NCBI RefSeq assembly: GCF_019175385.1 | Contig: NC_083339.1 | Location: 50,458,282-50,522,281, forward strand | DNA: 64,000 bases | Direction of reading: 5' to 3' | Source of the DNA: Lycium barbarum | Lineage: Eukaryota > Streptophyta > Magnoliopsida > Solanales > Solanaceae | Part shown: piece after piece, positions 1 through 64,000 of the stretch | Layout: each line of letters begins with the position of its first letter | Numbering within the stretch: position 1 is the stretch's first letter | Notes under the pieces: generated by a model | The model's input: the letters and a program-made list of their open reading frames with translations, nothing else | Told to the model about the DNA's origin: nothing | Database searches by the model: none | Translations under genes and position numbers: made by a program

Positions 1-920
1 CCACCCTTTTTATTGTTGCATGATATTTTATCACATATCTCTAGAAACCAATTTGAAGTTCTAATGGAAAATCCACATAAGGCCCTGTAATGCATTTCCC
101 CCAAGGTTGGGAAAAGTCCTTTATTTTCCTGGTTGAATAAATACTATCGTAACCTTTGAAATTTCCAATATCTAGAAATTTTCATAACCACAAGTCAACA
201 CACGCAACTGCTTTTCATTCCTAGTCCCGGGGTTCGTAGTGGTATCAGAAATGTCTTAGTCACAATTACCCATAAATATTTCAGCTATCAGTTTTTTAAA
301 AATCCCTATTCATCAACCATTAGATGATATCCCATAAAAATCACACATAACATAAGGAGTTTCAATAAGAAGAACCATATACCTGTAACCAGCATGTCTT
401 GGTCCTGGTCTTGGAAACAGTGAAGTGAAATATCCCTCTCATCATCCTCCCAACTTCTACTTCTCTGACAATCCTTATCTCTCCCATCATAATCCGAAGG
501 ATACGAATACTCTGGCAGCTCCTAGTTGACTGATGGCAAAGACAGAGGGCTAGATACCTCCGTAACACTTACGCCCGTGGCTGCTCTGACAAAATGCTCA
601 ATCATAGGAGAAACAAGAGGGACCAAATCTGGTGCAGCCTTAGGAGCCTCCTACTCTATTAGTGTCTTATACGAAACCTCAGACAAGTCTGTGTCATAGC
701 TATCCTCTGACAGATCCTCCTCCATAGAAGTCACAAGCTTGGGGGGAGTCGTATCAATCATCTCCTCAGAAGGATCTGAATCAATGGAGAAACTAAGACT
801 TTTCCTAATCTATCCTGGTTCCCATAGTCTAGAGTCCACCCTGGAGGTCTTCCTTGCACCCCTACTATCAGAACCCGTCCTCTTCATCTGTATCAATCTG
901 CCCTTATCTACCAGGAAAGG
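1..920 (-). mobile_element. LARD-D prime, internal region (half 1 of a split minus-strand element)
   Basis: On the minus strand this is the internal part of an old non-autonomous LTR element. Its other half (primer site, leader and LTR end) lies at 16167-16587. The halves are separated by an inserted solo LTR whose 5-bp target duplication AAAGG is at 916-920 and 16167-16171. Protein-level similarity to the plus-strand element at 40659-41162 identifies the family. The piece runs off the window start, so its 3' part is not visible. Positions 1-305 hold no recognisable coding sequence. Confidence 0.8.
306..887 (-). pseudogene. Degenerate acidic ORF of LARD-D (unknown protein, about 193 codons)
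   Basis: I do not recognise this protein. Read from the ATG at 887 it gives 193 codons with three internal stops (about 812-810, 653-651 and 524-522). The inferred product is acidic and Ser/Asp/Glu-rich, with clusters such as EEDLSEDSYDTD and SYPSDYDGRD. It aligns well with the broken ORF at 40659-41162: IDSDPSEE with IETDPSED, VSVTEVSSPLS with VSVTDYSSPLS, and YPSDYDGRDKD with YPSDSDERDDE. Two diverged copies keeping the same protein pattern suggest that it was once a real gene of this non-autonomous family. The third stop replaces a CAG codon still present in the other copy. It has no zinc knuckle, protease or polymerase motif. It could be a highly diverged gag N-terminus or a captured host gene. 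Confidence 0.6.
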
Positions 921-1414
921 TGTTACATCCCGTGTTCTCATGCGTTGGAAAGTGTGCGAGTTAAATGATATTAGTAATGGACACGAGGTTATCCCCCAAG
1001 CTTATAGGTGGATAATGTGATGGTACACATGTATCGTAAGGATTTGAAGTTAAACCAAACGAAGAAAATAAATTTTGTCGAGTTTCAACATTTATTTGAG
1101 TGAAATACGGTCTAAGCTATAATACCCCGTATTTTTGGACTAGTAAATTGAACCGTCCAACATGAGTAAATTTACTCGAGCCCTGAGAATTTTATCATAT
1201 CCAAGCATGAAATTCAAGAACTCAGTGTATACAAGGAATGAAGTTCCAAAATGGTTTAGGACTTAAAAGTGGTTCATGTTTAGGTGAATTGAGAGTAAGA
1301 AATTAATTATTTTGATAATTGGTTATAGTAGGAGACTAAATAATTTATTAAGTGATAACTGGGATAAGTATTTGGGTGGACGTCCATGTGGCATCATATG
1401 GGATAAGAATCAAA

Positions 1415-1815
1415 CACTACAACAAATTTGGTCTTCAAGCACCCCGAAAAAGTGTGGCCTAAACTGTCAAAAAGTGTGGCCTTTTATCAAAGGCCACACG
1501 TTTTGACTTTTGGCAACGCTTTTGAGAGGGTGGCCATAACAACCGTATCCTTTGACATATGGCCACGCTTTTCAGACGTGGCCTTACTAGCGACGCTTAA
1601 AAGTGTGGCCTATTCCATGGCAAAGACCACACTTGTTATACCTCCGTATGGCAACACTTTCCATTCTACAGAAACACTTTGAAAGTGTGGCCTTTGTTAT
1701 TTTATAGGCCACACTTTCTAAACGTGGCTTCTAACAGAACACCTATAAAACGTAGCCTTTGCCTATATACATAACAAACGTACAATTCCTATATTCACAC
1801 TTTTAAAGCGTGGTA
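1415..1815. repeat. CACTA-1 left terminal inverted repeat and subterminal repeats
   Basis: The terminal repeat starts at 1415. It is followed by about a dozen copies, in both orientations, of a short motif centred on AAAGTGTGGCC / GGCCACACTTT (for example 1450, 1467, 1490, 1603, 1684, 1706). In this superfamily such arrays are the binding sites of the TNPA-type protein. Confidence 0.88.
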
Positions 1816-2489
1816 ATTTTGGCTGGGTTATAAAATACTTTTTTAATAGTTTTGCTAACAAAAAGTTTTTGATTAAAAGATCACATTTTGAATATATCAT
1901 GTAACCGATATTAGTCAAAAAATATGCATTACTAGTACTATCACATATTTTGATGATATCAAGAATTAAATTAGATAATAAATAACAAACCGTAATTCAA
2001 ATCCATATAATACTTGCAATGGACTTCAACTTAGTCATGTAATACACATGATAATAAAATTTATGTATCAAAATGCTCATTAGCAAAACACTTTACAAAA
2101 CTGAATGTATTCATATAGTATCATGAATGATAGACATCCTAATAGTTATCCAAAATTCTTCATCCATTCACATCAATAGATCAAATTGACTTTCTACCAC
2201 CAATTGCATCACACACCTTCTCCTACACATAAAAAGAAATTAATAATTAGATGGAAATCAAATTTTGATCATTTGTGAAAGCAAGGTAAAAGTATGTTCC
2301 TATTTCACGGAAATTAACATCCCATCAAAATAAATGAGGATAACCAAGTAGAGGAATCTTAAGCAGCATATCCACCAAATCGGTGCTTTCCAAGGAGAAT
2401 AACGATTTGAAAATAAAGCATCATACACAAGGAACACCAAGAAAAGAAATCAAGATAGACAACTACCAATTAAAACTCTTGCAAGAACT
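1816..2489. other. CACTA-1 AT-rich interior without recognised genes
   Basis: AT-rich sequence between the left subterminal repeats and the LINE fragment. I see no coding signal. Confidence 0.5.
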
Positions 2490-3370
2490 GAAGACTCAAA
2501 TAAATTCCTCAAAATTGCTTTTAAAATGTGTTGGGCTGTCTACTGGAACAAGCCAACCAACAACTTCTTCAACATCAAAAGTCATTGGAGCCATAAAAAT
2601 AATTCAAGTGGAGGAGGAGCAATGATAAGAAACTCACAAGGAAAGATGATAATGACCTACTTTGTCCGGTTTGAACCTAGCAAGAGCAACATTGCGGAAT
2701 CTTAAGAACTCTTGTTTGGGGTCCAATGGTGTATTAATCACAACATTATAAATCTGGAGCTACAAACCGACTCTATTCTTCTCATGTCATGGATTAAGGA
2801 TGCATTTAAAATCCCTTGGCAGGTTGATAAAATCATTCGAGATATCAAAAGATCCCTAGAGGCTACTTTTTGGTCTATCCAACACTATTTTCATGAGGCC
2901 AACAAGGTGACAGATTTGCTCATAGCTATGACTCATAATAATTACACGGACAGAGTCGACACCAACTTTGAAGAACTTCCAAGACAAGTGAAAGGGCTTG
3001 TCAATATGGATAAATGGAGATTTCCTAATTTTAGGATTAAGAACAAAAAGATCAAGGACATTAAATATTCTAATGTGGTTCCTCATGTATAGTCTAATCT
3101 TACACTTTTGGAAGCTTAACTATGATCAAAAGAGTCATACTCTCATCATCTGTTTAGTGACCTTTGGTCTTAATTTTTGTAAATTTTCTAACACTAAGCC
3201 TTGTTTAGCAAGAATTGAAGCAAAGGGAATGTCCTTTACTTTACAAACTGTATATGAGGTTAGGCGCTTCATACCTCGAGCGCATGTATTCTCTTTTTGG
3301 TTATTAATATACAAGGTAGGGGTCCGGCCTAACACCCACCTTGAAGGTGCCTTTAAATTTAAAAAAAAAA
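2490..3370 (+). pseudogene. 5'-truncated L1-type LINE: RNase H tail, 3' UTR and poly(A)
   Basis: A frame with one internal stop reads GGGAMIRNSQGKMIMTYF, then FGVQWCINHNIINLELQTDS, and ends with an LPRQVKGLVNMDKWRFPNFR-type tail. This is the RNase H-like domain and C-terminus of plant L1 ORF2. An Asp (LQTDS) and the Glu before ELLFGVQW are visible; the first catalytic Asp is not evident. The open part is 2712-3092, the frame upstream being interrupted by TAA near 2704. A 3' UTR with the block GTAGGGGTCCGGCCTAA follows, and the copy ends in A10 at 3361-3370. It is on the opposite strand to the CACTA genes. It may be a LINE that inserted into the CACTA or a fragment picked up by it. I found no convincing target duplication. 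Confidence 0.72.
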
Positions 3371-3639
3371 GACTTTCAACGACACTAAAACATAACGTGT
3401 ACCTCTTGAAACTATAGCCTACTCAATACCACCTGTATCTTTATATGTATTTTTTAGATTGAAACGCTTATGTGCAGGGAAAAAAAAGACATAATGCAAA
3501 GAGCAGAACACGACAATGACCAAAAGAATAGTAACTTTAGGTTCAGTTTGCTTCCTAAATATACAGTGAATAAATCCCACTACTAGGAATTGGTCCCATA
3601 AAAAATTTAAGTTTAATGAGAATGTGGAGTATAAATACC

Positions 3640-5788
3640 TTTTCAAGAATTAGTCCATGAGTTGATCCAAAAGAATATGGAAGAATTTGGCCTCTAACAG
3701 CCTGTCCACTAGTAGCATCAACTGGAGAAGGTTGGTTAGATCCAACAACCCTGGGTATATCTTGAACATTCAGTCCAGGGTTGTTTTGTACTAATAGATT
3801 AAAGCTATGTCGCAATTGCCTCAATTCTGGTATTTCTTCTCTCATTTCCTTGATTTCTTCTTTCAAAGTAGAGACTTCATTGTTATGCTTTTGTTGGAGC
3901 TTGTTGATTTCCTCATCTTTTATTAGAGAACCTTTTGTCACTGATCTACCATAGCATCGTACTTGACCAGGCTGCTCCTTTCAAAACACTGCCTGAAATG
4001 TTTCATCTGTTGTTTCCCCAGAGTGTTGACGGTTCTAAAGTTCAGACTGTCAAAAAGAAATATTCGTTAGAACAAAATTTATATATATAAAATCAAATTC
4101 CATGATTAGAAATTAACTGCAACTTGACTTACTATTGCACTTTGGGAATCTTCATGAACTTGCTTTCCCTTTTTTGTACGAGTTGCAATAAACATTTCAG
4201 ATTGTGATGGATCCTCCTTGTTCTCTTTAGAGTCACGCTACAAATTATATTAGAATCAATAAAAAAAAACATCAACATACAGTAAAAAAGTATGAGTAGA
4301 AATGGAAGTCATTTTTTCACAAACTTCCAAATAAATATTACCAATGCCACGCGTACTCTTGCAAAACTAATAGATCCCATCCGATGCCTCCACTTTTGTT
4401 TTTTTCTATTTTCAGAATTTTTTTGGCTGATGGCCTAAAATTCCACCAATAGAAGTATATTAGTTACTAATCAAAAAGAAAAAAAGATATAATTTAATAA
4501 TATGTTCAAGAGTAGAATGCATTGTTTAATCTCACTTGGACATCTTCATCCATCCAATATTCAATTAATTGGCGAAATTGAACTTCTGGTATCTCAGGGG
4601 GAGGCTTTTCTACCACATCTTCAATACTACGATTCACATCAAAATGTCTCTCCTTAGTAGTTTTCTTGTGTCGTCTCCAAGCTTCACGAAGACCATCCAT
4701 CACCCACTTATTTCCTTCTGCTGGAATGATGAACTTGGTCTATGCAAATGACATATATGTTATCTTCATTTGGTAAGAAACCCAATAAAATACACAATTG
4801 AAAATTGATTGTTCTTACTTTAACATAATCCACCATTCGTTGTTTCGTATCATCTGGAACAGCATGCCAATTAGTGAATAGTAATGTGATAAATCTAGGA
4901 TTCCTGGCAACTGTTCCTATGAAGTTGCTTAACTGAGACACTCTTTAACCGGTTGGTCCCACGGCTTGTCCTTTGTCAAATGTCACCTCCTCTCTCTCCT
5001 GAAGATTTCTTGCATGAATCAGCATACATTTTGTTTGCCCTCGAACTTTCTTCTTATCTGATGTTCCTGGATTGATGTAACAATCTATATATAAATAAAT
5101 AAAAATATAATGAATACAAACAAAATTACAAGGTTTAAGACATACCACCGTCCATAGCTTCGTCTCTAACACACTCATCATCGCCAACTTCTTCTTGTGC
5201 ATCAAAATTATCAAGTTCAATATTATGCTCATCAACAAGAGGGGACGGCATAGATCTGGCCTCATTAACTGGCTGAATATCAGGTAGTTTCTCTCCACCC
5301 ACATGTGTTCCTTTTTGTTGTAGGAAAAGATCAAGACTTGTCGTCGGTAAGACCGACTTTCTCTTCACCTTTTTGACATTTTGTAGCTCATGAATGCCAA
5401 GTTGTTTTTCTCCTTCTCCTTGTCTTTTTTCAATCATATTTGAAGTGTTAATAACTTCCTTTGAAGACAGTTGGACTGTGGATTTGTGCATAGGTAATTT
5501 ACCATTTCCTTGCTGCTGAATGGACTCCTTAGATTGAATCAACCTTTGTCTACTTTGTCCTTCTCTTGCATTTGATATTGTAGACATAGGAATCTTCCTT
5601 TTATGACTTAATGGTGCTTGCTGTTTCACAGCTCTATTCTCCCGATCATTAGCAAGTTTTTCTCTCTTAATCTGATATTGCTTGGCTAGTTCAGCACTCG
5701 ATCGAAATTGGAAATCGTAACCTATCTTCTTCATAGGACTTTGAGCATTGTTTGGATTCAAAACCTTTTTCTTTTCTCCTGGATTCAT
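3640..5788 (-). pseudogene. TNPA-like gene of CACTA-1 (plant Transposase_24, Ptta/En/Spm family)
   Basis: A multi-exon gene with visible splice junctions. Exon 1, from the ATG at 5788, encodes a basic, Lys/Gln-rich region ending at about 5147 before a GTATGTC donor. The next exon (about 5065-4821) has RGQTKCMLIHARNLQEREEV and SNFIGTVARNPRF, then TNWHAVPDDTKQRMVDYVK before GTAAGAA. A third (about 4740-4530) has KFIIPAEGNKWVMDGLREAW and IPEVQFRQLIEYW. Smaller exons follow near 4434-4343 (SQKNSENRKKQKWRHRMG) and 4238-4132. The last, from about 4040, encodes PGQVRCYGRSVTKG and a coiled coil (LQQKHNNEVSTLKEEIKEM). These are the hallmarks of the second CACTA protein, which binds subterminal repeats. 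Breaks: an in-frame TAA after VGPTG (about 4949) and a TGA in the last exon. Confidence 0.82.
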
Positions 5789-6729
5789 TTTTCATAAAGA
5801 GAAAAAAAATACTTTAGTCCAACAATAAAAGGAATACATAACATTGTACAAATATATAAAAATGCTATGCAAAAATGCTGTGTGAAAATAATTATAACGT
5901 AGAATGCTAAAAATAATGTTTTTTGTAGAGGAAGGTGTGAAATATGGGTGATGAAGGCAGTTGGAGAATTTCTAGAAATCTGCTTATGATGGAATTTGCT
6001 AGTGTTAATAGTCAGATGGAGACAGCCTTGGTGCAAGGAAGTAGGATGGTGCTACTGGCATGCATGGAAATAATTCAAGATTACATGGACAATTCAAGGA
6101 AGAAGTGCAAATCTGGAGGTTGTTGGCTGGTCTTATAAGGATTTTGACCAAGGGTGTCCAGAGTTAGTGGATATTGGTTATAAAAGGAAATGCAATGCTG
6201 AATTTACAGAGGAAGTTTATTGGTGATGAACTGAAAAGGAAGCATTATCATCATGTTCAAGTCCATCTGGAGGAGAACATGGTGATAAATTTTTTCACTA
6301 ACATTGTTTGCTCTTTTGCAAGTACATTTATTGCTTGGAAGTATAAGAACACCAGGAAATTAACTCAAACTAAATATACTAGAAATGCACCTGCAGTTAC
6401 ATGTGTCATTGATCCTAAATAGTATTGAAATGATTTGGCTCATTATTGGTGGTTCATCATTGAAGTTTGCCTTTCCATTGATCCTACTTCTGTAGGAAAT
6501 GATATCGTTTTATCAGGTTTTAAGCGGACAAGGCAATTTGATGAAAGAAACAGTATTCGGCAAATGGAAAGGTGCACTGGTACTGGTTTTTTAAATTAGG
6601 AAAAAAGCTGCACTAAGCCTAGTATCAGTCATGACATGGGTACTAGCATGATGAGCAACAATGGGATTTGTTTTTTGAGAAAATTTATAAAATCAGCCCT
6701 AGGCACAAGCCTAGTGGATTTTTTTTATT
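5789..6729. other. CACTA-1 intergenic spacer
   Basis: Spacer between the TNPA-like gene and the minisatellite. Short open frames on the plus strand (5944-6138, 6174-6422) match nothing I know and have no gene-like context. I treat the stretch as non-coding. Confidence 0.45.
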
Positions 6730-7390
6730 TTTTTTTTAAAAAACCTTTGCTGAAATGCAGTGCAAAAAAATACACTGCAGAATTGCTGGAAAAATTGTGC
6801 AGAAATGCTGAAATGCAGTGCAAAAATGCTAAAAACTACTGTACTAAAATGTTGAAACTTAGTACAGAAATGCTAAAAAACCTGTGCAGAAAATGCAGTG
6901 CAGAAATACTAAAATGTAGTGCAGAAATACAAATACGCAGTGCAGAAAAAATTCACTGCTGAAGCACAACACTAAAAAAATACTGAAACGCAGTTTAGAA
7001 AATCATGCAGAAATGCTGAAACGCAGTGCAGAAATGCTGAAAAACTGTGCAGAAATGTTGAAAAAGCTGTGCAGAAAATGCAAAAAATGCAGTGCCAAAA
7101 TACTGAAACTGCAATACAGTGTAGAAATACAAATATGTAATGCATAAAAAAATCACTACTGAAGCACAACATTACAGAAATGCTGAAACACAGTTTAGAA
7201 AATAGTAAACTGCAGTGTAGAAATAAAGAAACGCAATGCAGCAAAAAATACAGTGCAGAAATATAAAAACGCAATGCAGAAATACAGAAAATGCAGTGCA
7301 GAAATACTAAAATGCAGTGTAGAAAAAAATCTCTGCAGAACACAATTGCAGAAATGCTGAAAATGTAGAAACATAGTTTAGAAATCCAGA
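6730..7390. repeat. Minisatellite (GCAGTGCAGAAATGCTGAAA-type units) inside CACTA-1
   Basis: Imperfect tandem and interspersed units of about 19-22 bp around TGCAGTGCAGAAATGCTGAA recur more than 20 times, with runs of A between them. Long open frames here, such as the Cys/Phe/Leu-rich one on the minus strand at 6972-7343, follow from the repeat period and are not genes. It lies downstream of the TNP2 gene and upstream of the TNPA-like gene. Confidence 0.85.
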
Positions 7391-7683
7391 AACACTATGC
7401 CGCTCAATATTACTAGTATTTGTATCCAAACATTTCCACAATAACTGCTTAATATTAGAGCCTGATGAATTAGACAAGAAAGCATCGACAAAGTAAATGT
7501 CATCAATTTGACATCTAAAGCAGGAAACTCTCTAGTTATTAATCAAGTAAATGACTGAACTATTTTTCTAGCTGAACATTGTGCAAATATTCAACTTTTG
7601 AATTAGAATTAAACTCAAGATGTATCTTCAAACATCAAACTCATCTCCAGATCCAATTTTAGTTTGTTGCGCAAGAAATCCTT
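7391..7683. other. CACTA-1 spacer after the TNP2 gene
   Basis: AT-rich sequence downstream of the TNP2 stop codon. I see nothing coding in it. Confidence 0.45.
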
Positions 7684-10600
7684 CTAGAGGCACATCAATA
7701 ATGGTTCAGGTACATCACTCCTTACTAAAACAACTTCACCATTATCATTTGGTATAGACGGGGCCATCAAATGTTCAGACGGCTCATCTCCATAACAGTG
7801 AGGAGCATCAGATTCAAGTTGATCACTTATGCTAAACAAGTCTCTCGGGACGGTCTTCATAACGTAGTGTTTATCTTGATCCTATGGATCTTGCACATAG
7901 AAGAATTGGTGTGCTTGGGATGCTAGCACAAAGGGCTCTTCTTGATAGCATCTCTTGTTGAAGTAGACATAAGTAAGACCGTAAGTATCTTCTGCAGCCT
8001 CATACCAGTCACACTTAAACAACATAACCTTAAAATGACCATAATAATATAACTCAACTATATCAATTATTCTGCCATAATAAGTCACATTTGCATCAAC
8101 TGGATTTTTATCCTTTGAGCTTGCAAAATTGTAGTTAGTGCAACTAATGTAATACCACTATTTTGTGTTTTTGTCCTTACATCACGCTGCCTCACATGGA
8201 ATCTATATCCATTAATGAGATACCCAGAGTATCTTTTAGCAATTGAATTTGGTCCTCTAGACAATTGTTTTATCAAATCAGGCACATCGTCATGCAAAAC
8301 ATGACTTTCAAACCATTGAGCAAAGTTTTGACTATGAGTCTTGGCCTTGCTCCATTTAGATCTTCGCTCGTGACTATTAACTTCAAGCTCGCGCTCTCTA
8401 CACAACAAGTATTGTTATTTGTTAGCAAAAAGAAACATTAAATAATTTAAACATTTATTGATATAAAAGACAATTTTATAATTATAAGTGAGTTAAATAC
8501 CTGACATAATCTTGAATTTCTTCACAAATATGTATCTATGTGCTTGATTTAGTGACTTGTCATCTAGCTCATGTGGATCACCCATTTTCCCTCCTAAAGG
8601 ACAACCTTTGTTAGGGAACAAACTACATTTTGTGCATCAGTTGAACCACATTCATCATTGTTTCGGGATCTTCTATTATATCTGGTATGTACACTACCAT
8701 GTAAGTATCTTGAGCATAAATTTAGACACTTTTCAACTAGATATGCTTCAGCAATGGATCCTTCTACATGGTTTTTGTTACGAACATACGACTTGAACCT
8801 ACACATAAATCGTTCAGAAGGATACATCCATCGGCCCTGGACTGGACCTCCTAATCTTAGCTCGTTTGGCAAATGGATAGCCAAATGAACCATTATATCA
8901 AAAAAACAAGGAGGAAAAATTCGCTCCAATTGGCTCACTGTTTCTCTAATCTCTGCTTCCAAACAATCTAGATCCTCTGGCGTGATAACCTTTTGACATA
9001 AACGACGAAAAAAGGAGCTTAGACGAATCAAAGGAATAGCAACATGATCAGGAAGTATGCTTTTAATTGGTATTGGCAACAAGTAATGTAGCATGAAATG
9101 GGCATCATGGGTCTTATAATTAGATATTTTTCTTTCGGCTGGTTGCACACATCGGGAAATGTTGGAAGCACTACCATCAGGTAGCTTTGAATTCTTTAAA
9201 ACACCACAAAAAGTAGATCTTTCTCCCTTATTCATAAAGTAGCATGCTTGTGCAAGCTTTATTTTCTTGCCATCCTTTGTATCTTTTGGTTGAAGGTTTT
9301 TCCTAATGCCCATCTCTTTGAGGTCATAACGAGCATTTTCATGATCCTTCGTCTTGCCAGATATATCCAAAAGTGTTCCTATTATGTTATCAAATATGTT
9401 CTTCTCAATATGCATTACATCAAGGTTGTGGCGAAGCGAGTTGTGCTGCCAATAAGGTAATTAAAAAAAAATTGACCTTTTTTTCCATGGACCTACATTT
9501 GATTTCTTTTGCTTCTTCCCAAACACATTTTCAACATTCTGTAACATATTAAACACATCGGTTCCCTTTAACAATTGTGGAGGAGGCTTAAATTATGTTT
9601 TTCCATTGAAAAACCTTTTGTTAGATCTCCATGGATGATCCATGAGTAGAAAAACACGATGGTCCATGTAACACATTTTCCGGCTATGTTTCAGATAGCA
9701 AGAATTAGTGCCATAATTACAACAAGGACAAGCCAATTTTCCTTTTGTACACCATCCGGATAACATAGCATATGCAGGAAAGTCATTAATTGTCCACATA
9801 AGAGCTGCTCGCATTTGAAAGGTTTTATTTCTCGAAGCATCATATGTGTCTACCCCTAACTCTCACAATACCTTCAACTCTTCTATTAATGGCTGCAAAT
9901 AAATGTCAATGTCATTTCCAGGAGATCGCGGACCAGATATAAGCAAAGAAAGCATGCAATATTCTTGTTTCATGGACATCCAAAGAGGAAAATTATACAC
10001 CATTAAGACAACTGGCCATGTACTATGAGATATGCTCATGGTCCGAAATGGATTGAATCCGTCACTTGCCAAGCCAAGTCTCAGATTGCGAGAATCTTTT
10101 GCAAAATCTGGATGAAGGCTATCAAAGTCTTTCCATGCTTGGCCATCAGCAGGGTGCCTTAACTTTCCATCTTTGGACCGCTCCTCGTCATGCCACCTCA
10201 ATTTATCCGCTGTGTTTGAGCACATAAATAGACTTTTGAGTCTAGGAATTAATGGAAAGTGTCTCAAAGTTTTAGCAGCAACACGATGAGATCTTTTGGA
10301 AGACTGAAGCTCGCTATCTACTTCAGGATATTCAATATATTGTGAAGCTCCACAAATAGGACAATCTTCATCACCTTTATGTTCATTCCTAAACAACATG
10401 CAGTCATTGGGACATGCATCAATTTTTTTATAATCAAGACCTAGATCCTTTACCATAGACTTGGCTTTATTATAGGATAAAGGAATGTTCAACTCAAGCA
10501 TCGCCTCTTTCAACAACTCCAAGAGGGAAGTAAAGGATGCATTACTCCATCCATGTAGACACTTTAACAAATATAGTCGAATTGTGAATGATAATTTAGA

Positions 10601-11041
10601 GAATCCTTTACAACCAGGATATAATTCTTGGATTGCCTCATCAACTAACTTATAGAATTTTTTGGCATCTTCATTTTGGCCTTCATAAACTCCTTTAGCT
10701 TGTGTAACATCTCTAATTTGATCATTGAACAACCCATCGATGTCATCATATAAGTTAACTTCATCATCAACTTCCATTGGAAAGTCCCATTCCCTATGAT
10801 TAATCCATCTTGAGTAACCTTTAACAAAACCGTAGCATATTAGATGATTATATACTACACATCTTTGACACCAAGGGATGTTACAACACTTTGTACATGG
10901 ACATTGAATTTCTTCACCTTGAGGATCTCCATCAGAATAAGCGAAGTCCAAAAAACGTTGAACACCATCACTATACTCTTCGCTATACTTTGGTAAATCC
11001 ATCCAAGCTTTGGATGGATCTTTTGAAAACCTAAAAATCAA
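7684..11041 (-). pseudogene. TNP2-like CACTA transposase, broken by several lesions
   Basis: The N-terminal part (from 11041) carries a transposase-associated domain: WMDLPKYSEEYSDGVQRFLD, then CPCTKCCN and the motif HLICYGFVKGYSRWINH. The TNP2 core follows, with LGLASDGFNPFRTMSISHST, WPVVLMVYNFPLWMSMKQ and SGPRSPGNDIDIYLQPLIEE. It continues through 9814-9593 (AYAMLSGWCTKGKLACPCC) and LRHNLDVMHIEKNIFDNIIG. A DUF4218-like region comes next (8594-9330: FFRRLCQKVITPEDL, LAIHLPNELRLGGPVQGRWM). A C-terminal segment with YLINGYRFHVR and QNSG (8408-8085) leads into a DUF4216-like domain (8088-7882) and ends at 7684. Lesions: TGA where Trp is expected (9863-9865), TAA at 9593-9595, a frameshift in a T-run near 9465, and TAG at about 7882. 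There may also be introns. Confidence 0.88.
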
Positions 11042-13499
11042 AGGCGATATTAAATTTTAAAATATAGATCCATTTAAAAATTTATACTTAACTAATAGAT
11101 CCTAAAATTATGAGTAATTTTTCAAAATAGGTGTTGTATAGTAATAGAATAATTAAAAAAAAAAAGAGAGAATAAGAAACTCTTACCTAGTCACGTGACC
11201 TATCTTAGGGCAAACCCAACTTCAAGTTCACCACGAGTAATCTAGCAAGGGCTTTTAAAATTTATCAAAAAAAAATACATATTAAAACTATCAAGTAATC
11301 TATTTATGAAGATAAGTATTAGTAGAACACGTTAAAATTGAACACACGTTCATCCATCATATAAAGATTGAAGTATTTTCTATTGTCTCAGACAATGATA
11401 TTAAGAAGTACGCATTAAAGTGAGTTCGAATCCAGCGGCCACAAAGGATACTGTTCATATCATTGACTTCTCAAAATTTATCTAAACTTGAATCTTATTT
11501 TCTAGTACTTGCTTTCCAGATTTTAAATTATGTTATGAACAATTTTCTGGAATTGCTTTTTCTACTTTCGAGAAAAGATTAAAGACAAGGAGTTAACTAA
11601 AGTTATGGGATTGTAGAAAAGACTGTTCGGAACTAAAATTTAAACTACAGTTTTAAAAGTTTGTCTTAGAAAAGCCATTTACTTTTTAAAAGAACAAATG
11701 GTATATAGTTATTGTTAAGATGCTCTTTTTTTCCTCTTCTCTTGTACAACACTGATTGCATCCCAATCACAAAGCATGTGATCCGAAAAACCCCTGACAG
11801 AAAATGTCAACAAACCATTAAGACCCCAAAAATAATCCCAAAATTCATTTCTGCTCAAATATAGATAGCATAAAAAAAGATACAAACAAAATTACACCTT
11901 CTTTTGTCCCTGAAAATAAGGACCAAAACTATAAACTTTCAACCAAACTTCAGATATAGCGCCTATAAATCAACCAAATCGTAATAGAATATGCAACAAA
12001 AAACTACCTTTCTCTAGTCTAAAAGGACATAAAAATGAATTGATGAGAACTTTCTGAATTATTTTATTTCAGAAGGGCAAAAGAAGTAAAGAGTTTTAGA
12101 TTTGATCCAACACACAAAAATAAGAAGAATTTTGATATAAATTAACTATATGAACAGAGAAATTTATGAAGAGGTAATTTTGTCTATCTAGATCTGTCTG
12201 CGTTCAATATTTTTCTCTATTGTCCTGCAAACATTACAACATCTAACTAGAAAACGCCGAGTCATAAAATCAAAATACAAACCTAAAAAGAATTCACGAA
12301 AGCAGAGTGTACCTTGGGTCTTAAAAAAATAGAAAAAGTTAAGCAGAGTGAGATTAATAATGCGATTAATCAGGCTTATTTGCAATTCTTAAAGCTCCAG
12401 CTATTACTAAAACTAATTACTCATTACAACTTTTCTAATAATTTCAACAAAATCCAGCAAAACACCATGCAATAAGACTATTCAATAAAATAACTCAACT
12501 TCATTTCCCGCTCGCACACCAAAACCAATACAAACAGAATAAGGTTTTAACAACTTCAGCCAACATTATCTTATTACTACCCCTAATAATCGATACAAAT
12601 CGTAAATGGAAATGCTGAAATCTTTTTAAAAAGTCTTACCAAACAACACTATAATCACTAAGAATATCACAGATTTGAGGTAAGTCTAATAATTACTTAA
12701 ATGACTGCACACATAATAAGCATACTTAGCACATACCTTAAATAAATCTCAAAGAAACAAAGAAAGGAAACGAAAAACAAACGAGTGCGGCCATTTGGTG
12801 TGATACAGTTCTGCAACCCTAAGAAAAGATCACCAGCTTTTCTACAAAGAAGAGACCTTTTTAATATCTAAGACTTGTGAAGTTCTCAAGAAACTCAAGG
12901 TAAAAAAAAAAAAGAGTAATATTTGTAGTGTAACTTTAAGCATTTTCCTCATCAAAAGACTCTTTCACATTACAAAATGCAAGAATCTCAATTAAGCAAC
13001 TAATATCCAAATGACACAACAGTTTCTTCTTTCAATGAATGACTTGGGAAAAAACTTTCATCACTACAGAAACCCAAAAACATGAATCATGAAAAGGGGA
13101 AAGGAGCACAAGAACTTATACAATTAAGAAACAAAAGAACCCAAAACTGCTAAGTAGAACTAGAACAATGCAATTGCAAACTCAATCTAAGAAGTAAGTT
13201 GTGAACTTTAAAATAAATGCAAGTATACCTGTGGATTCAACACCGTTTGGGAGAAATTTTGGAATAGTAGAAAACCCTACTGAAGAAGCTCATGGAAACC
13301 CTTTGCGAAATAGAATTTTAGGGGGGGAACCTTTGCTGGTGTTAATAGTCAGATGGTATATTTTGCCTTTTAGAAATTGGGGGGGAAATTTAGATGTATG
13401 GAGGGAACTAATTATTTTGGCTCAAAATTTCATTAAAACTATTAGGCACGGTTGTAAAGTGTTGTTCTTAGAATTACAAAAATAGCATGCTTAAAAGGG
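11042..13499. other. CACTA-1 5' region (upstream of TNP2)
   Basis: About 2.5 kb of AT-rich sequence between the first recognised TNP2 exon and the right subterminal repeats. It should contain the promoter and any 5' untranslated exon. No coding similarity was recognised, including in the open frame at 13201-13485. Confidence 0.5.
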
Positions 13500-13727
13500 T
13501 AGTCATATATATGAATAGGCGTTGCCAATTATTTTAAGATTAGGCAACACTTACCAAGCGTAGTCTATAATCCTAAAGACCACACCTTAAAAGTGTTGCT
13601 AAAATATTATGTGGCCAAAAGCTCTGAACTAAGGCCACGCCTTGAAAGCGTTTCTAAAAAGATTTTTTGCAACACTTTACAAGCGTTGTCCAGAATTGTG
13701 TGGCCTTAGGCCTAAAATGTTGTAGTG
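13500..13727. repeat. CACTA-1 right subterminal repeats and terminal inverted repeat
   Basis: Contains GTGTTGC/GCAACAC and GTGGCC/GGCCAC variants of the left-end repeats in both orientations. It ends with the inverted terminal repeat TGTTGTAGTG at 13727, followed by the duplication AAA. Confidence 0.86.
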
Positions 13728-15376
13728 AAAGTGACTACTATTTTGATTGTATCTATATAATTGCATGGGAGACTTAGGTGTCTTGACCTAAAGTAAAGCA
13801 TAAGGGGGTGGGCCCCACACTTGTAAGCAAACATTATACAACATATCTTTTAGTAGATATTATTCCTATAGTAAGGAAAACTATACTCCATTTCGAGAAC
13901 TTTCAACAATATTTTCTTACGGACAGAAAAAAAAAGACCAATTTCTAGGCGGATCAAGGAGAGAATAGCGACATAGAGGTTATGTCGACATCGGTTACGT
14001 GATTCTAACGTTTATTTCCCCTCGAATCATAGCAAATTGGAGATTTCTTCATGATGAAGTAAGGTGGAAGAAGATTTCTTGGCACATAAGGTAAGAACTC
14101 TCCTTTCCTAGATATATTTAAATTTCATCTAGGTCATAACTAAATTGTGGGATGAGAAATACGAAAATTATACAGTAAATTGTATTTGATGTTGTTGTTG
14201 GCTCATGGCATGTTTGTTGGACTGTTTTGTGGGTTATGTAAACGTAGTTATGGATGGAAATTAAGTTATATGACATGATCATGATAATGGGTATATGAAG
14301 TGTGCTAAAAGTGATTAATATTTAAGTAACATGATAATAAGGAATTAATTACCAATTTTATTTTAGTGGTAGATAAAACGATTAATGGCCCATTAGTCAT
14401 GTCCATGTGGGATTACAAGTAAGGTAATATTTGATGTTTATTAGGTGTAGTAGCACTTGATGACTAATAATGTATAGGGTATGTGGACTGGACACGTGTA
14501 CGATAAGTTTCCATGGTAAGAATTAAAATGTGATCATCTTTTAGTAGCTAAATTGTGGGATGAGAACTATGAAAATTATGCCACAAATCGTATAAGCTGA
14601 TGTGGTTATTGTCGTGTAGGTTGTTGATGGTTGATTGAGTTGTTTATAGGCTGGAATTTAAAGATTTGATATGATTATTTCTGTTATCGTTGTTGTTGGT
14701 ATTGTTGTGATAATCAGAATTTAATTGGAAGTTTGGGTTAGGCGAGTTATATAGGGGAAATGCTGCCCGATTCCCGTTAAGTTCTTAACTAATCAAACTA
14801 CTAATCAAGAAGTATGAACTAAGAAGTGATTCCCATAAGTAATTGGTTGTAGATTTATAAGTTTGGGAAGTCGTAGTTTATTAACAATAGTGTTACTCTC
14901 ATATTAACTAGGCTAAAGGAGCGACAAAGTAAGCTTGGTTACAGTTGATCTACGATAGGTATGTAAAGCTATCCCTTCTTTCTTTTGGCATATCTATGTG
15001 AGACAAACAAACGATGAATGTATAAATCCCAAATTAACTCTTATTCTTAGAGACACTAGGATGGCTGATGTTCTTGATTTCCAGAACCTATTTCGTGATG
15101 TCTTGATACGTGTCTATAATTCCTACAGTTCTATTTGATATAATCCATCGTGACATTCGAGGGGTACTTGACATGACTGTTGTATTTAATACTCAAGTGT
15201 TGGTTCATTCTACTTATTCTATTGAGTCTCAGATGATGATTTAGTTTGCATATGGTTGCTCACTACTCTGCTCGTGCATGCCGTAATATATCTTTCACCG
15301 AGTCCCGGGCCGGGTATTTTTTCGTGCATAGTTTCACTGTATTGTTCACCGAGTCCCTCACTAGAGGGCCGGGTAC

Positions 15377-15378
<2 letters not shown>

Positions 15379-15411
<33 letters not shown>
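15379..15411. repeat. (TA)n microsatellite in LTR-F
   Basis: An uninterrupted run of about 16 TA units within the GC-rich repeat block of LTR-F. Confidence 0.95.
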
Positions 15412-15414
<3 letters not shown>

Positions 15415-15656
15415 ATGATGATGTGATGATGGCATCGAGACCCCTGATGGGCCGGGCATGGTATACATGTATACGACTTTATTCACCGAGTCCATAATGG
15501 GTCGGATATGGTATATGATATAGCTATGCATGATTTTTATTTCATAAGGCTCAAGTACAGTGATTTCTTGATTGTCGTACTTGTCTCTATAATCTCTATT
15601 TCGGTCATGATCCTCTTTATTGTATTTCATGCTTTATATACTCATTACAAATCTCG

Positions 15657-15700
15657 TACTGACCCCCTTTCTTCGGGGGGCTGCGTTTCATGCCCGCAAG
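15657..15700 (+). promoter_or_regulatory. LTR-F paired R-region hairpins
   Basis: After a TATATA box at about 15636 comes GTACTGAC, then CCCCC-loop-GGGGG, then CTGCG-TTTCATGCC-CGCAA. The same two-hairpin block lies about 450-515 bp before the LTR end in several other families in this window, with compensatory changes. It probably sits at the 5' end of the element RNA (inference). Confidence 0.6.
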
Positions 15701-16263
15701 TACAGACAGTCGGTTTGGTGATTCTCCAGCCTAGGACTTCTGCTCAGCTGTTTCGACAGCTCCATTGTTCCGGAGCCTAGATTATTTTGGTACAGATCTT
15801 TGGTGTAGACTTATACATATCCAGGGGTACGGCGGGGCCCTGTCCCGTCATATTTTACTATGATAATGTTAGAGGTCTGTAGACATATGTGGGTTGTATG
15901 TAGGTTGTGGTCAGCTATGTCGATACGGTTTGTTTGGAGTATTTCCATATATAGTGGCAGCCTTGTCGGCTGGCATATTATGTCGTGCTTTGGTTAGCTG
16001 TGACTCCTCAGCAGATAGGTTATTATGATATATGGCGTTATGAATCTTTCGGTTGCTATTGCAAGTTTCCATACTGTCCTTAGTTTCAGTTTGATTATAA
16101 TTAGCAGGTATGTATACGAGTGTCCAGTTCGGGCACTAGTCATGGCCATGGGGTTGGGTCGTGACAAAAGGAGGGTCAGGAACGATCCTTCCTAGACACT
16201 GGTTCTATTGCACGATCTAAGATGGAAAGAAAGGTCAATGGTTCCTAAATGCCCCGCAGCGTC

Positions 16264-16300
16264 CTGTTTATAAGTGTGGCGTACTTCACACCTACAAATA
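16264..16300 (-). promoter_or_regulatory. LARD-D prime leader hairpin (dimerisation-signal-like)
   Basis: Sense strand: GGTGTG, loop AAGTACGC, CACACT, with a weaker outer stem. The 8-nt loop carries the palindrome GTAC. It lies 44 nt downstream of the primer site. This is the least perfect of the six related hairpins in the window. Confidence 0.55.
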
Positions 16301-16344
16301 AGAGTCTACTGGACATGGTCTATAGACAAACCTAGGACAAAACT

Positions 16345-16356
16345 ACTCTGATACCA
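16345..16356 (-). promoter_or_regulatory. Primer binding site (initiator Met tRNA), LARD-D prime
   Basis: Sense strand TGGTATCAGAGT, one change from the canonical plant iMet site TGGTATCAGAGC. Confidence 0.85.
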
Positions 16357-16587
16357 CTTCAGTCACGACCCAAGCTGATGAGTCATGGCGAGTGCCCGAC
16401 CTCTACTGACCAAGCACCCTTAAACTCGTACCTGAATCTCATTGAGCGACAAGGTGTCCCATAAATAGCTTATAATTGAGCTCTACTAACGCCTGTAAGA
16501 TTAACACAATAGACTCTACATCAAGAACACATAGCCAACATACATATATACATACGTGCTGAGGAGAACTCATAGCCAATATACATA

Positions 16588-19500
16588 TATACATACCCGT
16601 TTGGTTGTTATAGTGTTTTGACCCATTTAACCTTGTTGACCTTTCCCCAAGTCTTGTTATTATGATCTATGACATAATGAAGTCATTGAGTTGGTTTCCG
16701 TAAGGTTCGAGTGTAAATTGAGTCATTGATGTAGAATCTAGTTAAGTTAGCAAGTTAGAGTTGACTACAGTTAACGTCGAGTTAGGATGACCCCGTGTCA
16801 ATGTTTTGGAAGTTCCAACATGTTAATATGATGATTGAACTTTTCCACAAGTTTTGGTGAGGTTTCGAAAAGTTTCGGATGGGTTTTGGTTTTGTCGCAC
16901 TCGTATTCGATGTTTTTACAATAGGTCTGTGGATAGAAACGGATCTAGATTGATCAAACGACCTTTGTTTTGAGTGAGGTTTGAAACATTAGATCCGTAT
17001 CGAAATTACGAAGCCATAGAAAAAAGGATCGCCGTGTTTCGCCTCACGATGAGGGAGTTATGCCCTTTTTAGTGCGGATTGTTCCAGCAGGTCCGCTATA
17101 GCGACCATAAGGCCGCGATAGCGGGACTGCGGCAGCAACCAACTGGCCACTATAGCGGCCGACGGGGGACAGAATACCCTATTTTAATACGCCAAATCCT
17201 ACCCATTATTCCCAAGACCCAAAAGTCAGTTTTTAAAAGAGAAAAAGGCAAAATTCATTTCATTCTTTGGTGAAAGCATCTTGGAGGGTAAGTCCCCATC
17301 TTTATTTGTTCCTTTTCCTTTCTTCTTTAATTTCCATGATTCTTTTAAGGTCCATCACTGGTGGGTGAAAATCCTAGAACCTTAGAATTAGTAAACCCTT
17401 AAATAATTGGTGGGTTGTTGATTTTGTTGTTGGTTAATCATCTAGGAGTATAGATTAGCACTTTCTAGGATGGGAATTTGATTTCTTATGGTTGAAATTG
17501 CATGTTGAGACTTAGGGTTCTAATAAAAATGGAAATTTTGTCCTAAAATCTGTTTGAAAGGGTAAATTTATTAGAAACCCAAGGATTGAAGGTTAATGAG
17601 TGTAGAGATAGAAGTTATGATAAACTCACCATTAAAGGATGGTTTCATCCATTGAAGAGGGTAGAAGTAAGTGGGTCTTCTTCCCCAAATTATCATTCTT
17701 ATTTAAATACATGGTTTGTTGCTTACTTAGCATTATATTGTTAGACTTTGACCGTTATGAGGCGCTTTGGAAATAGAAGGCTCGTGTGAATTAGTTCATG
17801 GCTCCTTTTCTGCATTCCAGGTAGGTTATGACTTACTTTAGTTAGACTTTGATTAGCGAAACGCATGTATTGTGTAGAATTGACGTGAGAAAACATGATT
17901 AGGTCGTCGAACATGGTGTTTTGGTTGGATATTAGCTAGGTTGGTATGACTTCTAATTTTGTAGGCTCATCGCTATTACGTTATGTACTGAAACATGAGG
18001 TGTAGTTGTATTCATACTGTGGTGATTCGGGATGAATTTCTATTAGATTGATTTTTATTGATGGTGGCTTGTTGCCCTATTATTGCGATTAGACTTATTA
18101 CCTAAATTGTCGTGTTATACTCAGTTCACTCTTATTGTGACGCATATTATCGGAGAAAGGAAGGATAATGAGTTTAGGCTTGAATTGTGATATAAACTTA
18201 TCACAATGCGTAGATGAAAACTTGATGTATGATTTGCTGTTGATGATAATATATAGAAAAGTGGAGCATCTTGGTGATACAAGACTTAGTTGCGAGGCGT
18301 ACTGTCTATGTGAGGAAGTAAAGAGGGACATCGACTCTTATTTTGATTGAGACGGTTTGTATGATTCATTTCATGGTTGAGCTGATCCAATTCTTTATAT
18401 GACTTGTGGCTTTGTGACTTGTACCTTCACTGTTGCTTTATTGGTTTATATTGATTTACCATGTTTACAATCATTGATGCAATCATACACTCACACATGA
18501 TGGAAATGGTTCGGAAACGATTCATAAAGACTTGTGGCATGATTCCTCGTGTTTGACATTGATATTGCTAATTGTTCATAGTCCATACATACTAATAAAC
18601 TGGAATATATTGAGACATAAATTATGATATGAAATTAGTGATGAAGTTAATATAATCTGCTTGTTGAACTTGTGATACTATTTGATACATGGTACTTGAT
18701 GAATTGATCATTGAGAGTGATATGACAGTATTACTATACATATGAAATGGCACATTTTACCGGGGGTGAGGATATGGCCTAGTTATGGGCTCGTGGTCTG
18801 AGTTTAGTTTCGAAAATGAAAGGTACATTGATATGGGCCGTGTCCGAGGTTCGTTCCGGAGCGGAGGTTTATGCTCGGGTCCGAGGAGTGAATCCGAAAT
18901 AAGTGGTACACGGACACCATGGGTCCCCTGCAGGACATGACTACTGAGCAATGACATCAGTTAGCATGTGTGTACAGTTCGAGTGATTGGCCAATGCATG
19001 GCATTGCATTGTATTACACATCATCATATTTTGCATTGCACATCATTACATTTTATTCTGCATTATTATATGCTCGTTTGTTTCTGATTTTGGTATGGAT
19101 GTTGAATGCCTATTGTAATATAATGATAACCATTGACTGAGTTAAATTATGGATTAGTGACTCTACCTAGGGAAGGAACTTGGACTTGTGATAATCAGGT
19201 GAGATTATTGAAACTTGACTTACTTGTGGTTTAGAAGCTTCATCTTAGCCTATGACTCTATTATGGAATATTCTGTGGCTTGGATTTGAGTATTAAGTGC
19301 CTATCTGTTTATCTTGTTGATTTTATACTTATATGCGTGAACTAATCTTAGTTGGCCTATGATGCTTACCGGTACATAGTGTTTGTACTAATACTACCTT
19401 GTTGCACCCTTTTTTAGTGCAAATGGTGTTCCAGAGGTTTCATCCAGATTACATCTCTAGCTTGAAGCTAGTTTGCTCGATCAAATCCGAGGGTGAGCTT

Positions 19501-19848
19501 ATATACATTCCATGCCACCTGAAGATATCTCTTTCCAGATGTCTATTTTTATTCCTGACATTCTTTGTTATCATATTTGAGATATACTTCATTCTTTAGA
19601 CATTGTTAGTTAGAGTCCTTGTACAATGACTTTTAGATTTTGGGGGTGAAATTGTTAGACTTCCGCACTTATATTATCTATTTAGTATGACTTGTTTTAT
19701 TTATTCATTCATTCACTTATCTATTGACTGTTAATAAATTATTAAAGAAGTTGAAATTGGCTAATGATTAATGGGTTAACGGGTAAGGGTTCGCCTACTA
19801 GTGATAATAAGGTTGGTGCCTGCACGATCTGTAATTAGGGTCGAGACA
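16588..19848 (+). repeat. LARD-C 5' LTR (about 3.26 kb)
   Basis: Aligned with the second LTR at 21940. It ends GGGTCGAGACA just before the primer site. It contains a CpG-rich palindromic cluster of CCGCTATAGCGG variants at 17090-17160. A GC-rich block lies at 18758-18960. A TTGCAC...GTGCAA hairpin lies at about 19402-19422, near where other families carry their R hairpins. Confidence 0.85.
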
Positions 19849-19850
19849 GT

Positions 19851-19863
19851 TGGTATCAGAGCC
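19851..19863 (+). promoter_or_regulatory. Primer binding site (initiator Met tRNA), LARD-C
   Basis: TGGTATCAGAGCC, a perfect match to the usual plant iMet primer site, two bases after the LTR end. Confidence 0.93.
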
Positions 19864-19907
19864 TAGGTTCGTGAATCTCGTTGTACAAAGACGTGTCTAG
19901 TAGAGTC

Positions 19908-19945
19908 TTGCGGATCGGTAGGAAGAGCTCCGTACCTATCTGTGA
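19908..19945 (+). promoter_or_regulatory. LARD-C leader hairpin with palindromic loop
   Basis: Stem GGTAGG/CGTACC with an outer 8-bp stem including wobbles; loop AAGAGCTC holding the palindrome GAGCTC. It starts 44 nt after the primer site. The sequence differs from the other families while the layout is the same. Confidence 0.6.
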
Positions 19946-20324
19946 GAGGCTATGGGACACTTAGGAAACATCAAATTCTTTCATTCTTTCGTGCTACTTC
20001 ATTCAAATTGGTATCTAGATGATTCCAATTTATATTTGCACTTCCTTGTCTTATTCTTCCACGAATGGTGGAAACCCCTCCGCTAAACTCTTATGCGAGC
20101 GATTTGTGATTATTGATCGGTTGTATTGAGTTCATTGGGGGGTGATGCAGGAATTTAGACTTCCATTGGGGATTCCAAGGCCACGAGTGAGTCCTATAGT
20201 GTTTTTACATTCATATGCATGTTTTGTTTGTGTGTGCGAGGCCTCGGATGAAATGTTGGGCGATAGAGGAAAAACTGGGCAAAAGTCGAGCTTACTGTCC
20301 AAATGAGACCACTGCGGTGGGGCT

Positions 20325-20550
20325 TGTACCACTACGACGTAACCGCTATCGTGGTGAGCCCCTTGCCGCTAGCGGTCAGTAATGGTTTATTTTTTTCCCA
20401 TTGCGGGCCATGTTCCGCTATGGCGATGTCACTATAGCGGAACATGGGCCGCTATAGCGGTGGTCTATTTTCTTTTAGTCCGCTATAGCGGGCATTTGGC
20501 AGCTATGGCGAGACCGCTGCAGCGGTGGTTTGACTGCCGCAGTGGTCGAC
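20325..20550. repeat. CCGCTATAGCGG palindrome cluster in LARD-C interior
   Basis: Around seven copies or variants of the palindrome CCGCTATAGCGG (for example at 20458 and 20481) within 230 bp. They are CpG-dense in an AT-rich surrounding, and similar clusters lie in both LTRs (17090-17160, 22438-22510). Confidence 0.75.
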
Positions 20551-21903
20551 AGAAAATAGTGAGCCGTGTTTTTAACTTGAATTTGTTTCTTCTGAGGGTG
20601 AATTCCCTTGCCTTATCTTATGATTATCTATCATCTTAGGCTTGAATTAATTTTGCAAATGTATGGGGACTAGTTAGAGAAGATGCGTTTCTACCTTAGC
20701 ATTGAGAATTGAATAATAGGCTTTAAATATCAGTTTAATTGGTGACTCTTGCCAATAGTGAGATGGGATTTCATGAAGTAGTAAACCATAAGCTAGAATC
20801 TCTAATCTAGACTAAGATTGATTAAGGATAAAAAGGGGGACCGTTCGAAACAAGAGCTAATAATTTGAGAGCTACGTTGAGGTTGCACAATGTGAAGTTG
20901 ACTCGAGGGTATGTTCCAGTATGTCATAGGCTATAGGGGACATTGGTTGGATAACAGAAATGAAGATTTTAGTGGTGATTGTGACACTTATGGCTGGTGA
21001 GAGATTATATTATTTATTGCATTGTATTGTTGTATTTACCTATGTGGTTATTGGGCCTACTTATATGTTTGTTGGTGGGTGTTCTCGAGTTGTACGATAT
21101 CTTGCTAAGGTAAGGCTTATTTCCAAAATCTCTGAGCTAAGTTCCGTCATATTAAAGTAATGGGGATCTTAGTTAAATTAGTTGTGAAGCAGGTGTCTGA
21201 GTTCCGGTTTGTTGAGATAAATATGAGGAATAGTTAATAAATTGATAGTAGGTGAGATTTGTCTAAGAGTTGATATATTGTTGTGACTTCTTGATAAATA
21301 GTAAATTTGTCATAATGTAAGAAATATAGGGATGTTAAACTGTTCTGATAGGACGAGATGTTCGGAAGAGCGTCCTAACGAGTTAGTCTCGAGGAAAAAG
21401 AGTAAATGAGTTGGTGGAATAGATAAGGTTGTTGGGTTTCACGTGGTCCTTTTGTAGTATTAAGTAAGTGATAGAAACAGAGAGGTTCGGGTAAGTCCGT
21501 GATAAACTGTTACTTGGCTTGAATGATTTATAGGTAAAAGGTTGACATAGTTAGTATTAAACAAAGTGTGTTGCGATATGAAATCTTGGCTTACTCATCT
21601 AAGAAATATTTGTTGAAAGCATTGGTGATCATAAGGGTCTAGAGAAGTTATAATCATTAGAGGTATGAATTGGGATTAGTATGATCAACTTCGATATATT
21701 AGATGATGCATATGTTTTGTAGCAATTCCTGTCGTATGTTCGAGTACAGAAATATAGAAGCTGGGTCTTTTAGCTAAGCTATAAGAAGCTTTGACTAATA
21801 AGATGAGCGGATAGTGATTAGTGCGCACTTCGTGCCGTTGAGTTTTCCGAGTGGTTATAATACGTGTCCTTGGGTTATCGTCAACCTTCGTACTCTCCTT
21901 TTA

Positions 21904-21919
21904 CGTTTGAGGACGAACG
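21904..21919 (+). promoter_or_regulatory. LARD-C hairpin before the 3' LTR
   Basis: CGTTTG-AGGA-CGAACG, the family-C version of the ACATTCG-AGGA-CGAATGT hairpin that sits just upstream of the polypurine tract in the other elements. Confidence 0.6.
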
Positions 21920-21939
21920 ATGGGTAAATTGGTATCTGA

Positions 21940-23100
21940 TGTAACGACCCATTTGGTCGTTATAGTGTCTTGACCCATTTAACCTTGTTGACCCTTCCCC
22001 AAGTCCTATTATTATGATTTATGACTTAATGAAGTCATTGGGTTGGTTTCCGCAAGGTTTGAGTGTAAATTGAGTCATTGATGGATAAGCTAATTAAGTT
22101 AGCAAGTTAGAGTTGACCACGGTCAACGTCGGGTTAGGATGACCTCCTGTCAATACTTTGAAAGTTACAACATGTTAATATGATGATTTTTAACTTGTCC
22201 ACAAGTTTTGGTGATGTTCCGAAAAGTTTCGGATGGGTTTGGGTTTTATCGCGCTCGTATTCGAGGTGTTCGCCATAGGTCTGGTGATAGAAATGGCTCC
22301 AAATTGATCAAACGACCTTTGTTTTGAGTGATGTTTAAGACATTAGATTCGTACCAAAATTACGAAGCCATAGAAAAAATAATCGTCGTGTTTCGCCTCC
22401 GGATGAGGGAGTTATGCCCTTTTTAGTGCGGACTGTTCCAGCAGGTCTGCTGTAGCGACCATAAGGCCGCTATAGTAGGACTGCTGCAGCGACCAACTGG
22501 CTGCTACAGCGGCCAACGGGGGGCAGAATGCCCTATTTTAATACCCCAACTCCTACCCATTAGTCCAAAGACCCCAAAGTCAGTTTTCAAGAGAGAAAGA
22601 GGCAAAATTCATTCCATTCTTTGGTGAAAGCATCTTGGAGGGTAAGTCCCCATCTTTATTTATTCCTTTTCCCTTCTTCTTCAAATTCCATGATTATTTT
22701 AAGGTCCATCAATGGTGGGTGAAAATCCTAGAACCCTAGAATTAGTAAACCCTTAAATAATTGGTGGGTTGTTGAATAATCATCCAGGAGTATAGATTAT
22801 CACTTTCTAGGAAGGGAATTTGATTTCTCATGGTTAAAATTGCTTGTTGAGACTTAGAGTTCTAATAAAAATGGAAATTTTGTCCTAAAATCTGTTTGAA
22901 AGGGTAAATTGATTAGAAACTCATGGATTGAAGGTTAATGAGTGTAAAGATAAAAGTGATGATAAATTGACCATTAAAGGATGGTTTCATCCATTGAAGA
23001 GGGTAGAAGTAAGTGGGTCTTCTTCCCCAAATTGTCGTTCTTGTATAAATACATGGTTTGTTTCTTACTTAGCATCATATTGTTAGACTTCGATCGTTAT
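21940..23100 (+). repeat. LARD-C 3' LTR, first part
   Basis: Starts TGTAACGACCC and aligns with 16588-17743. It is interrupted at 23100 by Tekay-2, whose target duplication begins at 23096. Confidence 0.85.
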
Positions 23101-25382
23101 TGTCATGACCCATCTAGGGGCCATGACGGGTACCCGGGGCTAGCCACCGAGCACCATTCGTTCTGCTACTCATCTTACTCATTTAATGCTCTTTTATCGA
23201 TTTATACTTAGGACATAAGCAAATCATCTTTTCATTTTGAGAACACAAAAATACTTTTATATGCATAAGCCTCTCGGCCATCAAAATAATATATACATGT
23301 ACATGAAAGCATCTCGTGAGACCATCTAACCCACACTGCGCATCTACGAGCCTCTACTGGAATACTGAACGCAAGGACGGAAGAAGACCCCGTCATGCCC
23401 AAAATACATATACATGACTATATACACAAAAGAATAATCATAAGCACCTCCGGGACAATGGAGTGCTTCTCAAATCAGCTGACAGCTAATACGAATCTGG
23501 GTCGAGCTCTCCTCCCTGTCTACCTGTCGGCATGAACACAGCGTCCAAAGAAAACTGACGTCAGTACGAACATTGTACAGAGTATGAGAGACATAAACAA
23601 TGAAATAAGACAATGGTAATGGGAATAATATCAATATGGAACATCTGAATCTGACTGTCAAGTATAAAGAAAATAAGGCATGCATGCTATCTTACTCATA
23701 CTCATCATCTTATCATACATGCAAAATGTATAAGCTGCCCGTCCATATCGGATCGGTGTGATAATCAATAACATTAGCCTGCGTCCAGGCATCCCGCGTC
23801 CGGGGTATCATCTCATGCCGCCCACTTGTGGTGTCTGCCCATGGTATCTGGCCATGGTGTATACATATAGCTGCCCGCCTTAGCGGTGACTGCCCGACCA
23901 ACTAGGCGCGGTGTTATATCATCATCATCATAGTGTACTCATCATGGTATGCTTATCTTGTCATAGTACATGCAGAAGGCTAAAGATCAACTATACTCTA
24001 TCAGGGTGACGTAAGGTCGTGATCCCCCGATTGCATTATGGAACAACCATGGACATTCTGCCTCACCTTGAAGGAATTAGCGTATAAGGTGAGTGTAAGC
24101 GATGAATAACATCATTAGACATTTTGTACTTTAACTCATTACCTTGTGTAGCTAATTATAGACATAGGCTCGTGGATAAGAAAGTAGTTACACTACAGGA
24201 TTCATGCCATTAGAAAGAAGGGACTAGCCTCACATACCTTTCTCGTTTAAGCAATCTAGCATTCGTTTATTCTCCTTCAATGTAACGCCTCTACCTTCAA
24301 AAGAGGATTCATACTAACGTTAGTTAATCAACTATAAGAACGCATTACTATTTCTAGAGCCAATTGGGCAGCACTTCCTTTGTTTACACTACTTTTCCCA
24401 TATTTCATATCAACTTCCAACACCCACAACAACAATTACAATATAGCAATCAACAATCATCATTCATATACAATGACCATGATCCACCATTTCTCTTCAT
24501 TTTTCCCACAATTATGGTTGTGGGTTTGCTATCATATTTTCTCATGTATCACACTTATCTCATGGTATACATGTCATTTATAACCTATTCATACTCACAA
24601 CACACTAACATTTATGATTCAATACAACTACCATTCACTCATGGCACTATTCACCCATTTATGACCCATTTGCTATGCTTTTCTACAATTCGGGTATCTT
24701 AACCTTCCAATACCTTAAACAACATGAAATGGTCATGAAACTTACCTTAGATGATGGTTTAACAAGCTTTGAATGGATTTACTCCTCTAGCACCAAAACC
24801 CTACTTGAATCCTTTTAGGTTTTATTGAGAAGGATGAATTTTAATGTGATTCTCACACTTGATTTCATGGGTGCCATGTAATTGATCACCAATCTCCCTT
24901 GAGTTCTTGTAATTGAAGAGTAGAGAGTATTCTAGGAGTTTCTAGAGAGAAATATCGTCAATATGAAATGATTTGAATGAGCTTGGGTCTCTTTTTAATG
25001 ACTTAAAATCTATTCCGGAATGAACAGTGACTGAGGTGTACGGTGGTCGTAAACCCACTTTACGGGCCGTATTCTGGTTTACGGTCCGTCCTTCGTGACC
25101 GTATTTAAGCATATCAAAACCAGAAAGGCATGCTGGAGATCATGGCAATTTACGACTCAGGTTACGGGCCGTATTTTGATTTACGGTCCGTATTCCAAGT
25201 CATTTTTAACCATTTGAAGCATTTGACAGAAAGTTGAAATTTTTGAAAGGTTGGAGGACGATAGCAGTTTACGGTCCATAAATCACTTTACGGGCCGTAT
25301 TCCATTTTACGACAAACTGGGTCAAAGTGCAAACCTGTAACTTTTCACTGTACGTTTACGGGGAAATTTCCGAGGTGTAACA
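23101..25382 (-). repeat. Tekay-2 3' LTR
   Basis: 2282 bp, closely matching 30584-32865. It contains the R hairpins at 23525-23571. Near its start on the sense strand, a repeated palindromic block of TTTACGGGCCGTA and TTTACGGTCCGTA units lies at 25040-25320. Confidence 0.92.
23525..23571 (-). promoter_or_regulatory. Tekay-2 3' LTR R-region hairpins
   Basis: Sense: GTACTGACGTCAG, loop, GGACG, then CTGTG-TTCATGCC-GACAG. Each stem has one mismatch here; both are perfect in the 5' LTR copy. Confidence 0.55.
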
Positions 25383-25399
25383 CTCTCCCTCCCTTTTGG
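25383..25399 (-). promoter_or_regulatory. Tekay-2 polypurine tract
   Basis: Sense strand CCAAAAGGGAGGGAGAG directly before the 3' LTR. Confidence 0.88.
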
Positions 25400-25400
25400 A

Positions 25401-25418
25401 ACATTCGTCCTCGAATGT
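25401..25418 (-). promoter_or_regulatory. Tekay-2 pre-polypurine hairpin
   Basis: ACATTCGAGGACGAATGT on the sense strand: 7-bp arms around AGGA, just upstream of the polypurine tract. Confidence 0.7.
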
Positions 25419-25517
25419 TAAACACTCGGGATTCTACGAAAATTTCGCCAGAGTTTCCCCTGTAATCTGGCACTATCAACCTGTCACAACCACCCATACT
25501 ATCATCGCCTCACAGGG

Positions 25518-28500
25518 CTACATCACAACATCGACATATCTATGGCCACACACGGCCAAAAGCATGAAAATAAACATACATACCTTATATCGCTGGCGTT
25601 TCATCTTGAATCTCTCCTGGGGGTCAAATAAATGCGGATACTTAGACTTCATACTCTCTTCCGCGTCCCAAGTTATTTCTTCCTTGTTATTGTTTCGCCA
25701 CATGACTTTTACTGAAACCACCTCTTTGTTTCAGAGTTTTTGCACTTGACTGTCGAGGATAGCAATAGGCACTTCTTCAGAGGTTAGCTTTTCTGTTACT
25801 TGCACATCATCTATCGGAACAATATTTGTGGGATCTCCAATACACTTGCGGAGCATCGAAACGTGGAAAAATGGATGGACTGATTCAAGCTCCGAAGGTA
25901 GATCCAATTCATAGGCTACTTGGCCCACCTTGCGGATGATTTCATAGGGCCCAATGTACCTAGGACTTAACTTCCCTCTCTTGCCGAATCTCATCACCCC
26001 TTTCATTGGAGATACTTTCAGGAATACCCGATCACCAACTCGAAATTCCAAGTCTCGTCGGCGATTGTCCGCATAGGACTTTTGGCGACTTTGGGCTGTT
26101 AATAATCGATCTCGAATCATCTTAACCTTTTCCACCGCTTATTGAATCAATTCAGGGCCTACTAATTGCGTTTCTCCTATTTCGAACCATCCAACTGGAG
26201 ATCTACATTTCCTTCCGTATAAAGCTTCATATGGAGCCATTTGAATACTGGAATGATAGTTGTTGTTATATGCAAATTCAATTAGCGGAAAATGATCGTC
26301 CCAACTTCCACCAAAATTCAGCACACATGCTCATAACATATCTTCCAAGGTTTAAATGGTACGCTCGGCTTGCCCATCTGTCTGCGGATGAAACACCGTG
26401 CTAAGCTTCACTTGAGTGCCTAGATCTTCTTGAAAGGATTTCCAAAACTTGGCTGTAAATTGTGCTCCTCTGTCTGTGATGATGGATAATGGAACACCAT
26501 GAAGTCACACAATCTCCTTGAGATACAACCTTGCATAATCTTCCGCTGAGTATGTAGTCCTAACTGGGAGAAAATGGGCTGCCTTTGTCAATCTGCCCAC
26601 GATCACCTATATGGAATCATACTTGCCACGGGAACGAGGTAATCCCACTATAAAATCCATATTTATCACTTCCCATTTCCAAGTAGGGATTTCTATTGCC
26701 TGTAACAAGCCCCTTGGCTTCTGATGTTCAGCTTTTACCTGTTGGCAATTTCGACATTGTGCTACGAATTCTGCTATGTCTCTTTTCATGCCATCCCACC
26801 AGTACATCATCTTGAGATCATTATACATTTTGGTTGCACCTGGATGAATAGAATATCGAGAGCAATGTGCTTCTTCTAAAATTCGTCGGCGCATTTCCGC
26901 CACATTCGACACACATAACCTGCCTCGGTACCTAAGAATTCCATCCATGGAAACTTCAAACGAAGACTTTTCTTTCCCATGTGATGTGTCTCTATAACGA
27001 CATAACTGCGGATCTTCGCACTGCCGTTCTTTCACTTCCATATCCAAGGACGAAATTGTGGAATCATTTATACTCATCCCGGCATCGCCCGAATCAATTA
27101 CACGCCCTCCAAGATTACCCAATCGATGAAGTTCTTGAACCATCTCTTTCCTTTCCGAAGGGACTTCACATAAACTGCCCATTGATCGGCGGCTAAGTGC
27201 GTCGGCCACTACATTCGCCTTCCCGGGGTGGTATAAAATGTTAACATCATAATCTTTTAATAATTCTAACCACTGCCTCTGTCGCAGGTTCATCTCTTTT
27301 TTCTTGAAGATGTACTGAAGACTCTTGTGATCTGTATAGATATCAACGTGCACACCGTACAAATAATGTCTGCACATTTTTAAGGCATGAATGACCGCAG
27401 CTACTTCAAGATCATGAGTTGGATAATTCTTCTCATGTTTCCGCAATTGTCTCGAAGCATATGCAATAACCTTACCATGCTGCATCAATACGCATCCCAA
27501 TCCGACACTGGAAGTGTCACAATACACAACATAGCCATCTAGCCCTTCTGGAAGTGTTAGAACCGGGGCTAAGGTCAACCTGTTTTTCAACTCTTGGAAA
27601 CTGCGCTCACAGGCATCATCCCATTGAAACTTTGCTGACTTCTGGGTTAGCTTCGTCAATGGGGCTGAAATAGACAAAAATCCCTCTACGAACCTTCGAT
27701 AATAACCTGCCAAACCCAGAAAACTACGGACTTCTGTGGGCATTGTAGGCCTTGGCCAAGTCTTCACCGCTTCAATTTTCTGAGTGTCGACTCGAATGCC
27801 ATCATTGGAAATAACATAGCCCAGAAATGTTACAGAATTCAGCCAGAACTCACACTTTGAACATTTTGCATACAATTCTCAGGCTCGAAGAATACCAAGA
27901 ACAATTCTCAGATGATCCGCATGTTCCGATTCCGTGCGAGAATACACCAGAATATCATCAATAAATACTACCACAAATAGATCCAAGAGAGTCAGAATAC
28001 GTTTTTCATCAAATTCATAAACCAGCCAGAGCATTAGTCAACCCGAACGACATCACTTGAAATTCATAGTGGCCATATCTCATTCTGAAGGCTGTTTTGG
28101 GAATATCTGCTTCTCTAACCCTCACTTGATGATAACCCGACCTCAAGTCTATTTTAGAAAACCACTTGGCACCTTGCAATTGGTCGAATAAGTCATCAAT
28201 CCTTGGAAGAGGATAATTGTTCTTTATCGTCACTTTGTTCAATTGCTTGTAATCGATGCACATCCGTAGAGATCCGTCTTTCTTTCTTACAAACAAAACT
28301 GGAGCTCCCCGCAGTGATGAGCTGGGTCTAATAAATCCCTTTTCGAGCAAATCTTTTAGCTGCGCCTTTCACTCTTTTAATTTTGCCGGGGCCATTCGAT
28401 AAGGAGGAATAGAAATAGGCTTGGTGTCCGGCAACACATCAATGGCGAAGTCAATCTCCCTTTCTTGAGGAATTCCTGGAAGTTCGTCTGGAAACACATC

Positions 28501-30378
28501 TGTGAATTCATTCACTACCGGAACTGATTGAAAAGTTGGTGGCTTTGCTTCGGTGTCATGAACCCGAACTAAGTGATAAATATAGCCCTTGGCTATCATC
28601 TTCCTTGCCTTAAGGTAGGAAATAAACCTACCTTTCGGTGATGCTGCATTACCCTTCCATTCAAGCACGGGCTCTCCCGGAAATTGGAATCGAACTACTT
28701 TTGTTCGGCAATCGACATTAGCATAGCATGATGCCAACCAATCCATACCCATAATTACATCGAAGTCTACCATTTCCAGCTCAATCAAATCAGCTTTTGT
28801 CTGGCGATCACATATCACAACTACACAATTTTTATACACTTGCCTTGCTATCACGGGATCACCAACCGGAGTAGACACCTCAAAAGGTCTGATCGGCTCA
28901 GGTTTCACCCCAATACAACCAGCAACATATGGAGTAATATAGGAAAGAGTAGAACCCAGATCTATCAGTGTATATACATCACGGGAGAATATAGACAATG
29001 TACCTATAACGACGTCCGGGGAGGACTCAAGGTCCTATCATCCCACTAAATCATATACACGGGGCTGAGTGGCACCTGAAGTAGATGATGCCCCTCTGCC
29101 TCTACCTCGGCCTGCTGACATCTGGGGAGCCTGCCCTACCGGGCGTGCTGAGGAAGAGCCGGCTGCTGAACCTATAGGCTGAACTCCAACTCTACCACTC
29201 GTTGACGGGCAATCTCTCATCATGTGCCCAACTTGGCCGCAAGTATAGCAAGCGTCCGAACCCTAGCGACACTGTCCGGAATGCAATCTACCGCATTGGC
29301 TGCATCGCGGTACTGGAGGTTTCTTCTGACTATAGTCTTCCCTGAACTGGAAATCTGAGGCCCTCGAACTCTGGCCCTGTCCTGAACGGAAAGAGCGATC
29401 AAATCTCCTACATGTAGATCGGGGAGGTGAACTAGTCACCGACTGGACTGAGTACCCAGAATATGTCTGCCTTGATCCCCCTCTATAATCACTGTCAGCT
29501 CCCATAGATCTGGCCCTCTTGCCTTGCCTTCTATCGACATCATGGTCGCCTCTTTGTTGTTGTTGTCGCCCCTCCAAATTCTGAGCATGGGCCTGTATTC
29601 GGGAAATATCCGTCCCGTCTTGCAAGGACACCGTCAAGCAATCTCTGAATAAATGTGGCCCTAGGAAACTCACAAATCTATGTACCCGATCTCCCATGTC
29701 GGCCACGATAGCCGGAGCATATCTAGCCAAGGAATTAAATTGCATGCCATACTCCCGGGCACTCATATTTCCTTACCTCAGATTTAGAAACCTGTCCGCC
29801 CTAGCTCGGCGGACCTCGGGTGGCAAAGAGTGACGAATAAATGCATCCACAAATTCTTGCCAAACCGGAAGGGGCGCATTCTCTCCTCGTGACATTACCC
29901 AGTTGTTATACCATAAAACAGCCATATCCCGGAGTCTATAAGATGCCAACTCCACGGATTCAGTTTCGGAGGCATGGACAATCTTTAATGTCCTCAACAC
30001 CTCATCTATGAAACCTTGCGGGTCTTCATCCGGCTTTGACCCGAAAAACTCCGGAGGATTTAGGCTCATAAAATCATGGGCTTTGGTACTTGCTGCCCGG
30101 TCACTGGAACCCCCACTTTGTCGTTGTGCCTGTGCGGCAACCAATTGTGTCAATAACTGGATGGCCTCGGTCATTTGTTGACCCGAAGCAACCGGTGGAG
30201 AAATTGGAGCTGGAGCTCCTCCTTGCCCTTCCACATTAGGCAGGGTAGAAGAGGTATTAGATAAGGCCTCATTATGTGATTAGCCTTCTTCGATATTCGT
30301 CGGAGGCTCTCTTTCTACCCGCCTCTTTGTCGTAGTCTTTCCCTTATGGGCGACTGTAGCCTTCCCTTTTGGCGACAT
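25518..30378 (-). pseudogene. Tekay-2 gag-pol polyprotein (chromovirus), broken
   Basis: Gag starts at the ATG at 30378 (MSPKGKATVAHKGK). The remaining order is gag core (30234-29263), zinc knuckle CYTCGQVGHMMRDC (about 29246-29205), protease [11 protein letters not shown] (about 28965), reverse transcriptase (28350 to about 27880, with [10 protein letters not shown] and FIDD near 27960), RNase H ([11 protein letters not shown], about 27500), integrase ([11 protein letters not shown] zinc region, NMDF, YNNNYHSS, RYIGPYEII) and chromodomain (SVKVMWRNNNKEEITWDAEE, 25718-25659). Lesions include TAA after RFLNLR (29773-29775), TAG before the zinc knuckle (29263-29265), a stop at 28369, indels near 28000, TGA at 27876, TAG in place of integrase Trp (26607), TGA near 26505 and 26325, TAA at 26139, and TGA just before the chromodomain (25731-25733). 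In the living state this polyprotein makes particles, copies RNA to DNA and integrates it, with the chromodomain guiding insertion to heterochromatin. Confidence 0.92.
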
Positions 30379-30486
30379 TCTGAAATCAGAACATACTATT
30401 AGGGAGGATAAAATCTTACATGCGGCTCTACCGCACGATCTCACGAGAAGAAAGATGGTCATTTTTCCTAAATGCCCTGTAGCCTC

Positions 30487-30523
30487 TTGTTTATTGATGT
30501 AGCGCGCAACACACCATAAACAA
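30487..30523 (-). promoter_or_regulatory. Tekay-2 leader hairpin with palindromic loop
   Basis: Sense: TTGTTTAT, GGTGTG, loop TTGCGCGC, TACATC, one bulged A, ATAAACAA. The outer stem is 8 bp and perfect; the inner 6 bp include two wobbles. The loop ends with the palindrome GCGCGC. It lies 44 nt downstream of the primer site. Confidence 0.7.
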
Positions 30524-30567
30524 AACTCTACTAGACACGGCTCGTAGACACTTCCTAGGACTGAACC

Positions 30568-30579
30568 GCTCTGATACCA
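30568..30579 (-). promoter_or_regulatory. Primer binding site (initiator Met tRNA), Tekay-2
   Basis: Sense TGGTATCAGAGC, four bases after the end of the 5' LTR. Confidence 0.93.
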
Positions 30580-30583
30580 CTTT

Positions 30584-32865
30584 TGTCACGACCCATCTAG
30601 GGGCCGTGCCGGGTACCTGGGGCCAGTCACCGAGCACCATTCGTTCTGCTACTCTTCTTACTCATTTAATGCTCTTTTATCGATTTATACTTAGGACATA
30701 AGAATATCATCTTTTCATTTTGAGAACACACAAATACTTTTATATGCATAAGCCTTTTGGCCATCAAAATAATATATACATGTACATGAAAGCATCTCGT
30801 GAGACCATCTAACCCACACTGCACATCTAAGAGCCTCTACTGGAGTACTGAACGCAAGGACGGGACAAGACCCCGTCATGCCCAAAATACATATACATGA
30901 CTATATATACAAAAGAATAATCATAAGCACCTCCGGGACAATGGAGTGCTTCTCAAATCAGTTGACAGCTACTACGAATCTGGGTCGAATTCTCCTCCCT
31001 ATCTACCTGTGGGCATGAACACAGCGTCCAAAGAAAACGGACGTCAGTACGAACATTATACTGAGTATGAGAGGCATAAACAATGAAATAAGACAATGGT
31101 AATGGGAATGATATCAATATGGAACATCTGAATCTGACTATCAAGTATAAACAAAATAAGTAATGCATGCTATCTTACTCATACTCATCATCTTATTATA
31201 TATGCAAAATGTATAAGCTGCCCGTCCATATCGGTTCGGTGTGATAATCAATAACATTAGCCTGCGTCCAGGCTTCCCACGTACGGGGTATCATCTCATG
31301 CCGCCCACTAGTGGTGTCTGCCCATGCCATCTGGCCATGGTGTATACATATAGCTGCCCGCCTTAGCGGTGACTGCCCGGCCAACTAGGCGCTGTGTTAT
31401 ATCATCAACATCATAGTGTGCTCATCATGGTATGCTTATCTTATCATAGTACATGTATAAGGCTCAAGATCAACTATACTCTATCGGGGTGACGTAAGGT
31501 CGTGATCCCCCGATTACATTATGGAACAACCATGGACATTCTGCCTCACCTTGAAGGAATTAGCGTATAAGGTGAGTGTAAGCGATGAATAACATCATTA
31601 GACTTTTTGTACTTTAACTCATTACCTTGTGTAGCTAATTATAGACATAGGCTCGTGGATAAGAAAGTAGTTACACTATAGGATTCATGCCATTAGAAAG
31701 AAGGGACTAGCCTCACATATATTTCTCGTTTAAGCAATCTAGCGTTCGTTTATTCTCCTTCAATGTCACGCCTCTACCTTTAAAAGAGGATTCGTACTAA
31801 CGTTAGTTAATCAACTATAAGAAGGCATTACTATTTCTAGAGACAATTGGCCAGCACTTCCTTTGTTTACACTACTTTTCCCATATTTCATATCAACTTC
31901 CAATACCCACAACAAAAATTACAATATAGCAATCAACAATCATCATTCATATACAATGATCATGATCCACCATTTCTCTTCATCTTTCCCACAATTATGG
32001 TTGTGGGTTTGCTATCATATTTTCTCATGTATCACACTTATCTCATGGTCTACATGTCATTTATATCGTATTCATACTCACAACACACTAACATTTATGA
32101 TTCAATACAACTACCATTCACTCATGGCACTATTCACCCATTTATGACCCATTTGCTATGCTTTTCTACAATTCGGGTATCTTAACCTTTCAATACCTTA
32201 AACAACATTAAATGGTCATGAAACTTACCTTAGATGATGGTTGAACAAGCTTTGAATGGATTTACTCCTCTAGCACCAAAATCCTACTTCACTCCTTTTA
32301 GGTTTTCTTGAGAAGGATGAATTTTAATGTGATTCTCACACTTGATTTCGTGGGTCCCCTGTAATTGATCACCAATCTCCCTTGAGTTCTTGTAATTGAA
32401 TAGTAGAGAGTATTCTAGGAGTTTCCAGAGAGAAATATCGTCAATATGAAATGATTTGAATGAGGTTGGGTCTCTTTTTAATGACTTAAAATCTATTCCG
32501 GAATGAACAGTGACTGAGGTGTACGGTGGTCGTAAACCCACTTTACGGGTCGTATTCTGGTTTACGGTCCGTCCTTCGTGACCGTATTTAAGCATATCAA
32601 AACCAGAAAGGCATGCTGGAGATCATGGCAATTTACGACTCAGTTTACGGGCCGTATTTCGATTTACGGTCCGTATTCCAAGTCGTTTTTAACCATTTGA
32701 AGCATTTGACAGAAAGTTGAAATTTTTGAAAGGTTGGAGGACGATAGCAGTTTACGGTTCGTAAATCACTTTACTGGCCGTATTCCATTTTACGACCAAC
32801 TGGGTCAAAGTGCAAACCTGCAACTTTTCACTGTACGTTCACGGGGAAATTTCCGAGGTGTAACA
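30584..32865 (-). repeat. Tekay-2 5' LTR
   Basis: 2282 bp. It shares the palindromic ACGGGCCGT/ACGGTCCGT block (32520-32800) and the R hairpins with the 3' copy. It shows scattered base differences from the 3' LTR, consistent with an insertion of moderate age. Confidence 0.92.
31006..31050 (-). promoter_or_regulatory. Tekay-2 5' LTR R-region hairpins
   Basis: Sense: GTACTGA, CGTCC-GTTTTCTTT-GGACG, then CTGTG-TTCATGCC-CACAG. Both stems are perfect and differ from the family-E stems by paired (compensatory) changes. Confidence 0.62.
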
Positions 32866-34845
32866 TTTATGAGGCGCTTCGAAAATAGAAGGCTCGTGTG
32901 GAGTAGTTCGTGGCTTCTGTTCTGCATTCCAGATAGGTTATGACTTACTTTAGTTAGACTTCGATTAGCGAAACATATGTATTGTGTAGAATTGATGGGA
33001 GAAAGCATTATTAGGCCTTCGCACATGGTGTTTTGGTTGGATAGTAGCTAGGTTGGTATGACTTCTGATTTTGTAGGCTTGTCGCCATTGTGTTATGTAC
33101 TGAAATATGAGGTGTAGTTGTATTCATACTGTGGTGATTCGGGATGGATTTCTATTAGATTTCTTTTTATGGTGGCTTGTTGCCCTATTATTGTGATTAG
33201 ACTTATTGCCTAATTTATCGTGTTGTACTCAGTATCTCTCTTATTGTGACACATATTATCGGAAAAATGAAGGATAATGAGTTTAGGCCTGAATTGTGAT
33301 ATAAACTTATCACAATGCGTAGATGAAAACTTGATGTATGATTTACTGTTGATGATAATATATAGAAAAATGGAGCTTCTTGGTGATACAAGACTTAGTT
33401 GTGAGGCGTACTTGCTATGTGAGGAAGTAAAGAGGGACATAAACTCTTATGTTGGTTGAGATGGTTTGTATGATTCATTTTATGGTTGAGTTAATCCAAG
33501 TCTTGATATGACTTGTGGCTTGGTAACTTGTACCTTCGCTATTGCTTTATTAGCTTGTATTGATTTACCATGTTTACACTCATTTATGCATTCATACACT
33601 CATACATGATGGAAATGTTTCGGAAACGATTCATGAAGACTTATGGCATGATGCGTTGTGTTTGACATTGTTATTGCTAATTGTTCATAGTCCATACATA
33701 CTAATGAACTGGAATACGTTGAGACATACATTGTGATGTGAAATTAGTGAAGAAGTTAATATAATCTTCTTGTTGAACTTGTGATACTATTTGATATATG
33801 GTACTTGATGAATTGATCATTGAGAGTGATGTGACAGTGTTACTATACATATGAAAAGGCACATTTGACTGGGGGTAAGGATGTGGCCTGGTTATGGGCT
33901 CGTGGCCCGAGGTTAGTTTCGAAAATGAGAGGTACGTTGATATGGGCCGCGTCCGAGGTTCCTTCCGGAGCAGAGGTTTATGCTCAGGTGCGTGGAGTGA
34001 ATCCGGAACGAGTGGTACATGGACACCATGTGTCCCCTATAGATCATGACTACCGAGCAATGACATCAATTAGCATATGTGTACAATTCAAGTGATTGGC
34101 CAGTGCATGGCATTGCATTGTATTGCACATCATCATATTTTGCATTGCACATCATTACATTTTATTCTGCATTATAATATGCTCGTTCGTTTTTTATTTT
34201 GGTATGGATGTTGAATGCCTATTATAAGATAATGATGACCATTGACTACGTTAAATTGTGGATTAGTGACTCTACCTAGGGAAGGAACTTAGACTTGTGA
34301 TTATGAGGTAAGAATATTCAAACTTGACAGACTTATGTGTTAGAAACTTCATCTTAGGTTGTGACTCTATCATGAGATATTTTCTGACTTGGATTTTAGT
34401 GTTAAGTGCCTATCTGTATATCTTGTTGATTTTATACTTACAAGCGTTAAAAAATCTTAGTCAGCCTATGTTGCTTACCGGTGCATAGTGTTTGTACTGA
34501 TACTACCTTGTTGCGCCTTTTTTTTAGTGTAGATTGTATTCCAGAGGTTTCATCCATATTACATCTCTAGCTTGAAGCTAGTTTGCTCGATCAGATCCGA
34601 GGGTGTTTTTATCCATTCCATGCCACTTGAAGATATCTCTTTCCAGATGTCTATTTTTATTCCAGACATTATTTGTTATTATATCTGAGATATGCTTCAT
34701 TCTTTAGACATTGTAAATTAGAATCCTTGTACGATGACTTTCAGATTTTGGGGTTGAAATAGTTAGACTTCCACACTTATATTATCTATTAAGTATGACT
34801 TGTTTTATTTATTCATTCATTCACTTATCTATTGACTGTTAATAA
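32866..34845 (+). repeat. LARD-C 3' LTR, second part (truncated)
   Basis: Resumes the LTR exactly after Tekay-2 and aligns with about 17756-19733 of the 5' LTR. It breaks off at about 34845, so roughly 115 bp of the LTR end are missing. Confidence 0.85.
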
Positions 34846-34978
34846 TAAATCATACCCGTATATACATAACTGTCAAAATAGCATACCAAATGGGACTGCA
34901 GCTCCGAGCTAAGTGAAGCGCACTGTCTGCAGCTGAGTGGAAGACTTATTGAGCTAGATCGCCTGTCTGGCTACTTGA

Positions 34979-35036
34979 ACCTGCGGGCATGAATGCAGCG
35001 CCCGCAGCAAAATGGACTTCCGTATGAAACAATGTA
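34979..35036 (-). promoter_or_regulatory. LARD-D (inverted copy) R-region hairpins
   Basis: Sense: GTCC...GGGC followed by CTGCA-TTCATGCC-CGCAG. The stems are partly decayed, but order and spacing match the other families. Confidence 0.45.
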
Positions 35037-35156
35037 CTGAGTATGTTGGCAATGATAATTGAAACTGAACTGAAACAATACAATCTGGAGGCCAAGGAAT
35101 GCCCTGAATATCTCATCTGAACTGTCTCATATGAAATGCAATATAATATTATTATA

Positions 35157-35372
35157 TATCTCACTGACCAAGTGGCTAGGCAACTGTAAAATCTCACTGA
35201 CCCGTCGGCCAGGTAATCTGTCTCACTGACCCGTCGGACAGGCAATCTGTCTCACTGACCCGTAGGCCAGGCATACCTGTCTCATTGACCCGTAGGCCAG
35301 GCATATCTGTCTCACTGACCAAGTGGTCAGGCTAAATAAAATGTCTCACTGACCAAGTGTCCAGGCTAAAGA
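35157..35372. repeat. Minisatellite, 29-34 bp units, in LARD-D LTR
   Basis: Seven to eight tandem units of the form TCTCACTGACCCGTNGGCCAGGCA with variable tails. Confidence 0.88.
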
Positions 35373-36619
35373 AAATATATGTATATCACGCATGTGCTGA
35401 CATATACCGATACTGTAATTTTCTTTCTGTCTCTCAATGAACTCAAGGACATGGGGAGGGGATATGGCCCCTCAGGAAGAATAACATAACACTCGAAAAC
35501 TACGCAACAATATGACAAGCTCTACTTTGACAAATCTCTAGTCACAAGGTTCATTATGCTCTTACCATACATGGAATCATGCCAAGAAAAGAAGGAACAG
35601 CCTTAAGATACCTGGAAGCTTACTTCTCGGCTTTCTAACCTACTTCCTATCTTGCAATCTACATAAGATCATTCGTAGTCTCATAATCTACATAAAAAAA
35701 CTATTCATACTATTGTTAGGCTCATTGTCATATGCTTGTCTTAAGCTTTCAAACTAAATTCCCTTAGAATCTGCTGAAATTCGAGCAACATCTCCTCTGT
35801 TTATATCCCTAGCCCGAAATCACAATACCAACAAAACAACAATAGTAACAACACTAGTATAAACAATATCATCATCAATACTAATATACTCAATAAAAAA
35901 ATCCCACACGATGTTTACCCAATTTCTCAACCAATCAATCGACTTTACGAAGCTTTATCAAGTAAATCTCCATAATACAATTCGTAATATCCATAGTAAA
36001 GAATATCCTTACCTTAATCAAGATAGGAAGATCTTGAAATCTTGTTTATCTTCAATAGATTCCTTAGTCCTGTCAAGATTTGATGTTTAAAGTAAATAGC
36101 TTCTAGAGGTCGTGGATTTTCCTCAGCGTGTTTGCGCACTGCGCTGGTGCGTTCGCGCACTGTAGTTGGACGTGCCTCTACACGTTCACGCACTGCACTG
36201 GCGCGTTCCCGCAGAGTAATCCCTTCACAGCCGGCCTAACTTGTAACGACCATAACTCTCTACTCCGATGTCATATCGACGAGCGGTTTGTTGTGTTGGA
36301 AACTAGACTTCATGAACTTCATTTTAGGATTTTACTTTACTTCCAAACTTTTCGTATGCTAAAAGATGTTATTTCCCAAAATTGGCTCATTCTTGTCGTT
36401 CAAAGTAGCGTTCATCTTCTTCCAAAGTCATGCTAACTCAACTTCTTCCACTCATTTCCTTATAGGACCTTCCGGAATTCCTTATATGCATCCTTCATTC
36501 ATAAAATATACTCAATAATGCTTCACTCCATATAGTCCAAAGTTGTTTTACTTAGCCATAGTTCAACATACTTATGCTCAAACTTGATAAGTGCTTCTCC
36601 AAAAGTAGAGGGTGTAACA

Positions 36620-37834
36620 TGATGACGGCTCGTTGTGATTAGACTTATTACCTAAATTGTTGTGTTGTACTCAATTCTCTCTTATTGTGACACATATCAT
36701 CGGAGAAAGGAAGGATACTGAGTTTAGACCTAAATTGTGATTTAAATATTTATGATAGTACGTAGTCGAACACTTCATGTATGATTTACTGTTGATTATA
36801 ATATATAGAAAAATGGAGCATCTTGGTGATACAAGACTTAGTTGTGAAGCATACTTGCTACATGTGGAAGTAAAGAGGGACATAGACTCTTATGTTAGTT
36901 GAGACGGATTATATGATTCATTTCATGGTTGAGTTGATCTAAAACTTGATATGACTTGTGGCTTTGTGACTTGTACCTTCATCGTTAGTCTATTTGCGTT
37001 GATTTACCATGTTTACACTCATTTATGCATTCATACGCTCATATGATTAATGAAGGACTTGTGGCATGATGCCTTGTGTTTGACATTGTTATTGCTATTG
37101 TTCATAGTCCATACAAACTAATGAATTGGAATACGTGGAGACATATATTTTGATGTAAAATTAGTGAAGAAGTTGATATAATCTTCTTGTTGAACTTGTG
37201 ATACTATTTTATTCTAGTTGCGAGCTCGTGGTCCGAGGTTCGTTCTAGAAATGAGTGGCACATGATGTGGATCCGCGTCTGAGGTTCTTTTCGGAGCGGA
37301 GGCTTTATTGCTCGGGTCCGATGAGTATCCGGAACCAGTGGTACATGGACACCATGAGTCCCCTGCAGGTCATGACTTCTGGGCAATGACACCAGTGAGC
37401 ATGTGTGTACAATGTGTATTTGGCTAGTGCATTACATGCACTTCATCATATTTTGCATTTCACATCATTATATTTTATTTTGCATTATGAAATGCTCGTT
37501 GGTTCTGATTTTGGTATGGATGTTGAATGCCTATTATGATATTAATATGATCATTGACTGAGTTAAATTGTGGAATAGTGACTCTACCTAGGATCGGAAC
37601 TTGGACTTGTCATTATCCAGTGAGATTATTGAGACTTGACAGACTTGGGGTTTAGAAGCTTTATATTAGGTTGTTATTCGGTTATGGGATATTCTGTGAC
37701 TTGGATTTGAGTATTAAGTGTCTATATGTTTATCTTGTTGATTTTATACTTATATGCGTGAACTAATCTTAGTCGACCTATGATGCTTACCGGTACACAG
37801 TGTTTGTACTGATACTACCTTACTGCACCCTTTT
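36620..37834 (+). repeat. Fragment of a LARD-C-type LTR
   Basis: Aligns with about 18062-19407 of the LARD-C 5' LTR, starting mid-LTR. It ends within the TTGCAC hairpin loop, where the plus-strand LARD-D LTR begins. It is flanked by LARD-D LTRs in opposite orientations. Confidence 0.82.
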
Positions 37835-40440
37835 TGTTACACCCTGTATCTTCAAAGAGCACTTATCAACTTTGGACTATATGGAGTGAAGCATTATTGA
37901 GTATATTTTATGAGTGAAGGATGCATATAAGGAATTCCGGAAGGTCCTATAAGGAAATGAGTGGAAGAAGTTGAGTTAGCATGACTTTGGAAGAAGATGA
38001 GCGCTACTTTGTACGACAAGAATGAGCCAATTTTGGGAAAGAATATCTTCTATCATACGAAGAGTTTTGAAGTAAAGTAAAAGCCTAAAATGAAGTTCAT
38101 CAAGTCTAGTTTCCAACGCAACAAACCACTCGTCGATAGGACATTGGAGTAGAGAATTATGGACGTTAGAAGTTCAGCTGACAGAGCAGAATCGCATGCT
38201 ACAGTATTGCCACAGTAAACTGCTACAGTGCTGCTACAGTGCTGCTACAGCAAAGCCGACCCGGATTTGACCCGAATTTGACCCTTATAAAAAGGGTAAG
38301 AACCCTCTTTTTCACGAGATTTTAGCCCAGATTTTGCCCAGAAAATTCTAGAAATTCAAGAGAGAGAGAGAGGGAAACAAAAAGTAAGCAATTTTCAAGT
38401 GACGGAGTATTAATCGAAGCTCGGATAAACGCATAGATGTGATTCTAGTATGGTTTTGCGGTGGATTCAAGGTGGATAGTAAAGATATCGCTGTTTTAAC
38501 AAAAATAAGGTATGAATCTCTCCTTATTAATATTACTTTTGGTTTATTTACGAAGATAGAGTGATGAAATGGTTGTATAATAAAGTTGTTGGTTGGGAAA
38601 TTGGACAAACATCGTGTGGGATGTTTTATGGAATATTTTGGTATTGATGATGATGTTGTTGATGTTGGTGCTGTTGTAGTTGTTGTTTTGTTGGTATTGT
38701 GATTTCGAGCTAGGCATATGAACAGGGGAGGTGCTGCCCGAATTTCGGCAGATTATAAATGGATTTATTTGAAGGACTAAGACAAGCGTATAACGATGAG
38801 TCTAACGATTGTGTAAATCCTGTTAAATGTAGACTTGCGAGCTTGGACAAATAGGCGTAGATAATAGGAGGTGGGACAGGTATGTTAAGGCTCGTCCTTT
38901 TCTTTCAAAGGCATGATTCCTATGTTATGATTTCATAAATGTTTCCATATCTTCCTTGTCATCAAAAGTTAAAAGTCTAAGATTCCAAGGCATGATTCCC
39001 TTCCTGATAACCCATAAATGTTTTCCAAAATGTCCATATCTTTCCAAAACAAAGGTTTATGATTTTATAAGCTTTTATGACTATAACGACGGACATGTTT
39101 TTGTAATGACAACGATGATGTCAAAGATGAGAAGATGTCTATGATGATTATGATGAAAATTGTTTCATGATTTGGAAGTCTCAAGTTGTGGATTTAATAT
39201 GAATATGAGAATATTGAGCGATTTCTTGATCCTCAATTTTATTCCTTGGTAATAACTCTATTTTCTAAAGACTTCAAAGTGTACGAATTGGCGCCTTATG
39301 AGATTTATGACCTTATTCTATGTTTTCTCTTGATGTTATTCTTCATTGATAGTCTCACCTTAAAATAATTGTTCCTTCAAGATGAGATAGAGCGATGATG
39401 ATTATTCCATAATATAATCGGAGTTTGCCGACCTTACGACACTCCGATAGAAACATAACTTTCCTTGGGCTCTCCTGCATGCTGCTTACATGATGTATGT
39501 ATATGATATATGTATATGATACATGAACATGATATATGTACATGATGCATGAACATGATACATGTATATGAATATGGGAAAGAGGGCTAGAGCGCTATAG
39601 ACGCGTATCCACCTGATCAGTTGGTATTATATGACATGATATCATCCCGGACGCGGGATGCCCGGAAGTGGGACATATGTGGCTAAATGGATCGGAGTCG
39701 ACGCCTCGGGAACATGATATGTTCTATTTTCTGTATATATGAACAAGAAATGTTTTTCAAAGAAAGCTAAGCATGCATGGCATCCGCCCTAAGAGGCACT
39801 CATATGGACAAGTTATTCTTTTATCTTACGATATGCCCTATATTTCCATTCTATTATTATTCATACTTTACATCCCTTACTATGTTACTATTCATGCCTT
39901 ATATACTCGGTACATTACTCGTACCGACGTCCCTTCTTGTGGACGCTGCGTTCATGCCCGCAGGATCAGGTAGCCAGTCGGACGATCCATCGTAGTAGGA
40001 CCTCTCCTCAGCAGCAGACAGTACGCTCCATTGATCCAGAGCTACAGTCCTTTTGGTATGTCATTCGGTTACGTACATATATGGTATGGCAGGGCCTTGT
40101 CCTGTCATTTTTACAGTTTGTACTCTATAGAGGTCTGTAGACAGCGATATGTAGTCGTGTTGTTATGCAGCCCCGTCAGCACTTATTTTGTTGTACAGTA
40201 TATGTGTATGGCGGCCAAATCGGCTCACGCTGTTATTCTCAGTGTTTATGTTTATATGTATGCATTGGCCGTGAGTTTCCGGTACGGTGTCTTTTATGTT
40301 TATTGTTCGGGAGACAGTATAGCACAGTTACAGATTGTATATGGGCCCAGGATAGTCAGTGAGAAGTAAATGCAAGCACGGGAATGCTTGGCCAGTAGTG
40401 GTCGGGCATTTGTTACGGCCCATCGATTTGGGTCGTGACA
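37835..40440 (+). repeat. LARD-D 5' LTR (2.6 kb)
   Basis: Starts TGTTACACCCTG and ends GGGTCGTGACA. Near its start, at 38195-38252, it has tandem GCTACAGTGC units. The R hairpins are at 39920-39963. Confidence 0.85.
39920..39963 (+). promoter_or_regulatory. LARD-D R-region hairpins
   Basis: TATATA at 39902 is followed by GTACCGA, CGTCC-CTTCTTGT-GGACG, then CTGCG-TTCATGCC-CGCAG. Both stems are perfect. Confidence 0.62.
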
Positions 40441-40444
40441 AAAC

Positions 40445-40456
40445 TGGTATCAGAGC
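40445..40456 (+). promoter_or_regulatory. Primer binding site (initiator Met tRNA), LARD-D
   Basis: TGGTATCAGAGC four bases after the LTR end. Confidence 0.93.
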
Positions 40457-40499
40457 AGTTCGTCCTAGGGATTGTCTACAGACCGTGTCCGGTAGAGTC

Positions 40500-40537
40500 C
40501 TGTTTATGGGCGTGAAGCCGGCCACACTTATAAACAG
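40500..40537 (+). promoter_or_regulatory. LARD-D leader hairpin with palindromic loop
   Basis: CTGTTTAT, GGCGTG, loop AAGCCGGC, CACACT, ATAAACAG. The outer 8-bp stem is perfect and the loop ends with the palindrome GCCGGC. It starts 43 nt after the primer site. Confidence 0.68.
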
Positions 40538-40658
40538 AAGGTTGCAGGGCATTTAGGAATCATTGACCTCTTCTATCTTAGATCGTGGGATTGAGCCAGA
40601 GTCTAGGAAAGATTGCTTCTGACCTCTTTTCCTGTAGGTAGGCGTAGACTGACGAGAG

Positions 40659-41162
40659 ATGAAGAGATCAACTTCAGATAGTGGGGGGTGCTAAGAAGGC
40701 CCCTAGAGTATCTCCAGGACCCCAGGCTCCAGGACCGAGTAGAAGGAGCCTCAGTTATTCTATTGAGACTGATCCCTCGGAGGACCCAGCGACGATCCCC
40801 CAGAGTGCTTGACTCCCAAGGAGGAGGACACCCAAGAGGACATCTATGATACAGATCCGTCTGAGTATTCGTCTGGGACACCGGAGGAGGAGATTCCCGA
40901 GGCCGTGCCAGCTGCTCCTATGGCAGAGCACTACGTCAGACAAGCCTCCCCAGTAAGTGTTACAGATTACTCTAGCCCTCTATCCTGGCTGTCGGTAAAC
41001 CAGGAGTTGACCGGTTATTTATATCCCTCAGACTCGGATGAGAGAGATGACGAAGGCCAAGTGAGTAGATGGTGCCGAAGGTGGGAAAATCTTGATGAAG
41101 AACACACTTCACCTTATAGTCCACCAGATCAGACCAGAGACCGATCGGCTATAGGGGTATGA
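40659..41162 (+). pseudogene. Degenerate acidic ORF of LARD-D (unknown protein)
   Basis: I do not recognise this protein. It starts at the ATG at 40659 (MKRSTSDSGG). An extra G in a run near 40681 and a second frame change near 40808 break it. The last segment, 40809-41162, stays open for 117 codons but begins with TTG, not ATG. The product is acidic (KEEDTQEDIYDTDPSE, YPSDSDERDDEG) and matches the minus-strand copy at 887-306 along its length. Its place right after the leader is where gag sits in the autonomous elements, but it has no zinc knuckle and no recognisable gag core. It could be a vestigial or replaced gag, or an accessory protein of this family. Confidence 0.6.
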
Positions 41163-41497
41163 GTCCTTATTGGAATTTACTATGTATGTGCATTTGCTGT
41201 AGATTATTATTCAATAGCTGCGAGCGAAAATCCAAGGGCCGATAACCAAGTATTAACAAGTAACGGCGACCAAGGTGTTTTCGCCACCATTGGGAATCTG
41301 GAAATCTAGGACGGAAAGTAGTCATATATACAGATGAAAGGTGAATATTGAGAATTAAAAAGGCCAAAATAGTAATTGTGTAGTCGGAAGAGTGAGAGAC
41401 CCTTTCTAATTCGGAGGGAGATGTGTTACGAGAATGTTTTTGAATCTGTTAAGACTTCAACTTGTTCTAGATTTTGTGGTGAAGGTCATGCGGTGAG
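41163..41497 (+). other. LARD-D interior after the acidic ORF
   Basis: Non-coding; I see no family similarity. Confidence 0.4.
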
Positions 41498-41529
41498 GTA
41501 GATGCGATCATCAGAGTTTCGAGGTTAAG
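41498..41529 (+). pseudogene. 5S rRNA-like sequence, left part
   Basis: Contains GATGCGATCAT and GGTTAAG, resembling the start and the A-box entry of plant 5S rRNA with an internal deletion. It is interrupted by Tekay-1 at the duplicated target TTAAG; the remainder is at 52832-52890. Confidence 0.6.
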
Positions 41530-44529
41530 TGTCACGACCCAACCCCGTGGGCCGCGACCAGTGCCCTAGCTGGGCACCTATACGTACCCGATACCCAAAT
41601 TAGCATATTAACAAAATAATATAATAATAATATTAGTGGACGCTACAGAATGTAGCATAAAAAGCAGACTTGGCACACATAGGCCGATAAGGCCATCATA
41701 GAACAAAGTATCCCAAACATATGTACAGAACCCACACAGATATATCCACAGACCTCTACAGAACATATCATAATCATAAGACGGGACAGGGCCCCGTCAT
41801 ACCCAGAACAATGTACATATCCAGATAGCAGTGACAGACTGTACCAAAAGATGGGCTCTGAAGAAGAGAGCGCCCCAAAATAGCAGAACTGGGATCCTAA
41901 ACGTGTGGATCAGCGAACCTGCCGTCTGTACCTGCGCGGCATGAAAACGCAGCCCCCCCGAAGAAAGGGGGTCAGTACGAAATATGTACTGAATATGTAA
42001 AGCGGAATCACAGAAGTCAAATCATAATGATTTCAGAAAATGAGTACAAAATCCAGAGTGTCAAATGCATATTTCCAAAAACAGACAGAATGTGTACAGA
42101 AACATATGTCATATCATATCCGGTCCCTGCCACGGGACTCAGCACACAGAACGTGGCCACCCTCCCGACGCTGGTGCCACAATACAGAGGAATCAGAAAA
42201 AGGGGCGTGACCCCGTATCATAAAATGTCATATCAAAATGGCCATAACAGATCAGATCAGAATAGGCGGACATGGCACATCATACTCCACAGACCCATGT
42301 ACGCGTATACCTGCCCCCTCACATCGGGACGCGGCGAACAATGCAGAGAATCACGCTTGACAACATATCCTGGCCCGGGCTCAGTGTGGGAAACATTGGG
42401 GCATCCACGAATGGAGTAGTGAGAGACTAATGCAATTTAAAAATACCATAATTGTTTTCAAAGACTCGAAGAGGCATATCAAAGATAAACAAATCCAATG
42501 AAGTCGGACGGAATCATAATAGATGCATTTCGGGTATCATAATAAATTACAGAAATATAACCTCCCTGAAGTCATTCCGAGTGTCAAAATAATTTATAAG
42601 ATTTAATAGAATATTTAAAACAATATTCGTTATGCGATTAGTAGGGTAATCAAAACATTTCTTTCAAAAATCGCTTAAAAAGGAAGCTTTAGCACATTAA
42701 GGGCAAAACCGGGAATAGTTGGCCCGCCTCGGGACAAATAAGGCCACGGGCTCAAATTATGCCCTCTAAGCTTATGGTATCGATAACCTAAGAAGGTTCT
42801 ACAAGCATTCTATGACTTTCCAAGTAATTTGGAGCAAAGTTGCATTATTTCAAGAAAAGTGTACCAAAGTAGTTCAATTCTACTGAAGGAAAAACTGAAA
42901 TTTTCTCTTGCGGATTCCGAGGGCCAAGAGGTCCTTCGAGGCCCGGATCCGACCCTAACACACTAAGGGCATGCCAAGGGAAGAATTGGGGTTGCTTTAC
43001 ATACCTTTCAAGCTCTTTACGCCTTTCCAAACTCACTTCCCGTTTCGTCGAAAAACTGCAATTGGTCAAGTTTACCAATTGTAAGCTATGAATACCAAAG
43101 TTTCAACTTAATGCATATTTGTCTACCGAAATTTCGGCAGCACTTCCCCTATACATATAGCACCCCGAGAATTCAACTCGGCTATAAATCATCAACAACA
43201 ACCTAAACGACAACATCAATATCAACAATGAACATTAAAAACACAAATATCCTTCAACTAGTCATTTTTCTCACAAGTTGACATAACCTTCATTCTAACC
43301 CAAACTTTCACTAATATCAATAATTTCACATTCATCAACAATCAAAATCATCACCATATAGTTCTAGAAACATTTCTTATCGTTTTCCTCAAGTTATACA
43401 CTCGATATACATAATATACAACTTTCCGTCAAAGTCATAACTTATGCAAAACATCAAATCTTTGGCATACAACTTCATAACAAGTTTCCAACTTCCAAAT
43501 TCATCAATGATCATCATAATTCACAACCAAACAACTTCATTTCCTTAATGTCGGAAAATCATACTAAAACGACATAAGTTTCTACATTCCAATTCAATAC
43601 AAACTTATATCATTCCAACTTCATTTACACAACAAACATCACAACAACACAACTAACACACTAAACAAACTTAATCCATTCCATTCCATTCCAAACCACT
43701 CCATACCACACGGCCAAATGCTATTTTCATCAATTCAATGAAATTTATTCCACTTTCATTCTCAACATAAATTCCATCACAATCACAACATGAATTCAAC
43801 ACATTGTCACCACACAACACACACACACCCACGGCTCCAAGCCATATTCCAAACCCACTTTGCAAACTTCCATTTTTCCATACAATCAACACATTTCTAT
43901 ATACTACAACACAATCAAAACTTCATAACACAATAAAAAGGTAGAAATTCTTACCTTTACCTCAAGTCTTCTTCACTTGGAGATATGATCACTTTGGTGA
44001 TTCTAATGCTTCCCACTCCAAAACAACTATACCAAGTTACAAAGGAACCTTGACTTAGTAGGAAATCAACAAGAAATAATTTTTTTGGACAATATTTTGG
44101 AGGGGTAATTTTTGCTGTCCAAGCCGAGAGCCTCACTTTCTCTTCTTCTATTTTGCTCTTGTTTATCTTCTTTGTTGATCTTATCATAGTCTTCAATTGC
44201 TTAAATAATTGAAGTGCTTGGTCACATGACCAAGCACATGACCCATAAAATGGGCTTGGACCTAGCCAAAGTGGCCGGCCAAGCACCCCATTTTGGGCCT
44301 CACATTACTTCAATTTTTTTTGAACCCAATACTTATGAATCACATTTTGTAATTCCCGAAACAAATTTTCAAAATTTCAAAATTGCCCTTAGCCTTGTCC
44401 CACACTTTCATGACTCTATTCTTTCATACATAACTCCTATGTTCAACAAAATATCAAATTTCACCTTACATCTCAAAAATCCCATATATGACAAGTTTTT
44501 CCAAACGTGTGAAAACACGGGTTATAACA
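41530..44529 (-). repeat. Tekay-1 3' LTR
   Basis: 3000 bp. Compared with the 5' LTR it lacks about 115 bp, joined at about 42014. Near its start it carries the palindrome TGCTTGGTCA-CA-TGACCAAGCA (about 44215-44236) and TGGCCGGCCA. Confidence 0.93.
41931..41979 (-). promoter_or_regulatory. Tekay-1 3' LTR R-region hairpins
   Basis: Sense: GTACTGA, CCCCC-TTTCTTC-GGGGG, then CTGCG-TTTTCATGCCG-CGCAG. Both stems are perfect. Confidence 0.6.
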
Positions 44530-44545
44530 TCCTCCCCCCCCTTTA
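44530..44545 (-). promoter_or_regulatory. Tekay-1 polypurine tract
   Basis: Sense CTAAAGGGGGGGAGGA directly before the 3' LTR. Confidence 0.92.
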
Positions 44546-44546
44546 G

Positions 44547-44564
44547 AACATTCGTCCTCGAATG
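44547..44564 (-). promoter_or_regulatory. Tekay-1 pre-polypurine hairpin
   Basis: ACATTCGAGGACGAATGT on the sense strand, 7-bp arms around AGGA. Confidence 0.72.
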
Positions 44565-47500
44565 TAAAATTAATCTTATAGGGTTGGAAAATACTTTGGG
44601 GGAGTTCAGGTTTACAACCAACACATACGACATACGATTGATATTGAAATGAAATTAAGCAGGATTTAAGGTTACCTGTGGGCATAGGGAACAGATGAGG
44701 ATATTTCTTCTTCATTTCCTCTTCGGCCTCCCATGTCATTTCCTCCCTATTATCGTTCCGCCACAGTACCTTAACAGAGGCTACATCTTTATTCCGGAGC
44801 TTCCTTACCTGACGATCCAAAATAGATACGGGTTGTTCCTCGTACGATAGTTGCTCCGTCACCTGAATATCATCCGCAGGAAATATTCTGGAAGGGTCGC
44901 CAATGCATTTGCGGAGCATAGACACATGGAATACCGGATGTACCGCTTCCAAATCAGATGGAAAATCTAACTCATAGGCGACATTTCCAACTTTCCGAAC
45001 AATCTAATAAGGCCCAATATAACGCGGACTGAGCTTACCCTTTCTGCCGAACCGCATCACGCCTTTCATAGGTGATACCTTCAGAAATACCCAATCGCCT
45101 ACCTGAAACTCCAACGGTCGGCGCCGTTTATCCGCGTATGACTTCTGTCGACTCTGGGCTGCTAACAGTCGCTCTCGAATAAGTTTCACCTTGTCCACGG
45201 CCTGCGGGACCATATCTGGGCCAATCAACTCTATCTCGCCAATATCAAACCAGCCAATCGGCGATCTGCATTTCCTACCATATAAAGCCTCGTATGGAGC
45301 CATCTGGATGCCGGAATGGTAACTATTATTATATGCGAACTCAAGCAACGGCAAGTGATCATCCCAGCTGCCTCTGAAATCAATAACGCAGGCCCGCAAC
45401 ATATCCTCCAGCGTCTGTATAGTGCGCTCGGCCTGTCCGTCACTCTGAGGATGAAAGGTTATGCTCAGACTCACCTGAGTTCCTAGTCCCTCCTGAAAAG
45501 ATCTCCAGAAATGCGCCGTAAACTGGGCGCCTCTGTCAGAAATAATAGATAGAGGAACTCCGTGAAGCCTCACAATCTCTCTAATATAGAGCCTGGCATA
45601 ATCCTCGGCGGAATAAGTAGTCCTGATGGGAAGGAAATGGGCTGATTTCGTCAGCCTATCAACAACGACCCAGATGGAATCATACTTCCGTGGAGTGCGA
45701 GGAAAACCTGTAATGAAGTCCATATTAATAACCTCCCACTTCCAAGTCGGGATTTCCATCTCCTGCAACAGTCCACCCGGCTTCTGATGCTCAATCGTGA
45801 CCTGCTGACAATTAGGGCACTGGGCGATGAACTCTGCAATATCCCGCTTCATACCGTCCCACCAGTATAAGCATCGGAGATCATGATACATCTTTGTAGA
45901 CCCAGGATGGACCGAATAGCGAGCATAATGTGCCTCGCTCATAACCTGCTGCCGAAGGCCTGCAATATCAGGTACACACAACCTGCCTCTGTATAACAAA
46001 GTGCCGTCCGGTGAAAACTCGAACGGAGTCCTCTCCTTATCATAGGTTGTGTCCCTGTACCGAGCTAAGACAGGATCTTCGTATTAACGCCTTTTAATAT
46101 CGTTCCTGATGGACGACTCAGAAACCCCTCGAACAGAAATCCGGGTGTCTCCAGAATCGGCCAGACGAACCCCGAGACTAGCCAACTGCTGAATATCACG
46201 GGCTATCTCTCTCCTGTCTGGCTGTAAATCGGCCAAACTGCCCATAGACTTCCGACTGAGCGCATCTGCAACAACATTAGCCTTACCCGGATGATACAGA
46301 ATATCTACATCATAATCTTTCAGAAGCTCCAGCCACCTCCGCTGCCGCAAATTAAGCTCTCTCTGTCTGAAAATATACTGGAGACTCTTATGATCAGTAT
46401 AGATATCCACATGAACGCCATATAAATAGTGTCTCCATATCTTCAGAGCATGAATCACCGCTGCGAGCTCCAGATCGTGGGTAGGATAATTCTTCTCATG
46501 CTTTTTGAGCTGCCGGGAAGCATACGCTATAATTCTGCCATGCTGCATCAATACACAGCCTAACCCCATACCAGAAGCGTCACAATAAATAACATACCCG
46601 TCCGGTCCCTCTGGAAGAGTCAGAACTGGGGCTGTAGTCAGCTTCTCCTTCAGCAACTGGAAGCTCCGTTCACAAGCGTCAGACCACTGGAACTTACCTC
46701 CCTTATGAGTCAGCCTTGTCAAAGGCACTGAAATCGAAGCAAACTTCTCCACAAACCTCCTGTAATAACCTGCTAACCCCTGGAAACTATGTATCTCTGT
46801 GGGCGTCGTAGGTCTGGGCCAATTCTTCACGGCCTCAATCTTCTGTGTGTCCACCCGGACACCATCAGCTGCAATAATATGCCCCAAGAAAGCCACTGAA
46901 GACAGCCAGAATTCACACTTAGAAAATTTTGCATATAATTTCTGATGCCGGAGTACCCCTAATACCAATCTCAGATGATCTGCGTGCTCTGCCTCAGACC
47001 GAGAATAAACCAGGATATCATCAATGAATACAATTACAAACATATCCAAGAATGGCCTGAATACCCGGTTCATTAAATCCATGAATACCGCGGGGGCATT
47101 AGTAAGCCCAAAGGACATAACCCTGAATTCATAATGCCCATATCGGGTCCGGAAAGCTGTCTTAGGGATATCGGCCTCTCGTACTCGTACCTGGTGATAA
47201 CCGGATCGAAGATCTATCTTCGAAAAACACTTAGCGCCCTGCAGCTGATCAAACAAATCATTAATCCTGGGGAGGGGGTATTTATTCTTTATAGTTACCT
47301 TATTCAGCTGCCGATAATCAATACACATACGCAGCGACCCGTCTTTCTTACGCACAAATAATACCGGGGCTCCCCAAGGCGAAGTACTGGGTCTGATGAA
47401 ACCCTTATCCAACAAATCTTTCAGCTGCTCCTTCAACTCCTTTAATTCTGCAGGCGCCATTCTGTACGGAGGAATAGAGATAGGCTGAGTGTCTGGGAGT

Positions 47501-49621
47501 AAGTCAATAGAGAAGTCTATCTCCCGCTCTGGAGGAAGACCTGGAAGCTCATCGGGGAAAACATCTGGAAACTCATTAACCACGGGGACTGACTGAAGTA
47601 TCGGCATCTCTGCTCCCAAGTCTAGCACCCGTACCAGATGATAGATATAACCCTTTCTGATCATTTTCTTCGCCTTAAGGTACGAAATAAACTTACCCTT
47701 CGGCGATACCGTATTACCAGCCCATTCTATAACTGGCTCCCCGGGAAACTGGAAACGAACCACCTTATTCTGGCAGTCAACATTAGCGTAACAGGAAACT
47801 AGCCAATCCATACCCATAATAACATCAAATTCAGTCATATCTAACTCTACCAGATCTGCCTTAGTGTCACAGTCACAAACAATTACGGAACAATCTTTAT
47901 ATACCTGTTTCGCTACAATAAAGTCCCCGATCAGTGTGGCTACCTCAAATGGCTCTATAGGTTCAGACATAATACCAATTCTACCAGCAACAAGGGGTGA
48001 AATATATGATAAAGTCGAACCTGGATCAATTAGTGCATACACAGACCGAGAGAAGACCAATAAAGTACCTGTAACGACATTAGGAGATGCCTCCTGATCC
48101 TGGCGGCTGGCCAAAGCATAAATGCGGTTCGAAGGACCGCTAATACCAGAAGCTCCACCACGGCCTCTGCCGCGACCCGCTGGTGCTGGAAAACCCTGCC
48201 CCGTAGGGCGCATAGCCACTGACAAAGACGAAGACCCAGCGGCTGATCCGGTAGGCTGCGCTGCACCACCCGAACTACCCTTATACGGGAAATCTCTCAC
48301 AGAATGGCCCTGACGACCACAACAAAAGCATGCACCGGTGGCTCTGTAGCACTCCCCCGGATGATACCTGCCACAAAGAGAACACTGAACCCTGGGTGGC
48401 CTCATCTGACCAGAACCCCTATCTGTCCGCGAACCTAAAGCCCTGGAGCTCTGGCCTGCTCCTGAATACCCTGGGCTATCAAACCTGCGACCTGTAGGCT
48501 GGGGAGGCGCGCTCTGCACCGGCTGAGATGAAAATCTGCTAGGCTGTTGGGGCTGTCTGCCCCGAAAATCTCCAGATGACCTGGCCCTCTTGGGCTGTCT
48601 CCGATCCTGGCCCCTGTCAGGCTGGTGTCCTCCTCTGCCCCGATCCTCCATGCCCTGGGCATGGGCCTGAATACGGGCAATGTCCATACCGGGCTGAGCA
48701 GCCAATACTAAACAGCTATCAACAAAATAACGATCCAGCCCCATAATATATCTGTGCATCCGGTCCGCCATAGTAGTCACCACAGCAGGTGCATATCGGG
48801 CCAAGGAATCAAACTCCAAACTATAGTCCCGGACACTGCGGCCCTTCTGCCTCAATAATAAGAATCTATCAGATCTGGCTCGTCGCACCTCTGGGGGCAG
48901 AAAATGTCCAAGAAATGCCTGAGAAAAATCGCCCCAAACTGCTGGAGGAGCGCCGTCCCCTCGGGATAGCTCCCATGACTCGTACCAGTTTGCCGCCACA
49001 TCATATAACCGGTACGAAGCTAACGCGACTGACTCTGTCTCGGAAGCATTAATCAAATCGAGAGTGCGCCGCATCTTCCTGATAAACTCCTCGGGATCCT
49101 CCTCGGGCTTTGTCCCGAAGAATTCTGGAGGACTACAAGTCAAAAACTCACGGGCTCTCGAACTATCACGCCTGACTGCCCGGTCACCTCCCAGTCCATG
49201 CCCCTGAACCTACCTTGCCACAAGTCTAGTCAGTAACTGGACTGCCTCCCTCATAGACTGATCCTCAGTGCCTGGCCGTGGAGCTGGAGGCTCAGGTACT
49301 GGAACTGCGGGAGCTGGCGGTGGAGCCGCCCCCCGATCTGCAGCTACGGCCGCCCCAATCTCCTCCACGAGTGGCGGTGTAGAAGAACCCTCTGTCTGGG
49401 GCAAAGTCTCCGGAGCAATATGTGCCTGGGCCCTGGTAATCCTCTGGACCCGGCTAGCCTCTCCCAAGGCTGCTGACATGGCCTTTTGAGCCGCTGTTGC
49501 CTTTTTTGGAGGCATATCTGCAAATATAGCCACTCGTTAGGGAGGGGTCATCCTGATAACACAACTCTATCGTACGATCTAAGACAGAAAGAAGGGTAGT
49601 ATCCTAAATGCCCTGTAGCCT

Positions 49622-49661
49622 CCTGTTTATAGGTGTGGTGCACAACACACCGATAGACAAG
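49622..49661 (-). promoter_or_regulatory. Tekay-1 leader hairpin with palindromic loop
   Basis: Sense: CTTGTCTAT, C, GGTGTG, loop TTGTGCAC, CACACC, T, ATAAACAGG. The inner 6 bp are perfect; the outer stem has one mismatch. The loop ends with the palindrome GTGCAC. It lies 41 nt downstream of the primer site. Confidence 0.7.
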
Positions 49662-49702
49662 ACTCTACTAGACACTGTCTGTGGACAATCCGAGGACGAA
49701 CT

Positions 49703-49714
49703 GCTCTGATACCA
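49703..49714 (-). promoter_or_regulatory. Primer binding site (initiator Met tRNA), Tekay-1
   Basis: Sense TGGTATCAGAGC, four bases after the 5' LTR. Confidence 0.94.
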
Positions 49715-49718
49715 CTTT

Positions 49719-52700
49719 TGTCACGACCCAACCCCGTGGGCCGCGACCAGTGCCCTAGCTGGGCACCTATACGTACCCGATACCCAAATTAGCATATTAA
49801 CAAAATAATATAATAATAATATTAGTGGACGCTACAGAATTTAGCATAAAAAGCAGACTTGGCACACATAGGCCGATAAGGCCATCATAGAACAAAGTAT
49901 CCCAAACATATGTACAGAACCCACACAGATATATCCACAGACCTCTACAGAACATATCATAATCATAAGATGGAACAGGGCCCCATCATACCCAGAACAA
50001 TGTACATATCCAGATAGCAGTGACAGACTGTACCAAAAGATGGGCTCTGAAGAAGAGAGCGCCCCAAAATAGCAGAAATGGGATCCTAAACGTGTGGATC
50101 AGCGAACCTGTCGTCTGTACCTGCGCGGCATGAAAACGCAGCCCCCCCGAAGAAAGGGGGTCAGTACGAAATATGTACTGAATATGTAAAGCGGAATCAC
50201 AGAACAGTAGGTTGTTCAGAAGTATTCTTATTGAGACTATAACTCATAGGGAAGAAAATCGATTTATGGATGGAATCAAATATGCAGTATTTACAGACAA
50301 AAGTATTCGGTTATTGGTCAAATCATAATGATTTCAGAAAATGAGTACAAAATCCAGAGTGTCAAATGCATATTTCCAAAAACAGACAGAATGTGTACAA
50401 AAACATATGTCATATCATATCCGGTCCCTGCCACGGGACTCAGCAGACAGAACGTGGCCACCCTCCCGACGCTGGTGCCACAATACAGAGGAATCAGAAA
50501 AAGGGGCGTGACCCCGTATCATAAAATGTCATATCAAAATGACCATAACAGATCGGATCAGAATAGGCGGACATGGCACATCATACTCCACAGATCCATG
50601 TACGCGTATACCTGCCCCCTCACATCGGGACGCGGCGAACAATGCAGAGAATCACGCTTGACAACATATCCTGGCCCGGGCTCAGTGTGGGAAACATTGG
50701 GGCATCCACGAATAGAGTAGTGAGAGACTAATGCAATTTAAAAATACCATAATTGTTTTCAAAGACTCGAAGAGGCATATCAAAGATAAACAAATCCAAT
50801 GAAGTCGGACGGAATCATAATAGATGCATTTCGGGTATCATAATAAATTACAGAAATATAACCTCCCTGAAGTCATTCCGAGTGTCAAAATAATTTTTAA
50901 GATTTAATAGAATATTTAAAACAATATTCGTTATGCGATTAGTAGGGTAATCAAAACATTTCTTTCAAAAATCGCTTAAAAAGGAAGCTTTAGCACATTA
51001 AGGGCAAAACCGGGAATAGTGGGCCCGCCTCGGGACAAATAAGGCGACGGGCTCAAATTATGCCCTCTATGCTTATGGTATCACCTAAGAAGGTTCTACA
51101 AGCATTCTATGACTTTCCATGTAATTTGGTGCAAAGTTGCATTATTTCAAGAAAAGTGTACCAAAGTAGTTCAATTCTACTGAAGGAAAAACTGAAATTT
51201 TCTCTTGCGGATTCCGAGGGCCAAGAGGTCCTTCGAGGCCCGGATCCGACCCTAACACACTAAGGGCATGCCAAGGGAAGAAATGGGGTTGCTTTACATA
51301 CCTTTCAAGCTCTTTACGCCTTTCCAAACTCACTTCCCGTTTCGTCGAAAACCTGCAATTGGTCAAGTTTACCAATTGTAAGCTATGAATACCAAAGTTT
51401 CAACTTAATGCATATTTGTCTACCGAAATTTTGGCAGCACTTCCCCTATACATATAGCACCCCGAGAATTCAACTCGGCTATAAATCATCAACAACAACC
51501 CAAACGACAACATCAATATCAACAATGAACATTAAAAACACAAATATCCTTCAACTAGTCATTTTTCTCACAAGTTGACATAACCTTCATTCTAACCCAA
51601 ACTTTCACTAATATCAACAATTTCACATTCATCAACAATCAAAATCATCACCATATAGTTCTAGAAACATTTCTTATCGTTTTCCTCAAGTTATACACTC
51701 GATATACATAATATACAACTTTCCGTCAAAGTCATAACTTATGCAAAACATCAAATCTTTGGCATACAACTTCATAACAAGTTTCCAACTTCCAAATTCA
51801 TCAATGATCATCATAATTCACAACCAAACAACTTCATTTCCTTAATGTCGGAAAATCATACTAAAACGACATAAGTTTCTACATTCCAATTCAATACAAA
51901 CTTATATCATTCCAACTTCATTTACACAACAAACATCACAACAACACAACTAACACACTAAACAAACTTAATCCATTCCATTCCAAACCACTCCATACCA
52001 CACGGCCAAATGCTATTTTCATCAATTCAATCAAATTTATTCCACTTTCAGTCTCAACATAAATTCCATCACAATCACAACTAGAATACAACATGAATTC
52101 AACACATTGTCACCACACAACACACACACCCACGGCTCCAAGCCATATTCCAAACCCACTTTGCAAACTTCCATTTTTCCATACAATCAACACATTTCTA
52201 TATACTACAACACAATCAAAACTTCATAACACAATAAAAAGGTAGAAATTCTTACCTTTTCCTCAAGTCTTCTTCACTTGGAGATATGATCACTTTGGTG
52301 ATTCTAATGCTTCCCACTCCAAAACAACTATACCAAGTTACAAAGGAACCTTGACTTAGTAGGAAATCAACAAGAAATAATTTTTTTGGACAATATTTTG
52401 GAGGGGTAATTTTTGCTCTCCAAGCCGAGAGCCTCACTTTCTCTTCTTCTATTTTGCTCTTGTTTATCTTCTTTGTTGATCTTATCATAGTCTTCAATTG
52501 CTTAAATAATTGAAGTGCTTGGTCACATGACCAAGCACATGACCCATAAAATGGGCTTGGACCTAGCCAAAGTGGCCGGCCAAGCACCCCATTTTGGGCC
52601 TCACATTACTTCAATTTTTTTTTGAGCCCAATACTTATGAATCACATTTTGTAATTCCCGAAACAAATTTTCAAAATTCCAAAATTGCCCTTAGCCTTGT

Positions 52701-52831
52701 CCCACACTTTCATGACTCTATTCTTTCATACATAACTCCTATGTTCAACAAAATATCAAATTTGACCTTACATCTCAAAAATCCCATATATGACAAGTTT
52801 TTCCAAACGTGTGAAAACACGGGTTATAACA
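49719..52831 (-). repeat. Tekay-1 5' LTR
   Basis: 3113 bp, containing the block at about 50205-50320 that is missing from the 3' LTR. Confidence 0.93.
50121..50170 (-). promoter_or_regulatory. Tekay-1 5' LTR R-region hairpins
   Basis: Same two perfect hairpins as in the 3' LTR. Confidence 0.6.
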
Positions 52832-52890
52832 TTAAGCGTGCTGGGGTGAGAGAAATACTAGGATGGGTGACCCCCTAGGAAGTGTACTAA
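52832..52890 (+). pseudogene. 5S rRNA-like sequence, right part
   Basis: Reads TTAAGCGTGCT, then TACTAGGATGGGTGACC and CTAGGAAGT, closely matching the internal promoter region and 3' part of plant 5S rRNA. With 41498-41529 it forms one interrupted 5S-like unit on the plus strand, inside LARD-D. It lacks flanks typical of a 5S gene array, so I call it a transposon-borne relic. Confidence 0.72.
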
Positions 52891-55585
52891 AAGTCCTATA
52901 AATTTAGACATAAGACATGAATGAGAAGCTAGAGCAGCCTAAGGGAAATTAGAGTGTGCCGAGTGGTTGGACACCTTAAGAGGTCGCGTAGGCCGAGGCG
53001 GACTAGACCGGTGAAGAGAAAGAAGGTGCATCATAGCTTTAGAATTAGGATGAGTTTAAGTAGCGTTTGGAAATACCTTGCAAGCGAGGCGTTAGAAAAT
53101 GTACATATGTATGCATATCATATCCCATTTATGGCTGTATCAGCCGGTATGTGTATCCCAGCAACCGGCGTTGCGGTATCTTGAAGGCATTAATCGAACA
53201 GGGTAATAAAGTTCAAGTGACAAAAGAACGTTACCAGGTAAGCTGATGCTATTTTCACTACAGGTTAGGCTTGGAGAGCTTTAATGTAATGACATCTGGA
53301 AAAGAAAGAAAGTGAAAATACGGAAGGTAAGGAGATCAAAGTGTTGAAAAAGTAAAAAGTAAGAAACATGAGTGAGCGAAGCCTCCGAGAGAGACGACGG
53401 GCAAAGCGCGAGACTATTTGGGTAAACATTCCAAGGTAGGCATGTGAAAGGGATAAAGTGTAGTAGTATAGAACAAAAGAGGAATGGTGGGGTTCGAGAA
53501 CCGAATTCGATAAGTGAGGCCAAAGGGATAGTGGCCACGATAAGGAATGTGAAGTAAGAGAAAGAATGATTAAGCCTTGCAACGATTCTAAGAGATTTTC
53601 AGCTCTCGAGAGGTATATAAGAGGACAAATGGGTAGTCATATTGACATGGTTGCCTCAGACATGTAGGAGTTCTCTTAAAGGGATGACTTAAGAATAGAA
53701 CGGATTTGCACGTTTAAAGGAATATTTCACGAACTTCAGAGCCGATACCATAAATAACAAGAGAAGAAAGGTGCTCGAGGAGGAAGAAACCCAAGAAAGG
53801 TTAAGGATAAACGTAGGAAAGGTATACTAATGGGTTGGTCGAAGGAAGAGTAGAGCATTTAGGAGTAAAATAACTGGAAATCTTTGACCATGGGAGTAAG
53901 AAGGATACAGTAACGAGTTGGCAGTAGGAAACCGATTACTTATCAAGGAAAGAACGAGGATGATGAGTCGACACAATTGATTAGAAAATTAATGACATGG
54001 AATAAGAATTCAGGTGAAGACAGAAAGATTCGATCATAGAGGAAATGGAAGGAAATGTCAGGAACGTGCATGGAAGACTACCCGGCCATAGCATCATAAA
54101 GATAGATAAAGGTTCATTGAACGAGGATAGAGAGAGTGTAAACTGTAAGAATTCTGTGCTAAGAGCAAAAGTAGTAGGACGCTCGAAAAACTTGGAGGCA
54201 CAGCTGCGACATAAACGCGTAGCTAAGAAGGATTATGAGTAAGTGAGCTAAGCAGGTGAAAGGCCTAGTAGTGGATAGAAGGGTATGGAAATGTTGGAAA
54301 AAAATGAATGAAATGATGTTATAGACATAAATGGAAGAAGAACTCTAGATAAGAAGAATTCTAGATATGCTATAAGAAATGTCGGGAATAGAAAAACAAG
54401 GAGTAAGGTATAATTGAAGACTTCCTAAAGGACGTGGTGAATCTCGATGTCCCCATTAACTTGCGGGTCCGGAAAATCATTAGTCATAAAAAAAATAGAG
54501 GCGTAAAAAGACAGAAAAGAAGGCATCGAAATTTGATCTAACCCTTATAACTATTTCGATTGGATACAAGACTGTAACTAGCAAGAAGATAGACAAGTCA
54601 GACCATACGATGACGGAACCCCGGCCCTAAGAAGATCATGAAAGGCGGCAGATAATTATCAAAGACGACGGTTACTCGAAGGCTATAGGTGTATAAGGAC
54701 CTCCTTAATAAGGGGGGAAGAACATACTAGACTTGAAAGGAGCTATGACGTTTCAAGGCCCAGAAAAGCAGATTTATTAGCTCAGGGCCAGAGTTCGAGG
54801 CGTATTGGCATATCGGGAAGGTAACGGAACGAAGTAGAAATGAATTGACAATAAGTGTACCATAAGGCAGACATAGGGAGAAAGTATGGAAGATAACTCA
54901 AGAGAGCACTTTATGCCAAAATGAACTACGATATTTTTAGACCATGATTTGAATCCCTCGAATCGGGCAAAAATTGCGTCGTACCTAAGTATGCAGTGAC
55001 ATGCCCTAAAGGGTAATGAAAAGAGCAAGAAAGTTCTCCAAGATAAATTTAAAAAGGGTGTTAGAGAGGATGACGAACCCAAAGAACGCTTGGGATGACA
55101 ATGGCAACTGTAATAAAAGGAACAACGATTGGTAGTTTGGAAATTTTTGAAGAAAAGAAAGAACACTACTCCTATGAATGGAAATAAAAGAGTTCATCGG
55201 ATATTGGAAAACAGTTCATAGACCACTAATTATACTGAACATGAGAGCAAATGCTATGGAATTATATGAACCGTCAACGTGAAGCTATGCCCAACTACAA
55301 TTGTAAGAAAGCCACACCGGAAAGCCAACAAGGAATAGCTATGACATGGCAAGTCAAGACTACCATAATGGAGAAAGAACAAGAGCGAGAAGCTAGTTAA
55401 TTTCCGATCATGTACATGAGGACAAAGAAGTGAAAGAAGATGAATGAAGGCAATAAAAGAGCTAAGAAAGAATGAGAAGAGACTGACCCAAGTTATAGTT
55501 TAAGCAAATGGTAATTGGACCCTAAAGGAAAAAAAATATTTGTTCTAACGAATCAAATATGGTGTCGTGGGTTGGCAATACTGCA
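52891..55585 (+). other. LARD-D interior, purine-rich and non-coding
   Basis: About 2.7 kb, strongly purine-rich on the plus strand, with no recognised protein similarity. A polypurine-like AAGGGGGGAAGAA at about 54708-54720 is not followed by an LTR start. Confidence 0.6.
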
Positions 55586-55603
55586 ACATTTGAGGACGAA
55601 TGT
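55586..55603 (+). promoter_or_regulatory. Pre-polypurine hairpin at the LARD-D/TRGAG-E junction
   Basis: ACATTTGAGGACGAATGT (one wobble in the stem) runs directly into the LTR start TGTTATACC; the usual polypurine tract is missing. Confidence 0.65.
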
Positions 55604-57134
55604 GTTATACCCCATATATTTATACGTCGAAATATTCACAAGCAAGTCGACTCAAATTAAAGACAGGATCATTTTCGGACACGAAATAGAAATCCTTAAT
55701 TTTCAATTTTAATTAGAACATAAATTGTTTATAAATTTTACTTAGAGTAAAAATATTATTGGAGATTAGGGACTAATTAATTGCGATTATATTATTAAGC
55801 AAGAATTAGTGATTAGTTAAATTAATTAAGATTAATTAATAAAGTGGGCCCTACCCGATTTTTAAATTAAAAAAAAAAAAAAAAAAGATGACACATAAGG
55901 GGGGGGGGGGGGGGGTACGTGTAGGGCTTGGGAGACTAACACATATGTATCATCAAATGACTCATTTAATCACCATTCATACCTTAGTTGAATCAAGAAC
56001 AAAGAGAAAGAAAGAATAGGAAAAAAAAAAAACTCTCGGCCATGGATGCTTTGGCCGAGCATTGAGAGAGTGAAGGAGAAAAATTAAGGTTTCAAGGTGT
56101 TATACACATTCAAGGATTGCAACGTGAATTAATCCTTGGAGTCAAGTTGATTAAGGCAAGATTTGATCTTTTTTTTTTACACGTTTTGGAAGTGATTTAA
56201 ACTTGTATAAATTGGTAAATGTGTGATGAATATAAGAAGTAGTATATGTTGATGTTGAAATGTAAATTGAGTCGTGTAGGGGGATGCTTTAATTAGGCAT
56301 GGTGAATTGATTTTTAAGGTTGTTGTTATCAGAGATTATATAGTAAAAGAATGAAAGAATTAGATAGTTAAGATTAAAGTTGGGATGTTATGAACATGTT
56401 GTTATCCTTGTCAAGTTGAAAGGAATGAAGATATGATTATGTCTATATGTTGTTGTTGGTATTTCTGTGTTAACAGGAGGGTAATTGGAAATTCGGGTTA
56501 GGCGAATATATAGGGGAAATGCTGCCCGATTTTCGTTAAATCTTTAACTAATGGAAAACATTAAACGAGAATGTATAAGCTAAAGGATAAGTTCTATAAA
56601 GAAATGGTCTACGGATTTACGAACTGGAAAATATAGTTACTGACGATAACGTTACCTTTATATTAAATAGGCTAAAAGAGCGACAAGGCGAACAGGTTTG
56701 CAAATAGTCGCTAACAGGTATGTAAAGCTAACCCATCTTTCTTTGGGCATGGTCTTTATGAAACAAACAGATGACGTATATATGACTCCACAGAAGCTCA
56801 TATTCTTAGAGCCACTAGGATGGCTAATGTCCTTGATTCTCAAAACTTACTTTATTATGTCTTGATACGTATCTATGATATTCTTAAGCCGGAAGCGGCT
56901 GCCCGAAGGGGCCACCCTAGCTAAGCCGGAAGCGGCTGCCCGAAGGGGCCATTATGACTACGCCGGAAGCGGCCGTCCGAAGGGACTATTGTGTTATTAG
57001 TCGGAAGCGGCTACGAGTATGATTATATATTTATATTGTGTATGCTAGGATTTGTGTAAGGGACCACATGGCATGGTTCCAAAAGTTGTTCCAGGTTACT
57101 CCCGGTTTGCTTTCTAAACTTGCTTACTGTTGCG
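55603..57134 (+). repeat. TRGAG-E LTR 1, 3'-truncated
   Basis: Aligns with 59176-60694. It has a poly(A) tract at 55869-55886 and 17 G at 55899-55915 (7 in the other two copies). A CTCGGCCA...TGGCCGAG inverted repeat lies at 56035-56063. GGAAGCGGCTGCCCGAAGGG units lie at 56886-57017. The rest of the LTR, primer site, leader and gag start are deleted. Confidence 0.9.
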
Positions 57135-58220
57135 ATACACATTCAGTCTCAGAGTTCTCCTACTTCCCCACCTTCGGAGGAGCTCAGAGGGGGACCTGAT
57201 CCAGCCCTAGCCCCAGCACCATCAGTACCTCCAGTCCCTCAGCCGGATGCTCAGGGTCAGGAGATAAGAGAGATGAGAGATGCTATACGTTTGTTGACTC
57301 AGATACTTGCTACCCAGGCTGGACGACAGGATAGGGGTCATGAGTATCCATATAGGGCCGCTAGTGCCAGGGCCCGAGATTTTCTTATATTAGATCCCCC
57401 AGAGTTTAAGGGAACGAACTCTAATGCTGATCCTCAGGAGTTCATAGATAGTATGCAGCGTACCTTAAGTGTGATGAAGGCGTCAGCTACAGAATCTGGT
57501 GAGTTAGCTACTTATAGATTGCAGGGTATAGCAATTAATTGGTTTCAGTCATGGAGATTATCGAGGGGTAGGGATTCTCTTCCGCCGACTTGGCAGGAAT
57601 TCTCAGATACCTTCTTGCGCCATTATATTCCACCCGAGTTGAGGCGGGCAAGGGTTGATAGGTTCCTTAACCTGCAGCAGGGTAGCATGTCTGTTAGAGA
57701 GTATAGTGTGGAGTCTGATTCTTTGGCCAGATGTGCCCTTTTTATTGTGCAGGAAATGGAAGATAGAGTTCACCGATACGTGATGGGATTAGAGCCAGGG
57801 TTGCAGGAGGCTTGTATGGCAGTAGCGATGCAGCCAGGTATGGATATACCTCGTATTCAGGCTTATGCTCAAGGGTCAGAGGATCGTAGGCGCCAGCGAG
57901 AGGCTATCTCAGAGCAGAGTAGTAGTCAGCCCAAGAGGGCCAGGTCAAAGGGTCAGTATAGAGGTTCCACTAGCGAGAGCAGACCCCAGTATACTGCACC
58001 TCTGCAGTTTCGAGGATCTCAGCGGCGTAGGGAGACTTACCTTAGGGAGGGACAGAGTTCTTCTGATGCATTGGGTTCTCAGCAGCAGGTGGGGTCAGGG
58101 CTGGAGGTGATGCCCCCTCCTCGATGTGCGACTTGCGGGAAACGTCATGTAGGACAATGTCGTCAGGGTGTATGCTATACTTGTGGTGATCCGGGGCACT
58201 ATGCTAGAGATTGCCCATAA
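57120..58220 (+). pseudogene. TRGAG-E gag, copy 1 (N-terminus deleted, fused to LTR)
   Basis: From 57135 the frame is gag, matching copy 2 from residue about 36 of MTRKSKATAAQ. It has the retrotransposon gag core (DPPEFKGTNSNADPQEFID, RGRDSLPPTWQEFSD, PPELRRARVDRFLNLQQG), a basic Arg/Ser/Gln linker, CATCGKRHVGQC and the complete zinc knuckle CYTCGDPGHYARDC. It stops with TAA at 58218-58220, where copy 2 has CAA. The open frame enters from the LTR without an ATG. This is the longest undamaged gag core in the window. It is clearly related to Tekay-1 gag. Confidence 0.9.
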
Positions 58221-59160
58221 AGAGTGGGTAATATTGTTCCTCAAAATTCGGTAGCAACGTCGTCATCCTCAGTGTGAGCCCCAGACACAGGACTCCAGAC
58301 TTCTTCCGGCAGAGGTAGAGCATCTAGCTCTAGTACTGGGCCGCATCTTATCTACGCTCTAGGTGGGAGATCGGATCTAGATACACCGCAGGATACACCA
58401 TCAGGTATACCCTTCTTCAGACAAATTATTGATGGACTTAAGCTATATACGAACTGTCCCTTATCACTATGACATGATGTATTACAACATAAGTTAGAAT
58501 ACAAGCATAGGGGTTAATGGGGTAAATCGAGACAAAAGACTTAGTGAAACACTTAGTTGAAACCTTAAGGGGGGAACTGCCCATAGCATAGCAAGACCAT
58601 AGCTATAAATCCGAACTAGGGTAAACGAATAGAAGACTACCTTTGATATGTAACCTTTTAGTTATTATAGCATGATACCGGCAGTATCACATCCCATATT
58701 TTCTTGCATTGGAAAGCGTGCGAGTTAAATGACAGTACTAACGAAGACGTGGTTATCCCCCAAGCTTATAGGTTATTAGAGTAACAGGACGTATGCGTTG
58801 GACATGGTAGAAGTTAAAAAAAAAAAGAAAAAAAAAGTTTCGTCAAGGGTTGAAATTTATTTGAATAAGACTAAGTGCACAAGGAAGAAAGCAAGATTTC
58901 AACGGAAGAGCTCGCAATACAACTGACAACGGACTGCGAAGTAAGAAGAGAGTAAAGGCAATGACATGAAATTATTACCTCGGGAAGCAACAGAAAGAGG
59001 AGATATTATAGGAATGACTATGTAGAGATGTGGGATGCGTTATAATAAATTATAGCGAATCGACAAACGGAGAAGATATGTTAAGGGCATAATCAAATAA
59101 CAGAACACTTGAGAAAGTACTGGGGTTCAGGACCAGTTTAACATTCGAGGACGAATGTTC
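58221..59160 (+). other. TRGAG-E copy 1, gag-protease linker remnant and 3' region
   Basis: 58221-58402 encodes, with stops, the linker seen before protease in Tekay-1 (IYALGGRSDLDTPQD against [11 protein letters not shown]). At about 58403 it jumps to non-coding 3' sequence. 58687-58870 resembles the first 190 bp of LTR-F (921-1110). Confidence 0.75.
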
Positions 59161-59175
59161 TAAAGGGGGGAAGGA
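59141..59175 (+). promoter_or_regulatory. TRGAG-E copy 1 pre-polypurine hairpin and polypurine tract
   Basis: ACATTCGAGGACGAATGT at 59141-59158, then AAAGGGGGGAAGGA at 59162-59175, directly before the LTR. Confidence 0.85.
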
Positions 59176-61251
59176 TGTTATACCCCGTATATTTATACGT
59201 CGAAATATTCACAAGCAAGTCGACTCAAATTAAAGACAGGATCATTTTTGGACACGAAATAGAAATCCTTAATTTTCAATTTTAATTATAACATAAATTG
59301 TTTATAAATTTTACTTAGTGTAAAAATATTATTGGAGATTAGGGACTAATTAATTGCAATTAGATTATTAAGCAAGAATTAGTGATTAGTTAAATTAATT
59401 AAGATTAATTAATAAAGTGAGCCCCACCCGATTTTTAAATAAAAATAAGAGAGAAAAGATGACACATAAGGGGGGGCACGTGTAGGGCTTGGGAGACTCA
59501 CATATATGTATCATCAAATGACTCATTTAATCGCCATTCATACCTTAGTTGAATCAAGAACAAAGAGAAAGAAAGAATTGGAAAAAAAAAAAAACTCTCG
59601 GCCATGGATGCTTTGGCCGAGCATTGAGAGAGTGAAGGAGAAAAATTAAGGTTTCAAGGTGTTATACACATTCAAGGATTGCAACGTGAATTAATCCTTG
59701 GAGTCAAGTTGATTAAGGTAAGATTTGATCTTTTTTTTTACACGTTTTGGAAGTGATTTAAACTTATTAAATTGGTAAATGTGTGATGAATGTAAGAAGT
59801 AGTATATGTTGATGTTGAAATGTAAATTGAGTCGTGTAGGGGGATGCTTTAATTAGGCATGGTGAATTGATTTTTAAGGTTGTTGTTATCAGAGATTATA
59901 TAGTAAAAGAATGAAAGAATTAGATAGTTAAGATTAAAGTTGGGTTGTTATGAACATGTTGTTATCCTTGTCAAGTTGAAAGGATTAAAGATATGATTAT
60001 GTCTATATGTTGTTGTTGGTATTTCTGTGTTAACAGGAAGGTAATTGGAAATTCGGGTTAGGCGAATATATAGGGGAAATGTTGCCCGATTTTAGTTAAA
60101 TCTTTAACTAATGGAAAACCTTAAATGAGAATGTATAAACTAAAGGATAAGTTCTATAAAGAAATGGGCTACAGATTTACGAACTGGAAAATATAGTGAC
60201 TGACGATAACGTTACCTTTATATTAAATAGGCTAAAAGAGCGACAAGGCGAACGGGTTTGCAAATAGTCGCTAACAAGTATGTAAAGCTAACCATTCTTT
60301 CTTTTGGCATGGTCTTTATGAAACAAACAGATGACGTATATATGACTCCAGAGAAGCTCCTATTCTTAGAGCCACTAGGATGGCTAATGTCCTTGATTCT
60401 CAGAACTTACTTTATTATGTCTTGATACGTATCTATGATATGCTTAAGCCGGAAGCGGCTGCCCAAAGGGGCCACCCTAGCTAAGCCGGAAGCGGCTGCC
60501 CGAAGGGGCCATCATGACTACGCCGGAAGCGGCCGTCCGAAGGGACTATTGTGTTATTAGCCGGATGCGGCTACGAGTAGGATTCTATATTTATATTTTT
60601 TATGCTAGGATTTGTGTAATGGACCAGATGACATGGTTCAAAATGTTGTTCCATGTTACTCCCGGGTTGCTTTCTAAACTTGCTTACTGTTGCGCTTTTC
60701 CTTGTTTTATGATTCAGTACTGCCTTACATATTCAGTACATATTCCGTACTGACCCCCTTTCTTCGAGGGGCTGCGTTTCATGCCCGCAGGTTCAGCGAT
60801 GCGGTTCGACAGTCTAGCCACCTAGGAGAGGTCAGCATTGAGAGTCAGACAGCTCCACTTGCTTCGGAGACTGTTCCTGTTTTGGTATAATTTTGTGTGT
60901 ATATATTATAGGCATGACGGGGCCCTGTCCCGTCACTTATGAACGACCATACTCTTCTAGTAGTCTGCGAACAGCATGGGTGTCATGGATACTGTTTGGC
61001 CTTGCCGGCCATTGTTTTGTTGTACCGAAGTATCGGCAGCCTCGTTGGCTTGCATTGTGATACGTTACGTATATATAAATATGTTTTGAGATGTTTTGGG
61101 TTACAGGTCGACTTTGGTATTCTATTTACAGCTTTCGAACTTAGTCAAATAAACCCTATTGAATGCCATGTTTGAGTACGGGTAACATAAGATGGGTGGT
61201 CAGGCAGGTTAAGCTCGGTCACTCTTCATGGCCCTAGGTTGGGTTGTGACA
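59176..61251 (+). repeat. TRGAG-E LTR 2, complete (2076 bp)
   Basis: TGTTATACCCCG to GGGTTGTGACA. It contains the GGAAGCGGCTGCCC units (60446-60577), the CTCGGCCA inverted repeat (59596-59625) and the R hairpins (60747-60792). It serves as 3' LTR of copy 1 and 5' LTR of copy 2. Confidence 0.93.
60747..60792 (+). promoter_or_regulatory. TRGAG-E R-region hairpins
   Basis: GTACTGA, CCCC-loop-GGGG, then CTGCG-TTTCATGCC-CGCAG. Confidence 0.6.
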
Positions 61252-61255
61252 AAAG

Positions 61256-61267
61256 TGGTATCAGAGC
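61256..61267 (+). promoter_or_regulatory. Primer binding site (initiator Met tRNA), TRGAG-E copy 2
   Basis: TGGTATCAGAGC four bases after LTR 2. Confidence 0.94.
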
Positions 61268-61309
61268 AATTCAGTCCTCGGCATGTTCGCAGACGGTGTT
61301 TAGTAGAGT

Positions 61310-61349
61310 CTTGTTTATCGGTGTGTTGTGCACCACATCTATAAACAGG
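61310..61349 (+). promoter_or_regulatory. TRGAG-E leader hairpin with palindromic loop
   Basis: CTTGTTTAT, C, GGTGTG, loop TTGTGCAC, CACATC, T, ATAAACAGG. It has about 15 bp with two wobbles and one mismatch; the loop ends in GTGCAC. It starts 42 nt after the primer site. Confidence 0.7.
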
Positions 61350-61460
61350 AGGCTACGAGACATTAATAGGGTGTCATTCCTTCTTTCGCGTTGAAGATCG
61401 TGCAATAGAGCTGTGTCATAAGTGAAGTCCTTAATCTAATAATGTTGTATGATTTCAGCA

Positions 61461-62642
61461 ATGACTAGGAAGAGTAAAGCGACAGCAGCCCAGAAGGGCC
61501 AATCAATTGAGGATGAGGCGGTTAGCCAAGCCCCCAGGTTTACCAGAGCTCAGACTTATGCTGGGATACATATTCAGTCCCAGAGTTCTCCTACTTCCCC
61601 ACCTCCGGAGGAGCTCAGAGGGGCACCTGATCCAGCTCCAGCCCCAGCACCAGCACCAGTCCCTCAGTCGGATGCTCAGGGTAAGGAGATAAGAGAGATG
61701 AGAGATGCTTTACGTTTGTTGCCTCAGATACTTGCTACCCAGGTTGGACGACAGGATAGGGGTCATGAGTATCCAGATAGGGCTTCTAGTGCCAGGGCCT
61801 GAGATTTTCTTACATTAGATCCCCCAGAGTTTAAGGGCACGGACTCTAATGCTGATCCTCAGGAGTTTATAGATAGTATGCAGCATACCTTGAATGTGAT
61901 GAAGGCGTCAGCTACAGAATCTGTTGAGTTAGCTGCTTATAGATTGCAGGGTATAGCAATTAATTTGTTTCAGTCATGGAGATTATCGAAGGGTAGGGAT
62001 GCTCTTCCGCTGACTTGGCAAGAATTCTGAGATGCCTTCTTGAGCCGTTATATGCCACCCGAGTTGAGGCGGGCAAGGGTTGATAGGTTTCTTAACCTGC
62101 AGCAGGGTAGCATGTCTGTTAGAGAGTATAGTGTGGAATTTGATTCTTCGGCCAGATATGCCCCTTCTATTGTGCAGGAAATGGAAGATAGAGTTCACCG
62201 ATACGTGATGGGATTAGAGCCAGGGTTGCAGGAGGCTTGTATGGCAGTAGCGATGCAGCCAGGTATGGATATAGCTCGTATTCAGGCTTATGCTCAAGGG
62301 TCAGAGGATCGTAGGCGCCAGCGAGAGGCTATATCAGAGCAGAGTAGTAGTCAGCCCAAGAGGGATAGGTCAGAGGGTCAGTATAGACGTTCCACTAGCG
62401 AGAGCAGACCCAATATAGTGCAACTCTGTAGTTTCGAGGATCTCAGCGGGGTAGGGAGACTTTCCTTATGCAGGGACAGAGTTCTTCTTATGCATCGGCT
62501 TCTCAGCAGCAGGTGGGGTCAGGGCAGGAGGTGATGCCCCCTGCTCGATGTGCGACTTGCGGGAAACGTCATGTAGGACAATGTCGTTAGGGTGTATGCT
62601 ATACTTGTGGTGATCCGGGGCACTATGCTAGAGATTGCCCAC
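61461..62642 (+). pseudogene. TRGAG-E gag, copy 2 (complete length, broken)
   Basis: It has the authentic start (ATG at 61461, MTRKSKATAAQKGQS), missing from copy 1. The order is gag core, Arg-rich linker, CATCGKRHVGQC and zinc knuckle CYTCGDPGHYARDC (about 62600-62641). Lesions: TGA at 61800-61802, where copy 1 has CGA; TGA at about 62026-62028; a one-base deletion near 62410 that shifts the frame through 62534; and TAG at about 62587, where copy 1 has CAG. It is not functional. Confidence 0.9.
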
Positions 62643-63560
62643 AAAGAGTGGGTAATATTGTTCCTCAGAATTCGGTAGCAGCGTCGTCATCCTTAGTGTG
62701 AGCCCCAGAGACAGGACTCCAGACTTCTTCCGGCAGAGGTAGAGCATCTAGCTCCAGTACTGGGCCACATCGTATCTACGCTCTAGGTGGGAGATCGGAT
62801 CTAGAGACACCGCAGGATGCACCATCAGGTATACCCTTCTTCAGACAAATTATTGATGGACTTAAGCTAAATACGAACTGTCCTTTATCACTATGACATG
62901 ATGTATTACAACATAAGTTAGAATACAAGCATAGGGGTTAATGGGGTAAATCGAGAAAAAAGACTTAGTGAAACACTTAGTTGAAACCTTAAGGGGGAAG
63001 TGCCCATAGCATAGCAAGACCATAGCTATAAATCCAAACTAGGGTAAACGAATAGAAGACTACCTTTGATATGTAACCTTTTAGTTATTATAACATGATA
63101 CCGGCAGTATCACATCCCATATTTTCTTGCATTGGAAAGCGTGCGAGTTAAATGACAGTACTAACGAAGACGTGGTTATCCCACAAGCTTATAGGTTATT
63201 AGAGTAACGGGACGTATGCGTTGGACATGTTAGCAGTTAAAAAAAAGAAAAACAAGTTTCGTCAAGGGTTGAAATTTATGTGAATATGACTAAGCGCACA
63301 AGGAAGAAAGCAAGATTTCAACGGAAGAGCACGCAATACAACTGACAACGGACTACGAAGTAAGAAGAGAGAAAAGGCAATGACATGGAATTATTACCTC
63401 GGGAAGCAACAGAAAGAGGAGATATTATAGGAATGACTATGTAGAGATCTGGGATGCGTTATAATTAATTATAGCGAATCGACAAACGGAGAAGATATGT
63501 GAAGGGCATAAGCAAATAAGAGAACACTTGAGAAAGTACTGGGGGTTCAGGACCAGTTTA
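62643..63560 (+). other. TRGAG-E copy 2, linker remnant and 3' region
   Basis: Same structure as 58221-59140, including the same jump from linker to 3' region at about 62830 and the LTR-F-like block at 63107-63270. Confidence 0.75.
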
Positions 63561-63595
63561 ACATTCGAGGACGAATGTTCTAAAGGGGGGAAGGA
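63561..63595 (+). promoter_or_regulatory. TRGAG-E copy 2 pre-polypurine hairpin and polypurine tract
   Basis: ACATTCGAGGACGAATGT at 63561-63578, then AAAGGGGGGAAGGA at 63582-63595. Confidence 0.85.
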
Positions 63596-64000
63596 TGTTA
63601 TACCCGTATATTTATACGTCGAAATATTCGCAAGCAAGTCGACTCAAATTAAAGACAGGATCATTTTCGGACACGAAATAGAAATCCTTAATTTTAAATT
63701 TTAATTAGAACATAAATTGTTTATAAAGTTTACTTAGTGTAAAAATATTATTGGAGATTAGGGACTAATTAATTGCGATTAGATTATTAATCAAGAATTA
63801 GTGATTAGTTAAATTAATTAAGATTAATTAATAATGTGGGCCCCACCCGATTTTTAAATAAAATAAAAAAAAAAGATGACACATAAGGGGGGGCACGTGT
63901 AGGGCTTGGGAGACTCACATATATGTATCGTCAAATGACTCATTTAATCACCATTCATACCTTAGTTGAATCAAGAACAAAGAGAAAGAAAGAATAGGAA
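63596..64000 (+). repeat. TRGAG-E LTR 3, continues beyond the window
   Basis: Starts TGTTATACCCG (one C shorter than LTR 2) and follows it to the window end. Confidence 0.92.

Follow-up and report, generated by a model that had tools for sequence, protein, structure and literature searches.

The SL1/DIS hairpin of HIV-1, a retroviral dimer-initiation signal, stands downstream of the primer binding site (PBS) and carries in its apical loop a 6-nt G-C-rich palindrome, of which GCGCGC and GUGCAC are the hallmark forms (PMC516451). An internal loop beneath its apical stem binds NC and Gag (PMC5874298). Among LTR retrotransposons, an apical hairpin palindrome of Ty3 (DS/PAL6) drives dimerisation in vitro (PMC11381356), and kissing between the loops SL1a and SL3a of Ty1 has been proposed for RNA dimer initiation (PMC5454406). 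In plants, one paper speaks of 'conserved dimerization and packaging signals' in BARE2, a Ty1/copia element, and the parasitic partner of the BARE1/BARE2 pair is said to keep them (PMC3735527).

LTR retrotransposons can account for the larger part of a plant genome. How they select and pair their RNAs for packaging is little known, as is the way in which protein-less LARD and TR-GAG elements are carried along. The first-pass annotation of the DNA analysed here knew of no description of a kissing-loop signal of this kind for plant chromoviruses. For plant Ty3/gypsy elements this stands: the literature searched, which leaves most subscription journals outside it, contained no report of kissing-loop dimerisation, and the whole word 'dimer' is absent from a 2025 review of the host factors of plant LTR retrotransposons (PMC12786077). 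It does not stand more widely, since Ty3, Ty1 and BARE2 provide precedents.

Architecture of the leader hairpin

The window, i.e. the whole stretch of 64,000 nucleotides of Lycium barbarum that was analysed, contains six leaders with the primer binding site TGGTATCAGAGC, which in one copy ends in T. We take this site to be of the iMet type. A hairpin with an 8-nt loop had been reported after every intact primer site, and both leader and loop were recovered at all six places. On the plus strand, the LARD-D site (40445..40456) is followed by a hairpin at 40484..40553, with the loop AAGCCGGC at 40515-40522 and its hexamer at 40517-40522; LARD-C has its site at 19851..19862 and its hairpin at 19892..19961 (loop AAGAGCTC, 19923-19930), and TRGAG-E at 61256..61267 and 61295..61364 (loop TTGTGCAC, 61326-61333). 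The other three lie on the minus strand: Tekay-1 (site 49703..49714, hairpin 49607..49676, loop TTGTGCAC at 49645-49638), Tekay-2 (site 30568..30579, hairpin 30471..30539, loop TTGCGCGC at 30509-30502) and LARD-D prime (site 16345..16356, with one substitution, TGGTATCAGAGT; hairpin 16248..16317, loop AAGTACGC at 16286-16279).

In all six leaders the spacing from PBS to loop hexamer is 59-62 bases, and the hairpin sits after the PBS; the retroviral DIS likewise belongs to the 5′ leader, with the PBS before it and gag after it. Position relative to gag was read for Tekay-1 and TRGAG-E, not the LARDs: the Tekay-1 hairpin is upstream of an ORF bearing a gag domain, and that of TRGAG-E precedes a stretch that shares 94.8% identity with the gag-ORF stretch of the neighbouring copy. 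As in Ty3, the palindrome occupies the apical part of a hairpin in a Ty3/gypsy element; the Ty3 site, CUGCAG at nt 391-396, is placed in the GAG ORF (PMC11381356), whereas here it lies ~60 nt after the PBS and upstream of gag.

The long hairpin of the first-pass annotation is present, but it is only the top of a larger structure, a compound hairpin of 26 pairs in 70 nt, in which the helices GTGTCT/GGGCAT and GTAG/CTAC were found beneath the reported stem. At its base, GTGTCT/GGGCAT is separated by a 1x1 mismatch from GTAG/CTAC; a 2x2 internal loop leads on to ten pairs, and above these, in most copies after a further 1x1 mismatch, six pairs carry the 8-nt loop. An internal loop beneath the apical stem is also found in HIV-1 SL1/DIS (PMC5874298). 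This structure is based on leader folds of five copies and on a 70-nt alignment of all six. When 27 pairs were modelled in the six copies, 94.4% of the 162 cells were paired; the outermost modelled pair (columns 1-70) is spurious, as it pairs in 2 of 88 leaders (see below for this sample).

Each 61-nt stretch folded alone gave the hairpin in 6 of 6 cases, with z-scores of -1.43 to -4.69. Folds of whole leaders (five copies) had no consistent gain in stability over shuffles (z from -0.01 to -2.74), which counts against a DIS. A covariance model of the six copies, run without filters, found no further copy in the window, the next-best match having E = 0.11, and a comparison to Rfam gave 0 matches at the gathering threshold.

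Loop hexamers in the window and across the genome

The last six loop bases had been described as a palindrome in five of the six copies, differing between families, and this is what we found: the hexamers are GCCGGC, GAGCTC, GTGCAC (twice) and GCGCGC. TRGAG-E has the loop of Tekay-1, while LARD-C and LARD-D each have their own. The sixth hexamer, GTACGC in LARD-D prime, is not a 6-nt palindrome, yet it contains the 4-base palindrome GTAC. As a chance level, a palindromic hexamer was present at the same offset in 58 of the 1315 window hairpins with a stem of at least 5 bp and an 8-nt loop (4.4%). The predicted minimum-energy fold of LARD-C partly closes its loop, GGA pairing with TCC across it (three extra pairs); the predicted probability that the 8-nt loop is fully open is 0.082 in LARD-C against 0.66-0.99 in the other five, which counts against a DIS. 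Four leaders of the LARD-C group with the loop ATGAGCTC have an open 8-nt loop when folded.

The comparison was extended to the source assembly (1.67 Gb, 164 contigs), where the pattern PBS...AGTAGAGT has 8871 matches and a looser PBS/leader pattern 39480, some places being counted more than once. The list of matches to the looser pattern follows the genome along contig 1 (1.77-21.08 Mb), and is thus independent of the loop. Among the matches listed, 30 loci (some of them the same place twice) and 53 stretches were taken, together with 8 loci of the tighter pattern; removal of duplicates, judged by identity over 125 bases, left 82, all on one contig, and the 6 window copies brought the sample to 88. 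In these 88 non-identical leaders, copies from the same genome, 76 hexamers are palindromic, of six kinds: GTGCAC (36), GCGCGC (25), GAGCTC (7), GACGTC (5), GCCGGC (2) and GGCGCC (1). At all other hexamer positions of the aligned 75-base stretch, at most two kinds of palindrome occur. A single divergent leader outside the main groups (G000 C1, L021) has the loop TAGGCGCC (GGCGCC).

A protein search with the leader ORF in ENA contigs yielded 11 small ORFs and no new loop: at the loop, 7 of the 11 read LCT, which fits GTGCAC, 2 read KPA, which fits GCCGGC, and 2 end before it. The search in another frame gave one match, already among the finds of the 11-ORF set. Nine loci in viral contigs, across scans, were judged to be chance phage matches or to hold no confirmed relative, and one bacterial match among genome contigs was rejected as chance.

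The two commonest hexamers, GCGCGC and GTGCAC, are the hallmark palindromes of the HIV-1 DIS (PMC516451). The likeness described is architectural. Unlike in HIV-1, a single genome has several palindromes, which differ by family, and in the 8-nt loop as modelled the hexamer is preceded by two bases (UU, AA, AU, UA and others), with no loop base after it. These two bases are free, with seven kinds (TT, i.e. UU, in 51/88 and AA in 12/88), and the flanking purines of the HIV-1 type are not kept, which counts against a DIS. The covarying loop suggests that plant Ty3/gypsy elements, too, have arrived at the retroviral kissing-loop solution, with the same hexamers as in HIV-1, whether through convergence or through deep inheritance. 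The proposed Ty1 mechanism is also loop-loop dimer initiation in an LTR retrotransposon, but uses two different complementary loops (PMC5454406) where there is a single self-complementary one here. BARE1/BARE2 are, like our elements, plant LTR retrotransposons; they belong to Ty1/copia, and the statement on their signals does not give loop sequence or covariation (PMC3735527).

Six kinds of palindrome mean at least five switches from one palindrome to another; parsimony gives 11, on a weakly resolved tree from a short stretch. As read from the loops themselves, one self-complementary hexamer has thus given way to another on at least five occasions. When self-complementarity is kept while the sequence changes, the simplest cause is that the loop pairs with its identical counterpart on a second RNA molecule. 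We conclude that the hairpin is probably an RNA dimer-initiation (kissing-loop) signal like the retroviral SL1/DIS. The kissing-loop interpretation of the first-pass annotation, from which we infer dimerisation, packaging and recombination, is supported, and the observation behind it is stronger than first stated. The annotation had named two outcomes that would speak against it, a large alignment lacking covariation and loops palindromic at no more than the chance rate. Versions of both tests, run on copies from this one genome, gave the opposite result, with at least two Watson-Crick types in 10 of 27 stem pairs and palindromes of six kinds in 76 of 88 loops. The presence of the hairpin in autonomous, TR-GAG and LARD elements is best read as a DIS-like structure common to all three.

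According to this reading, two genomic RNAs of one family would touch via their loops through six G-C-rich pairs, and a nucleocapsid-like Gag may turn the kissing complex into a more stable dimer. The dimer would be packaged into a virus-like particle, where two templates would allow strand transfer; TR-GAG and LARD elements may keep the signal because it helps them to enter the particles of autonomous relatives. When a palindromic loop of the window pairs with its own kind, the predicted loop-loop energy is -7.9 to -11.7 kcal/mol, compared to -1.7 to -2.8 for 5 of the 6 pairs of different palindromes and -6.6 for GTGCAC with GCGCGC. We also considered, as a tentative idea that we rate as rather doubtful, that the palindrome acts as a private key. 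Each family would then pair its RNA with no other, and a six-base code would set which RNAs are co-packaged and recombine among the many related elements of the genome, in which case TR-GAG and LARD elements would either share the key of their helper or carry their own. Given the cross-pairing of GTGCAC and GCGCGC at -6.6, such a code would be leaky. A covarying loop with six natural palindromes in one genome makes the choice and pairing of RNAs directly testable.

The alternative that survives best, although we hold it to be unlikely, is a packaging or Gag-binding element: the loop would bind protein, and the palindromes would be incidental or favour the binding of a protein dimer to the RNA. 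The hairpin is located where retroviral packaging signals lie, and its lower helices and internal loop are conserved. Protein binding, however, would be expected to preserve the loop sequence, not to let five further self-complementary sequences take its place.

Common descent combined with chance, a few families with palindromic loops having happened to amplify, appears still less probable. It draws strength from the fact that the copies are not independent, many sharing one loop by descent, that the tree is weak, and that LARD-C accounts for every one of the four double stem changes seen in the six window copies. Against it, six kinds of palindrome at one position face at most two elsewhere in the aligned stretch, and neutral simulations rarely or never reproduce the pattern, even with a palindromic ancestor granted. 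On a tree of six leaves (20 settings), the probability of at least 5 palindromes at matching divergence was 4×10−5 to 9×10−4, and that of at least 5 palindromes and at least 4 kinds was 0 to 2×10−5 over the 20 settings. With 88 leaves and a palindromic root (six settings, 20,000 runs per setting), at least 76 palindromic leaves were obtained with a frequency of 0 to 0.046, the value of 0.046, at the lowest rate, counting against a DIS; at least six kinds were obtained with a frequency of 0 to 5.5×10−4, and both together at most 5×10−5 per setting, a bound given by the smaller of the separate frequencies. Moreover, broken loops occur in copies with more stem damage. The 12 non-palindromic loops of the sample differ from a palindrome by one change (six loops), two (five) or three (one), and their copies have a mean of 2.5 stem mismatches, compared to 1.24 in the others (Mann-Whitney p = 0.011, 88 leaders).

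Further data bearing on common descent and on the dimer-initiation reading come from two other sets of loops. The LARD-C-like group has 1076 matches in the genome, of which 100 were listed, giving 90 places; one shorter hairpin was set aside. In the remaining 89, which are older-looking copies, 56 hexamers are palindromic, of two kinds (GAGCTC 47, GACGTC 9), a proportion that we counted against a DIS; every non-palindrome is present in at most 4 copies among the matches listed (n = 89). Going from GAGCTC to GACGTC changes both bases of the central pair, and the mixed forms GAGGTC and GACCTC were found once each. Loops on the Tekay-type stem rarely have a purine at position 2, with 166 places genome-wide; among the 100 of these that were listed, inspection by eye found only 2 palindromes (GAGCTC and GGGCCC), and most of the remaining loops lie a single step away from GCGCGC, GTGCAC or GCCGGC, as derivatives of these. 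They look like mainly dead copies, and compensation is thus visible between families, not within that set, a result likewise counted against a DIS. Finally, GCGCAC, which is one transition from each of the two commonest palindromes and unable to self-pair fully, has 373 occurrences genome-wide on the Tekay-type stem, which was also counted against a DIS.

A third alternative, intramolecular pairing of the loop in a long-range pseudoknot or a monomer-dimer switch, seems very improbable. Retroviral leaders do have alternative monomer folds. In the six window copies, on the other hand, no exact second copy of the hexamer exists from 300 nt before to 600 nt after the PBS start, and an intramolecular partner would not need a palindromic loop.

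Stem pairing and strand

The stem was analysed on the same 88 leaders. The stems had been said to change while staying paired. Covariation across the 88 leaders bears this out: two or more Watson-Crick types occur in 10 of the 27 stem pairs, every such type being present in no fewer than 2 of the 88 copies, all from the same genome. The example of GGTAGG/CGTACC in LARD-C, however, does not, as it contains a G-G mismatch. Overall, 2166 of 2371 stem cells are paired, whereas 500 shuffles gave a mean paired fraction of 0.882 (sd 0.0025) and a maximum of 0.889.

The wobble pairs indicate the strand. Decay should produce about as many G-U as A-C cells, and an excess of G-U means selection on the sense RNA. 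In the 88 leaders, G-U was found in 401 cells and A-C in 41, with 17 pair columns in excess for G-U and 4 for A-C; in the six window copies the counts are 30 versus 4 cells, and 17 versus 4 pair columns (p = 0.007). We conclude from these alignments that it is as sense RNA that the stem has been maintained. A role of the region as double-stranded DNA, either the site of a dimeric DNA-binding protein or a cruciform, is the weakest of the alternatives and can practically be set aside: every palindrome is symmetric in DNA as well, but the sequence of the site differs between families, the G-U excess is expected only for sense RNA, and the covariance model, built from these same six copies, scores 79-92 bits on the sense strand versus 24-46 on the antisense.

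Host elements and neighbouring anatomy

The ORFs of Tekay-1 encode, in order, Retrotrans_gag, RVP_2, RVT_1, RNase H and then integrase domains. This order fits a Ty3-type element, the name Tekay being the label of the first-pass annotation. In the integrase ORF of Tekay-1, no Pfam match to a chromodomain was found at E <= 0.001; SH3_Tf2-1 is present at its end. Those gag relatives that bear an organism name are mostly from Lycium and Nicotiana. The identity between LTR pieces is 98-99% for Tekay-1, 95.9% for Tekay-2, ~90% for LARD-C and 93-95% for the TR-GAG array.

The leaders contain a second palindrome, CCTAGG, located 11-20 nt from the PBS start in 4 of the 6 window copies. It was rejected as a compensated palindrome, Tekay-1 and TRGAG-E having CCTCGG.

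The TR-GAG region (window 55603-64000) is an LTR-internal-LTR-internal-LTR array. Its first internal copy is without the PBS and hairpin region that the second has, and the repeat spacing jumps by ~865 bases. Tekay-2 (23100-32866) is apparently inserted in the 3′ LTR of LARD-C, which is split at 23100/32867; the matching 5′ LTR of LARD-C is at ~16595-19846. An inverted repeat of 308 bases, 94% identical (36238-36545 and 37867-38174), flanks a LARD-C-like LTR fragment. On the minus strand, window 8594-11041 contains ORFs with Transposase_21, Transpos_assoc and DUF4218 domains, a set that we take to be typical of a CACTA-type DNA transposon.
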